NCBI RefSeq assembly: GCF_019649055.1
Contig: NW_026570421.1
Coordinates: 62,001 to 126,000, forward strand
Reading direction: 5' to 3'
DNA: 64,000 nucleotides
Source of the DNA: Paramacrobiotus metropolitanus
Lineage: Eukaryota > Tardigrada > Eutardigrada > Parachela > Macrobiotidae
Shown in pieces: positions 1-64,000 of this stretch; position 1 is the first letter of the stretch; every line of letters starts with the position of its first letter. A model generated the notes under the pieces. It ran no database searches, was not told the origin of the DNA, and worked only from the letters and a program-made list of their open reading frames with translations. The position numbers were made by a program, and so were the translations under genes.

Positions 1-449
1 GTTTTCGGCTGTGTTTTTGTTCCATAATGGATTCCCTTATGCCCTTTTCCACTGAAATTCTCTATTATTTTTAGAAGTATAAGATTTAATCAGATCAAAC
101 CCCTGCTGTTTCGTTTGTCTGCGTAGAAAACAGAAACAGACATTGGAAGAAAATCAAAGCAGGAAATCTCGTGAAAAACTTTACAAAGTTTAGATGGAAA
201 AACATTTCATTTTTTAATTTCAGATTTTTAACTGCATTAGGAAATTTTGCGCTTACAAGACTGTTAGGGAAATAGAATTTTTTTCGTGTATTGTGTTTTA
301 CGAGTGTAAATTCTAATTACGATTGTCCAATAATACGGCTGACGGGAATAAATTAACTGGATTCATTCCATTTTACATGTAATATTATCCGTTTAAATGA
401 AAATCTTATTTTATTTTCTTGTTTTTTATCGGAATGTATTTGTGTGAAG

Positions 450-929
450 GTTTGCTGGAAGCCAGCTACCACAGCACCAACCCCTTCCACAACTCCATCC
501 ATGCCGCCGACGTGACGCAGGCGCTGCACTGCGTCGTGCAGCAGAGCGGCATCCACCGGCATCTGACCAAAATGGAGACGATGGGCGCGCTGTTGGCCGC
601 GGCCGGCCACGACGTGGATCATCCCGGCGTCAACCAGCCCTTCCTCGTCGGGACGCGCAACTACCTGGCGCAGCTGTACAACAACAAATCGGTCCTGGAG
701 AACCACCACTGGCGCACCTCCATCTGCCTGATCCGCCAGTCCGGGCTGGTGGACCACTTTGCCCCCGCCGAGCAGAAGGAGCTGGAGGATATCATGCGCA
801 CCATGATCCTGGCCACCGACATCACCCGCCAGCCCGATCTCATCGCCCGGTTCAAGCAGCTGAATGATTGCCGGCGGCCGGAGGAGGTGCTGACCGACCG
901 GGATGAACGGCTGTTTGTCATGCAAATTG
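450..929 (+). CDS. PDE7: PDE7-like cAMP phosphodiesterase, catalytic exon
   Basis: Encodes part of the catalytic domain of a class I 3',5'-cyclic nucleotide phosphodiesterase, which hydrolyses cAMP in the cytosol. The exon carries YHSTNPFHNSIHAADVTQAL and the metal-binding HDxxHxxxxN signature (HDVDHPGVNQPFL), then the SVLENHH helix and LATDI, which supplies a second conserved Asp. The wording of these blocks is closest to PDE7 (established knowledge). The acceptor is inferred after the pyrimidine-rich run ending tgtgaag, and the donor is ttg|gtacgg at 929/930, leaving phase 1. Upstream exons lie outside the window. Bases 1-449 are AT-rich intron. GC content jumps sharply at the exon edge, as in the other exons of this gene. 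Confidence 0.85.
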
Positions 930-1827
930 GTACGGAATTTTCTTTCATTTTTCTGCAGGCTTTCCGCCCGGATTTAGCTGGGTTGTTGCAGAATTTACAA
1001 TTCAGCGAAAAAATGTTTTCGTTTGCTTTTTTAGTTTTCGCAATAAATTCAGAGAATTTCATTAATTTTTAATTTATTTAAATTCAAATTTTTCATTAAT
1101 TTGGCGTTCCAATATTTGAAAGAGATTTTCTCTGTGGTAAAAAAAGACGGCTAGGTGATTTAATTAATTAGGAATATTTTTATTTGTTGAAATTAATTCT
1201 GAATGATTCTAAATACATCTTCTGTAAAAATGCAGCGATTCCGCAAAAAAAAATACGCTCCATTTAAAAAAGGAAGCAGTTTTGAATTCAAAAATGCAGT
1301 GCATTTATGAATAGATTTAATAGGCTGGGTGGATTACATTTCATTTTGTTTTTATCGCTCACTACGTGTACGCCACTGTACGGTCGCCGGTCGCGGTAGT
1401 GCTTACAGAGATATTGTAGTGTAGCGGCTTAAAATGACCTTTTCTGCCTTTAAAACATGGCAGTGAACCGTGTACGGTCCAGTGAGTCGAAGTTGAACGA
1501 TCTGAAAAGCAATGTTTTTGAATAATTAAAAGTCAGTTGCAATTATTTCGGTAAATATGTCGCATTTTTTCCGGGGAGCACTTGTTGCTAGTTTATATAA
1601 AATAAGTGTTATTTAAAATAAATTGAATTTTTCAAAATAAGCTGGATGAATGTTTGAGCGATATCCAGTTTATTTTTGTTGGTTACTATTAACAAAGGCA
1701 CACACTTGGAATAAATAGTAAAGGAAGGTAGTGCAAGGGATGATCTGTGGGTGGCTGAACCGACGAGCAGTGGTCGTCTTGAAAAAATCAAAAAAATGAA
1801 GCACCTAGCTAAGTGCAGGTGCGCTGA

Positions 1828-2345
1828 GTGCATCAGCCGTATCTGGTCGCAACCTTCAAGCAGGGCGACCGTGAGCGCCGTCTCAACCTGCCCGTGACGG
1901 CCATCTGCGACCGCAAAACCAACAACCTCCCCCGCATCCAGGTCGGCTTCATCGAGTACGTGGTGGCCCCCCTGTTTCGCGAGTGGGGCCGCTTCAATCC
2001 CGGCAGCGACCTGACCACCACCATGCTGCGCAATCTCGAGGTGAATCTCGTCAAATGGCAGCAACTGGCCAAGGAGTACGCCGAACGGCAGGCCGCCGAG
2101 GGCCCGGCCGGGCGGGAGGATGCCGGCGCGCAGGTGACGGTGGCCGCGGTAGCGCACAAGACGCCGGTGGTGCAGATTGTGGCCACGCCCCAGCCGGAAG
2201 ATATCAAGGGCTGGACGTCGGAGCTGCCGGCCGCGACGTTGCCGTTGGTGCGGTCGACCAGTCGCAAGAGTATCGGGGCTGGTGGCGGGATGGCCAACAA
2301 GCGCCGGCATAGTCTGCCGCCCACGCTGCACGATAAACGTCCCAG
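1828..2345 (+). CDS. PDE7: PDE7-like phosphodiesterase, end of catalytic domain
   Basis: Continues the phosphodiesterase. FKQGDRERRLNLP, then IQVGFIEYVVAPLFREWGRF, match the last helices of class I PDE catalytic domains, and a low-complexity tail follows. The donor is cccag|gtaaat at 2345/2346 (phase 2), which joins in frame to 3003. The 5' border is unclear: an in-frame TGA sits at 1825-1827, and no exon for the conserved block around the second metal ligand (CAD.xNPCR...W) was found in 930-1827. Bases 1821-1850 in shifting frames read as scraps resembling that block, so the exon may be damaged or misassembled here. The 900-bp intron before it is AT-rich with nothing else recognised. Confidence 0.75.
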
Positions 2346-3002
2346 GTAAATATTTATATAAAAATTTAAAATATTTTTTTTCGAAAAGTAAATTTACTGC
2401 GACTTTAATTTTATTTTTCTCTTGGTTGATTTTGCAAGCATGAACAGTTTTGCGAATAAACAGTAATTAATTCAGAAATGATTTAATTTTGAGAAATAAA
2501 TTTAATATTCTGAAGAGAGAAATGAGTTTTAATTTTCTGTTACGAATTGGTTTTGAAAGTATGAACCGCTTACGCTGGACGATCAAATAAATTCCGGTAA
2601 ATAAATCCAGCTGAACAAGAAGCTTTAGTTGGTAAATAAAATTCATTAAGGAAATAAATCACCCCGCTAGAAAAATAAATGAATTTTAATGCTTTCGTTT
2701 TGGCATTTTGATTTACTGTACATAATACAAACTACACAGCAGCAGCGTTGTTATATGTCAACAGATTGTAGTGCAGCGGCAAATGGATGAATGGGGATAT
2801 CTGTTGCGTGTTTCATGATAAAAAAGCAAAAATGGTTTTTGAACAAGTAGTTTGTACAGCTTTTTTAATGTAAGTTTTTCTGCCCTACCTGATCATGAAA
2901 AATTCGAGGAAACTTCCTTTTAACCCTTAATGTACAATTTAAAAATCATGTACAATATAAATTCGGCTAATATTCATTTGAATGTTTTCCTTTTCCCCAC
3001 AG

Positions 3003-3546
3003 AACCTCGCTGCACCGTGAGCAGTTCTCCAGTTCGTCGTCGTCGCGCGGCCGTCGGCACTCCATCTTTAGCGAGACGATCGTGCGCTTCTCCACCTCCG
3101 GCGACCCCTTCGTCGACCGCGTCAGCTTCTCCGTGGAACCCCCCTACCGCCCGCCCGACCTGCCCGGTCCCTCCTGGAGCACCGAGGACATTGCGCCGCG
3201 TATGTCCCGCATCACCTCGCTGACCTGCGACACCGAGGTCAGCCGGGTGTCCACGGCGGTGACGGCCGACACCGACTCGGAGGGCGACGAGATCGGGCCG
3301 GTGTTCGCGCGCGACGACGGCGGAGCACGAACCACGCAGCGGAAACTGCAGGCGCGGATCAGCCAGAGCTTCGATGAGGAGCCGTTCATCCCGCCGTCGG
3401 AGGCGGAGGAGGACGAGGAAGAGGAGGAAGAGGATAAGGAGAACTCCGGGGAGGGACCGCGGGAGGCGACGTTGTATTACGACTGGAATGCGCGCGGGCC
3501 CAAGTATTTCGAGCGGAAGATCAAGGAGGAAGAGGAGCAGGTCGAG
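3003..3546 (+). CDS. PDE7: PDE7-like gene, acidic C-terminal extension exon
   Basis: In-frame continuation after a clean acceptor (ccccacag|aacc). The donor gag|gtaaga falls at 3546/3547. It encodes a serine-rich, then strongly acidic, low-complexity stretch (SEAEEDEEEEEEDKENS) with no enzymatic motif. Vertebrate PDE7 proteins stop soon after the catalytic domain, so this long tail is probably lineage-specific and regulatory (inference). Phase matches both neighbouring exons. The intron 3547-4086 is AT-rich; it contains an antisense tRNA-like sequence, listed separately. Confidence 0.65.
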
Positions 3547-3788
3547 GTAAGATTCAGCTTGTTTTATAAAATATACATGTATATTTTTTCCCGATTTTTT
3601 TTGTTTATTTTCGGGTCTTCTGGCATTAATTTTTTGCTTGTGATTAATTCTTAAAATTGTATGTGAATTAGTTCTTATTCTCGTATTTGCGCTACCAACA
3701 ACGGAACAGATAATATGTAATGTAAGTGCATTTAAAAAGATGTTTTGAAAATTCTTAGTAAAACGTTCTCGTTATTATTTTTTTCCCG

Positions 3789-3856
3789 TTATGCGGTGTG
3801 AGCAACGGTCGAACGGTTACCGTAGCTATGGGGCACAAGCACCGTGCCACTGTGCT
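3789..3856 (-). repeat. tRNA-like (SINE-type) sequence, antisense, in PDE7 intron
   Basis: Read on the minus strand this shows an A-box-like GGTAGCACAGTGGC and a B-box-like CCGTTCGACCG about 30 bases downstream. The A-box matches the tRNA-like sequence at 60.5 kb. No complete cloverleaf is obvious, so a tRNA-derived repeat or relic is more likely than a working tRNA. Fragments with only an A-box-like core (TTGTAGTGYAGCGGC) occur near 1411, 2764 and 6792. Confidence 0.35.
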
Positions 3857-4086
3857 ACCATATCGCTGTCTGTCATCTGCATACTGTGTCGCGTCAAATG
3901 GTCACAATCGGCGCATTCGTGAAACAATAATAAAAAATGTGATGGAATAATAATGAATACTCGTGCAAAAATAATCTAATTAAATCAGTGTGACAGTGCA
4001 GTATGGTCCATTATGTTTTTCCTCTGTGGATATATTTTCAGCACGTGTATACAGTTATTTTACACAAAGGGCATTCTGTGCTACAG

Positions 4087-4418
4087 TTGGCGCCGACGGA
4101 TGACGACCTGCCGCTGCCGCCGTCCCGCCGGCATTCCAAGCCGCCCAGCCATCCCGGCATGAACCCCGTCAGCGCCGTGGCGGTGCTGGGCAAACGCGGC
4201 AGTGTGCCGCCCTTCCTGTGCAAGTACCCCGAACGGCTGCAGAACCGGCGCTGCTCCGAGCCCATTGCGCTGCCCTTCCCCTTCCTGCTGGGCGGCCGCG
4301 ACGAGGAGGACGTGGACGTGGACACGGAGGAGCCGGCGCCCAAGGCCTTCCTCAACCGCCGCCGCTGCTCCGAGCCGGTGGATGTTCTCAGTACGTCGCA
4401 GCGGGTCTTCCTTGAAGG
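4087..4418 (+). CDS. PDE7: PDE7-like gene, tail exon with repeated RRCSEP motif
   Basis: Acceptor gctacag|ttgg at 4086/4087; donor gaagg|gtacgt at 4418/4419, phase 2, joining in frame to 4936. The exon encodes a proline- and arginine-rich tail with two copies of NRRxCSEP (QNRRCSEPIAL and NRRRCSEPVDV), which look like paired phosphorylation or docking motifs (inference). No catalytic residues. The 517-bp intron after it is very AT-rich, with imperfect repeats of aaagaaattcaaaa. Confidence 0.6.
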
Positions 4419-4935
4419 GTACGTCTACAGAAATACAACCCAAAAAATTACAAATATTTTCAGAAAAAATTAAAAGAAATTTTAAATTCGAAAATTTACA
4501 AATATAATTCAAAGAAATTCAAAATAAAATATGTCACAATGAAATTCCGGTAAAAAAAAATAAAAAGGAAATTAGAAAATTAAAAATAAAAAATAAAGAA
4601 ATTCAATAATAAAATTCAAAGAAATTCAAAAATGAAACAGCAATGAACTTCCGGTAAAAATTATTGGTAACTTTAAATGCGGATATTTAAATAATCATAA
4701 AATTCTGCATTTGTCTCTGTAATTAATTCCTAGCAAATTAATTTTCGTCTTTCGTTTATAATTACTTGGAGTGTTTTCTAATTAAATTGGTTCGGGCATA
4801 AATAATAATGATAAGTATATGTGGCTTTTATTTCGAATAAAATCCCGTATTTTCAAAAAAACTGTATAATAGCTGTTCAACTGTTTGATTTATAATAAAA
4901 ATATAATTATTTGAATTCTGTTGGTTGTTTTGTAG

Positions 4936-5094
4936 ACTGCAGTCCCTGCAGCACTCAGTATCCTCGTCGTCGGTGAGCGGTCTGGAACGGCCGTCCAGCC
5001 GGGCCAGTGATAGCGAGCGGCGTCGGCGCAGCGGCAACTCCAGTCCGGGCGGGCCCCCCGGGGGCGGTGCGGCGGCCGGAGGGGGTAGGTACCC
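4936..5094 (+). CDS. PDE7: PDE7-like gene, penultimate exon
   Basis: Acceptor ttgtag|actg and donor gggg|gtaggt. It encodes a Ser/Arg/Gly-rich tail (SSSSVSGLERPSSRASDSER). If unspliced, the frame reads on to a TGA at 5105-5107; if spliced, phase 1 continues into 5391. Both endings are possible. Confidence 0.5.
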
Positions 5095-5390
5095 CGTGCG
5101 CATTTGACCGCGCACACTCAGCCACACACTTCTTCACTTCACACACACACACTTCTCTTTCGCTCTCTCTCTCCTTCCTCATTCTTTTCACTCGGTATGC
5201 ATGCTGGATTTCCGAAGCATCCTGATTTTGTTGCCCGCTTTTTTATGCCTGAAATTTCCCGAATTATTTTACAATTTATTTTTGCTCGGTGTACTGGCAA
5301 AATAAATTAATTCGCCAAATTGCTGCAATTAATGTTTGTTTATTTTAAAATAAATTTAAAAAATGCTCAATTGTCGTTATTTGTTTACAG

Positions 5391-5425
5391 GATTGACGGC
5401 CGTGACGCCGTTTGTATTCTTGTGA
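5391..5425 (+). CDS. PDE7: PDE7-like gene, candidate last exon
   Basis: Acceptor tttacag|gatt at 5390/5391. The phase fits the preceding donor and gives about eleven hydrophobic residues, then TGA. Short and supported only by splice sites and phase, so tentative. Sequence to about 6000 would then be 3' untranslated. Confidence 0.35.
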
Positions 5426-8400
5426 AACGGGAATGGGAAAAACGTGTATAAAGCCGCAGCGAACGCCTTGGTCGGGGACGGGAGAATAATTATTTATAAA
5501 TAATTGATGGGAAATTCATCCATGATTTTCTTGGACGGTTCGGTTGCTCCTTCTGAAACCCTGATAATACTCTTACCAAAAAATCAGCCACGACGACGAC
5601 ACGATGTACAAAAAGCGCGGGATGCATTTGTGTATTTTGTACAAAAGATGCACCGGCGACGGTGGGAAGAATGGATGGTCCTTGTACAAAAAAAGGGCGC
5701 GTTCGGCGCGCTCCTTGCATTCCCGGGATACGGTTGCTCCATGGCGTCTGGATGGTGTGTGCATTGCGCGTGTGTGTGTGTGTTCGTGTTTTCCTCAGTG
5801 TGTCTCTTTCTGTACAAAATCACAGTTGGCTGATTGGTGTTTACTACACAACAATTGTACCATTAATTCTGGGTTTTTTCTCTTCTTTTTTTTGTAATGA
5901 TTTTTCCCTGGGGGAATATTTCTGGATGGTGTTCTTTCGGCGGGGATGTCTGGTTGTTGGGTTGTGAATAGTCCGCTGCGGCGACTGGTTGACGATTGGG
6001 TTTGAGTAAAGGTTGACAATATTGCTGGTTTTTGGGTATTGTTGAGGAATGTACGATAAATAATCGTACCAAGAAGCGATAGATTGAAACTGCACAATTG
6101 CTACAATAGTAACTAAATTTAACTTGTGTGTGTTCCATTAAACTGCAAGGTTAGTTTGAATTTACTTTGAGCGGGATTTTAATTGCATTCCTTTCATGGA
6201 ATAAACTTGAAAAAAAGGTTAATTATTCTCCACGCTTTCCATTAAGCCAAAACTAAATTTAATTTCAATTGCATGCCGTCGTTTTAATCAAACTTAATTC
6301 AGATTTGACTTACACTTTACGCCTCCCATTAAATTAACGTGAATGTAGTTAATCTAAATCGTGCGCCTTCCATTAAATTAGATTTAATGTAAACTGCAGG
6401 CCTTCCATTAAGTTAAACTTAATTTTTAAATTTAATTAAAGTTGCCAGGGTTCTCGGTGAAAACACGGAAGAATTACGGGAAAGCTTCCGCACTCACTAT
6501 GGAGCCGCGTGAAAAGAACAACAACCACACACGGCATTAAAAATAACCGTAATAATAATTATGATGGAAGGCGAATATCACCGTCCACATCGCTATTTGT
6601 GCAAAGGTCATTCATAAATGTACCGCAATACTAGATACAGCAGCAATCGGTAAACGTATTAGTAATCGCACACGCGCATTGTTTTAATTTTTATCATTCG
6701 ATTTGCACCTAACAGTGCCACATGCTAATCCGTGTTAGGCTAAAACAGTAGTTTTACCAGGCGCAGTCATCCTGAAGTAAGTCGAGGTAGATTGTAGTAT
6801 AACGGCAGCGAGCGCCACGAATGCTAAACTTAGTTGCCTGTTTCTTATGCAAAACTGAAATCCATACCTTTTTTATGCACATTTTGTTTTCGTTTTTTAA
6901 TCAAGCAGAAAAAATAAAGTACGAGTATGTACGAGTACACAGCATGTACAAATAACTCTGCCGAATGTGCTGCACGTGCTAATTCGTCCAATACAAAACG
7001 CAAAAGATGGAGCTCTAACAGGGGATGAACGGCTAGTTCACCCCTGTGCGCGAACAGAAACGGAAACTGAACGCCAACACACTGCACACTTTATCTCTCT
7101 CACATACATCATATCAAAGGCCACCGCAGGACCTTGCTGCGGGGCAAAAAGGAAAAAGCATCCAGCTCAGACGACGAAATCTAGCAACTGAAGAATCTAC
7201 CAGATTTAGAATCTGGTAGATGGAGAAAAACACGGCAAAAACAGCAAAACAACCTAGCAGCCGCCTGTGCGCGGGTGAACGGAGAGGCCACTCCTCCTCA
7301 CAGAGCTAAGCTTTGCAAACCTTTTTAAAGGAGTCGAATCTGTTGTTTCTGCTTGCAGCAACAGTTGTTACGAATGGGTCTAAAGTTCTAAACAACTGGG
7401 AGATATCGGCGTTTATTCTTGATACTTATGGCCTGAAATGATTTCCGGACAGCAGCCGCGGCCAAAGTAGCCATAACAAATAAGTACTGAGAATTATTGC
7501 TTCGTTGGAGGTCTACTGTTATGCTTATAAAATTAAATACACAACAAACATTAACCCTCCACGTTACCGTGCGGTGTCTTTTCGAAATAATCAGTTGAAT
7601 TTCCGCTGAACCTCCGCACCAGGTTTTGTGCGGTACTGTCTGCCTTCACTTCTGGTATACGGGTGTGCTGTCAGCATTTAAGGTTGGTGCTGATGCCGGT
7701 TGAGTTGCTAGTTTTCAGCTTTCGAGGTCATCCAGTTCTTACGTCCGCTTCAACATCGATAAGCGGGAAGAGCTGTATAATCCCGGACGGGCGGAGTTTA
7801 AATGGTGAGCGTTTCCCGTACCCCGACAGAATCTTCCGGTGGGCACCGCGACGTTTCGCCGAGGACAGCTATAGTCGCACATACCGTATTTCGACTCAAG
7901 TTAATTTCGACGCGCGACGCTTTGTCGCAGGACATTTAGTCGGCAGGACATCACGGCGCGAGGCTGTTTCGACGCGGCGAAATACAAGTGAATTTAAAAA
8001 TCTTACCCACCAAAAGCTGGTGCGAAATGCAGACATCAATTAATAAAGAAGAACTTTCTATAAAGTATAAACCTATCAGGCCTGATCGTGCAAACCATGC
8101 AAACATTTCTTATTCTCACAGTGACTCGCGAATGATGATGTTTGTACGAGGGGTGTGAGTTTGTGACAATGTGCTCGTATCATATTCATGTGATGCGATA
8201 AGTACGACAATGTGAGTATGCGATTATACCTGGTGTATCAAACCACGATGCTTGAAGTGAAATTGTTCGAAATTCGCTCCCAGGAAACTTATGGTAAGGC
8301 GCTTCTTCTGCTAAACCGTTTTCGACTCTTTCGATGTTAATCATACCTTACAGATAAGCATTTTCTCATGTAAACTTTGTAATTTATGACCTTTCGTACC

Positions 8401-9100
8401 GCGCAATAACAAACTACCTAACCGTCGCGTTCTGCTGGCGTACTGATGAGATAGCTTAAAGTATCTGCTATCTAATTCCCACACAAACCGCAACGGGAAT
8501 CTGTATTCTTCCATTAAGTACAGATCAGTAAACATGAATCCCTGCCCCGGAATACTGTTTTCTCCTAACGAAGCAACAAGTAAGTGGATTTCTGTGCTGT
8601 TAATTCAGCCGGCATACGCTGTATACTTACACCAAAGCTGATGCGCCACGTCGAAAAGAAGAGTTATCGGTTTGCAAAAACGGCATGTAACGTTCCGACA
8701 CTGACACTGACTGACTGGCACCGTAATGCGTTTCTTGATGTAAAAATGCAGTGTGTTTAATTGCAGTTTGTTCTTTAATCCGTAACGGTATTCGGATCAG
8801 TCGTCGTAGCGTTCCGAAAACGTTTAAACGTTGGCAAGTTTGTGACAGTAACACTTAGGATTCGCTTGGGGATGAAAACAGTAAAGAGGTGGTCCAAACA
8901 CGATGTCGAAGAAAGGCCAAAAGGTAAACTCTTGTGAGATACACCAAGCTCGATACCCATTTTTCTGTAAACACGTCGACCAGAGAAATAAAGAGACAAC
9001 TGATTGTTGTAGATTCAATATGCATCAGGGCTAAGATAAATCACGCTGAACTTTTGGTCTATCAAACGACAACTCACATGATGCTCCGTTAGTGTGCCTT
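5426..9100. other. gene-poor interval
   Basis: No convincing gene. From 6130 to 6440 there are five degenerate copies of a motif built around ttccattaa followed by ttaaactaaatttaa, about 40-95 bp apart: an old AT-rich tandem repeat. From 7860 to 7985 the word tttcgac recurs in a decayed short repeat. The open frames here have no recognisable composition or motif. Confidence 0.6.
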
Positions 9101-9102
9101 TG

Positions 9103-9640
9103 TCATCTGGTGGGAAAGTGAAAAATACGATATAGAAAGATTCTGACGAATGGACAAAATGCAGACAAAATCACAGTACTCGTGACCTTAGCTAGGATGA
9201 TAAGCAGTTGCTGTAAGGCTTCCGCCGGTAAAATACATTCGGACGTATCTGTACAGATCTGTAGTACTAGTTGCATTGTGACAGCGCCACGCATCCAGAA
9301 CAGCCGTTTGCATTGGCTGAATTCCTGATTACAACAGCAACCCCGAACGAGCGTGGAGTTTTTCTCCAACCAAAGAATGCTCGACTCTGTGCCACAAAAA
9401 TTACTCCAACGGTCTGATAGAGAAGATAGCTAATCGTAAAGAAGTATAATTAAAGCAGCGGCGCTGCGTTGTTGACTTCAACGATATTGTGCTGGAAGGT
9501 CATGACGACGAAGCAACACAACGCTTCCCGAGCCGAAACCGAGCTGTTTTCCTTGTGCAAACCGCGACGCCGTCTGCCGCGCAAAGACCCATCCCTCTGG
9601 ACCAGCGAAAATGCTCTTTGCCGCATCTGTGCCACATCTA
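9103..9640 (-). pseudogene. decayed copy of the local membrane-protein family
   Basis: Two minus-strand frames together show family landmarks in the right order: a basic stretch, then HNIVEVNNAAPLL (compare HSIVKVNNAAPLF in the copy at 61.5-62.0 kb), then GCCCNQ and LPAEALQQLL (compare GCYCNR and LPVEVLRQLL). The frames are broken between these blocks and no start or splice structure remains. A relic on the opposite strand to the better copies. Confidence 0.55.
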
Positions 9641-10363
9641 TGACTAAACTAGGTTACCTTGTATTTCGGGTTTTTTAACATTACAATTATTGTAGCGAAA
9701 GCAAGCTTACCGGCCGTGACTTCATAATGTTGTTTTCGACTGAGCTTCGCAGTAGATGTTCATAGCATATGCGTTTACGTGACAGTCTTGGTCACCGGAC
9801 TTTTGGCACATCTGTTGGTACTGAAACTTTTAGGAATCTTATTCCATCGATAATTCTGCTACCGAACGTTACGCCTAGCGATTGTTACGTCCACCTATCA
9901 AGTTTTTTGGCTACAGAACGGTCATAAAGCAATGGAAAAATAATTAAAAGACTACGAAAGCGATCGTTTCCGCGCATGTATGTACACGAATTCCGTATAC
10001 ATGCCCTTTTCCCTTAACACTACGCGTATATATTATGTTATTGAATGTGTTTTTATTGGTCAAATCGAACTGAAATTAATGAGGGGAAAATGCGTAATTA
10101 GAGATTAGGAATCACTGAGCATCCTTGGGGGCGAACAACCACTCGCGCACCCCAATATTAGGAGGCCAGTTTCCAGGAGTAAACATTTTATCAGACTCAT
10201 GAGCATAAGAACTGTGATGTCTCCAAGTACGGGCTAATACTTTAATAAGTATTACCGTTTTACGACTAGTACAAGATAACAACTAAATGAGAAGTACAAC
10301 ATCCAAAGACACAGCAACAGGAAATAACGCACAGTTGCTAAGTCATCGTTTGTATCGTGACTT
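9641..10363. other. intergenic, nothing recognised
   Basis: About 720 bp of mixed-composition DNA between the receptor-like relic and the ORF1-like remnant. No gene, RNA or repeat recognised. Confidence 0.5.
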
Positions 10364-11394
10364 TCACGATATGCCAATAATCTCGTGATATGCAAATATA
10401 CCACAAGAACCAACACGTGCAAACAGGCTATTCTTACGGCCCTTTTTAGCAGAGTAAATCGACACAAATCTGACAGAGATTCCGTTCGATTCAATGGCGC
10501 TCTGGAGATCCTTGCTGTAGTCATCCAGTGTCTGATGTCGGGACGGATCCAAAGGGGGTATGCCATGTAGACAGTAGTCCTTCTTCACTTTCTCTTTGTC
10601 AGCTTTACTGGCGCGTTTAGCCCGCAATGTCGACATAACGATGTCCTCACTGCTTGCTGAACCGGAGTCCCGAGTACCGCGAACCACTTTTTTTCTTACG
10701 ACGGTTGCCCAAGAGCTCCTCATGTCCGACAAATTGGGGGTGGGGCTATCAAAACATGTGGGAGTGACAACAGTATCAGGGGTTGACATAGGGGACTGGG
10801 GGGTGCCAAGTGGAGGGAAACTTTCTGGGTCTTTGGCAGGCGTCGAAGCGGTCGATCGAAACCCGAAGGGTTGAGATGCTAATCGACCACTTTCGACGTT
10901 GCTCGAGGTAGGCGCAGCGGAGGTTGCTTTCAGGGTTTTGACTTCATCTTGCAAGACCTGCAGAGACCGGGCGAACTCATCGTACCTTTTCTGGCTCTCT
11001 AGTAGTTCTCTGATCTGGGCATCCCTTGAAGATAGCTCAGCCTTCAGTCGCTGGTTTTCTTCCATGAAGGGAGTGACAAGTGCGGAGACTTCAGTTTTCA
11101 GGCATTTAGTCACACGGGATTCAGCTCAGAGGGATCAATGGCGTTCCTCTCAACATACTCCAGATCGTTAGCTATAGCCGGGATTAACTTTCGAATCAAC
11201 GGGATGAGCTTTGCAAAAGACCACTGGTCCTTAGCCGTGCCATCAGGGAACAGTCTGGTGAGTTTTTCGACGTCGAAACCCTCGTAATCTCCAGGATCGT
11301 CAATGGCTGCCTTAGCCATGGTTATCCGATATGGATATACCATATCATCCCGAAAGACAGCTCGTTCTTGTTTCGCAAATATTATGCCACTCAT
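10364..11394 (-). pseudogene. coiled-coil ORF1-like remnant of a probable non-LTR retrotransposon
   Basis: Two overlapping minus-strand frames, 11394-11110 and 11113-10364, read as one frameshifted protein. The first is a helical N-terminus. The second has a heptad-rich coiled coil (FMEENQRLKAELSSRDAQIR), a Ser/Thr/Pro-rich linker, a basic patch (KKVVRGTR, KADKEKVKKD), and a region with a YCLHGIPP-type start like the nucleic-acid-binding domain of LINE ORF1 proteins. No reverse transcriptase lies next to it. Family assignment is inference from layout; a host gene fragment is possible. Confidence 0.4.
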
Positions 11395-11403
11395 GTACTA
11401 ACC

Positions 11404-11521
11404 GACAAAATGCCACTCATGTACTAACCGAGGAAATCTGGAGGATAATTCATATCATTAATCCTGTTGTATGGGGACTGTTGTGTATGGCCCTATTTCG
11501 AGGCGTTCTCATGACCCTGGT
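11404..11521 (+). repeat. 118-bp direct repeat, copy 1 (partial exon copy)
   Basis: By eye identical to 12043-12160. It carries the EEIWRIIHIINPVVWGLLC segment of exon 1 of the membrane-protein gene, but here the frame runs into unrelated sequence at both ends. A 25-bp tandem duplication (atgccactcatgtactaacc) sits at its left edge. Best read as a recent segmental duplication of an exon fragment. Confidence 0.75.
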
Positions 11522-11960
11522 GTTATTTAGTGTTGTATGTATTAAGCATTTGTATCTTCCAAGTGGCTCACCACACGCTGCAGCAATATTAATTATTAAG
11601 CAGGACTATACTGTAGGAATGTCGCATTGTGATTCTTGTATTGATTTTTCCCGTTTGAAATGCACGGAGCGGTACACGCTGCATCCAGCCTGTATTGCGC
11701 ACTGCACTGTGATATGGAGGCAGCGCATCGATCGATTCCTCCGTACGTACCTAGATGGCTGTACAGAGAGAAGCGTAGATCAGCGTAGAATAGGTGAATA
11801 TACCATGGATGAGTATAATTTGTATCTTTGTATGTCAGAATATTCGGAATGGATGCCATGGACAAAAACTGTGTCAACCGGAAGTATTTGAGCATGTTCG
11901 GTGATTTTCCATCGAGTGAACAGATGTGACATTATCTGCTGATAGTAAAAGGAGTCTATA

Positions 11961-12197
11961 ATGCGAATGGCTGATGATACGATTATTGAGGCAGTTCTGG
12001 ACGGTGATCATCCCGATGGTTCTCGGGCAGCTAAAGACGCCAGACAAAATGCCACTCATGTACTAACCGAGGAAATCTGGAGGATAATTCATATCATTAA
12101 TCCTGTTGTATGGGGACTGTTGTGTATGGCCCTATTTCGAGGCGTTCTCATGACCCTGGTCGTGGTGTTGTCAGAAGAATTCAAATTTCGTGACTTG
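11961..12197 (+). CDS. multi-pass membrane protein family, exon 1
   Basis: Starts at an ATG and encodes a hydrophilic N-terminus followed by a transmembrane segment (NPVVWGLLCMALFRGVLMTL) and EEFKFRDL. It ends at a donor (ttg|gtgggt) in phase 0. Layout and spacing match exon 1 of the copy at 61117-61413. Exon 2 would be 13182-13718. Function unknown; a chemoreceptor-like role is a guess from the multi-pass topology and local tandem copies. Bases 12043-12160 are duplicated at 11404-11521. Confidence 0.5.
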
Positions 12198-12848
12198 GTG
12201 GGTGTATTTCGGATTTCATATGAGTCGTTAAAATCCCTCAAATATAATTGATCTATGCTTAAACATTTCAATACAAAATAGCACGTCTACTAAATTCCAC
12301 GTAACGGATTATTCACGTATTCAAATTTGCTGACAATATTTACCAAATATTTAAATTATCTGGTACATAGTAACGAAGTATGCTTCGTAATACTACAAAG
12401 TTACCCTGAAGGTGAATATACCTTGGGTGAGAATTTATAGTAACCGTAATCCGTTGTTGAGAAATGTCGAAGTATAGGTCTTTTTTGAGTATTCTACCGA
12501 TCACAAATACATAATCAAGTCTTTGCATTAGGAACACTTCTGTCTCGTTTGTATTTACAGTACCCCTGATTGTCAGACGTGTGGTTGTTTGGACAACGGT
12601 GTTTCATTAGTGAAGTCTTGCAGCGACAGTGCTTCTAATTAGAAATTATATTGCTAAATACATTGAAGTACCACAGTGGCTCGACCGGGTCGAACTAACA
12701 TATAACTGCATTTCCTAAGAAAATAAAAATTAACGTAGACGACCTCGAGCTCACTCTGCCTACCTTGAGAAATCAAGTTATAAACGTAAGAAAACGACCT
12801 GTAAGGCATCCAAGAAGAACCTAAGAAAACGGAGCATTTTAACGGGAA

Positions 12849-12958
12849 TACACCACGGTTTCAATACGACCGAGTTTTCTCTTTCCAATTTAAGCCTGAA
12901 CAATGTTAAGGCGTAATTTGGAAAGAGAAAACTCAGTCGTATAGAAAAATGTGGTGTA
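12849..12958. repeat. 110-bp imperfect palindrome
   Basis: Left arm TACACCAC...ATACGACCGAGTTTTCTC is answered by GAGAAAACTCAGTCGTAT...GTGGTGTA on the right, with about 20 bases between the inner arms. DNA or RNA would form a long hairpin. It lies in the inferred intron between 12197 and 13182, and resembles the hairpin form of a miniature inverted-repeat element, though no target duplication was identified. Confidence 0.7.
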
Positions 12959-13181
12959 GGATTGTACCAACATGTCATGATCGTACTATTCGGCCTGTTA
13001 CCTCCATATTGAAAAAAGCCATACTATCTTGGGGTGGACGACCATTTTACCGATTTGTTTTACTTGCCAGCACACAGTACAAGTTCTTTCGCAGCTAATA
13101 CCGTCCAGTTCCCGGCTTCGATGAAATAAACTATTGTATTGTTGTTATGGTAATCGTAGCAATATGTGCTTTTTTTGGCAG

Positions 13182-13718
13182 CCCTATGCTCCTCGCCTAA
13201 CGTCGCAAGTGGTCGCGGTCGTAGGATTTGGCGGACTCTGCTTTATCTTCGCAGACAGCCATCTTCTCGCCGTCATACGCACTCGGCGGTTGCACATACA
13301 GGTTCGCACATTCCGCCGGAGGCCGGACGCGCCCGTAGAAGATGAACAGATGATAAAGAGCGCAACAGAATGGTTGTGGACCAGCCATCAGTTGAACACC
13401 GTTATTAACATCGGTCGCCCTACGACGGGTGCTCACGCACTGCAAATAACGATCTTCACCATCATGCACCATACGTCGACGCGATACTATCTGCCACAGA
13501 GCCGCATTCTGTTCCCGGTGCTGATTTTTGAAAGCTTCGTGTATCTTGTGGGAAGTTATTGTCAATCCCACCTAATCGATCTGCAGTCGGCAATTCTCCA
13601 CGCATGGTACCGCCATGATGTCGGTAATTATGAAGCTGACGATCTACCAAAACCGAAACGCCTACTGGATCTTCTAATAGCATCAGCCAGACAATACGGC
13701 GAAGTCACCCTATATTAG
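13182..13718 (+). CDS. multi-pass membrane protein family, exon 2
   Basis: After acceptor ttttggcag|ccc in phase 0. It encodes about 178 residues: a hydrophobic segment (VVAVVGFGGLCFIFADSHLL), a basic loop, HQLNTVINI, a second hydrophobic stretch, then the family signature QSRILFPVLIFESFVYLVGS, and a hydrophilic C-terminus ending DLLIASARQYGEVTLY. The signature is shared with 61499-62032 and 59727-60044. Intact frame; probably a working or recently working copy with exon 1 at 11961-12197, the ~985-bp intron holding the palindrome. Cellular role unknown. Confidence 0.55.
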   Translation, partial: PYAPRLTSQVVAVVGFGGLCFIFADSHLLAVIRTRRLHIQVRTFRRRPDAPVEDEQMIKSATEWLWTSHQLNTVINIGRPTTGAHALQITIFTIMHHTSTRYYLPQSRILFPVLIFESFVYLVGSYCQSHLIDLQSAILHAWYRHDVGNYEADDLPKPKRLLDLLIASARQYGEVTLY

Positions 13719-14459
13719 CCGTTATTGATGTACTGTACTACTCAAGCGAATGAATCGTGATTAAGCGGCTTACCATGTTCGGATCGTCTGTTTTGAGTAG
13801 CTTACCGTGAGCGTCGTATGCCTACGCAGATTTATCGGAAGCTGATAATTCTGTTTCTAAACCGGACCTTAGTTTTTGGTTCTTCCTGTTTTATACGTAC
13901 CGGACGGTCTAATAAATTACAGACAGGTTCGATCTCGTCCCTCACTGACCTAATATTTCTCAGTATAGCATTAGCGTACTGGCACTACTGTGCTACAACA
14001 AAAAATAATAACAGGTACCTGTTTAAATGGCTTAATCTAAGGCGGCCTATTCGGCTGTGCATGGTCCGGACTCCACGGTGTATCCCTAGATTTTCTACTG
14101 TACAGTGTAACAGGGATGATCTGCCATGTTGGCAGTGTGTTTCGGATTCGGAAGCCGCTGTAAACTTATCGATTTTTCCACGAGTTACGAGTAATAGCAC
14201 ATCCTGCTTATAACCAGCGCAGTTCAGATTCTGTCCTGGCGAGTGTATGATGCAGCGGATAGCAGTCTGAAATAATGTACAGTACTGTTGATCTTTATGA
14301 GATTGCGATAAGTTTTTGCGGTCAGACTTTGCCAGACTTATTAATATTAATCACCAATGCATTGAATTACATTGTTCCCACAATTTCGTGTAAGCTGTTT
14401 ATCTGACTATCACCCACACGCAGCTGATGCTGCGACTGGAGATACTTTGTATAGTCATC
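13719..14459. other. intergenic, nothing recognised
   Basis: About 740 bp between two family members. An open frame at 13818-14213 has no recognisable domain and no family landmarks, so it is not called. Confidence 0.4.
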
Positions 14460-15121
14460 ATGGCCAGCCTTGTCGAAACGAACCGTTCCTGTCAACATCC
14501 CCAGCGTGGGACAGCATCACTCGATGAAATATGGAAGATGGTCCTCAACATAAACTACCTGGCCATTGCCATGATATCGGTAGCTCTTTCCCGACTTGTT
14601 ATAATAGCGGCATCCGGCGGGCATCGACCGTTTTCATCATAGAGCATATTGCTTTCCTTGATTCCCTACATGTAGGTGTAATAACAGTAGCAGACGAACT
14701 GCCATTTAGGTAGCCCGCATTTTCAGCAGCAAAATAGAACTTATAACACCAGCGTAAGAATCATACGAATGAACTTAAAATAAGTAGTAGTCGCCTAGAT
14801 AACAAGAATCCCAGCGTGATCACACTTCCTACAAATTAGAGCTCGTTAAACATATGTGGCACTACGTAATAATTAACTAAAACACATTAATTTACGAAAC
14901 TTTAGGCGCATTTAATTTTGCAGCCCCCACCGAGTGGCATCCCCGTCCAGATCGCTTGCGCATTCGCCCTGGTACTGCCTCCCGTGATGTACGTGTTAAG
15001 CCCCATTGCCGCCGCGGTGCACGCTCTGCGGTTATGTTGGCAGGTTAAAGATTTCCGTTTGAAGAACGCTGGTAGGACGGTCGACCGGAAGAAGCTTAAG
15101 CAAGCTTCGAAAGCGTGGCTG
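14460..15121 (+). pseudogene. membrane-protein family gene, 5' part, split by the LTR element
   Basis: Exon 1 reads MASLVETNRSC..., then EIWKMVLNINYLAIAMISVALSRL, matching the family; a frameshift near 14610 is needed to reach EHIAFLDS and a donor (acat|gtaggt). Exon 2 starts after acceptor ttttgcag at 14924 and encodes the PPVMYVLSP...ALRLCWQVKDFR segment. It stops abruptly at 15121, exactly where the LTR begins. Coding resumes at 59727 after the GCTG target duplication, so the retroelement inserted inside this exon. Confidence 0.7.
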
Positions 15122-15693
15122 TGACGTGTGGGGGTAGGATCACACGCCGGGATGTACGTACGGATGCTGACTGTCCGCCTTCCACCTGCAACATACGGAT
15201 AATCTAGTCAATCTATGCTGTGATTTGCTGTTCTCTTTTACTAGCGGTGTATGTGATGTCATAACGCAGAGTCTATATAAGCTCCTGTCACTTCTAATAT
15301 CGGTATCGGTAGTCTGAGATTTACTTCTGAGACTGCTTTCTAATTACGATTTCCTAGTGTTGTGGACTACGAAGTGTATTGATAAAGAGGCAGCAATACT
15401 TGTTCCTACGGAAGTGCATAGTCGTTCCCGGATTATCGCTTAGTATACAGGTTTGCTCGTGACACAATCGTCCTAGCTCTTTGTTGATCCTCGTAGAAAC
15501 TGCGACCGGAGATCGTAGTTGGATTCTTCGTTAGGGATTCCCGAGCTCCCGTGTTCCCGAATCGTCCGTCGTTCCACCGTAGATTATCTGTTACAGTTTG
15601 AGAGTACGAGTGCCTACCGACTGAGCATTACAGGCGTGGAAGAGTAAAGATTGTTCATGGAGCCCTAACCGGCGTGAACGCTTATACACGACA
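15122..15693 (+). repeat. 5' LTR
   Basis: 572 bp, TGACGTGTGG...TACACGACA. Compared by eye with 59151-59722, one difference (G at 15348, A at 59377). Contains an ATF/CREB-like TGATGTCA at 15254 and a TATA box at 15274, so U3 spans roughly the first 180 bp (inference). Flanked on the left by GCTG. Confidence 0.95.
15254..15280 (+). promoter_or_regulatory. LTR core promoter (TGATGTCA and TATATAA)
   Basis: TGATGTCA (15254-15261) lies 12 bases before TATATAA (15274-15280) in U3 of the 5' LTR; the 3' LTR has the same arrangement near 59283-59309. It would drive the genomic RNA. Confidence 0.6.
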
Positions 15694-15710
15694 TGGCGCC
15701 CACCGGTGTC
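15694..15710 (+). promoter_or_regulatory. primer binding site, tRNA-Lys type
   Basis: TGGCGCCCACCGGTGTC directly follows the CA of the LTR. TGG is complementary to a tRNA CCA tail, and TGGCGCCCA is the start typical of tRNA-Lys-primed elements (established knowledge). Similar words recur in the tRNA-like array at 53.5, 54.2 and 54.9 kb. Confidence 0.75.
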
Positions 15711-16671
15711 TTTTAATTTTCCCGATGTAACAGAAAATTATTGGTGGAAAGTTGGTGGTAATTTACAGCAAAAGTGGTCCGTACAAGAAAGGCGTCGAAC
15801 CGCAAAGGTGCGCCGAAGGAGGTCAGCGTTCCTGATCTGGCCTAGTTAATTTATTTTGGCGAGCTTCCTCGCAATCGTGAGCTTCCTCACTGGTGAGCTT
15901 CCTCGCCAATTAAATTTAAATTTAATTAAATCGGACCGTAGGAAAACAGTCGAAACCTTAAAGGTCGACTGTGTGAATTAAGTGGTGTTTTGGTGGGTAA
16001 TTTCCGGGTTGTCTGCGCAAAGCAGTAACCGCGGTGAATAAACTGTGAACTGCTGTGTCAGTGTACCTGGCCAGCAGATAGATTAGATAGTAAGTACTGA
16101 GCCACTGTCAGTGGCCAGGTGAGATAACGATCTTTGGTAGCTGAGTAAAGGCAAGCCGCAAGCGGTAGCCAAAATCAGCAGCCAGGGATAGTTGTCAGTG
16201 GAAAAGGTAAACACCGGCAAACGGTGATTGACCTGTGAGTTAAAATCACTGCAGTACGCAAAGTGCAGCAGGGTGATTTTAATAAACTAATAACTACAGT
16301 TGAAACCGCAAAGGTCGACTGTAGTAATTAGTAAATTATAGTATCGTAGCACTGTTTCTCTAACAGTCTGATAAGGGCAAGCCGCAAGCGGTAGCCAAAA
16401 TCAGCAGCTAGAGATAGTGGATTGCGAAAAGGTAAACACCGGCAAACGGTGATCGACCCGAAGTGTAAAATTACAGCAGCACGCAAAGTGCAGCCGAGTA
16501 ATTTTAGCACTTAGTTTTTCAGTCGAACCGCAAAGGTCGGCTGTGGTTAAATCCCTCACTGAGCAGTTCAAACCTTAAAGGAGGACTGGGTAGTGGAAAT
16601 AAATTGCACAATCGCAATTTCTGAAGTTTACGGTAAACAGTAGCACAATAGTTACTGTACGTACCGTAAGA
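15711..16671 (+). promoter_or_regulatory. structured leader RNA with repeated hairpins
   Basis: A ~960-base untranslated leader. Three adjacent hairpins with a CTTC loop (15859-15872, 15877-15890, 15892-15907) have different but complementary stems: GCGAG/CTCGC, GTGAG/CTCAC, GGTGAG/CTCGCC. Two ~170-base units start at 16150 and 16376; each holds CCGCAAGCGG, CACCG-GCAAA-CGGTG, and an outer stem AAAATCAC/GTGATTTT in the first but AAAATTAC/GTAATTTT in the second, a compensatory change. Further AACC-GCAAA-GGT hairpins lie at about 15798, 16303 and 16525, and a long-range stem ACCTGGCCA/TGGCCAGGT at 16065/16112. Likely roles are genome packaging, dimerisation or cap-independent translation (inference). 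Confidence 0.7.
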
Positions 16672-19600
16672 ATGTCCAATCCAGAAAATAAGAATAAGGC
16701 GTTAAGCCAGGTCCCGGAAGATAAAATTATACAAGGTCCATATGAAGGAGCGGCGACGCAAACCAGGTTTAAATTCAAACCCGACGAAATACCGTTAGGT
16801 TTGATGTACTTCGCACTCAATCTGGAACCACCCAAAGGTTCCAGAGCTTACTGTGGTAAGCCGTGGGTAGATTTCCAGGAGTTGGGGAAATCGGTGGACC
16901 CAAACAAAAGGGCTCCCTTTTACTACAATGGATGGTATGAGACTGAACGGTGTATTCCAGAAGCTTATCTGGATGTCACTGATGAACAGTTTAATGAAGC
17001 AGTTAAAAAAGCTTACAAGTGGTTACCTGAATATAAGAAAAATATGGAAGATCGTAGAAAAGCGGCCATTATTGCGCTTGAAGCAGCTGCAAAAGTTGGA
17101 ATAAAACCAAAGGAGTCCGTTTCTGACGATCGACCCAAGAGAGCGGTGGCGGCAAAATCGAAAACTACCGAGAATACAGAACAAGTTACTCGTAGTGAAC
17201 CTAATACAGAACCGCTTAAGCTCGTAGAGCCACTTTCAGAGGAAAGCCCCTTTAACAAGGAACAACCTCTCCCAGATTTTGATATGGATGAGGATAGCCG
17301 ATCAGAGGATGATACGCCCATTCACATGGCGTTTGGTGAAAATGCGGATATAGCTCCGGAAGCATCTGCAAGAAAGAAAAGTATCATGGGGGGCGGGATG
17401 TCTTTTCACCCGACACAATTGAAATTACATGCGTTTGTTTCGGAAAAAGACTTCGAACAACCTGATGAGGAATTTCTGGCTAAGGCAAAGGAAGTTGATA
17501 GGCTTCTAGCCCTTACACAAACCGATCAAGATGTGGGATTAGTCGCCCGGAAGACGATGCCCGTGCTGCTCCAGGGTCTGCGGACATGGATAGCCACCAC
17601 GAAATTAAAAGTGGACGAAATGGGAAATTCCATGTCGTTGGATGCCCGAGTCGATGAAGAGCGTAACCTGAAATTAAAATTCCAGAACGACTTTAATGAG
17701 ATGCGCATTAAATTCGAAAATGAACAAACCGAAAATGATCGTTTGGTAAATGAACTACGCATCGCGGCCGATAATTTGTCTCAGTCACGAGATGTTGGCA
17801 GAAACGCACAAAATGCTCTTAATGCTATGAAAGATGAGCGTGACGGATTAAAGGACGCTAATCGGCATTTGGAAAAACAGTTGGAAGAAGCTCAGAGGGA
17901 GCTGTCGGCAGCGAAAGCTACCATTGACGGTTTTAAAGCACAAACGCTCCCTGATACGACGAAGCAGGTTATGGACCTAGACCAGAAATTATCGAAAGCA
18001 CAGAGGGATTTAAGTGCGGAGAAAGACGCGCATAAATTGACCAGTAAAAATTTAGCGGACGCGCAAAATTCCTCTCAAAAGCTCGCTAAGGATTTAGATG
18101 ATGAAAAGAAGCGCGCTAAAGACAGAGAGGACACCCTGCAGCGGGATCTAACAAAAGCTAATGTACAGCTTAATAAACTGTCCACGGTTGGCCCAATGCA
18201 CATTCCTAAGGAAAAAGACGAAGCGGCACAAAAGGAAATCGAACGGCTGGAAGGATTATTGGATACGGAAAAGGGAAATAATCGCAAAGCCCAGAAGGAG
18301 CTGAGCGATATTAAGAATGCTAAAAGGTGCGCAAACTGCGAGAAAGCCATGCAGGCGAAGAAGGAAGCACAAGCTGCTGCCTTCGAGAAGGATCAAAATT
18401 GTAACCGACTATATGAAGAAAACAAACAGCTCCGAGATGAGTGGTACGAAAAGCAAGATCAGCTTACCAAACTGGAGGATGAATTTAAACAAGCGTGCAG
18501 CGAGCTTCTCCAGTTCAGAAATTCCGGTGTTGGTCTTGGAGGAGGTCAAAGACATTTCGAAAGGGAAGCGCCGGTAGCGACAGGAGATGTGCTGCGTCCC
18601 ACTCCATTTTCCCTGTTTGATCCCCGGAATTTTTCAACATCTAATGAACAGCTTTCAGCCGCTGTAACTAATCCGGCTGGCATCCTTCAGAAGCCCAGGC
18701 AGGAATCACGGGTTGAATTCTCAGAAGCCCATGCTATGCCCCGTTCGTCTTCGGAAAGTCAGGTTCCCAAGGAAACTGTGCCGCCCAACCAAAAGAAAAA
18801 TCGCCCCACAGATCTACGCCAAGAGATATTTAAAAGGGCGTCCGATGACGTTAGTCGTCATGCTCGTAGATCTGAAAACAGGGACGGTTCTGATATCGAA
18901 AATGATCTGCTGGACGATTTACCGCTTGATGACGAACACCGTCGTCCTAGTAGCACGGCCAGTAACGAATCCACGTCCAGAAGTCTACAATTAGAAGAAT
19001 GGTTGATTAAGCAAACGCAAATATCGGATAGGGCAGCACTCACACAAGAATGTGTTGTTGAATTAATTACAAAGCTGGCGGAAAAAGGAAACGATAAAGC
19101 CGAAGGCAGTATGAAACTGCTTACCTTCGACGATTCCCATCCAGAAAAAATTCAGAAGTGGCTCATGAATGTGGAGCAATGTCGAACCACAAATAATTGG
19201 AATGATGAGGTTACTTGCCGTAGGGTAACCGGTGCTTTCACTGGAGCATCTTTTCAATGGTTTGAAAAATTCTGGAAAGACAATAAATGCAAATCATGGT
19301 CCGATTTCTTTAAACCGGCAATTATTGAGCATTTTAATGGCTCATTGTCCAAGGCGGACATACGCAGGAAAATGAACAATCGCAAACTGGATTTTTACGA
19401 GCCGGTTCGTGCTTACCTGGATAGTTTTCTCCCATGGTTTGAGGAGCTAAAAATTTCTGAGGAAGAACAGGTTGAAGCGCTCCTGGAGGGTGTGCAGGAT
19501 CATCGGCCGGCATGGTTCCGCGAGATCTACAACGCATCACCGAAGAATTATTCAGAATTCGAAAAGAAATTGCAGGACTGTGAGAAACTGTGGAAACGAA

Positions 19601-22600
19601 TGAATAAAGATAAGAAAGTGCCAGAACCGACACAAAAGAATATACCGGCAGAACCGAGAAGTGCTGGAAATAATAATAATAACTCAAATTACGAGAATCG
19701 AGGCAGCCGCGGTGGCTCGTCCCAAAGAGGAAATTATTACCCAACTCGGGGAGGTCGTGGAAACTATGGGAATAATCGCGGAGGATATTCCCGCTCATAC
19801 ACCGAAACGGTGATTCCCCAGCAACAAAATTCTGCGGCTCCAGTGCAGCCTATCCTGAGTGTGCCCCAGCCGCAGTTCGTCCCGGTTCCAGTGTATCAAC
19901 AACCGCAATTTGTTGAGCAGCATCCGGTGCAATTTGCGCAGACATTCCAGCAGCCCATTCCGATGCAAGCTGCTATGCCTGTCCCTGTCCAGATGATGAA
20001 TCCGATGATGCCAGTGATGCAACCTCAGTTCCAGCAACCGGTACAGAATTTCGATCCGCAGTACCAACAGGATGGACCTGCGAATAATAATAATTATAAC
20101 GGTGGTGGTAATCGTGGGAACTACCGAAATAATAACAATAACTACCGCGGACGTGGTGGTATTAATAACGATAATAATCGTCAGCAGTATCAAAATCAGA
20201 ATTATCGCCCGCAACAGCAGGCTGGTAATCAACCTCCGTTTGATGAGCGTAACATTTTAAAGGATAAATGGCGAACAAACCGCGGTGTTGAGATTTGCTT
20301 CCGCTGCCATGGGTTACATCCGGCAGCAGGTTGTACGAATCAATTTGTACTTCCTCGTCAGTATGAACCGTCCGCAGAATTATTGGCGAAATACAACAAC
20401 CCTCAGCAGCAAATTAATATGATGGAGTTAGACTTACCAGCTGGTTTGTCTTCCCCGACGCCTCAGTGTAATAAAATGGAAGTCCAGGACTTTTCCCAGT
20501 ATCCGCTGGCGGATCATGTATGTCTGCTGCCCACGCTTGATGCACAGGCTTGGTACTCGGTGATCGATATTAATTACCAGAAAGTAAAAACAATGCTGGA
20601 TACGGGTTCTAGCATTTCTGTCATGTCTCTAAAAATGGCGAAGGATTTAAATTTAAATATCCATCGCTGTCCTGATCATATTAAAGGTAGAGTTGTTCAT
20701 ACAGCTTACCAGGGAAGACAGTTAATCGAGCCGCTTTCGGTTGTTGTCACAATCCATGAATTTGGCATGGCTTTTGAACACGCAATATTGGTGAGTTCTA
20801 CCTTCGACAGGGATCATGTTGTTTTAGGTTTAGACTTTTTAGCTACAAAACCGTTTGTCCTCGACATGAATACGATGACTTGGCGTCTCTCGCGTAGACG
20901 GCCTAACGCTCCGGCATTCTTTCGTCGCGAAACTCACCTAATGTCGGATGTTATCCGCTCACACGATTTTGATCCCTTAATTCCTCCGGGAGTTAAGCCG
21001 TCCCCCTTGATTCCAGCGCTGATGTTGACTGAACGAATTGGTGTCGCTAAAGAAGCGAAATTTGTACCATATGAATCTGCACATTTAATTTTGTCAAAAG
21101 CTGATCCAGAAATTTGTATCCTACATTTACAAAAAGCCAAACAGGAGTGGCCTCGCCCAGCGCAGCTGCCACCAACGATAAAAGTGGCTGGCGTACCGAC
21201 AAAATCGGAAAGTAAAGAAGTAACGCTCGTACAAGCGGCACGGTCGAAGGAAGGATCCGACCAACGCGATGAGGAGTTTGTGCGTAGCGTAGTTCAGGAG
21301 ATGATTCGCCAATATCTCCCGAAAGCAGTCTCCGTAGCGGATGAACCGGTTAAGTCTGTAACTAAAAAAGAAATTAAAACGGAGAAAAACCCAGAACACA
21401 GTCAAGTTCGTGGGGGAGGCGGTGAGATGGTCATAAATAATATGCAGTCAAGTTCGCGGGGGAGAGAACAAGTGTCTCCCCAGCCGCCAATTAAACAAGA
21501 AAAAATCTGTCAGCCGTCGCTGGCATCCAGTTCGAGTACCTCGTCTTCGGCACCAGTTAGTACTGTGCCCAACTCTGGTTCACGTCAAGTTCGTGGGGGT
21601 GATGACCCCTTGCAACTTCCTATTCAGATTTCATCCTTGGACGCGGTCTTACAACAGCACCCGGCAGCAAAATATTTGTATATGGGCGTCCTAGAAAAAT
21701 CATCCAGATCGGTGGAATGTCTCAGCATGGATAATAAGCTGTTAAATGTCATACCTGTTGAACGTGACCGTAGAGACGTTGATGAAGTCCACGATTATCC
21801 GTCCTTCATGGCACGGAATCCAGAGTTGAAAAGGTGGATGTCACCGATGGATAGACCGCAGGATAAAAGCTTGTTCCCTACAAAAAAAATGTTCCGTGAT
21901 CCACAGTTCTGGAGAGAAACTCAACAGATGTGTGTGGACAGCCGCATGTGGTACAAAATGTACAAGAAACCGTCGCACGCTAATACTAATTATACTAAGC
22001 ACGAAATTAACCGGATGACAATCTGCGAAGGAATTTTGTGCAGAGTGCCTGATCACTCTGGCGCATGTCCGAGGATTTATGTGCCACACCAATGGCGGCA
22101 GAAATTAATAGCTTGTTTCCACGATATCTTGGTGCATAAACAGGTATACGGCCGGTGCGAAAAGTTGTATCCATATCTAATTAAGGTCTTCTACTGGCCG
22201 GATTGCATTATTGAAATTGAACGTTACGAAAAGAACTGTGATACGTGTAGAAACTCCCTGAATGATCGGCGACATTTTGAATTAACCAAACGGAAGGAAC
22301 AGTTACATGCTCAGAAAGCGATTGGAAAACGCAAAGTTACCTTTTCGCAGGATAACCCGGCACCGGCAGGTGAATTTGAAAACGGCAGCTTCGTTCCTGC
22401 TGATGACATGCGGCCCATTGATATTGGTCCTTGTCCGGTTTCCTATGAGGATAAACAGGCGGAGAAGCAAAGGGAAATTAATTCGCAATTAATCGGTAAC
22501 TCACCGCAGCAAAGATGTCCTGAGTTTACTTCAGAAGAGGCCAAAGTGACATTTGATTTAGCCAAAAATGTTAATATTAATGAACAGTGGGAAATCTGGA

Positions 22601-23235
22601 ACGAAATACAGAAACAGAAAGCATTAGGAGAGTCCCTGGCGGTTAACTCAGTGTCACCCACGATTGGAAATGTTGAACAGCCATCGGGAAGGTGTTCACC
22701 CCGACGCAAAAAGTCTAGTTATAGTCGTAGAATTAAACGTGAATACGCGGAAAGAGAGGCGGCAAGCCAGATGTCCGCTGAGACAGTTCAACCGGCCCCG
22801 GTACAGCAACCTGTGGCAAAAAACTTACCCAAACGATCGCAGGATGTTCGTGAGTCCACAGAAATTCCTGCTTGTGTGTACACAAAGGATGCCATCGAGC
22901 TGGCGTATAGGGACGCCCATCTGAAACAAGCCCAAGCGCAGACGGAAATTAATTCGTTAGAACAAGATATTTACCGTTTTGAACCAGAACTCGGCCCTAT
23001 CGATTGCTTCAAAATGGAGCTCTTCCTGGCTTCACCGGTGATAATTCAGCCCCATTCGCAGGGAATCATTCGAGCAACAACAGCCATGTCGGACGAACAA
23101 TTTATGGAATTCCAGGATGAGTATTTATATACTCAGCCATTTCTCTACGAAGGAAAAATACCTGAATCGAATAAAAATGCGGTATTATTGGATGGTGTTT
23201 TGACGCTTAACGAGTACGGTAACTGTCGGGTCTGA
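16672..23235 (+). CDS. gag-pro: Gag-protease polyprotein with long coiled coil and an extra HHCC domain
   Basis: 2187 codons from ATG. Order: a conserved-looking N-terminal domain (about 1-120), charged linker, long coiled coil (about 280-620), retrotransposon Gag capsid-type domain (about 815-965, LTFDDSHPEKIQKWL to NYSEFEKKLQDC), RGG/Asn-rich and Gln/Pro-rich low-complexity region (about 1000-1200), a CX2CX3HX4C zinc knuckle (CFRCHGLHPAAGC, ~1208), and retropepsin-type aspartic protease (LDTGSS ~1307, VVLGLDFL). After this comes an unusual domain with an integrase-type HHCC zinc fold (~1816-1859: HDILVH ... CDTC). The frame ends at a TGA created by the 80-bp duplication. Gag packages the RNA; the protease would mature the polyprotein. 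Confidence 0.85.
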   Translation: MSNPENKNKALSQVPEDKIIQGPYEGAATQTRFKFKPDEIPLGLMYFALNLEPPKGSRAYCGKPWVDFQELGKSVDPNKRAPFYYNGWYETERCIPEAYLDVTDEQFNEAVKKAYKWLPEYKKNMEDRRKAAIIALEAAAKVGIKPKESVSDDRPKRAVAAKSKTTENTEQVTRSEPNTEPLKLVEPLSEESPFNKEQPLPDFDMDEDSRSEDDTPIHMAFGENADIAPEASARKKSIMGGGMSFHPTQLKLHAFVSEKDFEQPDEEFLAKAKEVDRLLALTQTDQDVGLVARKTMPVLLQGLRTWIATTKLKVDEMGNSMSLDARVDEERNLKLKFQNDFNEMRIKFENEQTENDRLVNELRIAADNLSQSRDVGRNAQNALNAMKDERDGLKDANRHLEKQLEEAQRELSAAKATIDGFKAQTLPDTTKQVMDLDQKLSKAQRDLSAEKDAHKLTSKNLADAQNSSQKLAKDLDDEKKRAKDREDTLQRDLTKANVQLNKLSTVGPMHIPKEKDEAAQKEIERLEGLLDTEKGNNRKAQKELSDIKNAKRCANCEKAMQAKKEAQAAAFEKDQNCNRLYEENKQLRDEWYEKQDQLTKLEDEFKQACSELLQFRNSGVGLGGGQRHFEREAPVATGDVLRPTPFSLFDPRNFSTSNEQLSAAVTNPAGILQKPRQESRVEFSEAHAMPRSSSESQVPKETVPPNQKKNRPTDLRQEIFKRASDDVSRHARRSENRDGSDIENDLLDDLPLDDEHRRPSSTASNESTSRSLQLEEWLIKQTQISDRAALTQECVVELITKLAEKGNDKAEGSMKLLTFDDSHPEKIQKWLMNVEQCRTTNNWNDEVTCRRVTGAFTGASFQWFEKFWKDNKCKSWSDFFKPAIIEHFNGSLSKADIRRKMNNRKLDFYEPVRAYLDSFLPWFEELKISEEEQVEALLEGVQDHRPAWFREIYNASPKNYSEFEKKLQDCEKLWKRMNKDKKVPEPTQKNIPAEPRSAGNNNNNSNYENRGSRGGSSQRGNYYPTRGGRGNYGNNRGGYSRSYTETVIPQQQNSAAPVQPILSVPQPQFVPVPVYQQPQFVEQHPVQFAQTFQQPIPMQAAMPVPVQMMNPMMPVMQPQFQQPVQNFDPQYQQDGPANNNNYNGGGNRGNYRNNNNNYRGRGGINNDNNRQQYQNQNYRPQQQAGNQPPFDERNILKDKWRTNRGVEICFRCHGLHPAAGCTNQFVLPRQYEPSAELLAKYNNPQQQINMMELDLPAGLSSPTPQCNKMEVQDFSQYPLADHVCLLPTLDAQAWYSVIDINYQKVKTMLDTGSSISVMSLKMAKDLNLNIHRCPDHIKGRVVHTAYQGRQLIEPLSVVVTIHEFGMAFEHAILVSSTFDRDHVVLGLDFLATKPFVLDMNTMTWRLSRRRPNAPAFFRRETHLMSDVIRSHDFDPLIPPGVKPSPLIPALMLTERIGVAKEAKFVPYESAHLILSKADPEICILHLQKAKQEWPRPAQLPPTIKVAGVPTKSESKEVTLVQAARSKEGSDQRDEEFVRSVVQEMIRQYLPKAVSVADEPVKSVTKKEIKTEKNPEHSQVRGGGGEMVINNMQSSSRGREQVSPQPPIKQEKICQPSLASSSSTSSSAPVSTVPNSGSRQVRGGDDPLQLPIQISSLDAVLQQHPAAKYLYMGVLEKSSRSVECLSMDNKLLNVIPVERDRRDVDEVHDYPSFMARNPELKRWMSPMDRPQDKSLFPTKKMFRDPQFWRETQQMCVDSRMWYKMYKKPSHANTNYTKHEINRMTICEGILCRVPDHSGACPRIYVPHQWRQKLIACFHDILVHKQVYGRCEKLYPYLIKVFYWPDCIIEIERYEKNCDTCRNSLNDRRHFELTKRKEQLHAQKAIGKRKVTFSQDNPAPAGEFENGSFVPADDMRPIDIGPCPVSYEDKQAEKQREINSQLIGNSPQQRCPEFTSEEAKVTFDLAKNVNINEQWEIWNEIQKQKALGESLAVNSVSPTIGNVEQPSGRCSPRRKKSSYSRRIKREYAEREAASQMSAETVQPAPVQQPVAKNLPKRSQDVRESTEIPACVYTKDAIELAYRDAHLKQAQAQTEINSLEQDIYRFEPELGPIDCFKMELFLASPVIIQPHSQGIIRATTAMSDEQFMEFQDEYLYTQPFLYEGKIPESNKNAVLLDGVLTLNEYGNCRV

Positions 23236-23314
23236 ATAAAAATGAATCGAATAAAAATGCGGTATTATTGGATGGCGTTTTGACGCTTAACGAGTACGGT
23301 AACTGTCGGGTCTG
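23164..23314 (+). repeat. 71-bp direct duplication (80-bp step) breaking pol
   Basis: Bases 23164-23234 recur at 23244-23314 with one mismatch (ggtgtt/ggcgtt), separated by the 9-base word aataaaaat. The 80-bp step is not a multiple of three, so the first copy runs into TGA at 23233-23235 and the downstream pol frame is shifted. Confidence 0.95.
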
Positions 23315-23696
23315 TGTCGTCAACGTTTCCGACAAACCATTGGTTTTAAACGAAGAAACTAACCTTGGCGAAGTTGCGCTTGTGGATGCAGTATACCAGA
23401 TGGACTCTCCAGAATTCCGGGAAAGCTATCACGGTGATTCTTGCGGAGTCTCACCCGAAGAAAAAGGTGTTCCGGCATTGGAAAAAATTAACGAATGTGT
23501 GGCGATGCAGTCAGAGCCGTCTGCTTCCGTTACCATTGATCCCGAAACAGAAGAAACCTTTGCTAAAATTAAAGTGGGAAATATCTGTCCCAGCAAGGAA
23601 GAGCTCAAACAGATTTTCTATCAGGCAAAGTCAGTACTACCAACGAAAGCTCGTCCAGTCCAGTTGGATGTTGTACCATTTATGAGCACTCCGTAG
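23268..23696 (+). pseudogene. pol segment between protease and RT
   Basis: Continues the region before RT: LTLNEYGNCRV...KPLVLNEETNLGEVALVDAV is the conserved connector seen in Gypsy pol before RT. It then runs to a premature TAG at 23694-23696. The RT frame starts in a different register just before this stop, so a small indel lies near 23675-23690. A programmed shift is possible but no classic slippery heptamer was seen. Confidence 0.65.
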
Positions 23697-23710
23697 ACAC
23701 AGGAACGAGT

Positions 23711-24540
23711 TTGCCGGTTCGAACCCCTCCGTACCGCACATCGTTTGAAGATAGGAAGTGGCTCCAAGCAAAAACACAAGAAATGATCAAGGATGGTATC
23801 ATTGAGCCGACTAATTCGGCGTGGGGAAGTCCTATTTGTATAGTAAAAAAGAAGGATAAATCCCGGCGACTAACTGTTGACTTCCGTAAACTAAATGAAC
23901 GGTTAATGGGCAGTAGCTACCCTTTGCCCAGGGTGGATGATATTCTTAATGCTCTGGATAAAGCTACTGTATTTAGTAAGATCGATTTGAAAAGTGGCTT
24001 TTGGCAAATAAAGATTAAGCCGGAAGACCGTTGTAAAACAACGATGGTCGGTGAAGAGTTTACGTTCCAATATAAAGTCTTACCTTTTGGTCTAAAGGAT
24101 GCGCCTTCCGCTTTTCAGCGTGCGATGGACTTGACGCTTGCCAACATGAAGTGGAGGAACGTTCTCGTATTCATAGACGACATCATTGTCTTCAGTAAAA
24201 ACCTAGCAGATCATATGCGGGACTTACAGGAGCTCTTCCTGAGGCTCCAAGAGTGCGGTTGGACCATCAATCCTGAAAAGACAGAATTATTTGTTAATTC
24301 AATAACATTCTTGAGACATACTGTAGATCAGTTTGGTATCAGCACAGATCCCGAAAAGATCCAGGCGGTAAAGGAATTCGGCCCTATTAAAGATAAAAAA
24401 GACATTTTGCGCTTCTTGGGCATGGTAGGATATTATCGTCAATTTATTAAGAACTTTCAAGAAATTGCAGAACCGCTTCAAAAACTGATTCCGAAAAAAT
24501 TACCTTTGAGTGGGGAGCTGATCAGTGTCGCGCAGTCGAA
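23711..24540 (+). pseudogene. pol: reverse transcriptase domain, frameshifted at its 3' end
   Basis: Ty3/Gypsy RT. LPVRTPPYRTSFED leads in; then GIIEPTNSAWGSPICIVKKKD, RLTVDFRKLNERL, SKIDLKSGFWQI, FGLKDAPSAFQRAM, and the catalytic FIDD box (VFIDDIIVFS), in normal order and spacing. The thumb and connection follow (KDILRFLGMVGYYRQFI). The frame is lost next to an A6 run near 24495 (ccgaaaaaatt); RNase H continues in another frame, overlapping at 24544. Copies the RNA genome into DNA. The catalytic residues are intact. Confidence 0.85.
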
Positions 24541-24543
24541 CAG

Positions 24544-26142
24544 TTGAAGGAGGCATTGGTGACGGCGCCGGTCTTGGCCCGCTATGATCCAGAGGCTTTA
24601 TCGCGAGTTGTTGTGGATGCCAGCACTATCGCTGTGGGTGCAGTGCTTATGCAGTGCCCTCGGGATCACCCGACGGACGTGGCAACGAACTGGAGGCCTA
24701 TCGCATATTTAAGTCGTAGGTTAACAGAGACCCAGAAAAGGTTGTACTTCCCTACAGAACTTGAAGCTTACGCAGTCATTTGCGCCTTAAAGAAATGGAA
24801 ACATTATTTGTCTGACTACCAGTTTGAAGTCCAGACCGATCATCAGGCTCTGGTTTTCCTTAATAATATGCGCGATGCCGCTGGCCGCCTGGGGCGCTGG
24901 GCACTATACATACAGCAGTTTAATACTAAACCGGTCCATATCCCGGGCAAAGAGAATGTAATAGCTGACGCTTTAAGCAGAAACCCTGGAGAACAACCGG
25001 AACCCGACTCTGACGATTCGGATATTGAGTTTGATTATCGGCAGACTTACCCTTTTGCCGGTGATGCAGCGATGATTGAATGCTGTTTTGCGGTTTTGGA
25101 AAGAGACTATGCGGATATCCGCTTCGAGATGATGTCGGCCGATGTGAAAGCCATTTCTGAAGAGGACATGAAAGCCTTCGATGCAGATAAAGTCCAGAAG
25201 TTGATTACGGACGATAAAGCCTCCTATTGGGCTGAAGAGCAGTCTCGTGATGCGCGCATTGTTCGCTGGAGGTTACTCCTAGAAAATAAAAGGGAAAAAA
25301 TGTCGGAGCATGAGCACCTACATCTAAATAAGTTTGTAGTTAAACAAGGCGTCGTATACTACAAGTTCGAATTAAATCGGAAAATCTATTACTGTATGTA
25401 TGTGCCCGTGCATTGGCGCCTTCAATTTCTACAGGATAATCACGACTCACCTTTGGCAGCGCATTTAGGAGTTTTGGCTACTTATAAACGAATGTACAAA
25501 TACTTCTATTGGCCTCGCATGTTTGAGTCGGTCAGGAACTATTGTGCCTCCTGTGCGGCATGTCTTGCTCAGAATGTCCCCGCTACAGCTCCGGCTGGGG
25601 CTTTGCAGTCGAACCCGACAGTTCCTCCACGATTAGTGTGGGCAATCGATGTCGCCCCGGCTCTTCCAACGACGGAATCTGGAAACAAAAACATAATTAT
25701 AGCTGTCGATTATGGGAGTAAATATATCGTGGCGGAAGCTGTAGAAAGAAATGATGCTGCTACATTGGCGTTATTCTTTTATAAAAGGATATTAACGGTC
25801 TTCGGGATGCCTATTCACATTACGTCAGATCGTGGCAGCAATTTCATGTCAGAAATGTTTCGGGAGCTTCTTGCTCTTGCGGGTGTTGCTCACGCACCCA
25901 CGGCGTCAGGACACCAGCAGGGGAACGGTTTGGTCGAGAAGCGCGTCGGAGAAATTAAGAAGGCATTGGCGAAATACGTTAATGAGCAGCAAAGTGACTG
26001 GGACATTTTTCTCCCGGCACTTTGCGCTGCCTTTAACAGTAAAGTTGTGGAACGAACGGGCCGCACACCATTCTTCATGATGCACGGCACCGAGATGCGA
26101 TTACCTGTGAACAACTTTTTGCCTTTTGAAGAAGACTTTGTC
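24544..26142 (+). pseudogene. pol: RNase H and integrase, cut by the Polinton
   Basis: RNase H is recognisable from VVVDASTIAVGAVLMQ, FPTELEAYAVICALKKWKHY, TDHQALVF and NVIADALSRN. The integrase HHCC domain (about 25440-25560: AAHLG ... CASCAAC) is followed by the core with Asp in WAIDVAP (~25648), Asp in SDRGSNF (~25829) and Glu in GLVEKRVG (~25934). Coding stops at 26142, the last base of the TTTGTC target duplication. The open frame runs a few codons into the Polinton terminus by chance. The same gene resumes at 47643. Confidence 0.85.
26137..26142 (+). repeat. Polinton target-site duplication, left copy
   Basis: TTTGTC immediately before the element's AG terminus; an identical TTTGTC is at 47637-47642. 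Six base pairs is the standard Polinton duplication length. Confidence 0.95.
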
Positions 26143-26292
26143 AGAAGAGTACTCGCAGGATAAATGGCATTTTTTTGCGTCGGAATAGCATCCCCCGCCC
26201 CTTTCCCGCGTCGCAATAGCATCCCCCGCCCCCCGCCCGTACAAATAGCATGGACTTCCGTGGGGCGGGCTCTCTCTCTCTGTACTGTGTCT

Positions 26293-26336
<44 letters not shown>
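26143..26336 (+). repeat. Polinton left terminal inverted repeat
   Basis: About 194 bp: AG-rich tip, poly-T, two words (aatagcatcccccgccc) in tandem, a purine/pyrimidine tract, then (TG)n. It matches the reverse complement of 47454-47636 apart from one T in the poly-T run and the length of the TG run. Confidence 0.95.
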
Positions 26337-26340
<4 letters not shown>

Positions 26341-27394
26341 CCGGTCAGCGCTGTGTCTCTCCTGTCTGGCCACAGGCTAACTGTGTGCACTTGCTGCAGC
26401 GTGCACCTGTTACGCTGGTTTGCATAACACACAAGCCAGCCGTTGGAATCGCCATTTTTCCACAGTTGTGCGTGGATGCCATCTGATTTTTGAATCCTTT
26501 CGATTCAATTTTCGAAATGTAAGTCTATATATATACATATATATCTATTAAATTATGCAATATTATAATATAATAATTTTGTTTAATGTATTTTCAGCTG
26601 CGTTGTGTGTTTTGGTGGACTTCTGAGTGTCGATTCCCGTATGTGACAGTGGCATTTGCCTGAACGGGTACGTACGATTTTTCTTCGTCTACTGTATATA
26701 CTTAATAATATATTTCACTAAATATTACCTACTTAATTAAATCTAATTTTTATTGTGTTCAATATTTATAGAACTTTGTTTTGCTTCCGCCGCATTGCTA
26801 TTCCGTGTCTGCTTCGTGCAAGTGTGTGTGGTGTGTGTGTGTGTGTGTGTGTGTTTGCTCAGTGCTTTACTGTATATTTATATGAAATATTGGATATGGA
26901 TATATATAGTTGTATATACATCTGTATTTTTGCAGTATATCTGTATATTTATAACGGGATTAATTTTCACTAATAGTTAAACCGTGGTTTAAATTTGACA
27001 GAGTTGTCTTTTTCTTCCGTGTTGTCTGTACTGCACCGTGAGCGTATCCTCTGCGCGTATTCCTCTATTGCATTTCCGACCTCGTGAACCCGATCCGTTG
27101 TAACGGTAGGCGACTGAATCGTATAGTTTTGTTTTAAAGTTTTATTATTTATTGAAGCGGCAATTTTTATCAAGATATGAACAATATACAAACGGATTAA
27201 ACAGTTCAAATTTAAGTGTTCAACGGCAAAAAACGAATATCTTTTCCTCTGTACATGCTGCAGTTATTTATGCATAATATGTCCCATTCCGATCCCATTC
27301 CGAATTCCCTCTGCAAGTTTTAAACACTCCATGTTGTTTTGACAACGGTTGCTGTTTTTTCTTGCGTCTGAAGAGGGAAAATTCGGTAACAGTG

Positions 27395-27525
27395 TCCCTG
27401 TAGGGGTACACTATCGCCGATTTTCCATGTAAGGGCACGTTCACGTATTACGTATGCTCTAGGGGGCCCCTGGATATTCCCTAGGGGGTTTCAGTATTGT
27501 ACTACTGCCCCCTAGGGGCTCCTTG
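27395..27525. repeat. cluster of CCTAGG-type palindromes
   Basis: Within ~130 bp: GTGTCCCTGTAGGGGTACAC, CTAGGGGGCCCCTGG, TCCCTAGGGGG and CCCCCTAGGGGCTCC. Another AACCTAGGGG and GGGTGTCACCC lie at about 28083-28115. Local dyad symmetry suggests protein-binding or origin elements (inference). Confidence 0.5.
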
Positions 27526-27546
27526 TATTCCTACACAACTAAGCAT

Positions 27547-28032
27547 GCCGAGTCGAAGTGAAGTACTCGGGGGCCTCGAACCCGGCTCCCTGAGGTCGCC
27601 ACCACGATATCTAACGTATATGGGCAGTTTTGAACGCCGAGTCGAAGTGAAGTACTCGGGGGCCTCGAACCCGGCTCCCTGAGGTCGCCACCACGATATC
27701 TATCGTATATGGGCAGTTTTGAACGCCGAGTCGAAGTGAAGTACTCGGGGGCCTCGAACCCGGCTCCCTGAGGTCGCCACCACGATATCTAACGTATATG
27801 GGCAGTTTTGAACGCCGAGTCGAAGTGAAGTACTCGGGGGCCTCGAACCCGGCTCCCTGAGGTCGCCACCACGATATCTAACGTATATGGGCAGTTTTGA
27901 ACGCCGAGTCGAAGTGAAGTACTCGGGGGCCTCGAACCCGGCTCCCTGAGGTCGCCACCACGATACCTAACGTATATGGGCAGTTTTGAACGCCGAGTCG
28001 AAGTGAAGTACTCGGGGGCCTCGAACCCGGCC
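27547..28032 (+). repeat. 89-bp tandem repeat, five full copies and a partial
   Basis: Units start at 27547, 27636, 27725, 27814, 27903 and 27992 (partial) and are almost identical (ctaacg/ctatcg, atatct/atacct variants). Each begins gccgagtcgaagtgaagtac and contains ctcgaacccggc, whose complement resembles a tRNA T-arm (GCCGGGTTCGAG). Homogeneity implies recent expansion. Confidence 0.97.
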
Positions 28033-28200
28033 GTGGGTGGTCACGATTGCGTTTACACACAAATTCAAGGCAACGCAAGGGAACCTAGGGGTTTCAAGTG
28101 GGTGTCACCCCCACATTAAGTGGCAACATCCGTTAATCACTACATTTGATCTTATTGCTTGAAATTTGACGGTAACTTGTTTTTTAAAAGGGGTACCATT

Positions 28201-29322
28201 ATGGTACGACCCAAGCAACCTCCGGTCCGTAACCGGAACTTGCAGCCCAACGTAGTGTTGAAGAAGAAGAAAAACATCGTCGTGCGGAAGTCGCTGACTC
28301 CTTCCTCACATGAAGATACATCGACTTGCCCAAAGTGTCGAAATCCTCTTTCAGGCGATCACATTACTCATCGGTGCCCCGAATTGTTAAACATCTTTGA
28401 ACAATTCATCCAAAACAACCTTTCCGAATCTAATTTCAACCTTCGAGCTCTGCAGGACCTCTCATGCCCTAGTTTCGGATTATTGGCTTGCTTCGACCAA
28501 TTAACCAAAGTGCTCTCTCGCCGTTCTGGTATCAAATGCTCCAACATGTATGACACGAACCGTTACAATGCACACCTTCCTGATCGTCCGTTCGGTGACC
28601 ATTGGAATCTGGATATCCTGGCAACGTCCTGCGGATTTACTAGCGTCTTCAAAATGTTGGAGGCACTTACGCAGAAGTCTGATCTTATGATCTTCATGAA
28701 ATCCAGTAACGCGGAAATGTTGAAAAGAAAATTTTTCCACTCGTCAGTCATGATATTTACGAACACAGGTGATTTAACTTTGATGTTTACTGCCGACAAC
28801 TTGCTTATGGTTGCCTTGTTAACAGGAGAGCAAATGAACATCTCTATTTTCGATCCCAGTGGTTGTTATAAGTCGATTTCCGAACCGAATTGTCGTGGAT
28901 TTATTAGGACCGTCTTGAAAGAATCCAAGGCTTTTCCTGCTTTGCACAAGATCTTCTCAAACCAGTGGATGCTAAAAATTCCGACGAAGTTTTACAATTT
29001 CCTACCGGACAGTGTGCAGCACGAGAAGCCAATTCTTGGGAAAGCATGCACCCACATATCCCGATATTTCGTCAATACCGTTCTTGCTCGGGTTATGGTC
29101 GGGGATGCTCTCCAGCCTACCTTACGTGATGTCGGTCTGAGCATTCAGTTGATGGGGCACAAGATCAATTTCGGCCGTCAAACTACGTCTCTTCAAGTCA
29201 AGGAGATTTGTGACCAGATTCGGGCAGCTATTGGCAACGAATATTTCAAGTTGGCATACGAAAAGCGACGGTTGGTAGACTCAATACTATTTTTCCATGC
29301 TAAAAATCATTTAGAAGTTTGA
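28201..29322 (+). CDS. unknown Polinton protein with N-terminal zinc motif
   Basis: 373 codons from ATG at 28201; an in-frame upstream extension has only a non-ATG start. A basic N-terminus (VLKKKKNIVVRKS) precedes a Cys/His cluster (CPKCRNPLSGDHITHRCP) that could bind one zinc. The remainder is mixed alpha/beta with conserved-looking aromatic and Asp residues but no family I recognise. It lies directly upstream of the polymerase on the same strand, 13 bp before its start, so a role in replication (terminal protein or DNA-binding factor) is possible but unproven. Confidence 0.7.
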   Translation: MVRPKQPPVRNRNLQPNVVLKKKKNIVVRKSLTPSSHEDTSTCPKCRNPLSGDHITHRCPELLNIFEQFIQNNLSESNFNLRALQDLSCPSFGLLACFDQLTKVLSRRSGIKCSNMYDTNRYNAHLPDRPFGDHWNLDILATSCGFTSVFKMLEALTQKSDLMIFMKSSNAEMLKRKFFHSSVMIFTNTGDLTLMFTADNLLMVALLTGEQMNISIFDPSGCYKSISEPNCRGFIRTVLKESKAFPALHKIFSNQWMLKIPTKFYNFLPDSVQHEKPILGKACTHISRYFVNTVLARVMVGDALQPTLRDVGLSIQLMGHKINFGRQTTSLQVKEICDQIRAAIGNEYFKLAYEKRRLVDSILFFHAKNHLEV

Positions 29323-29335
29323 ATATTTTTTTTTG

Positions 29336-32300
29336 ATGCGTAGATCAACGGTCGTTCCATTACAAGTACGGAATTACCAAACGGTCAACATGGAGATGAA
29401 TCATGAGATGAATAGTGACGATGGATTTAACTTCGATCTTTTTGTTAATCCTTATTCACCACTACCAGCGCAACCGCCGTCACCAATGCCAGGTCCATCT
29501 GGCAGTCGATTTTTCTGGTCGCAAGTCCATACTCCACCATCACTACCCGCAACCTCAGTCGACAATGGCCAGTCGCTATTAGCCGGACGCCAAAACGGAA
29601 GCGGTACTGAAGAAACATCTCAGGCTACGAACTCAAGCTTCCGCTGGTCACAAGTTCACACCCCGCCCCATTTTCCGGCACCTTTACAGACCGGTGGTAA
29701 CAACACAGATGACGCCACTGCAGCTAATGAAGTAGCGGTGGATGAGGCACTCAGCCCACCTGTTCTAGACCAAGCCGGACCAACCACGAACAATCCTCAG
29801 TCAGGACCGTCAACTTCCACACGTGACTGGTCCGATTCGTTTACTCTTAAACAGATTTCCCACAACCGATCCAAAAAGTTTAACCATCATCAGTATTTCT
29901 ACAGTTTAAAGATCAAGTCTCTACCTCGAGAATTCGATACCGTTACTTCGTTGCAAGCCCTACCAGAAATCTTTCAGGCCGTTTGGGAGCTGTGCTCAAA
30001 AGATTTCAATCCCACAGACGCGGTGTGCGTCACAATCTTCACGCAAACCATGGAAAACCCAATGCACCTTAAAATGCAGTTCTTCAGTAATTTCAATCCG
30101 CGGGATCTAACAGAGATGGTAATGAAAATCAATTCTGGTGGTCTTTTTTGCATTGACGACTCGCTGCGTTTGATCATTCAACGCACAGTTATTCCGGCCG
30201 GAGGCGCCTCAAAGCGCAAGCATATCCATTCGTCATCAGATCGGAAAAGATTTGCCCGATCTATCGTTCAGGTGAACGTAGGGGATAATCTATGTTTACC
30301 GGCTTGTCTTGTTTTGGGGGAATGCCATCACAATCCCACCAAAGACCGCACGTATTGGCGATCTCTAACCAACAAAACCAGCAAGAAATTACAGAAACTG
30401 GCCTGCCAGCTTGTACATGCAGCTGGATTGGATGTCGGTAAAAAGTTTTCCGTCCTGGACATCGAAAAATTTCAAAAGACAGTGTTAAAAGATTACCAGA
30501 TCAAAGTTGTTGGAGCTGATCAGGGTAACATTGTCATCGCTAAATTTCCTGAAAATCAAGGGAAGCTGAAACCGATGTACCTCCTTCATGAAGAAGGACA
30601 CTTTGACTTTATTACGACGCCCTCTGGATTTCATCAGCGTGGGTATTATTGTCACGGCTGTGACAAGGCATATGATCATAAAGAGGAGCACCGATGTTCC
30701 GGCTTTTGCCCAAAATGCTATAGACCCCGCGATAAATGCGCTGAACCGGAACCGAAAGATCGTGTATTTTGTGGAAGGTGTAAACGAGAATTTAACAACA
30801 ACCAGTGTTTTGATATCCATGAGCAACGACGAAAAAATGGACGTACTTACTGCGAAGATCTGTTTATTTGTCCGAAATGTGGAGTTTTCGTCAGTTTACT
30901 TACCCGCACCATCAAGCTTCATGAATGTGGAGAGATGTTCTGTCATATTTGTCAGGCATGGGTGAACCAAGCAACTCACAAGTGCTATCTTAAACCCCTT
31001 GAGGCACGTGATCATGGATCGGCGGACAGGTTTATCTTTTTTGATTATGAAACATTTTTGGACGCCGAAGGTGTCCATAAACCATGTTACGTTGTGGCTC
31101 AATATTCGAGCGGTGAAGAGTTCCGTTTTCCTCCTGACGGTGTTCCAATGGCTGGATACGACGTACAAAAAGAATTCGGTGAATGGGTGTTTTCGGAGCG
31201 GCACCGTGGCGCAACGTTAGTGGCACACAACTTCCGTGGATATGACGGACATTTCTTGTTGTCATACTTGATTGAGAACAACCTGAAAGGAGTCGAGGTC
31301 ATACGCCGTGGCAGTCAAATTCTTGACCTCCGGTATCCTGCCTTGGAAATAACGGCTCGCGATACCCTTAATTTCGTGATGACGAAACTGTCCAATTTTC
31401 CGAAGGCTGTTGGCTTGACTGATTGCGAATCCAAAGGCGACTTTCCACATCGCTTAAACAAGCCGGAAAACTGGGACAAAGTTCTTCCGTTTCCCGATGT
31501 CAGTGAATACATGGTGGACGGTCTGAAACGAGCGGATCGCAGACAGTTCGAACAGTGGCATGCAGAAGAAATGCAAAAGAAAGGTACGTTTCTTTATTCT
31601 TTTATGCTAAATATTGTCATTTTCCTAATCCTAGTAAAATTTTAAAGGGGTTTTCAATTTTCGTGCCGAGATGTCCGACTACTGTTCAAGAGATGTTACC
31701 GTACTACGAAAATGTGCTCTCCAGTTCCGTCAAAATTTCATCAGCATGACCAATGTCGATCCATTTTTGAACATCACTATAGCCTCTGCCTGCCAAACGT
31801 ATTATAAGACCAAACTGCTAAAACCTAAGGAGATTGCAGTCATTTCCGCAAATGGTTACCAGCCAAATAGAAAAACAAGTGCCGAGGCGACCCAGTGGCT
31901 GGAATGGATCGGATTGGATCATCCGAATATTCAGCACGGGAGAAACGGTAAAGAACGCAAGTTTGACCGATACTTTGTAGACGGCTTCGATCCGGACACG
32001 AACACTATTTACGAGTACAACGGATGTGTTCACCACGGACACCCTGCGTGTACCAATGAAGATGACCGGGCGCCGTTTTCGCTCAAGAAAATGTCGGAAA
32101 TGTACGAGCAGTGGATACGCAAGAAGCTTTATTTGGAAGGAATGGGTTACAATGTGGAAGAAAAGTGGTCTTGCGAATGGTTACAGGAAAGAAAAGATCC
32201 GGACATCCAGCAGTTTCTTTTGAATCAGAATCTACGTGACCCACTTCAACCACGCGAAGCCTTTAAAGGCGGTCGGACTAACGCCTCGTGCTTGTTCAAG

Positions 32301-33835
32301 GAAGTCGAAGAGGGAGAGCAAATCTTACATTACGACATTGTGTCGCTGTACCCTTTTATCAACAAAACGGCTGAATACCCCATCGGGCATCCTAAAATTA
32401 TCGTTTCAAATTTCAAGCCGGTTACTGAATACTTTGGATTTGTGCGGTGCAAAGTCCTGCCACCAGCCAGAATTCGCTTTCCTGTTCTGCCAGTCACCAT
32501 CAATAACAAGCTGGTGTTCACTTTGTGTCGTACATGCGCTGACGAGGGACTCAACAACTACTGCTCGCATACTGATGAACAACGGAGCTTTGAAGGCACC
32601 TTTTGTACTCCAGAGCTGCATATGGCTATCAGGCAAGGTTATCAGGTTAAAGAAGTGTACGAAGTTTGGCACTGGAGTGAAACCCGGGTAGGCCTGTTTA
32701 AAGAATATGTGGATATGTTCTACAAAGAAAAATTAGAAGCCAGCGGTTTTCCTCCCGGCTGGTCTACACAACAGCAGAAAGAGCGGTACGTTCAGGAAGT
32801 TGCCCTCCGTGATGGAATTTTTCTGGATATCAATCGCATTGAAGACAATCCTGCAAGACGAGCAGTTGCCAAGCTGATGCTGAATTCCTTTTGGGGAAAG
32901 TTTGGACAAAGAGACAATCTGCAACAAACTGTGTTCATCTTTTGCGTGAAACAATACCTTGATCTGATACGATCCAAGTCCGTCGAAATCCACTGTGTTC
33001 ACGCCGCAACTCCGGAGTGCATGATGGTCACTTATTCACAGAAAGACGACTACAACGAAGGCAGCAACTGTGCCAATCTTGCGATCGCAGCCTTTACTAC
33101 TAGTCACGCACGCATTCAGCTTTTCAAAACGATGGCCAAGCTCGGACCGCGCCTTCTGTATTTTGATACGGATTCCGTGATCTTCGTCCACAAAGAAGGA
33201 CGCTGGCTGCCCGATATCGGGAGCGGACTTGGTCAATGGAGCAGTGAGCTAAAGCCTGATGAGCACATTGTCCGGTTTGTGTCTTGCGGCCCGAAAGTAT
33301 ACAGTTACGAGACCAATACTGGTCGAATCCAGCTGAAGGTTAAGGGCATGACACAGAACGGTTACACCGACGACATCCTAAACGATGATCTTCAGCGCAC
33401 CGGAGAAAAGCTCGATTTCGCCAAATTAACCGAAATCTTGGAGGGAGCCACGCTGCCTGTACGTATTAATTAAAAACGAAAAACTTTACACCGTTATCAA
33501 TCATAATTTACCATTATCAATTCGTTTTTGCAAAGGTTGTTTACCCGGAATACATCAAACGGAACTTCAAAGCACAGGAAATTTCCACCATCCATCTGAA
33601 GAAACATCTACGCATGGTGTATGATAAGCGCGTGTTGCTGGAGGATTTCACCACAGTGCCTTTCGGTTTCAAGAACCCGGTAAGCGTGTTCAGTCACGTC
33701 TGTGCCGCTGTGTCAGATCGATAGTCAGATGTCAATGAAGAATGCAATGATACAAAACACTCAGGACGGTGCGCAGACTTTTATGCTTATATTCAGTTTT
33801 CTGTTTACTGCTCACAGGACCCGCAGCCACCGTAA
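29336..33835 (+). CDS. POLB: protein-primed DNA polymerase B (four exons)
   Basis: Exons 29336-31583, 31648-33458, 33536-33679 and 33818-33835 by splice sites and phase; introns 64, 77 and 138 bp. About 1406 residues. The N-terminus has two FxWSQVHTPP repeats, then a module with DNLCLPACL and a later GHFDFIT resembling an OTU-type cysteine protease, then Cys/His pairs. Exonuclease motifs: FFDYETF (Exo I), HNFRGYDGHF (Exo II), YCSRDV (Exo III, just after intron 1). Polymerase motifs: DIVSLYP (A), LMLNSFWGKFG (B), YFDTDS (C), ending with a TVPFGF block. Replicates the linear element from a protein primer. The stop TAA overlaps the next ATG by one base. The last intron is the least certain: without it the frame stops at 33724. 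Confidence 0.9.
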
Positions 33836-34245
33836 TGGACTTGTATCTGGAAGATGCTACGACCGTGTGGTACGAGATTAAACGTGACTCGTACATGGGA
33901 TTTCACAAGAAGACCAGTGCCGTATCATTCTGCAAGACCTTTTCGACTGAAGCTGACCAACGCTTTGTGTATACTGCCATGGAATTATCTTCGTCCGTTG
34001 TTTCGCAAATACTTCATCACATTTCTGATGGCACCATTCAGGATCTTTTGGACTCTTCAGTGTTAAAATGTAAGCCGATGGAACTTTTCTTGCATGGTGA
34101 TGGGGTTAATGATAATCTTAAGATTACTTTTAAGACTGGAAAATTTTTCTGCATTTATTTTTCTCAAGCCAGGAATAAAGCTGTGTTGAAGTTTTCGCAC
34201 GATAAATTTTCTACTATTTTTTCAACTATTCGTTTGATGTTTTGA
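33835..34245 (+). CDS. small accessory protein, possible PC4-like paralogue 1
   Basis: 136 codons from the ATG that overlaps the polymerase stop (TAATG). Pattern: VWYEI strand, loop, MELSSSVVSQILHHI helix, then KFFCIYFSQARNKAVLKFS and a final helix. This strand-strand-helix, strand-strand-helix layout recurs in 35375-35806, 44460-44942, 45085-45513 and 45721-46125. Similarity to the ssDNA-binding PC4 fold is inference from pattern only. An in-frame upstream Met lies inside the polymerase intron and is less likely. Confidence 0.6.
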   Translation: MDLYLEDATTVWYEIKRDSYMGFHKKTSAVSFCKTFSTEADQRFVYTAMELSSSVVSQILHHISDGTIQDLLDSSVLKCKPMELFLHGDGVNDNLKITFKTGKFFCIYFSQARNKAVLKFSHDKFSTIFSTIRLMF

Positions 34246-34701
34246 TGCATTTATTTTAAAAAAAAAAAAAAAAAGAGAAAAAAGCCCAAAAAAAAATTAA
34301 CAAAAGAGGAAAAAAAAAAAAAAAAAAGCCTTGAAAAAAAACTGAAAAAAGGAAAAACAGAAAAAAAAGTAAAAAACGGTGTGGGAAAAAAATGATAAAA
34401 AAAATGGGGAAAAAACAAAAAAAGGGCAAAAAAACCCCATCTGTACCTTTGTTAGGGATGCCTGTTAAGGCAATCTGACACGGCTGCAGTTGAGGTGTCA
34501 CTGCTCGAAAATCTATAATTTCAGTTACTGATTTACCAGTGGCAGAAGTTTACTAAGATTTACAAGTCAGACACAGGACGCAACTTTCGACAGAAGTGAA
34601 CGAACTAACATATATGAAAATATATCAGGGACAGGGTGGTTGTACAAAGTAAGTTCGACTCTCTCTTTTTCTTCGGAATTTTTTTGTGTTCAATCGCAAA
34701 A
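34246..34701 (+). other. A-rich intergenic spacer
   Basis: About 175 bp of A-runs (34256-34430) follow the preceding stop, then ~270 bp leading to the BIR gene, including an AT-rich tatatgaaaatatatc at about 34611 that could serve as a promoter. Confidence 0.5.
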
Positions 34702-35235
34702 ATGGTGGATCCTAAAGATTTGGAACCTACGTATACGCATTATCGTCGTGACTATCAGGACGAGGTTGTCCTTTTCAATTCGAACATGGTGGACGTGAAT
34801 AAGCGCATAGAGACGTTCTTTGGCTTTTTAAATCTGTTCCCTGGTCAGGATATATACCAGGTGGCTGAGGCAGGGTTCTATCACCGCGGCGCTGGCCGGC
34901 TGTATTGTTTTACTTGCGGATTGGGGGTTGAAGATCTCCTACCTTTTGAGGATATCAGTGTGCATCATGCAAGACATAACTACATGTGTGACCATCTAAA
35001 TACTGTAGTTAGCAAAAAATTTATAAAAAACGTACTGGATGTGCAAGAGCAGCTAAGCGGATGGTTACTCAGTCGATGGAATCGGCGAGTTCTGAATTTC
35101 AATTGCGGTTGCGATGACTCCGAGGATCAAGTTGATGGGCCATATGCTCATTCCGATATGGAACTGGACAATCTGCCGGATGTCACTGAAGTGAAACCCG
35201 TTGATGGTGTGGATATCTGTCCCCCGTATCCTTAA
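34702..35235 (+). CDS. BIR-domain (IAP-like) protein
   Basis: 177 codons. A single baculovirus-IAP-repeat fold: RIETFFGFLN, then AEAGFYHRGAGRLYCFTCG, then HHARHNYMC, giving the CxxC...H...C zinc ligands in BIR spacing. No RING finger follows; the C-terminus is acidic. BIR proteins bind caspases or their antagonists and block apoptosis in animals and large DNA viruses (established knowledge), so the protein may keep host cells alive during element replication (inference). I chose the ATG after the pyrimidine-rich stretch at 34660-34690. Some core BIR positions differ, so caspase binding is not certain. Confidence 0.85.
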   Translation: MVDPKDLEPTYTHYRRDYQDEVVLFNSNMVDVNKRIETFFGFLNLFPGQDIYQVAEAGFYHRGAGRLYCFTCGLGVEDLLPFEDISVHHARHNYMCDHLNTVVSKKFIKNVLDVQEQLSGWLLSRWNRRVLNFNCGCDDSEDQVDGPYAHSDMELDNLPDVTEVKPVDGVDICPPYP

Positions 35236-35374
35236 TCATACTTTTCTTATGGGTAGAGGTGAATATGGCAGAAGTATGTTGAAAGTTATCTAGCACGGCG
35301 TTTGTGACACATATTTTACACTTGCTTCATTTTTGTTCTGCTTGCAGTCAATAATATTTAACTTATCGTACACG

Positions 35375-35806
35375 ATGGATTTTCCCGAACTGAAGTACCA
35401 GTTTCAGGACGGCAACGTCAAGTGCTATGAGATCACCAGCAAATCTTCATTATGGTTTGATACAATCGGTAACACTGTTCTTCTTGCCCGCAGTCCCGCT
35501 TCTGACGGACTTAATACTGCCCGGCAGAAAGGTATTATACTGGACTTACCTGCCATTAATAATCTACTCCTACTGCTGAACGAAGGTAAAATTCGATTGG
35601 GTTTGGACGCTGCGTGCATTGGACAATCCCCAAAGTACGCCCACATAAAAGATGCCAACGATACGGTTATCGATATTAAACTGGCTTACCACGCCTCCTT
35701 TGGACGTACGATCTCTATCTCGCTTGAGGGAGCCTTAATTATGCTGGGTTACCGGAATTTTCGAAGCGTGTGCAAACTGCTTAACCAACTTATTCCTAAA
35801 CCGTAA
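35375..35806 (+). CDS. small accessory protein, possible PC4-like paralogue 2
   Basis: 143 codons from MDFPELKY. KCYEITSKSSLWF and GNTVLLAR are beta-rich and are followed by RQKGIILDLPAINNLLLLL, similar in pattern to the 'RKGISL + helix' end of PC4 (inference). A second strand-helix half ends NFRSVCKLLNQL. Same duplicated layout as its paralogues. Followed by an A-rich tract and hairpin copy 1. Confidence 0.65.
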   Translation: MDFPELKYQFQDGNVKCYEITSKSSLWFDTIGNTVLLARSPASDGLNTARQKGIILDLPAINNLLLLLNEGKIRLGLDAACIGQSPKYAHIKDANDTVIDIKLAYHASFGRTISISLEGALIMLGYRNFRSVCKLLNQLIPKP

Positions 35807-35896
35807 ATGAATTTGTTCGAACATCTTATTTCCTATTATTATTTATAAAATCACCTAAGAAAAAAATGTAAAAAATCATAAAAAAGAAAAAAAAGA

Positions 35897-35967
35897 GGGC
35901 GTTGCCCCAAAATCTGCATTACTCTTAGCTTGTCTGCGGCCAAGCTAAAAGTATTGTGGTTTCTGGG
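35897..35967. ncRNA. conserved intergenic hairpin, copy 1
   Basis: Mini-hairpin GGGC-GTT-GCCC (35897-35907), then a long imperfect hairpin: TACTcTTAGCTTG pairs with CAAGCTAAaAGTA around the loop tctgcggc, with outer CCCCAAAA/TTTCTGGG. On the minus strand the mini-hairpin is followed by a long T-tract, as in Pol III termination. Compensatory changes with copies 2 and 3 support real pairing. Confidence 0.65.
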
Positions 35968-36088
35968 TAGCACTCTAAATCAGGAAAGTTCCAGATTTCT
36001 TTAGAAGGCGGACTTTGACTTCTGATTGGCTTACGGTGCACGGAAATTCCTGCTTCTGCTCTGTAGCAGATATGATCGATGAAATGCG

Positions 36089-36126
36089 TATAAAAAGGTT
36101 ATGAAGGAACAGGTCTGAAATCAGTC
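36089..36126 (+). promoter_or_regulatory. TATA box and initiator of the TBP-like gene
   Basis: TATAAAAAGG at 36089-36098, and an initiator-like TCAGTC at 36121-36126, about 32 bases downstream, the expected spacing. Transcription would begin ~50 bases before the TBP-like ATG at 36176. Confidence 0.7.
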
Positions 36127-36175
36127 TCACTTCATTTTTAGTTTTGCACGGTTCTTATTTCATTCTACTTGGAAA

Positions 36176-37243
36176 ATGATTCACCATATCATAACTGTTG
36201 TTGTGTTTGACTGCAAGTTTGATCTGCAGAAAATTGCATCGTCCACTAAGTGTACATCAGTGAAGGATTTTAAGGCGCTCAATCTTACATCTTATGATGG
36301 GAGCTATTGCCAAGTTTTCAGTTCGGGCAAAGCGATCATCAATGGTGGTACTTCTGAAAAAGAAGTACGCACACTGTTGAAGCGATACCGTTTTCGCTTA
36401 ACCCATCTTGGTTTTTCGGCCAAAGTTCTCAGCAAGCGCATTGCAAATATCATGGCGACGTACAACCATCAGCATCCTATTAATCTGTATAAATTTGCGA
36501 AAGCCAACAGCCTGTATTACGAGCCAGAACTGTTTGATGCGGCCCAAATGCGATACGACGATCTGGGAATCACGGTTAAAGTGTTCAGTTCGGGAAAGTG
36601 TACTATTTTAGGCGCCAAGAGTGTCAAAGCAGTAAATACTTGCATTGACCGCCTCCGATCCACTCTCCCGTCTAATCCGCCACCGTCTCCTGACTTTGAT
36701 GTAAGTGCCGTGCGCAAAAAACGAAAATCTGCTACTTTGGACATTGACGAGTTTGTCCAGAACCTGGAGGCGGAGCTCATGCGTGAGTCACAGGTTGGTA
36801 CCACCACCACCGCTATTCAAGGTACACAGACCACACCTCGCAAGCGCAAGCGGCTGCCGGCGACAGATATGATGAGCGAGTTCAAGATTAGTCCTAAATC
36901 TGTTAGTCGAAGTACGCAGACCACACCTCAGAAGCAAAATCGGACCAATCCAGTTAAGGTTGATTCGAGTCAGCCTGTTCAGGAGGAAAAGTCGTCCAAC
37001 GAGTTGGAAGAATGGCTGAATGAAATTGACAAATGTGCAGAGGAGGAGCCAGTCCTTACTTTATCACAATGCGATAAACTGGTTGCACAATGGGAAAATA
37101 ATTCCACCGGAATCGACCACCGTGACGAGTGCAAAACGGAAGACGATGAGCCAATTTTCACGTTAACACAGTGTGAGAAACTGGTTGCCCAGTGTCCTAA
37201 TAGAACTGGCGGCTTGTTTACCTTTCCGGAAGAATTTGTTTAA
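36176..37243 (+). CDS. TATA-binding-protein homologue
   Basis: 355 codons. Residues about 1-165 form the two-repeat TBP saddle: repeat 1 has CKFDLQKIA, QVFSSGKAIINGGTSEKEV and RFRLTHLGF; repeat 2 has YEPELF, then VKVFSSGKCTILGAKSVKAV. These are the most conserved blocks of eukaryotic TBP, including DNA-contacting F(S)SGK in both halves. The C-terminal half is specific to the element: basic patches (KKRKS, RKRKR), two STQTTPxK repeats and two LTxCxKLVAQ repeats in acidic sequence. It probably redirects transcription to the element's own promoters (inference). It has its own TATA box and lies between hairpin copies 1 and 2. AATAAA follows at about 37270. Confidence 0.85.
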   Translation: MIHHIITVVVFDCKFDLQKIASSTKCTSVKDFKALNLTSYDGSYCQVFSSGKAIINGGTSEKEVRTLLKRYRFRLTHLGFSAKVLSKRIANIMATYNHQHPINLYKFAKANSLYYEPELFDAAQMRYDDLGITVKVFSSGKCTILGAKSVKAVNTCIDRLRSTLPSNPPPSPDFDVSAVRKKRKSATLDIDEFVQNLEAELMRESQVGTTTTAIQGTQTTPRKRKRLPATDMMSEFKISPKSVSRSTQTTPQKQNRTNPVKVDSSQPVQEEKSSNELEEWLNEIDKCAEEEPVLTLSQCDKLVAQWENNSTGIDHRDECKTEDDEPIFTLTQCEKLVAQCPNRTGGLFTFPEEFV

Positions 37244-37454
37244 AAATTTCGGTTAATTTGCACTAATCTTAATAAAAAAATGAGTTTTTCACATCGCAAA
37301 CTTGACTTTTGCGACTTAACGTTTCCGTTGACTCTGCATGCATTGCTACACACTTTTCTGAGTTTTTCAAATACATGTTAGGCAGTTATTTGTATTCATT
37401 GTTCTGTTAAGAAAAACTCCATATATTCATTTCAAGAAAATGCGAAAAAAAAGA

Positions 37455-37525
37455 GAGCTGAATTGCTCCAAATCGGTAGAAGTTTTAACTTGCCTGCGGT
37501 CAAGTTGAATCTACTGCTGTTTTGG
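37455..37525. ncRNA. conserved intergenic hairpin, copy 2
   Basis: Mini-hairpin GAGC/GCTC, then TAGA...AACTTG pairing with CAAGTT...TCTA around the loop cctgcggt, outer CCAAA/TTTGG. Compared with copy 1, AGCTTG/CAAGCT has become AACTTG/CAAGTT and GGGC/GCCC has become GAGC/GCTC: paired substitutions. An A-rich tract precedes it, as in the other copies. Confidence 0.65.
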
Positions 37526-37601
37526 TAATTTGCTCATTAAGCTGGTACAGGCTGTTAGGTTGTGTATATGTTGTAAAAACTGTGTTACAACTTAACAAGA
37601 A

Positions 37602-38231
37602 ATGGAGCGTGTAAATTTTGATTTTCGTTTCAAGACACCGTGTTCGGTGTACGTTTGTGGACCCACAATGTCTGGCAAATCCACTTTGATTATAAAGTTA
37701 CTGAAAGAGCCGCACAAGTACTTTTATCCTTGCCCCAAGCGTATTGTATATGCATACGGGAGTTGGCAGAATTTGTTCAAAGATTTCCCATCTTCTGTTG
37801 AATTAATATCTGATTTCAATAAGCTGTTTGAAGAAGGATTTTTCAACCCTGTTGTTCCAACGCTACTCATTCTTGATGATTTAATGGAAGAATTAGCAAA
37901 TAATGTAAAAGCCTCAACACTTTTCACGCGAGATGTGCATCATAAAAATGTGACTGCCGTTTTTATTTCACAAAATTTGTTTAAACAAGGAAAAAGCATG
38001 CGTGATATAGCAGTGAATTCTCAATATCTGATTTTGTTCAAAAGTGTGAGAGACATTCAACAAATTCGTGTCCTGAGTCGGCAACTTGGCGTGAAACATT
38101 TAGAGGACGCATACAAGAAGGCCATTAAGGAACAATACGGATATCTGATTATAAACTTACGACCTGAGACTCCGGATAATTTGCGACTCCAATCGCATAT
38201 TTTTAATCACAGGCGTATTTATACACCATGA
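37602..38231 (+). CDS. ATP: genome-packaging ATPase (FtsK/A32 type)
   Basis: 209 codons. Walker A GPTMSGKST near the N-terminus, Walker B LLILDD, and a sensor-like FISQNLF motif match the Polinton ATP protein, which pumps the genome into capsids (established knowledge). Length is typical. Its stop overlaps the next start as ATGA, opening a run of overlapping genes to 44308. Confidence 0.93.
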   Translation: MERVNFDFRFKTPCSVYVCGPTMSGKSTLIIKLLKEPHKYFYPCPKRIVYAYGSWQNLFKDFPSSVELISDFNKLFEEGFFNPVVPTLLILDDLMEELANNVKASTLFTRDVHHKNVTAVFISQNLFKQGKSMRDIAVNSQYLILFKSVRDIQQIRVLSRQLGVKHLEDAYKKAIKEQYGYLIINLRPETPDNLRLQSHIFNHRRIYTP

Positions 38232-38548
38232 ATCCATCAGAAATTTTTGATATAGTTCGCGCATTGCAAACAATGTCACCCATACAGCGCAGGAACTATT
38301 TTGCACGATGTACCAAGAAACAAATGAGTGCTATAGAGGAGGCATGTTTAAATTTGTTAAAAAATTCAGCCAGTCTTAGCAAAACAGAAGTCCAGCAAGC
38401 TAGAAAATATGCAGCAAGCATTAAGCGACTGGCAAACCGCGATATTCCGCAAAAACGGAAACAGAAAATTTTGCAGCAAAAAGGCGGATTTCTTGGTGCC
38501 TTACTACCAATATTAGGAACACTGTTATCTACATTCATTGCAAAATGA
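38228..38548 (+). CDS. small virion protein with hydrophobic tail
   Basis: 106 codons. Helical, basic N-terminus and a Gly-rich hydrophobic end (GGFLGALLPILGTLLSTFIA) like small Polinton/adenovirus-type core or membrane-active proteins. ATGA overlaps on both sides place it in the morphogenesis block. Exact role inferred. Confidence 0.7.
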   Translation: MNPSEIFDIVRALQTMSPIQRRNYFARCTKKQMSAIEEACLNLLKNSASLSKTEVQQARKYAASIKRLANRDIPQKRKQKILQQKGGFLGALLPILGTLLSTFIAK

Positions 38549-39669
38549 AAACGTATGTGCTCGTACCGGAGACAGAATATAATACGGTGATGAAGCCGTG
38601 TCCAACACCCTGGACGAAAGCGTATCAAATTCGAAGCGAGATCGAAAGACATTTGCAGCACCAAGACAACACCGAAACAAACCCTGGTGTACAAAAGCCT
38701 CCTCAATTGGATCTGGTAGCCTCGCAACCGACACCGGTATCAATCCAAACGGAAATTTCTAGTGCACCGTTGCGGTCAACCATTACTCACGATCATGCCG
38801 CACAAGTGGATACCGTACCCATGGTTCAGTATTTTCCCGAACCTAAACCTCTAACGGTAGACACTCAAGTACAATCCGATCCAATCGAACATACGGTTCA
38901 GTATATCGAAAAGGAAAAGCCTGTATATTACCCGGTGTCCGTGCCACAGTATATCAATGTACCGGGAAAACCAACTGTGCGGCATGTTTATAAACCGCAT
39001 CCAAAAAATAAACGGATTTCCAAGCAGGCCCGTATTAAAAATACATCTAGTACAATGCGGCAACCAAATCTGTCTAAAATTACTAAAGGACCAGCATTAC
39101 CTGTCCTGTCTTACAACACCCTAAACCCGCAGCCTGTGTATCAAAATGTTCCAACGCTCCCAGCAGGCAATCCGTACTGGGAATTACGCAGTCCTTCTCC
39201 TACGCTGGCTTTAGCTGACAATACTACTGTGCCGAATGTTGAATGGCCAGAAAGTGACGATGATTTAGATTCTTCATATGCGATGCCACCCGCAGCCTTA
39301 GTACAGCCTTTAACGTACGAGCAGCCGCAGCTACCCACTAGTTCAAACCGAAAAGCTATCACATATGCGCAGCCACAATTGCCAACGTCTCAGCAGTTGG
39401 AAGCTTTGACTTACGAGCAGCCAAGTATTGCAGCACCTGCGGCCAGAAAGGCACTTACTTATCAGCAGCATAGTTTGCCAGCACCGGCAATCACGCCAGC
39501 ATTGACATATAGGGCACTAAATAAAACCCCCGTTCCAGCAATTTTATACAAGCCAGAGGAAATAGTGCCGCTGCGAAGCAAAAAAGCCAGGAGTGATAAC
39601 CAGCCTCCAACAAAGAAACGTAAAACACAACACCAGACAGGCGGTGGTGGTTGGATATCTTTTGCATAA
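38545..39669 (+). CDS. proline/glutamine-rich protein of the virion block
   Basis: 374 codons. Begins MKTYVLVPETEYNTVM, a VLVP opening I associate with an uncharacterised Polinton virion protein. The long middle is Pro/Gln-rich with near-repeats of LTYEQPQLPTS (four or five copies near the C-terminus) and ends in a KKARS...KKRK basic cluster. Probably structural or scaffold (inference). Stop and next ATG overlap as TAATG. Confidence 0.65.
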   Translation: MKTYVLVPETEYNTVMKPCPTPWTKAYQIRSEIERHLQHQDNTETNPGVQKPPQLDLVASQPTPVSIQTEISSAPLRSTITHDHAAQVDTVPMVQYFPEPKPLTVDTQVQSDPIEHTVQYIEKEKPVYYPVSVPQYINVPGKPTVRHVYKPHPKNKRISKQARIKNTSSTMRQPNLSKITKGPALPVLSYNTLNPQPVYQNVPTLPAGNPYWELRSPSPTLALADNTTVPNVEWPESDDDLDSSYAMPPAALVQPLTYEQPQLPTSSNRKAITYAQPQLPTSQQLEALTYEQPSIAAPAARKALTYQQHSLPAPAITPALTYRALNKTPVPAILYKPEEIVPLRSKKARSDNQPPTKKRKTQHQTGGGGWISFA

Positions 39670-40736
39670 TGGTTTCATTGGATGATTTGTATTTGGACCC
39701 CTCTAACCCAGGTAGCTTGGGCGGAGTTCAGCGTCTGTACGCGGAAGCTAGTAAACACGGATTCACAAAAGAGCAAGTTGAACGATACTTGCAGTCAAAA
39801 GACACCTACACCGAACACCGGCCGCACCGCTCAAAATTTAAAAGAAGAAAAATCATATGTGTCGGTGTAAACGATCAACATCAAATTGACCTTGCCGATA
39901 TGCAGAAGTTTTACAAGGAAAACGATGGAGTAAAGTACTTGTTAACATGCATAGATTGTTTCTCACGATATGCATGGGCGATGCCTGTAAAATCGAAGAA
40001 ACCAAGGGAGATCGTTCGAGCGTTGGAAAAAATCTATGGAGATTTACGTACACCGCCGCTAAGATGTCAGAGCGATAATGGAAAAGAATTCACAGCAACG
40101 GAAGTTAGAGATTTCTTTCGCGATTGTGGAGTTACTTTTTTCACCACTAAGAACGACGACATAAAGTGTGCGGTGGTGGAGCGCTTCAACAGAACGCTCA
40201 AGGACAGACTTTATGTCTATATGACAGAGAAACAGACCTACCGATACCTGGATGCACTGGATAATGTAGTATTAGCATATAATAACAGCGTGCATTCGGC
40301 TATAGGCTTTGCACCAAGTGAAGTGGACGTAGAAGAAGCTCGCGTAATTCGGGGAAAAATGCTTGAGGAAGATGAAAAGGATACAATTAAACCTCCTGTT
40401 TTTGCTGTTAACGACTATGTGCGGCTTGCCAAAAATAAACTTACGTTTGAGAAAGGCTATGAAACAAACTACACGGAAGAGCTTTTTAAAATAGTAAAAG
40501 TTGTCAAGAAAGGAAAGCAATGGTTGTATGCAGTTGAAGATTTATCAGGTGAAGCAGTGGACGGCTTGTTCTATCGTCAAGAGTTGTCGAAATTTATTAT
40601 GACTGAACGACCAGGTCATAAAATATCACGGATATTAAGGACGAGAAAGCATAAAGGAAAGGAACAATATCTCGTGCGATGGTATGGTTACGGACCAGCT
40701 TATGATTCATGGGAAGATAAGGAGAATCTAAAATGA
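39669..40736 (+). CDS. INT: Polinton integrase with C-terminal chromodomain
   Basis: 355 codons. Retroviral-type DDE core: Asp in QIDLADM, Asp in CQSDNGKEF and Glu in VVERFNRTLKD, with typical spacing. An SH3-like region follows, then a chromodomain (YLVRWYGYGPAYDSWEDKENL, shown in part) at the C-terminus. It joins the element to target DNA, giving the 6-bp duplication, and the chromodomain may guide it to methylated histone (established for the family). ATGA overlap with the penton gene. Confidence 0.95.
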   Translation: MVSLDDLYLDPSNPGSLGGVQRLYAEASKHGFTKEQVERYLQSKDTYTEHRPHRSKFKRRKIICVGVNDQHQIDLADMQKFYKENDGVKYLLTCIDCFSRYAWAMPVKSKKPREIVRALEKIYGDLRTPPLRCQSDNGKEFTATEVRDFFRDCGVTFFTTKNDDIKCAVVERFNRTLKDRLYVYMTEKQTYRYLDALDNVVLAYNNSVHSAIGFAPSEVDVEEARVIRGKMLEEDEKDTIKPPVFAVNDYVRLAKNKLTFEKGYETNYTEELFKIVKVVKKGKQWLYAVEDLSGEAVDGLFYRQELSKFIMTERPGHKISRILRTRKHKGKEQYLVRWYGYGPAYDSWEDKENLK

Positions 40737-41572
40737 GTTTTTACATGTCACTACCCAGTTCTGCATCCAAGACGATATTCCCGGATAATCGTCCTGGCTG
40801 CTATACGACACAACTCGTCCGTTCAATTGACTTGGACGGATCGTGGGAGGTTGGACTTTCTGAACTAATTCTCCCGCCAATGGAAATGCGTTTTCAGTCA
40901 GATCTAAAGGTTGGGATAAGCAAACCATATATGCCGACTTTTGAAGTGCGTACGCTGCCAAGGAAATTATTCTATAGAGATGAATATGATTTAATCAGTA
41001 GCGTAAACGAAATGCTCACATACAATCCGCGTTTTGCTCGCAATTTGGACTTTCGCTACAGCAACCACGACTTGATTAACAGAGAGCCTAAAGATTTACC
41101 CCAAACAACGGAAGACGAAAAAAAGCAGTATGAAAAACTCCCTTTTGCAGCCATCAAAATTCAAGGAGATCATGGACAGCTTTTCGTGCGCGGTGACAGT
41201 CAAGTTATATTTGAAGGAGCGGAGTATACACGTGCCCTTGGATTACACGATAATTATCCTTATATGGGGATTGAAAAGGAACCCTTCGTGTTACGTCCAC
41301 CAAAACATTGTCGCATTGTGAACATTTACTGTGATTTAGTGGAATATCAACTCGTAGGGGATGCAATGGTCCCTGTTCTGCGCACGTTGTGTACCGAAGC
41401 CAGTTCATACGATGGTACTGTTCTGCGCTTTGAGAATCCACATTATTTGCCTGTTCAAAAACAGACATTTAGCTCAGTGGAGATTGAAGTGACTGACGAC
41501 AGAGGAGAAGAAATACGATTTCATAGCGGAGTAGCAGTGATTAAGTTACATTTCAGACCAAAAAAATATTAA
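40733..41572 (+). CDS. minor capsid (penton-like) protein
   Basis: 279 codons. Opening LPSSASKTIFPDN, then WEVGLSELILPP and IVNIYCDLVEYQLVGD, matches the Polinton/adintovirus penton pattern; single jelly-roll fold expected. Forms capsid vertices (family knowledge). Two bases separate it from the next gene. Confidence 0.85.
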   Translation: MSFYMSLPSSASKTIFPDNRPGCYTTQLVRSIDLDGSWEVGLSELILPPMEMRFQSDLKVGISKPYMPTFEVRTLPRKLFYRDEYDLISSVNEMLTYNPRFARNLDFRYSNHDLINREPKDLPQTTEDEKKQYEKLPFAAIKIQGDHGQLFVRGDSQVIFEGAEYTRALGLHDNYPYMGIEKEPFVLRPPKHCRIVNIYCDLVEYQLVGDAMVPVLRTLCTEASSYDGTVLRFENPHYLPVQKQTFSSVEIEVTDDRGEEIRFHSGVAVIKLHFRPKKY

Positions 41573-41574
41573 GC

Positions 41575-42021
41575 ATGGTACTGAAAGAGCACCATTTTAG
41601 CGAATCTCGCTACACAGATTTATTTGCCAAACAGCATGGCTTCGGTATGCCGAAATACCGAGGCGCCCCAGTTTTTGGTGGGAGCTTCTGGGGGCGGGTG
41701 ATTGGATTTGCTAAAGGTCTATTTAGCAAAGCTGCACCATACATTTCGAGCCTTGTAACTAAAGCACAACCACATATGAAGACAGTTGCTTCTAAGGCAG
41801 TGGAGTCGGTCATCGATACAGCAGTAGAAAAAGTTAACAAAAAGCTAAAAGAGTCCGCCGGCGAAGAAATGGGCATTAAGGGAGGACGCAGGCGACGGAG
41901 AGTACGAAGACACAAAGCGCAGAAAACACGTCGACAAGCAAAACGCACGCCCAAACGAAAAGGAACAAGAAAACGAACCAAGCGACAGTTAGCCATCGAC
42001 GCTATCGCTAATAGATTTTGA
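41575..42021 (+). CDS. basic virion protein with amphipathic helix
   Basis: 148 codons. Gly-rich start, amphipathic hydrophobic helix (FWGRVIGFAKGLFSKAAPYI), then a strongly basic tail (GGRRRRRVRRHKAQKTRRQA). The layout recalls adenovirus pVI/core-type proteins and the Polinton PX class: membrane-active helix plus DNA-condensing tail (inference). Lies just before the major capsid gene, as is usual. Confidence 0.75.
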   Translation: MVLKEHHFSESRYTDLFAKQHGFGMPKYRGAPVFGGSFWGRVIGFAKGLFSKAAPYISSLVTKAQPHMKTVASKAVESVIDTAVEKVNKKLKESAGEEMGIKGGRRRRRVRRHKAQKTRRQAKRTPKRKGTRKRTKRQLAIDAIANRF

Positions 42022-42030
42022 CAAAAAAAA

Positions 42031-43383
42031 ATGGCAATGATCGAAGCAAACTCGGAGCCTTCAATGCTTCTGGAAAGCCATCTATTCTACCTACCGGCAA
42101 CACTGACAGAAAGATGGAATACGAAGGACTATGACATTGGACCAGCTCAAGCAACATTCGATTCAGCAAACGATATTGTTTTTACTATTGCTCCCTCTCT
42201 GAGTGAGTTGGTGAGCCTAGCGGATATTAGATTTAAGTGTGACTTGCACGTTACGAATAAGGATGGCGCAGATTTGAAAGACTCGGACTGTCTGGCACCA
42301 ATTAACAACATTTTGCACAGCTTATTCCAATCTGTCACCGTTAGTATCGGTGGCAGGAATGTCACGGATACAAGCACGCTGTATCACTACCGTGCGTATC
42401 TAGAGTCGCTGCTAGGCTTTACGGATCAAGCTCAAAAATCGCAGCTATCTCTATCAGGATTTGCATTAGATAATAACTGGGAGAAGAAACCAGGTCATGT
42501 AACATCAGCGGATGCGGCGAAAGTGAACCGTTTCTGTAGCGATGGAGCTAACAAACGGCGCGATTGGCTACAGAATATGAAACCGTTACAATTGTCAGGC
42601 AAGCTGCACTGTGATCTGTTTCAACAAGAAAAATCACTCCTGCCTGGAGTTGAGCTCACAATTAAATTGGTGAGGAATAAAAATGAAGTGGTTTTTGTTG
42701 CTGACAGTGATAGCAACGCCCCAAAAACTGTCGCTATAAGAAATCCACGTTTGCAAGTAAGAAAATTTGAGCCATCTCCGGATTATTTTACCGCACTGAG
42801 CAAACAACTACTCAGCAACACAGCCAAATATCACATTGAGCGAGTGGTGATGCGTGAACATACACTTATTCTTGGACAGCAACAGGCTGTTTGGTCCAAT
42901 ATTGTAATGGGACAGTTGCCGAAAATTATGATTTTTGGCCTAGTGCCTAGCCGATCGTTTGCCGGCGAATATGCATCATCACCATTCAATTTCACGCACT
43001 GCAATTTAACGAACATTGTTGCCGAGATTGACGGTCAGCTATTTCCCACACAAGGCTACAATTTAAACTACGAGAAAGGCAGCTCTATACAAGGCTATGA
43101 AGGCCTGCTTGATACACTTGAACGTCTTAACGAAGGAGCGGGCGAATTACCAATAGACCGTGAACAGTACAACAAGGGGGGATTCTGCCTATACGGTTTC
43201 GATTTCACACGTGGACACACAGGACGAGGAGCAATGTCCTTATCGCGTCATGGAAATCTGAACATACATTTGAAATTTGCTAAGGGTTTGGAGGAAAATG
43301 TTGTCTGTGTTGCCATGCTAGTATTCGATAACGTTATAGAAATTAACAATAATCGTCAAGTCATTTTTGACTTTGCACCATGA
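42031..43383 (+). CDS. MCP: major capsid protein (hexon-like, double jelly roll)
   Basis: 450 codons. Polinton major capsid pattern: an early LADIRFKCDLHV strand, SVTVSIGGRNV, a central VRKFEPSPDYF block and a final VVCVAMLVFDNVIEI strand. Length fits the family. Preceded by an A-rich spacer before the ATG; its stop overlaps the protease start as ATGA. Trimers would form the icosahedral shell (family knowledge). Confidence 0.88.
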   Translation: MAMIEANSEPSMLLESHLFYLPATLTERWNTKDYDIGPAQATFDSANDIVFTIAPSLSELVSLADIRFKCDLHVTNKDGADLKDSDCLAPINNILHSLFQSVTVSIGGRNVTDTSTLYHYRAYLESLLGFTDQAQKSQLSLSGFALDNNWEKKPGHVTSADAAKVNRFCSDGANKRRDWLQNMKPLQLSGKLHCDLFQQEKSLLPGVELTIKLVRNKNEVVFVADSDSNAPKTVAIRNPRLQVRKFEPSPDYFTALSKQLLSNTAKYHIERVVMREHTLILGQQQAVWSNIVMGQLPKIMIFGLVPSRSFAGEYASSPFNFTHCNLTNIVAEIDGQLFPTQGYNLNYEKGSSIQGYEGLLDTLERLNEGAGELPIDREQYNKGGFCLYGFDFTRGHTGRGAMSLSRHGNLNIHLKFAKGLEENVVCVAMLVFDNVIEINNNRQVIFDFAP

Positions 43384-43877
43384 ACAACATACAGATTCAA
43401 GACGCACTGCAGAGAGATCCGAAGATCCGCGAGATTTTTATCGGAGTGTATTCTGCCAACAGAATCCCAGACAAGGAATTTCCCGGCGCTTACATTGTCA
43501 ATACGGAGGTGGAGGGCGATCCCGGACAGCACTGGGTTGCATTCTACTGTGTCTCACCAGGCATACTTGAGGCTTTTGATTCGTACGGTGAAAACCCGTC
43601 CGTTTACTCGCAGCATATCAAGAACTGGATGGGGGACGACTTTATTATTTTATCTAACACGGAGCGACAAAGCGTAGACAGCACAGTATGCGGCCAATAC
43701 TGTATGTTCTTTGTTACTCTACGCTGCTACGGATATACATACAAGGATGTCATGTCAGCGTTAACCAAGCATAAAGGAGTGAACGATGTGTTCGTATGCA
43801 AATTTATTAACAAGTTTTTCAGTATGCGAACACGAGTGAAAGACCGGAACTTTATAAATGGACTTCTCAAAAATTAA
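43380..43877 (+). CDS. PRO: adenain-like cysteine protease
   Basis: 165 codons. Catalytic His in GQHWVAFYC, Asp/Asn-type residue in FDSYG, and Gln-Cys in STVCGQYCMFF fit the Ulp1/adenain clan. Processes capsid proteins during maturation (family knowledge). The next gene starts 20 bases before its stop. Confidence 0.9.
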   Translation: MNNIQIQDALQRDPKIREIFIGVYSANRIPDKEFPGAYIVNTEVEGDPGQHWVAFYCVSPGILEAFDSYGENPSVYSQHIKNWMGDDFIILSNTERQSVDSTVCGQYCMFFVTLRCYGYTYKDVMSALTKHKGVNDVFVCKFINKFFSMRTRVKDRNFINGLLKN

Positions 43878-44094
43878 CAGAAAGCAGGTCGCAGGTACCG
43901 TTTTCTGGGTGATTATGTTTGGCCTCCTACTCAGTTTCTATTCCCTGCAAATCTATCAATCCATTAGGGGAAACAGAAATATAACGGAAATCGATATCAA
44001 GGCTTCGAAGGACGTGACAGAAGCGTTTCTAAATACTCTGAGATTAACGTCAGATGAAGTCGGCGGAAACAATTCGACAAGCTACAATGGATAA
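43858..44094 (+). CDS. small single-pass membrane protein
   Basis: 78 codons. One transmembrane helix (GTVFWVIMFGLLLSFYSLQIY) after a short basic N-terminus; the rest is hydrophilic with NxS/T sites. Overlaps its neighbours. Function unknown; possibly for membrane penetration or exit (inference). Confidence 0.6.
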   Translation: MDFSKINRKQVAGTVFWVIMFGLLLSFYSLQIYQSIRGNRNITEIDIKASKDVTEAFLNTLRLTSDEVGGNNSTSYNG

Positions 44095-44308
44095 AAAAGA
44101 TTTCATATTCTACAGCATTGTCTCGACATTGTGTATTATTTTGTGGACGTTGGAAGTGTACGTTCAAATCAAAATGACATCACAGCTGCCTAGTGATCCG
44201 GTTATGATCCCTGAAGTCATGTTCAACAAAATTTTTCATAACGTAACTAGCCTACTGAGTGGACGACAAATATACAGAATAACCGGCTACGGACCTTTGA
44301 CTGTTTAA
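44054..44308 (+). CDS. second small membrane protein
   Basis: 84 codons, or 73 if the ATG at 44087 is used. One transmembrane helix (FIFYSIVSTLCIILWTLEVY). Overlaps the preceding gene by 41 bases. AATAAA follows immediately (~44307), a probable polyadenylation signal ending the morphogenesis block. Confidence 0.6.
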   Translation: MKSAETIRQATMDKKDFIFYSIVSTLCIILWTLEVYVQIKMTSQLPSDPVMIPEVMFNKIFHNVTSLLSGRQIYRITGYGPLTV

Positions 44309-44459
44309 ATAAAAATGGCAGATGTAAAGCTACTCTCAATGAGCAGATCCATGAAGGTATGAGTATGTCAGAAGTCAATCAGGAAACAGCATTACGTATC
44401 ATTACGGTGGACATTCAGTATTAAACAAACCAGTTTTCTCCCTCTCACTAGAACTAAGA

Positions 44460-44942
44460 ATGTCTTCAATCAAGCCACAACCTAAAGACGCTATGTCCGT
44501 TAACACAGACGAGAAGGACGGTGTGAAGTATTATCATTTTACCGATACTCTGTGCATGGGGTGGCGTGCCGCTAACAAGTCTTTTATGCTTGTACGGGTA
44601 TGCCCTGGCGGTTTGGTGAATAATGATCCCAATGAAGGTTTTGAACAGTCTGTTGAGAGTATGGATGAGTATGATGTGCGTGTGGCTCGCAAACTTATTA
44701 GGATGGAACTCTCCGGTGAGATGCCCCAGACACTTGTCAAATCGATTAATCGTTGGCAACCTATTGTTCGGGTAATCACTGATGCCAAGCGTAAAGATTT
44801 GTTTATCAAAGTGAACGGACGTGCGATAAATAAGCAAGCACAGATCTGTTTTATACGTCCAGCCAATGGAGGACCCGTGGAAATATCTGTATTAGAGTTC
44901 CGGATGCTTTGTGCAACTCTCATGACACTGATCGATCAGTAA
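44460..44942 (+). CDS. small accessory protein, possible PC4-like paralogue 3
   Basis: 160 codons. KYYHFTDTLCMGWR, SFMLVRVCPGG, EYDVRVARKLIRMEL, then QICFIRPANGGPVEISVLEF and MLCATLMTL. It aligns by eye with the next gene (WYHLTDNIRVGVR, EYDKAVVIRMARLYV, CFRITSAGAVPLDLTF), so the two are tandem duplicates. Probable ssDNA- or transcription-related role only by weak fold resemblance. Confidence 0.65.
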   Translation: MSSIKPQPKDAMSVNTDEKDGVKYYHFTDTLCMGWRAANKSFMLVRVCPGGLVNNDPNEGFEQSVESMDEYDVRVARKLIRMELSGEMPQTLVKSINRWQPIVRVITDAKRKDLFIKVNGRAINKQAQICFIRPANGGPVEISVLEFRMLCATLMTLIDQ

Positions 44943-45084
44943 TGGTAAGCGGTATAGTCAGAAGTTGTACAGAAATAACATAGCCACTCTGAACGTCAGA
45001 AGTGTAGCGGTTACACACATGTATCGCTATCTAGGAAAAACTAAGAGTCTATAATCATATATCTCGCCTTCTGCAGCCGCCAAT

Positions 45085-45513
45085 ATGGAGCGCCTATCTT
45101 TACCGTTGTTATGCCTTTCCCATGGCGTGCTATGGTATCACTTAACGGACAACATTCGCGTGGGTGTCAGAATACAGGATGGGCATCTTATTATCGGATC
45201 ATTAGCAGCTCGTGGATCCAGTTGGAGTCTTATGCAAACCATTGGCGAGTATGATAAAGCAGTTGTTATACGGATGGCAAGGTTGTATGTAGACGGTACA
45301 ATTCTTCGGATGTGGGATCGGGCTTTTACTTCACGGAAAACTCAGTGCTATCGAATCAGGACCGCCACAGGGAGAACCGTTCGGATCCGTCTCAGACCAC
45401 ACTTATGGGACACAAACTGCTTCCGCATCACTAGTGCTGGTGCTGTGCCCTTGGATCTAACTTTTGTTCAGCTTAGCGGCCTATGTGCCAAATTAGCTGT
45501 TCTAACACTCTGA
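45085..45513 (+). CDS. small accessory protein, possible PC4-like paralogue 4
   Basis: 142 codons from MERLSLPLL. Diverged duplicate of the preceding gene with all landmarks in order. More basic in its second half (RTATGRTVRIRLRPH). AATAAATAAA follows the stop, then hairpin copy 3. A TATA-like catatatc lies ~30 bases upstream of the start. Confidence 0.65.
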   Translation: MERLSLPLLCLSHGVLWYHLTDNIRVGVRIQDGHLIIGSLAARGSSWSLMQTIGEYDKAVVIRMARLYVDGTILRMWDRAFTSRKTQCYRIRTATGRTVRIRLRPHLWDTNCFRITSAGAVPLDLTFVQLSGLCAKLAVLTL

Positions 45514-45577
45514 ATATATTTTTCCCAATGAAATAAATAAAAAAAGCAAAAAAAAAATATCAAAAATGCAAAAAAGA

Positions 45578-45655
45578 GGGCGTTGCCCCAAATTAGTGAC
45601 GGTCTTAGCTTGTCAGAATAATTGACAGACAAGCTGACATCGTTACTATTTTGGG
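45578..45655. ncRNA. conserved intergenic hairpin, copy 3
   Basis: Mini-hairpin GGGC-GTT-GCCC, then TAGTGACGGTcttAGCTTGTC pairing with GACagaCAAGCTgacATCGTTACTA; outer CCCCAAA/TTTTGGG. The outer stem sequence differs completely from copies 1 and 2 but is still complementary. The A-rich lead-in is shared. Confidence 0.65.
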
Positions 45656-45720
45656 AACCTTTTTTTGCATTAAGGAATTGCACAGACTAACTACAGTATT
45701 TAGTACACATCTAATTGGAC

Positions 45721-46125
45721 ATGGAGTCAAAGTTGGAAGAAATTTCATACCCCGGTTTGGAGGGGATAAGAACTTATCGCTTTGGAAATGGCAAGACTTT
45801 TGTTTTCTGGCACTATACTGCTGGTATAATGGTTTTAGCAAACAATGTATCTTCAGTGGATGAATATGGTTATGGAGAAGCGAAAAGAACGGGAATAACT
45901 TTAACAAAAAGACTGCTAGAATTTCTACAGTGGATGATTGAAATGGAGCGCTATGCTCCTGAGTTAGACCAGTCCGAGCATGTTTACACATTAAATACAG
46001 AACTCGAAATTATACTGCGCCCGATAACGTCTATGTACATCCCTTCTATAGAACTCAAACAAGAAGGTCGAATGCTCAAATTGTCAGCTTTCACGCTAAT
46101 TCAGATCTTAGAAGTTATAAGTTAA
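45721..46125 (+). CDS. small accessory protein, possible PC4-like paralogue 5
   Basis: 134 codons. RTYRFGNGKTFVFWHY, IMVLANNVSS, then EAKRTGITLTKRLLEFLQWM (the stretch most like PC4's end), then EIILRP and KLSAFTLIQILEVI as the second half. Third member of the right-hand tandem group. Confidence 0.65.
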   Translation: MESKLEEISYPGLEGIRTYRFGNGKTFVFWHYTAGIMVLANNVSSVDEYGYGEAKRTGITLTKRLLEFLQWMIEMERYAPELDQSEHVYTLNTELEIILRPITSMYIPSIELKQEGRMLKLSAFTLIQILEVIS

Positions 46126-46215
46126 GGTAGTGTTATACTGGTTAGTGTTGTTGTTGTTGTTGTTGCTGTTGTTGTTACATTGTATATGATTCTAATATTT
46201 CACTTTATTTTGTAG

Positions 46216-47130
46216 ATGACCCCGCCACCGACAAAGAAAGTCAAGACAGCCGCTGAGACCGCTCAGCAGGAAGAAGCCGCCCTGGAGGTCCAGGTGGCCC
46301 ATCTGCGCCAGGCCAATTTCGACTTGTCCAAAGAGCTGCACCTGGCCAAAAGCCTATACGACTCTCTGCTGAAGAGAGTTGATAATGAGCGGGAACAACG
46401 AACGGCCGCAGAGCGCCAAGCACAGAAGGAGCAAGCGGCAGGAGCGGCGAACGGGCGGCGCTGCGGCAGGAGGTAGAGGGTGCAGCCTCGACCTCGACTG
46501 ACAGCAGCGAAGCCGTCAAGGTCTGGTTGGATCCGGAGGCCGTCAAGCGGGCTGAAATCCGCATTACTTTGGACGGAAACATCCAAAAATATTCGAAAGA
46601 GCTGATTAAGCTCATGGTCGGTATTTTGCCTATTTTACATTATTTTATTTTTAATAATTGAATATTTGGTGTAATTGTAATTGGGTTTTTAGGTTGACCA
46701 GCAGAAGTGCAAGGATGAAATCGTCAAGCTGACAACTGCAATCCTTGCCATTGAACAGGGGAAGCTTCCGCGGATTATTCCTGAGTGCTTGAAGCCGATA
46801 GCTAACGCCAATTATACTGCCTGCTACCCGGAAGAAGCCAATCAGCTCCGCGACACCAACATCAAGGCCATGATCTGGGAAGTGCGTTGGCGTGTCGCCA
46901 AAGCTGCCTCGGACGACACCCAGAAGAAGTTGGCTGGGTTGACCCGCCAAGGCACCGAACTGTTGGAGAGTGTTGCCGCGATTTACGGGGGGCGCATTGC
47001 AGAATTGTTGGTCACGGGTTGTATTAATCGCTACGCTGAGATGAAACACAACCCGTATGCGCATGCATATCTGAAGTACCTGACTGTTACCGCTACCACC
47101 ACCACCACCACCACCACCACCAGTGAGTGA
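46216..47130 (+). pseudogene. coiled-coil protein, two exons with a frameshift
   Basis: The ATG follows an acceptor-like ttttgtag, so an upstream non-coding exon is possible. Exon 1 (46216-46616) starts MTPPPTKKVKT and forms a coiled coil (QVAHLRQANFDLSKELHLAK), but its frame closes at 46476; coding character continues in another frame (DPEAVKRAEIRITLDG) to a donor at 46616, so a 1-base-type shift lies near 46440. After a 76-bp intron, exon 2 (46693-47130) is helical and ends in an ACC-repeat-encoded poly-Thr. Unknown function; last gene before the right terminus. Confidence 0.5.
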
Positions 47131-47164
47131 ATGCAGTTGTTGTGCGTGTGGTTGTCAGGACGAA

Positions 47165-47196
<32 letters not shown>

Positions 47197-47453
47197 GTGC
47201 TGGTTGGTGATGGTGTGGTCCATGTAAGTGGTGGTGATGGTTGTTGGTGGTGGGCGGTGAAGGTAGTATGTTAGCGCGCATTTTTATTGTTAATCAGGTA
47301 ACGGGTTTTTTTTTGCATGCCGTTGTTATGGTAGTGTATGTTCTAAAGGTAATTGCCGCTGTCTGTTATTTGTTAATTAATAAAATGATGTTTGGGTTAC
47401 AGTAGTTGCTTTAAGTAAAAATTAAATTAATATAATAAAAATATATAGGTAAA
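47131..47453. other. Polinton right non-coding end
   Basis: Contains a GGC trinucleotide run (about 47164-47197), GTGGTGGTGATGG-type repeats and AT-rich DNA leading into the right terminal repeat. No gene seen. Confidence 0.6.
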
Positions 47454-47485
<32 letters not shown>

Positions 47486-47636
47486 AGACACAGTACAGAG
47501 AGAGAGAGCCCGCCCCACGGAAGTCCATGCTATTTGTACGGGCGGGGGGCGGGGGATGCTATTGCGACGCGGGAAAGGGGCGGGGGATGCTATTCCGACG
47601 CAAAAAAAATGCCATTTATCCTGCGAGTACTCTTCT
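47454..47636 (-). repeat. Polinton right terminal inverted repeat
   Basis: About 183 bp, reverse complement of 26143-26336, ending ...CTCTTCT. TTTGTC follows at 47637-47642. An open frame starting inside this repeat and running into pol is accidental. Confidence 0.95.
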
Positions 47637-47642
47637 TTTGTC

Positions 47643-48893
47643 GTCCCCGCTCACGTTTTCGTACAGCAAATGCAGCGCGGCCTTGGTGAGGCTTTGGATT
47701 TGGTAAACGCCGAGGAGTTCCGGCATAAACTAAAAGATAAAATCCGTTATGATGCGAATGTCTCGCATGTTATTTATAAAGCCGGAGATCAGGTGCTGGT
47801 TTACGTCCTTCACCGAAAAGTGGGCAAAAATCCGTCGCTTATGCCCCGTTGGACTGCAGGATGGGAAATTGTTCGCCCGTCAGGACCGGTGCATTATGTT
47901 GTGAAGAGTAATCGGCGCGGGAATGTCAAAACTGACACAGTCCACGTTAGCCGTTTGAAACCCTACAACTTCCGCGATGTTGATACTATCCTACAAGATG
48001 AACAGTTACCTAAATTGCTTGACTGTGTCGAGAAGGAATGCCCCGATGAATTAGTTGAGGCGCCTGCTCCGCCACCGGTAATGCCGTCTGTCGATTCCGC
48101 ATCGTCGCGCCTTGATGCTGAGTATGCGGAATATCTGGATAAACAATTGGAAGAGGTACCGCTTTTGAAGACCCGCTCTGGGCGTGTGGTGAAACCTGTG
48201 GAGAGACTTATCAACCAGAACAACGATAAAAAACGCAAGAGAGACCCGTCGCTTGATATTAAAAAGCGTATGGTTACGAATAATAGAAGCCCGGCTGTCC
48301 TGAATGTATCCCAGCCGGGAGGGGGCCAATCTGAATCAGTTGAGCCATTGGCCAGTAACACCCCGCCAATTACCTGTAATGCAATGGAAATCGCCCCGGC
48401 AAAGCCAGTGAAAACTTCCTCGGTTAAGGTAGAAGACACAATTTTTCCAGCCCCAGCTTGGGCGTGTCCAATTGAGCAGTTTTGGCCCCAAGGCGTAATC
48501 ACTGACGATGTGCTGGACAAACAGGAATTTTGGAAGTATCGGCAAATGGAGTGTAGCGACACCATGTTGTGGGACGCAGTCCTGGATGGCGATTGCATCT
48601 TGGAAGAATCCCCTTATGCGGCTCGGCATCTCCCTTTAGTTCTGAAAGTAAATGGCACTATTTGTCATCACGGAGAAAAAGAAGATATCAGTAAAAGAAT
48701 CCCCAGAATCCTAATTCCGTTTCAATGGCGTAAAATCTTAGTTGAGTCGGTGCATCGCCGGCTTTTACATAAATACAGTAGCGCTATGTCGTCATACGAT
48801 TACCTGTACACGAAGCTCCGATTTTTCTGGCCGGAAATGCGGTATGACCTGCAGAAATATTGTAAAATCTGTACGCTTTGTAGTACTGATTAA
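47643..48893 (+). pseudogene. pol: LTR-element pol, integrase C-terminus plus third HHCC domain
   Basis: Resumes the integrase interrupted at 26142; the Polinton plus one target copy is a clean insert and the frame is kept across it. The integrase C-terminal domain (GDQVLVYV...VHVSRLKPY) precedes a charged linker with VPLLKTRSGRVVKPVERL, as in Gypsy elements. The last ~130 residues repeat the pattern seen upstream: QEFWKYRQM, PRILIPFQWR, then HRRLLH ... CKICTLC, a third integrase-like HHCC zinc domain. Stops at TAA 48891-48893. Confidence 0.8.
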
Positions 48894-49232
48894 AGAACGA
48901 TGGAGCGGCCGTGTAAATTTGTACATTTATTTTTGTCTTTGAATTTTAAAAATGCAAATTTCATATCTTAATCTGTCAATTACCTGGAAAATTTCCCAAA
49001 ACTTATGCGTACGTACAGCTTGCGTGTGCGCACTCGCCATTGGATAGTCTGCAGTGACGTAGCGTTCGTTGCTTCCATTTGGTCATTAGCTGCGTTGAAA
49101 TTGTAGGAAGGTAGTCAAGCGAAATTTGAACCTGCAAAATTGGTGTTATCCATGTGTCGTTCTTAGTCTCGTGCGGGTTTGCTCCTTCTCTACTCTGACT
49201 CTTCGCCTAACAATTTCTGGCATACCGTTATA
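48894..49232. other. spacer after pol
   Basis: About 340 bp with no gene; AT-rich at first, then more mixed. A promoter or splice acceptor for the accessory ORF may lie here but none is clear. Confidence 0.4.
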
Positions 49233-50090
49233 ATGCATCGCCCGAAAGTGCCGTCACATCCTTCCTATCAGCACGAGGATACCACCAGTTCCTCGGAGGA
49301 TTCGGTGCAGGTTTTGGCAGATGTTTTGACGGATGTTCAGCCGCCAATGTATCCTGATCCTCATGTCGGATGGCCAGAACCAACATTTGAATGGTCGACT
49401 CGCATGGTTGATTGTGGCATTCCACCGTCTCCATATGATTATGCTCGTGGAGGAAAGAGTTACGTTCCTCCGTCTGGTCTGATTCATTCTCCCCACAATC
49501 CAGACACTGATTACGTGGAGCTTCATCCTGAAACTCGCCTGCGTTTCCGTGGCAAGATCTATCATAATGGCTCTGAAATGACTCTGGATAAGTATAACCG
49601 CTTTGTACACACATTGGATCTGTCAAAGGATGCGCATTATGCCTTACTTCGTTTCCTACGGGTGGATTTCCGTCAAGGATGGCTCATTGGGCAGATTGTC
49701 TGCGAACTCCGTCGAAACTACGGAATTAATGTGGTGCGTAATCCTATTGAGTTTCTCACCGCGTTGGATTATGTTCCAGGGGAAACAGGAGATCGTGGTG
49801 CTGTAGTCACGCTGGTTGATGCGTATAATCAACATATTGAGGAAGAATTGTCCTATGTAGATGAGCACTTACGTTTGGAAGCGGAGCAACGCTTCTATGA
49901 TCGTCTGAATGATCGTTTGAATGCAGCGGACCCGCGTTCCCCAGAACAACGATGGCAAGAATTACAACAAGCCCGTTGGCTGTTGGAAGAAGGACAGGAG
50001 AAGCGTGGCCCAGGCAGGTTGGATGCTTCGATTGCTAAACGACATCGTCCACGCCGTGATGATGACGATAACCCGGGCGCTGTAGCGTAA
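49233..50090 (+). CDS. accessory ORF A of the LTR element, unknown
   Basis: 285 codons from MHRPKVPSH. Acidic/Ser-rich N-terminus, Pro/aromatic middle (MYPDPHVGWPEPTFEWS), then a helical domain (TLDLSKDAHYALLRFLRVDF to LDYVPG), a charged helix (AEQRFYDRLNDRLNAADP), and a basic-acidic tail (KRHRPRRDDDDN). No signal peptide or transmembrane helix, so not an envelope protein. Codon use looks like the neighbouring pol. Function unknown. Confidence 0.65.
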   Translation: MHRPKVPSHPSYQHEDTTSSSEDSVQVLADVLTDVQPPMYPDPHVGWPEPTFEWSTRMVDCGIPPSPYDYARGGKSYVPPSGLIHSPHNPDTDYVELHPETRLRFRGKIYHNGSEMTLDKYNRFVHTLDLSKDAHYALLRFLRVDFRQGWLIGQIVCELRRNYGINVVRNPIEFLTALDYVPGETGDRGAVVTLVDAYNQHIEEELSYVDEHLRLEAEQRFYDRLNDRLNAADPRSPEQRWQELQQARWLLEEGQEKRGPGRLDASIAKRHRPRRDDDDNPGAVA

Positions 50091-50659
50091 AAGACCGCTG
50101 TAAATCCCTATAATGTACAAGGTTGCTCTTCTACGTGGTACGATCTCTCAGTTGCCACATTCTTTCGGTTTTAAATACTGTTATTTTGCTGGCTGAAATG
50201 GTCTTCCTTAGTTTTAAAATTCTGGTACAGAGCTTTTCTTTTTAGTTTACAACTAGCCTTTTGGCACAGTTTTACGACGTTACACTGTTTTGTGCAGTCA
50301 GCTTACCGTTGCTTCTGTGGCAGCTACATCTGCTTGCTGATCAATAGAATTGATGAAGAATGACGGAAGGTTTAATCCTGAACCAAAATAAAGCTAACTT
50401 TTATAGAAATATTGTTTATATTGCTGAAAGCCGTAACGGATTTAGAATCAACCAGAAAACTCCTATTCTCACGTCCTAACATGTGCAGTAGTAGTGGTGG
50501 CAACCGCCCGTATGTCATTAAAACTTTAGGGCAGTGGCAGTTTGGGGCGGTACAGCTGTTTCCGGTTGTTGCAGTGCGTCAGCAGTTTTCCTGCTTTAAC
50601 TCGTCAATATAATTCATTCTTCCTTATCTGATTTTTATTAGCTAATTTTCTTGTTCAAT
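50091..50659. other. intergenic within the LTR element
   Basis: About 570 bp, T-rich, no gene recognised. Confidence 0.4.
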
Positions 50660-51448
50660 ATGGAGATGGAATTTTATAAGAGTGAGCGTGGGCGCATGAT
50701 CTGTGCAGAGCAGGATGAAAAGAAGCGCCGTAAGTTTGTGGAATTCTCTGATGTGGTGTCGTACTTCACGGTGAACCAGGAACACATTGTGAAGTTTGTT
50801 TACTTTTGGCGTTCTCTGGTCGCTCCCTATACCTCTATTAAGGAGCTGTGTAAGCTGTCTAATTCCGAAATCATGGCCTTGAACTTTTCAGAAGTTGAGC
50901 CATTGGATTTTGAGGCTCAGGTGGCTTTAGCCATTGCGGATATTCGCGCTTCAGAGATGTTGATGTATTACGTGAAGGTGGGCTTTGTGTTGTTCCCCGA
51001 CACTCCGGTTCGCCGTGAAGCTGCTGAGCGAATCCGTGCGGAGTTCGGCTTGCCGTCTCTGCTTAATCCACCGGAATCCCCGCGTACGCGTCGCCGTCGG
51101 GAATTAGAAGAAGAAAATAAGCGTATCGAACACGATCTCTGCTGTGTGGAATGTGAGAATTATGGGCCAGGTACCTGCGGCCGTATGTTTCGGACTCCAT
51201 ATGAACCACCTGTCCCGAAGCTATGGGGATCTCGCGATGGGGAGGACTGGAAGGAGCCTGCCTCAGATCTTGATGATTGGTGGGAACAGAACAAGCTGGA
51301 TTTTCCGGATCCATTGAAGGTTTTGCCAGAAGATGCGTTGTGGGTGGACGAAAAACTTGGTATTGAGCAGACACCCAAGCAGAAGCGTAAACACATTCCT
51401 GGTCAACGTCACCCCTTGCGCGGCATTCCTCATAGTTATTGGAAATAA
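50660..51448 (+). CDS. accessory ORF B of the LTR element, unknown
   Basis: 262 codons from MEMEFYKSERG. A helical first half (VVSYFTVNQEHIVKFVYFW, QVALAIADIRASEMLMYYV), a basic cluster (PRTRRRRELEEENKR), a Cys group (DLCCVECENYGPGTC) that might bind metal, and a Trp/Asp-rich end (DLDDWWEQNKLDFPDPL). No known family recognised. Intact frame on the same strand as pol. Confidence 0.65.
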   Translation: MEMEFYKSERGRMICAEQDEKKRRKFVEFSDVVSYFTVNQEHIVKFVYFWRSLVAPYTSIKELCKLSNSEIMALNFSEVEPLDFEAQVALAIADIRASEMLMYYVKVGFVLFPDTPVRREAAERIRAEFGLPSLLNPPESPRTRRRRELEEENKRIEHDLCCVECENYGPGTCGRMFRTPYEPPVPKLWGSRDGEDWKEPASDLDDWWEQNKLDFPDPLKVLPEDALWVDEKLGIEQTPKQKRKHIPGQRHPLRGIPHSYWK

Positions 51449-52033
51449 TGTATTGCACCATCGGCCATTCGGGTATTCTGTGAACGGCGACGTGCATAGA
51501 CTTTGTACAGGTTTTCTAAATGTTGTCATTTTACGTGCTGATGATTCTCCTTGCACGGTAAATTTTGATGTTTAAATCTTGCTTTTAATAGGATGGTGTC
51601 CTCTTGTCAAGTTGTGATAAAGCCTGATTGTTAAGGGCTTTCCTTTGGTGCAAATGTAGTAACCCAATGGCAATAGCTTATAATTTGGCTGATGCCGTCT
51701 CGTAATTCTTCTGGCTTTTAATATCATCGCGTCACTAGCGGAAATCGAATTAAAAACCACCGAAAATCTGGGTTTAGTGGTAAAGCAGTAGAGAATTACT
51801 TTGTGTGCTCCCTACCGAAGGTGGCGATTCCGTTAGCGTTAACTTCGCAGCCAGCGAAGTCCGACAATTTGTCACTACCATAAACGGGCGGTTGCAGGTT
51901 CCGCTAGTATCCTGAATGTATCCCAGCTAGTTTTTCTCGTTATCATCTTTTATCCACTTTAATTCTACATTATCCTTACATAAAGTCACGGTGTATCTTG
52001 TTGAATACCTGCGCGTGATACCATTCTAACAAG
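51449..52033. other. intergenic within the LTR element
   Basis: About 585 bp without a gene I can support. Confidence 0.4.
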
Positions 52034-52216
52034 ATGACTCCCCCTGCTCGCGAGACGAAGGAAGCGGCCAAACAGGCGCTCGAAAACCGTGTTTCGGAGT
52101 GGACTGCGTCGGTCGCACAGAAGATGGCTCAACGCACTGAAGCCCAGCATCGCTTTCAACGGAAGAGGATTGCTGTCAAGGAGGCTGTTTCCAAGCTTCC
52201 GCTGAGGAATCCGTAG
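52034..52216 (+). CDS. short basic ORF, doubtful
   Basis: 60 codons, MTPPARETKEAAKQALENRV..., Ala/Lys/Arg-rich and helical. Length and isolation make it weak. The MTPP start recalls the coiled-coil gene at 46216, perhaps by chance. Confidence 0.3.
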   Translation: MTPPARETKEAAKQALENRVSEWTASVAQKMAQRTEAQHRFQRKRIAVKEAVSKLPLRNP

Positions 52217-52720
52217 TGCTGGATCGCCTCAATGGAGTCTTTGAGCGGAATTCTGTCTCATGTTCCTCCATCTTATGATAATTAGTTGGATACTTCTGCC
52301 TTGGTTTGTCGCACGTACTAGTCTCGTTGTTCACTTGCAGTCTGGCTGCAAGTTCGCTTACGATCTCACATTTTTCGGGTCTCTTTTAGAATTTTATCTC
52401 CTGACTGGTCGTATGGTTTCTGTTAGTTTAGTCCTTTCCTGCGAGTTCTTGCTGTACTGTTTCCTGTGTGGATAACAATATGGCTATTGCGTTGTGTTCC
52501 TAAGTTCGTTCAAACATTTCGTTATTATGCGGAGTACGAATCTAATAAAGTTTATGTAGCTGCCGTTGCGTTGTTGTTGCCAAACTTGGAATGATGTAAC
52601 CTGCAACCACACAATCTCTTGCTTACGTTAGTTTTTCCTCAGTGCTATTCACGAAGTCCCTTACTCGGGCAGGTGGTCGATACGCACGTTGCGCATTTCT
52701 CATTAACAACAGCAGCACGT
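52217..52720. other. spacer before the tRNA-like array
   Basis: About 500 bp, T-rich; no gene. The GCTGCTGTTG-type words near 52700-52740 lead into the first array unit. Confidence 0.4.
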
Positions 52721-53458
52721 CTTTGGCGCTGCTGTTGATTCTATTTTTGTGTAGAGCGACCCCGCTGGTATAGTACTGGCTCCCGTTATTGGCCTCGTGT
52801 TGGTCGGAGGTTCCAATCCACATAAAACGCGATTTTGTAAATACACTTTCCTTTTTGGTTATATTATTTTATGCTTTAATATTTTAGGACACGGGATTAA
52901 ATAATGCGAATTATGGGTTACTCTATGTTGAGACAGATCGCTACAAAGTGGAAACTTTAACGGCGTTAACCGTACGACATTATTTGATAGTAATTTTGCC
53001 GATACCTCGTATGGTCGAGTGGTCTAGTACGAGAAAAATGTCAAACGCCTTTCTGCTAGATACTGGGTTCCAATCCCAAGAAATTTTAAAAGCATTTTCA
53101 TAAACCTTCTTTTTTGGGTTTATGTTTTTCAAGCGGTTATGCCTTGCGTATTCTCTTCGGTGGTGCTAATTTTACTCTAAGCATCGGTGAGCGGCGCACA
53201 AATGTACAATCCTTTGCGTCTTGGTTATGTTGTTTTCGTTGAAACAAGTCGTAGTGTAGTGGTCGGGTAGCCAATTTCTGCAACCACCCGGTTAATTTAA
53301 GGCTTCGGGTTCAAAACCCCGATAACTAATGTACATTTTGTTAAACCTTCTTTTTCAGTTTTATATTTTTGTGCTGTAAAATATTAATGTTTTGGTGTTG
53401 TTGAGCTGAATTTTGCTATCACAATGAATGAGCAATAGCGTACGGCCCCGTTATTGCT

Positions 53459-53490
53459 ATATACACGATATAGTGCATTTCCGGTGTCAG
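53459..53490 (+). repeat. LTR-end/PBS-like motif 1 in the array
   Basis: atacacgatatagtgcatttccggtgtc: a diverged form of the junction of LTR end (tatacacgaca) and primer site (tggcgc...ccggtgtc), 63 bp before a tRNA-like unit. Confidence 0.55.
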
Positions 53491-54211
53491 CCTTAAATTG
53501 CTGGTAGTGGAGGCTATCCTGTGGTGTAGTGGCTAGACCGATAATCCACACTAACCAGCTGTGTTAAGGTCTAGAGTTCAAGTCTCTAAAATTAAATTAT
53601 GTATTTTGAGAATTTTCTTTTTGGGTTTCATATTTTTACATTAATGCTGACAAATGCGTTGTCTTGACGAGTACAATTTTACGATCACTTCCCATGGAGG
53701 AATTCGAAATTAACATCGTAGAACGCCGTAGTATAGTGCTTTGACCTGTTGAACTACGACAATGGTTAATTGGAAGGTGCTGGGTTCGAAACCCCTTAGA
53801 ATTAAATCGTAATTTCGAAACACTTACTTTTTGGTTTTTATATTTTCATTAGTACCTCACTTAAGACATTCGCGCTGGCGATTCGAATTTTGCAATTACC
53901 TCAAGGGAGCGGTTTTATAAATCAAGTGCACATTATGCTGTTGCTGTATGTATATCAAGTGTAATGTTTCAGTTCTGTGCCTTCTGTCGAATGATTTCGT
54001 AGAGTAGTGGCCGAGCAAATAATTAAGGAAATTACTTACTGAAGTCTCGGGTTCATTTTGTAGTATAGTGGCTCACTTGCAGAGCCACAAGAAGGAGCTA
54101 GTCCACACCGTTTAATCGAAACTCTTTAGAAATTGTACTTACAAAATTTTGTTCTCGCAGTATTTTTGTACCTGAACGCTGAATTTAGCCACCAGATGAG
54201 CTATCACATAT

Positions 54212-54238
54212 TATACACGACATGGCGCTTCCGGTGTC
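54212..54238 (+). repeat. LTR-end/PBS-like motif 2 in the array
   Basis: tatacacgacatggcgc is identical to 17 bases across the element's own LTR/PBS boundary (15684-15700) and is followed by ccggtgtc as in the real site. It lies 59 bp before the tRNA-like unit at 54271. Confidence 0.8.
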
Positions 54239-54950
54239 AAAGTCAACGGGGCTCTTACGTAAAGCACCTCGTAGCGTAGTGGCTCGGCCGGGAATTCTCG
54301 TTCTCCAACTGCTTCAAGGTCTAGAGTTCAAATCCCTAAAGTTAAAATTGCGAATTTTGAAAACCTTCTTTTTCGGGTTTATATTTTTATGGTAATGGGG
54401 AACAATGTGTTGACATTATCAAAGATCATTTTGCGATCGTTTTCATTGAGCAACTTACAAGTACCGTCGTAGAATGTCGTAGTGTAGTGCTCTGCACCGT
54501 TGAACTACTGCAACGGGGAAACTAAAAGGTTTCGGGTTCAAGTCCCATACAGTTAATTTGCACTTTCTGGAAGTTTACTTTTTCCTGTTTTATATCTCAT
54601 ACTTGCCTTGGAAAAAGTATTGACAATAGTTCCTGGAATTCCAGTACTGAATTAGAGGAGCAGCGCATAAATGCATATACTTCAGAAGTGACAGTGCGCA
54701 TGCTCGTCTCCTCACTTGCAATCGAATGACTTCGTAGTACAGTGGCTGGGAATGATGGCCATTCATTACAATTACTACCTCTATGATAATCTCAGGGTTA
54801 CATGTTGCATGTCAGAACACTTTTTCTCTCGTGTTCTTTTTGTCGGTATATTTCCGGAACGAAATTATGCCAGAGAGGGATACTGAACTCGGTGTCTCAA
54901 CTGGAAAAGCAACGTATAAGTTGCTCAACGCTTTAATGTAGTCATATCAT

Positions 54951-54976
54951 ATATACACATGGCGCTTACGGTGTCT
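54951..54976 (+). repeat. LTR-end/PBS-like motif 3 in the array
   Basis: atatacacatggcgcttacggtgtc: shortened form of the same junction, 57 bp before the unit at 55008. Spacing from motif 2 is about 740 bp, matching the higher-order repeat. Confidence 0.65.
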
Positions 54977-55479
54977 AAATAATTGTTTGGAAATGTGCGT
55001 AGTCACGCTAGCGTAGTGGCAAGAACAGGATGTAGCCGTGCAGCTAGTTCTCAGGTTCAACTCCACGTTAAGACTCATTTTGTATCTTATAAAATTTCTT
55101 TTTATCTCTTTTTGGTCTTTGCCGACGCTGATTTATGCGGATGTGTTGTATCTTTGGGAATTAAATTTGCCCCGATTACAAAGTACGGTTAATTTTCTTA
55201 TTAATGTGCTATAACCTAGTAATGCACAAGGTCTACAACTGAAAATTCCTTTAATTGGTTTCGGCAACATTATTACGACCGGCAATTACATTCTCTTGAT
55301 AAAAAATTCATGTTAAACTCAAAGGATGAGATCTGTATGACCAGGATAATCAGAAATTATATGAGCAAAATTGGTAAAATTAAATTCAGATCCAAAGTTA
55401 AGACACAGCTGGGATATACAAACAACCGGCCCAGCTACCAACAAATTATTTAACAGCCGCCGGAGATGCAAAATGCGGT

Positions 55480-56863
55480 GCTTTAATCGAGATCCAGGTT
55501 TTCTTTCGCATTGTTGATACTGGTTACACGCTGTTCCAAAGCTTCGCGCACATACTTGATGTGATCGATGCCGGTACACGCGTGCTTTTAGAATGTTCAC
55601 CAGCGCTTTACAGTTCTTCATAATGTCCTGCTCACTTTCGACCATCCTCAACAGCTTATCGATGTCCTCGGCGTTCTCATCGCCTGGCTTTTCAGCTTTG
55701 GCCTTGCCTTTTTCAGCTTTTGTGGTGCCACGTTCCTTGTTCTCCTTGCTTTTTTCACGCTGACCGCCCTTTTTGGGTGCTACATATCGCGGACGAGCAT
55801 TCATCTCCTTCAGTTGACTCAGTGTGATGATTGGCTCGCGCCTGATCCGAGCATCCTTGTTGGAGCGAACGAGCATGTTGGCTCCGATAGTGTTGTTTTG
55901 CGCTGGCTCGATGGCGTCCAAGCGCTCCATCACTCCGTCAATGATTAGTTCGACGTCTTCGCCCACATAGCCGAAGCTGGCGTCGGTTACATGTTGTTCC
56001 GATCCGGCTCCGCTCTTTTCGATCTTTAGACTGGCCATCTTCACGTCTGTAAATCAGTCTAGTTATACAAATGTGCGGAACAGTTTATTCTACATCTTGT
56101 ACAATTCAACACAGCTGACCCATAGTACTATGATCTATGATCTCGAAATTACAGTATGTGCTCATCAGTTTGTTTCTAGTAACCACACAAAATACTTACT
56201 GATTGTTTGAGCCAAAGTGTCACAGAGGCAACATCCGCGAATGCTGCGCAGCCACAGATCAATGCAGCTATGGACGTACAGGTTCCCATACACCATCACG
56301 ATTTGTTTCTTTTCCAGCAGCCGATGTACACCGCGGTTGAACCAGTACTCGTAGTTTTCGATCTGAAGGTCGTATGTTCCAGTAGCCCATTGCTGAATTT
56401 CTGGTCGGCTCATGGCATAGCGCGCGTGGTAGAGAATCGCACGAATCATACAGCGCAGTTTGCTGTAAGTATCCACGATTTTCACCTTGCGATTGTTATA
56501 CACATCTTCCGCGACTTCCAAAACGAAGCGCCCGTCGCGTGCCATTTTCTTCAGTAAAATTCCAGCATTAATCGCATCTTCTAGGAAAACTTCAACGCGA
56601 TCGGATGTAAAGTCCGTGTGCATATCCTGTATGAACTGCTTGATGTTCGCGATATCCACATAGAAACCGGTAATATCCGCTTCGAGAATGCAGGCGTGCG
56701 CGGCCGTGTGCATAGCCAGTTGACGACGGCTTTCAGCGGTTTCGTTCTCCGTCAAAGGCGCATCCATGGCCAACTGCACGGATTCTCGCGTGCGCTCCTT
56801 CCAATATCGAGCGTGTTCAATCGCATCCGTTTCTGCTGATGGTTCTCCGGGTAATGCAGCCAT
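55480..56863 (-). CDS. antisense spliced accessory gene of the LTR element
   Basis: Read on the minus strand: exon 1 56863-56200 from MAALPGEPSAETD, mostly helical (ARYWKERTRESVQLAMDAPL, SRQLAMHTAAHACILEADIT), donor tca|gtaagt; intron 154 bp; acceptor tttacag|acgtg; exon 2 from 56046, in phase, with MASLKIEKSGAG, REPIITLSQLKEMNARPR and a Lys/Glu-rich linker (REKSKENKERGTTKAEKGKA). Near 55580 the frame shifts; the continuing frame (IDHIKYVREALEQRVTSINN) closes near 55480. No family recognised. Running opposite to the genomic RNA would shield the intron from loss by splicing (inference). Confidence 0.6.
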
Positions 56864-57684
56864 TACACTATAAGATTGGTTAAAATACGAAATGAAATAA
56901 ATAAAAGAAGGATAGTAATAAACAGAAGAATAAAGTATTGTAGGGTTCTTCACTTTTCGGGATATGAAGTAATGAACAGCTGATATTTCCTATGCTTCCG
57001 ATGCGGCATTCTGTCGCCTGTCAGTCGCCTCGCGCTGGTAACTTCGTCGGAAACTATGCAGTTTCCGGTTCCTGTTCCGAATATTTCCCAGCCGCCTCTT
57101 TTTGTTTTCCACATCTTGGGATACTGTATTCGTTGATTTTCAGGACTCCTTACCATAAAATTTTAGTTTTTCAGTTCTAAATAATTCAATTGTTACGTGA
57201 AAAGTCCGTTATTTATTTAGTATTGCGCTGGCCGCTTTTGTTAATACATTTTCGTTTGTACTCTGCATTATCGAGGATGGAAGAAATTGTGTCCCTTATT
57301 TTCTTCAACTTTTATTTCCCCATTTTATACGCTTTGAGTCAATGAGCTGGTCGTTGTACGTACTATGTAGTTGTGTAAGCGTCACTGCCGAATCTTCCGT
57401 CGTGCCTAGATTAGATCTGATCTCTTGATTAAGTTGAATTAAAAGGATATAGCGCGAAGCGCTGATTGGTCGTTTCTCTTACCTGTGGAATCTGCCGCAT
57501 TTTAAATTTTCACTCCGGCAGACCGATATATAAACACTTGCGAAAAGCGTGCAGAAATCGGCATTGTGGATTTTTCGTTTCGGCCTTCTGGCGTGTTGGA
57601 TTTTCAGTGTGTAGTCTGCGATTTTGACGCTTTTTCTCTTTACACTTTTAGCGTTAAAGGTCATTAGTTTTCTTTAGTTTGGGC
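56864..57684. other. divergent spacer between antisense gene and RGG gene
   Basis: About 820 bp between divergently oriented genes; likely to hold promoters for both. AT-rich near 56880-56950. No gene recognised. Confidence 0.45.
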
Positions 57685-58473
57685 ATGCCGCCTATTGATC
57701 CCAACCGAGCCTTTGATAAGCTGGTAGACGCTATTTTTCACTCGTCTTCCAACCAACAGCAGTACAATGCCGGTTATAATCACCGAGGAAGGGGTGGAGG
57801 CCGTGGCACTTTCCGTGGCAACTTTCGTCCGTACGGCAGAGGAAATCATCGGAATTTTGGAGACAATAATCTCCGTCGCGGAAACGATCACTGGCGTCGT
57901 AATGGCCGACATCTGGGCGCACCGGAGATTATTGAAATACCTGATGGAGCTCCTAACCCAGCTGCACCAGTGGAAGCTCCCGCCGCAGACATGGAGGTTG
58001 ATCTCCCGGGAAACCAAGCGCCGAATGCACCGAATCCGGTCCAAGGCGGCGGAGTTGTGGTTCCAGGTCAGCCCCATGCTGTCGACCCTGTTGTCAATTT
58101 ACCTGGCCCGCCAGCCTTGAATGTTGCCATCCCTCCGGCTGTAATTCCGTCAGTGCAGGTACAGCAGAACACTGAATTTCCGGGTTTGCCACCGAATGTT
58201 GTACCGTTGCCCGAGGTGCCGATTATCCGTGATGCCCGTGACCGTTCTCCAGCTGATCGTCCACGTGCGCCGTCTGTGCCTTCCGGCCCTGTTGGTTCAG
58301 CTGAGCACAATTTCGTGCCTGGTTATTTGGCTCAGCAGCAGCAGCGTGAATTGGATGCAGATCGCCGACGCCAGATGGCTGCGGATGTTTCCCGCCGCTT
58401 AGATGCTGCTGCAGCTGCGTCTGGATCTGGCATGACTGGTCTGTTCTCATTGGCTCCTAGCGCTGGCAAGTAA
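57685..58473 (+). CDS. RGG-rich accessory protein of the LTR element
   Basis: 262 codons from MPPIDPNRAFDKLVDAIF. Residues ~30-75 are Arg/Gly/Asn-rich (HRGRGGGRGTFRGNFRPYGR), typical of RNA-binding low-complexity regions and similar in style to the RGG part of this element's Gag. A Pro/Ala/Val-rich middle and a Gln/Arg helix (AQQQQRELDADRRRQMAADV) follow. Possibly a nucleocapsid-like or condensate-forming RNA binder (inference). Confidence 0.65.
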   Translation: MPPIDPNRAFDKLVDAIFHSSSNQQQYNAGYNHRGRGGGRGTFRGNFRPYGRGNHRNFGDNNLRRGNDHWRRNGRHLGAPEIIEIPDGAPNPAAPVEAPAADMEVDLPGNQAPNAPNPVQGGGVVVPGQPHAVDPVVNLPGPPALNVAIPPAVIPSVQVQQNTEFPGLPPNVVPLPEVPIIRDARDRSPADRPRAPSVPSGPVGSAEHNFVPGYLAQQQQRELDADRRRQMAADVSRRLDAAAAASGSGMTGLFSLAPSAGK

Positions 58474-59150
58474 CCTTGAATAACCTTTCGATGATCTGTT
58501 GTTGTTTCCTTTTGATCTCACCGGTATTACTGGTTATTGTGCTGTTTGGTATATCACCTTAATGCATTGGAGCTGTATTACTTTCCGTTGTTGTTGCTCT
58601 TTTTATTGGTTTCTACTTCAGTGTTGGTTGACCCATATTATGCACTTATGATCTTTATGTCACTATGCTTAGCTTGTTTGTTATTGTTGATTGACCTTGT
58701 TGCTGTGGTCACTGGTTTTCGAGAATTCGTAAGAATACCAGCCGGTTGATTTCACGGTTCCGTTTGTTTAAACCATAGTACAACAACATCGAATCGAGTG
58801 TAATTTTATTTTTCAGTTTTAATCATACCATTAGTAAAGCTTTATGCCGTGTACTGTATATATAACCACACCATCTAAAAACGGCACATGCAGTACAAGT
58901 AATTCATAGTTCGCCTTCCTGGATCCTTGGACCTCCGCCCTGCCAAACCCGTGGACTTCCGGATGCCATTTCGCCAAGGATTCCACACACTAACTCATTC
59001 GGAATCGTGGCGTACAGTCACATCGGGCATCGGATGGACACGTGGATTGTGCGGTGGATCGGGATCAGGATGGATGGATGTGCACAATCGCACTGGGATG
59101 TTGCGGGATGGATTGTTTATATTGGCACGGCCAAGCATCGTTCGTGGGGG
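58474..59150. other. 3' untranslated region of the LTR element with short polypurine tract
   Basis: No gene. TATATATAA lies at about 58857. The end, ...CGTGGGGG immediately before the TG of the 3' LTR, is the likely plus-strand primer, though short for a polypurine tract. Words rich in ggat/tgga recur from 58920 to 59110. Confidence 0.5.
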
Positions 59151-59722
59151 TGACGTGTGGGGGTAGGATCACACGCCGGGATGTACGTACGGATGCTGAC
59201 TGTCCGCCTTCCACCTGCAACATACGGATAATCTAGTCAATCTATGCTGTGATTTGCTGTTCTCTTTTACTAGCGGTGTATGTGATGTCATAACGCAGAG
59301 TCTATATAAGCTCCTGTCACTTCTAATATCGGTATCGGTAGTCTGAGATTTACTTCTGAGACTGCTTTCTAATTACAATTTCCTAGTGTTGTGGACTACG
59401 AAGTGTATTGATAAAGAGGCAGCAATACTTGTTCCTACGGAAGTGCATAGTCGTTCCCGGATTATCGCTTAGTATACAGGTTTGCTCGTGACACAATCGT
59501 CCTAGCTCTTTGTTGATCCTCGTAGAAACTGCGACCGGAGATCGTAGTTGGATTCTTCGTTAGGGATTCCCGAGCTCCCGTGTTCCCGAATCGTCCGTCG
59601 TTCCACCGTAGATTATCTGTTACAGTTTGAGAGTACGAGTGCCTACCGACTGAGCATTACAGGCGTGGAAGAGTAAAGATTGTTCATGGAGCCCTAACCG
59701 GCGTGAACGCTTATACACGACA
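59151..59722 (+). repeat. 3' LTR
   Basis: 572 bp; matches the 5' LTR except A at 59377. Followed by the GCTG duplication at 59723-59726. Confidence 0.95.
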
Positions 59723-59726
59723 GCTG

Positions 59727-60044
59727 GACACGTGTGAAAAGAAGAGTAGCTGCACCGTATCTAATGCAATGCCGCTAATGCATGTGTATACCTTTTCGTG
59801 CGTCGTAATGGCATATAACATCTCTGGAAAATTATTCGCGGCCCAGAGTCGCATCTGCTTCCTAGGTCTCATCATGGAATGTGTTATGTTTATGTTGAGT
59901 CGTTATTGTCAATGGGCAACGCAGTACCTGCTGTCGACCTTACCGAAGCCGCAACGTGATACGTCGAAGAAGGTTGACAAACCAAATCCACTGCTGCCAT
60001 TTTCTGACAGTGTAGAACCGCTGCTTTTAACCTGTGGTAGCTAA
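59727..60044 (+). pseudogene. membrane-protein family gene, 3' part, split by the LTR element
   Basis: Continues the exon cut at 15121, in the same frame once the element and one GCTG are set aside. Family signature AAQSRICFLGLIMECVMFMLSRYC corresponds to ATQSRIFFPILIGESFVF in the copy at 61.8 kb (shown in part). Stops at 60044. The gene is inactivated by the insertion. Confidence 0.75.
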
Positions 60045-60500
60045 CGGGATCGCTGAATTTACCTACGATTTACTGCTAAGGTGTTGGCACTCAAGCATAC
60101 ATAATACTAAAATATAACAGACGCTGCTATAATAAATGATTCACCACGTATCGTCCTAACCACTATTGCGTAAACGCAGTGCAACTGCCGATGCGGGTTT
60201 TGAATTGCCCGTGTTTAAACCGGTCATCTCACTGCTCACATACATATGGGACAAATCTTGAAAATTGTTTTGAATTTCAAAAAATTTGCCGGGAACGGGG
60301 CACCTAATTCTGGCGCAGAAATACATGCAAAGTAACATGTAATTTGCAGCAAGATCTCAAGAACATCGGATTATAAAACGAATTTCGGTACAGCAAATAG
60401 CAACTAAAATTTTTTTTGACTCGCAGCTGTTACAGAGTCAGCCCTAAGTCGGCTGTCCGTGGGGATCTCAGCGAAGAGGGCGGTTCCGTGAGGCATTCGC
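60045..60500. other. intergenic, nothing recognised
   Basis: About 450 bp between the split gene and the tRNA-like sequence. No gene or repeat recognised. Confidence 0.5.
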
Positions 60501-60503
60501 AAA

Positions 60504-60577
60504 AATGGCGATGGAGCGGAATCGAACCGCTGGCTACCGAGTGAGATCCACGTAGCACAGCCACTGTGCTATCGCCG
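60504..60577 (-). tRNA. tRNA-like sequence, probably a pseudogene or SINE head
   Basis: On the minus strand: acceptor-like GGCGATA/CATCGCC pairing, D-arm GCAC/GTGC with A-box TAGCACAGTGG, and a perfect T-arm AGCGG-TTCGATT-CCGCT. The anticodon arm is irregular: GCTAC pairs with GTAGC around a 14-base loop, too large for a normal tRNA. Best called a tRNA pseudogene, or an unusual or intron-bearing tRNA. The A-box resembles the antisense copy at 3.8 kb. Confidence 0.5.
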
Positions 60578-61116
60578 CTGTTGGCGAAGATCAAGATATT
60601 TGTGCTTGAACTTGAGTCAACCAGGTAGGCGGCGGTATGGGCGGCTGTCGTGGGCACAGAGTAGTCTACTCTAATACAGCATGTAAAAGATTCGCGAAGT
60701 ACATTCACAAAAAAATGTGCATCTTTTCGGAAAGGAGTACGTTTTTAAACATAATTACTGACACTTAACTGCCAAATGTTAGGCGTTTTGGGGGTTTAAA
60801 GAAGGGTCTATCGACACAAAGTGAAATTAATAACATGCTTTGTACAGGCTACTCCGGGCGATCGATCGCCGTGCTGTGTAGGTAAACGCCTATTTCCAGT
60901 GGACACTGGCGCACGAGCCGCACACACAACCATCACTGAAGTACTGTGTTATTGATTTTGCGTCTGCGGTTACAGGGATACATATAGAATGATTCAACAG
61001 GCCAGCCAGCGTATAATCAGTTATTAGACTGCTTCTATTAGGACTCCTGTGCAGACTGACACCAGCTAGTTAGTGAAATATGTTTTGCGGTGTTTCGGGA
61101 TTCTGTTGACGTGTCC
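60578..61116. other. intergenic, nothing recognised
   Basis: About 540 bp upstream of the best-preserved membrane-protein gene; should contain its promoter but no clear TATA box is seen. Confidence 0.45.
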
Positions 61117-62032
61117 ATGAAAACTCTAGCAGAAATAGCCTTATGCGCCTACTGTACCTCACTGCCCCGAATAATCTCTGCCACAATGAATAGGCAGGAG
61201 ACGATCACGAAGCGGTTGTACTATCATCTGGATCACCGGGAAGCGAATACTCGAAATAGACCCCGCGCGCATCTTATGGTGACCGAAGATACATGGCGGC
61301 GAGTGCTGGCGATTAACTGCCTTGTCACCGGAATTCTCTGCCTGACACTGCTAAGATTCATTGTCATGACGGCTATCACTCTCCTGGCAAAGGAGTTTGA
61401 ATTCCCTGACAAAGTAAGGAAATCACAGATGAACAGCATAATAAACTTTTTTCTTCCTTCCCAACTTGTACAGTATATATTAATTCAAACTTTTGCAGTC
61501 GGAATGGAAACGTCGATTATTACAAACGTCTTTTGTTCTGTTCTTTATACTTCCTCCCGGCTACTACCTGCCAGGCTCTGTTTACGCCGTAGTACAAGCT
61601 ATCCGTTTGGCGGTTCGGGTGAAGGCATTCCGCTTTGGTAATGCTTCTTGTTCGAATGGGGATGCCTTCACACCGGCTTGCGTAACATGGTTAAAAATGT
61701 GCCACAAGCTGCACAGTATCGTCAAAGTCAACAATGCCGCGCCGCTGTTCCAGATATACTGTCATATTACCACCACTGCACTTTTTCATACCGTGGGAGT
61801 GTACTTTGCAACACAAAGCCGAATATTCTTTCCCATCCTGATTGGGGAAAGCTTCGTTTTTGTTTTGGGTTGCTATTGTAATCGGCAAACACAGCGACTG
61901 CAAGCTGCTATCCTGGATGAGTGGCGGCGTCAGAATACGGATCACAACACGTCCGAAGGTGTTCTACCGGTGGAGGTCTTACGGCAGCTGCTTTCCATGC
62001 CTAGACATGTTCAACGGGCACCGTATCTGTAA
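61117..62032 (+). CDS. multi-pass membrane protein, best family copy
   Basis: Two exons, 61117-61413 and 61499-62032; donor aaa|gtaagg, acceptor ttgcag|tcgg, phase 0, 85-bp intron; 276 residues. Hydrophobic segments: LAINCLVTGILCLTLLRFIV, SFVLFFILPPGYYLPGSVYA, FQIYCHITTTALFHTVGVYF and FFPILIGESFVFVLGCY, so at least four membrane spans. Between the second and third lies a hydrophilic loop with WLKMCHKLHSIVKVNNAAPL. The C-terminus is hydrophilic with LPVEVLRQLL. Local tandem copies and decay suggest a fast-evolving family; chemoreceptor-like function is a guess. Confidence 0.65.
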
Positions 62033-62842
62033 ATGCGTCTGCAATTTGCCGATCGTATGGTGCTAAAGTGGTATCGGTCTCGAGTTGTGGTATGCAATAT
62101 GACTGATGATTCGGAATGATCTACCAGCTGGTACCTAAATACGGATCTACGCAGGGATTTAATAATAAATTTAACAGACAGTCTGCACTAACAACACGCG
62201 ACCCAGTGCACATAAATCGTGGAACTGAACAGAGAGGCCGTAATTCGCGGAATATGCGTTAAGGTGGAACCTTTAAGTTTTTTTATTTATGTGCATTTAG
62301 TACTGGCCTACGATGCTGGAAGTTGCCGGTTATGTGAACCGAAAGTTTAGCGCTTTTTTAGTTCTGATATCTATTTCAGCGATCGTCCATCTGCTTATTT
62401 TGTAAGAAACGTTTTCAGTGATGCACGTAAAGAATACGTTCGATCTTAAACATGATCAATCCTTTTCATAACATTCTTTAACGCAGTTTTGGCCCAGTTT
62501 TTTTTCTGCTTTAATTCTAAACCGGGGTCTTGTGTTTCGTTCAAAGCTTTCCATTAATCGTTAAAGCGAGTGGTGAATAGAACCCACTCTGGTGCCGTTG
62601 GCATCGTTTTTTTTAACTCGATTCGGGTCGTGGATTTTGCACATCCGATTTTGAATAAAAAGTAATGGGATATGAAATATTACGAAAACATAGAAATTTT
62701 CACCTATTACACAACAGGAAGCCACCAATTATTACAGTAGAAAAACGAGACGCAATAAAAAGGACAATTCAGAGCTGAGAGCGAAATTGATTGCAGGGTG
62801 CATCATCCCAAGGCTAATTCGCACAGCCGATACTGCATCAGT
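62033..62842. other. intergenic, nothing recognised
   Basis: About 810 bp of AT-rich DNA with no gene or clear repeat. Confidence 0.45.
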
Positions 62843-63118
62843 TTACGAATACACAATGACGTCATCGTATAGTCTGGCCGCTTGTATAAGGAGCTGCCGT
62901 ATGTGTTGTGGCGTTGGTAGATCGTCCCGGTTCGACTCATTACTGCCGACATGATGGCGATACCATGCATGCAGAATAGCTGCATTCAGTGCGGGTAGGC
63001 GGCGTTGGCAATAACTGCCTAGGAGATACACGATACTTTCCAGAATCAGAACGGGGAAAGGATGCGGTTCTGTGCTGCGAACCATACCCCCGGCAACTGG
63101 TGTAGAAGGGCAAAGGAT
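62843..63118 (-). pseudogene. membrane-protein family, C-terminal fragment
   Basis: Minus-strand frame with FPVLILESIVYLLGSYCQ, LNAAILHAWYRHHVG and LLIQAARLYDDVIVYS, closely matching the end of the copy at 13182-13718. No upstream exon remains; a minisatellite adjoins its broken 5' side. Confidence 0.7.
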
Positions 63119-63315
63119 GCTAGCCAAAAGGCGTGAAGTAGCGGCGTGAGGCGGCCGAAGGTAAGGACGTCGTTCAACTAAGGACATTTCGGCGGCGTGA
63201 AGGCGTGAAGTAGCGGCGTGAGGCGGCCGAAGGTAAGGACATTTCGGCATGAGGGCATTTCGGCATGAGGACATTTCGGCATGTGGACATTTCGGCATAC
63301 GGACATTTCTGCATA
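63118..63315 (+). repeat. minisatellite (ggacatttcggcat and a longer GC-rich unit)
   Basis: A ~55-bp GC-rich unit (ggcgtgaagtagcggcgtga...) occurs twice, followed by five tandem copies of a 14-17-base word ending acatttcggcat. Its open frames reflect the repeat, not a gene. Confidence 0.85.
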
Positions 63316-63454
63316 ATACTGTTGTTTTCTAACCTTTTCTGTTTAAATTCGCTTTATTCAGCCTGCGTACTAGCGTCACTAAAATGATTGCTATAAACAT
63401 ATGAAAAAGCCATCCCAGTTTTTCATGTCTCCTTTGTATTGTTAGATCTGCGTA

Positions 63455-63690
63455 TTCTTAGATCTTCTTAGGTTTTCTAGGCTTTCTTAGGCTTTCTTAT
63501 GTTTCTTAGGTTTCTTAGGTTTCTTAGGTTTCTTAGGTTTCTTAGGTTTCTTAGGTTTCTTAGGTTTCTTAGGTTTCTTAGGTTTCTTAGGTTTCTTAAG
63601 TTTCTTAGGTTTCTTAGGTTTCTTAGGTTTCTTAGGCTTTCATAGGTTTAATTAGGTTTTTTAGGTTTTCTTTGGTTTCTTAGGATCTTT
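63455..63690 (+). repeat. 9-bp minisatellite TTTCTTAGG
   Basis: About 17 near-perfect copies of TTTCTTAGG, with decayed variants on both sides, grading into T-rich DNA to the window end. Not a gene. Confidence 0.95.
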
Positions 63691-64000
63691 AGGTTTAAAT
63701 ATACTTTTAATTCTCCTTGGTTTTTCTGAAGTTCCTTAGTTTTTTCAAATCCTTGCATTTTTACATACGATTTTTTAAGTCTTCTACTGCATCTTATGTC
63801 TTCCTGCATTCCATTATTTTTATAAGGCTTTTTGTTTTTGCATGTTTGGCATGTTTTGGTTTGCTAGGTTTTAGGATTTTTACTTTCTCAATTTTTTGAA
63901 ATTCTATGCGTTTTCGCTTCACTTTCTTAGACTGAGTGCAATTCGTTGGCATATTATAGGTTTCTTACCATGGTCATCATTTTATTAACAGAAGCCAGTT

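Follow-up and report, generated by a model that had tools for sequence, protein, structure and literature searches.

A TATA-binding-protein gene carried by Polintons of the tardigrade Paramacrobiotus metropolitanus

The Polinton at 26143 to 47636 and its TBP gene

The window analyzed here is a stretch of 64,000 nucleotides of the P. metropolitanus genome. It contains a Polinton of 21,494 bp (positions 26143 to 47636) with ends AGAAGAGTACTCGC, whose limits are given by its identical ends and by a 6-bp target-site duplication, TTTGTC, present at 26137 to 26142 on the left and at 47637 to 47642 on the right. The left terminal inverted repeat (26143 to 26324, forward strand) pairs with the right one (47454 to 47636, reverse strand); the outer 34 bases of the two ends are identical, beyond which a T run differs in length by one base, and a perfect inverted repeat of 155 nt follows, the left arm of which (26170 to 26324) matches at 100%. 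The element is inserted into a Gypsy open reading frame (ORF) that encodes RT/RNase H and integrase domains. Two direct repeats of 300 nt (15114 to 15413 and 59143 to 59442), which are 99% identical and lie 44 kb apart, are probably the LTRs of the retroelement holding the Polinton. A tandem array with an 89-bp period was also observed on the left side of the Polinton (27458 to 28120).

All of the genes described in this paragraph are on the forward strand. DNA polymerase B (29336 to 33473) is encoded by two ORFs, 29336 to 31645 and 31671 to 33473, with matches to DNA_pol_B_2 at E values of 4.9e-08 and 1.5e-31; the split is probably due to a short spliceosomal intron at 31584 to 31647, starting with GTACGT. 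A protein with a BIR (inhibitor-of-apoptosis) domain follows at 34702 to 35235 (Pfam BIR, E 3.8e-07), and its 59 genome matches include many located beside other TBP-bearing copies. Downstream of the gene under study is a cluster of nearly touching or overlapping genes (37602 to 43877), beginning with a putative packaging ATPase (37602 to 38231; Walker A motif GPTMSGKST; AAA_22, E 0.058, below the cut-off) and containing a retroviral-type integrase with a chromodomain (39669 to 40736; rve, E 3.5e-13; Chromo, E 1.2e-09), a putative major capsid protein (42031 to 43383), assigned from its place and a weak DJR-like match (E 0.067, below the cut-off), and a putative adenain-type protease (43380 to 43877; Peptidase_C5, E 0.049, below the cut-off). 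A comparison of the putative capsid protein with the PDB gave no match, and PHROGs returned nothing useful. While the ATPase, capsid, and protease are all subthreshold in Pfam, gene order and co-occurrence are in line with these assignments. The seven junctions of the cluster have gaps of −4, −4, −1, −4, 2, 9, and −4, an arrangement unusual for animal genes that suggests a single polycistronic transcription unit. An earlier note on this DNA had called the carrier a Polinton, an assignment borne out by the polymerase, the rve integrase with its chromodomain, the terminal inverted repeats, and the duplication on both sides.

Five small ORFs of the element (starting at 33835, 35375, 44460, 45085, and 45721) resemble distant paralogues of one another, with 14 to 20% identity, and fall into no known family. 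A homologue search with one of these ORFs found none, and a PC4-like identity for the five was dropped as unsupported (best PDB match of the profile, E 0.52; model pLDDT, 47.7). A search of a defence library gave no match.

The gene under study, an ORF at 36176 to 37243 on the forward strand, runs from ATG to TAA without a break and encodes 355 amino acids; many stops are present in the corresponding register of the other strand. The earlier note had read it as a TATA-binding protein (TBP) homologue with both saddle repeats and an element-specific, repeat-rich tail, and each part of this reading was upheld. Pfam family PF00352 matched the protein in two stretches, which correspond to the saddle repeats, at E 1.1e-25 and 89.7 bits, the curated cut-off being 22.9 bits, and sequence matches to solved TBPs had E values of about 1e-13. 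The motif VFSSGK is present in both repeats and YEPELF in the second. The saddle core comprises residues 1 to 165 (36176 to 36670), and the predicted model of residues 1 to 160 had pLDDT block means of 83 to 98 and reproduced the saddle fold of human TBP (1cdw_A; E 1.3e-14; rmsd, 1.5 Å). PDB structures matching at an E value of ≤0.001 (n = 44) were 23 to 30% identical, apart from one fusion chain at 21%, and included TBP within Pol III complexes. The remainder of the protein (36671 to 37240) is an element-specific tail, modeled mostly with low confidence, that contains basic KRKR-type stretches and two internal repeat pairs, one at 37030 to 37092 and 37132 to 37194 (73% alike) and the other at 36814 to 36853 and 36904 to 36943 (78% alike).

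Spread, ancestry, and conservation of the TBP genes

The whole genome (169.8 Mb; 533 contigs, with the window on contig C201) was searched for TBP and for Polinton genes. The TBP of the window (P0001) gave 124 matches as a query and the Pfam TBP family gave at least 150; merging of these matches produced at least 182 clusters, some of which are fragments and which include the host's own TBP on contig C4 as well as the window copy. Polinton gene searches detected at least 150 ATPase, at least 122 integrase, and at least 100 capsid matches. Among the matches listed, 132 of the 182 TBP clusters had an ATPase, integrase, or capsid match no more than 15 kb away, compared to an expectation of 5.9 derived from the 3.2% of the genome occupied by the flagged stretches. 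A TBP was similarly present within 15 kb of 119 of the 149 ATPase, 87 of the 111 integrase, and 74 of the 91 capsid clusters, again among the matches listed; not every scored Polinton has a detected TBP.

Three arrangements were found, with the ATPase on the same strand and at most 800 bp downstream of the TBP (62/182 clusters), on the same strand and 3.5 to 8 kb upstream (41/182), or on the other strand within 500 bp (13/182). This search of other Polintons, which the earlier note had proposed, thus extended the gene well beyond the element of the window. For 50 of the 182 clusters, the matches listed included no Polinton gene at a distance of up to 15 kb. One of these, on contig C128, has an ATPase, an integrase, a capsid (41% identical), and a protease opposite the TBP, and the C128 element is thus also a Polinton. 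In one genome, diverse members of a Polinton lineage of tardigrades have a TBP of their own as a standing, selected gene. One of these proteins has entered the databases under another guise: NCBI protein P0002 (92% identity, with 48% of the query covered) is listed as a TATA-box-binding protein-like gene of P. metropolitanus but is a Polinton TBP, and the annotation should be read with this in mind. The name of P0002 also pointed to a tardigrade as the host; a nematode host was rejected, a pattern for the SL1 leader having given no match. The saddle of the host TBP (C4:406165-406668) is in two reading frames split at an A run, due to either a sequencing error or an intron. Two further host loci, L055 and L056, contain TRF2/TBPL1-like exons.

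In order to place these proteins, a profile was built from 20 Polinton TBPs. At an E value of ≤1e-5 it detected 72 proteins, including P0002 and 29 metagenomic proteins (P0006 to P0034) with 33 to 52% identity to the first profile row; seven scans of viral contigs turned up no relative. The contigs of P0014, P0015, and P0035 are 19 to 22 kb long, which is the size of a Polinton. A first tree of 93 rows was reduced by 17 to a careful tree of 76, in which a branch with support of 100/98 separated the Polinton rows (n = 20) and metagenomic rows (n = 27) from the host TBP and the other eukaryotic and archaeal-type rows. This tree is unrooted and was made without named mirusvirus, giant-virus, or animal TRF2 rows. 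In AU tests, a constraint uniting the host TBP with the Polinton and metagenomic rows was rejected (P = 0.0029), as was one that also took in P0005, the row nearest to the host TBP (P = 0.021); the groups tested were picked after sight of the first tree, and long branches are in play. The comparison with host TBP, one of those that the earlier note had called for, thus sets the Polinton TBPs apart from it; they would appear to have split long ago from this and from other cellular TBPs. The tree being unrooted, they might instead derive from a eukaryotic TBP that evolved fast.

Residues of the saddle were compared between 49 rows (20 Polinton and 29 metagenomic) and 36 other rows. At four aromatic positions, which we take to be the DNA-kinking phenylalanines of TBP, the 49 rows had Phe in 49, Phe or Tyr in 49 (14 and 35, respectively), Phe in 48, and Phe in 49; the TBP of the window has Phe at all four. 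Two threonines of TG pairs, presumably DNA contacts, are replaced by Asn in 48/49 rows and by Leu in 48/49 rows, substitutions found in 1/36 and 0/36 of the other rows, respectively. The Asn of the second repeat, assumed to be a minor-groove contact, is kept in 48/49 rows, while the window protein has His in place of the first-repeat Asn. Retention of the kink aromatics and of the second-repeat Asn across the family suggests that DNA bending has been selected. Within the group containing the window protein, the EPEL stirrup is also kept (first E, 10/10; second E, 10/10; L, 9/10), and it is less well kept in the other group. The basic helix of cellular TBP, which we take to be the binding site of TFIIA or NC2, is not kept.

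The core is under purifying selection. Its dN/dS ratio was 0.04 to 0.24 in the 11 pairs that gave a ratio, with 8 of the 19 pairs being saturated, and 0.03 to 0.13 in a further set of four pairs. For the tail, three pairs gave values of 0.11, 0.09, and 0.07, and the closest pair gave 0.61.

Polintons pick up genes, and one explanation to be weighed is that a single element recently acquired a copy, or a retro-pseudogene, of the TBP or TRF2/TBPL1 of its host. We regard it as very improbable. Grouping with the host TBP was rejected by the AU tests given above, identity is only about 30%, and the gene is intact and constrained in many elements; the host exons at L055 and L056, moreover, read FQTGNTTITG where the element family has an aromatic residue and LG, which argues against TRF2 as a recent source. 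The earlier note had envisaged a recent host copy, restricted to one element and unconserved, as the outcome that would tell against it, and what was found differs from this on all three counts: ancestry (P = 0.0029), spread (132/182, among the matches listed), and constraint (core dN/dS, 0.03 to 0.24).

Repeated uptake of a TBP by different Polinton lineages would account for the three gene places (62, 41, and 13 of the 182 clusters), and a clade of the 20 Polinton rows alone was rejected in the AU test (P = 1e-47). This rejection, however, arises solely because metagenomic relatives are interspersed among the Polinton rows; the Polinton and metagenomic rows together form one side of the 100/98 branch and share the two rare substitutions at the TG threonines. 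Repeated uptake consequently seems improbable to us.

Promoter motifs and the possible role of the TBP

A TATA box, TATAAAAA, is located at 36089 to 36096 on the forward strand, 87 bp before the ATG of the TBP gene. The consensus TATAWAAR occurs at only two sites on either strand of the Polinton, this one and one at 35022 inside the BIR gene, so that the former is the sole intergenic copy. Nine unit starts were tested, and no TATAWAAR was found within 150 bp of the other eight. Over the whole window this consensus is no commoner than chance (16 sites, 12.4 expected), and the argument from the TATA box consequently rests on its place and not on number. A TATA variant shared with neighboring genes, which the earlier note had suggested looking for, was not found at these starts, as the TBP unit alone has a TATAWAAR.

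A different cis motif is common to three promoter regions of the Polinton. On the forward strand, it is present upstream of the TBP gene as AAAGAGGGC-GTT-GCCCCAAA (35892 to 35911), 130 bp ahead of the ATPase match and of the cluster with the capsid gene (37450 to 37472), and upstream of a 134-aa ORF (45573 to 45592). The TBP-side copy is followed by an imperfect inverted repeat, found by eye, at about 35910 to 35962. The pattern AAAGAGRGC-N3-6-GCYCCAAA had three matches in the window, compared to 0.00 expected, and 45 in the genome, compared to none for the reversed pattern. Of these 45 sites, 19 lay at most 200 bp upstream of an ATPase match and 8 at most 400 bp upstream of a TBP; a further 10 were about 2.1 to 2.2 kb downstream of a capsid match, and 8 were elsewhere. 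The motifs are candidate promoters and may act as terminators as well. A looser pattern, TTGCYCCAAATNRGT with two mismatches, was rejected as no better than chance (2 matches; 2.05 expected). A separate observation concerns AAAGAGGGCGAATGCCCCAAA, which occurs in inverted pairs 8 to 9.5 kb apart and away from scored Polinton genes (C6:1979848/1989333, C16:786445/794305, and C108:401649/409776; also C36:759266 and C159:118069); these pairs are perhaps the ends of another element sharing the cis motif.

In related elements, a palindromic TATA sequence, TATATAAAG, lies within an inverted repeat upstream of the TBP. A pattern for it had 46 genome matches, compared to none for the reversed pattern, and for 34 of the 46 a scored TBP came next, no more than 1.5 kb away, the distance being 43 to 45 bp in 30 cases; for 10 of the other 12, a match to a Polinton gene (ATPase, integrase, or capsid) lay no more than 8 kb further on. 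The pattern is absent from the element of the window and, as far as seen, marks the TBP promoters of the related group alone. The arms of the inverted repeat were compared in six sequences, a small set of related members, in which 83 of 83 cells paired and 5 of 14 pairs changed on both sides. The arms covaried, with a score of 0.424, compared to 0.225 in shuffled versions (none of 500 as high) and 0.024 to 0.133 in slid versions, while further pair types were not above the shuffles (226/500). In arrangement B, the ATG of the TBP gene abuts an upstream ORF, and TBP need not be an early gene there. No clear TATA box was found upstream of the TBP at loci L045 and L046.

The suggestion in the earlier note that the element controls its own transcription through its TBP is plausible. 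No RNA polymerase gene was seen in the Polinton, and the protein would hence act in the nucleus as an alternative TBP. The explanation that we favor, with somewhat better than even confidence, is that this alternative TBP is itself read from a host-type TATA box and brings host TFIIB and Pol II to the promoters of the element. Host TFIID would first read the TBP gene from its TATA box; the TBP produced would then bend DNA at element promoters and, binding host TFIIB via its retained EPEL stirrup, would recruit host Pol II. The altered central DNA contacts and the altered basic helix may confer other site preferences and release from the regulators of host TBP, and the tail may serve in activation or in contacts with partners. 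Transcription would in this way pass from early genes to late ones, among them the ATPase, integrase, and capsid. That the other unit starts lack a consensus TATA box is in keeping with a changed specificity or else speaks for another role of this TBP.

One such role would be directed at the host: the protein might block or titrate TFIIB, the partners of TFIID, or the TATA boxes of the host without serving element promoters, the aim being to shut down transcription of the host or of rival elements or to escape silencing. The TFIIB stirrup kept in the window group, the eight unit starts that have no consensus TATA box, and the presence in the same element of a BIR protein, whose gene is of a kind directed at hosts, are all compatible with this idea. 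A decoy, however, would not need all of the kink aromatics and the second-repeat Asn that are kept family-wide, and we consider a host-directed role unlikely. Since TBP serves three polymerases, it might also work with another polymerase or process, either as a TFIIIB-like factor for Pol III or in replication or the targeting of integration, and the structure matches do include TBP in Pol III complexes. The position of the TBP gene ahead of long protein-coding units argues against this, and such a function appears distinctly improbable.

Beyond the alternative-TBP explanation lies a bolder proposal, which we put forward tentatively and regard as somewhat doubtful: that a lineage of animal DNA transposons has a private core-promoter system, in which a TFIID-free TBP with its own specificity, switched on by a host-readable TATA box, steers TFIIB and Pol II to inverted-repeat promoters. 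The Polinton would then be the smallest genome known to us with its own TBP, one that would have split off before or near the divergence of the eukaryotic and archaeal TBPs.

In eukaryotes and archaea, the initiation of transcription centers on TBP. A 21-kb transposon that retains a divergent and strongly constrained TBP, in a genome where well over 100 such copies exist beside one host TBP, offers a natural set of alternative TBPs together with the promoters that match them. This set makes it possible to test how a selfish element might build a promoter class with a single protein, how the specificity and partner contacts of TBP can drift, and whether the TBPs of large DNA viruses arrived by way of Polinton-like elements.

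Comparison with known systems

The element of the window shares with Polinton/Maverick transposons the DNA polymerase B, the rve integrase, the terminal inverted repeats, and the 6-bp target duplication, to which the putative ATPase, capsid, and protease may be added; it differs in that genes for TBP and BIR proteins are found across its lineage. The earlier note knew of no TBP described as standard Polinton cargo, and none was described in the literature searched, which consisted of titles, abstracts, and passages, with most subscription journals lying outside it. In the part of one source that was available, Maverick is named among tardigrade DNA transposons, in a list only (PMC11071193).

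Cellular TBP (PF00352; a subunit of TFIID and TFIIIB) has the same whole saddle fold, kink aromatics, and YEPELF stirrup. The Polinton TBP differs from it in having about 30% identity, in the replacement of the two TG threonines by Asn and Leu, in a basic helix that is not kept, and in the addition of a mobile-element tail. TRF2/TBPL1 and other animal TBP paralogues are alternative TBPs for subsets of promoters, a role similar to that proposed here, but in a motif comparison the TRF2-like exons of the host at L055 and L056 did not have the Polinton TBP substitutions.

The mirusviruses and giant viruses likewise provide virus-type genomes with their own TBP. In the passages available, TBP is given for 59% of mirusvirus genomes and, for that gene cluster, 0% of Nucleocytoviricota (PMC10132985), and a TBP is mentioned for megavirus chilensis (PMC11464507). 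Viral structure models matching the Polinton TBP at an E value of ≤0.001 (n = 38) were 8 to 23% identical to it, compared to 23 to 30% for the PDB matches (21% for the one fusion chain). In contrast to the Polinton, these viruses have genomes of hundreds of kilobases, and many bring an RNA polymerase or TFIIB. A parallel as integrated elements is found in those of Cymbomonas, of putative mirusvirus origin, which also contain TBP genes, described as sporadic there in the part of the source available (PMC10675990).
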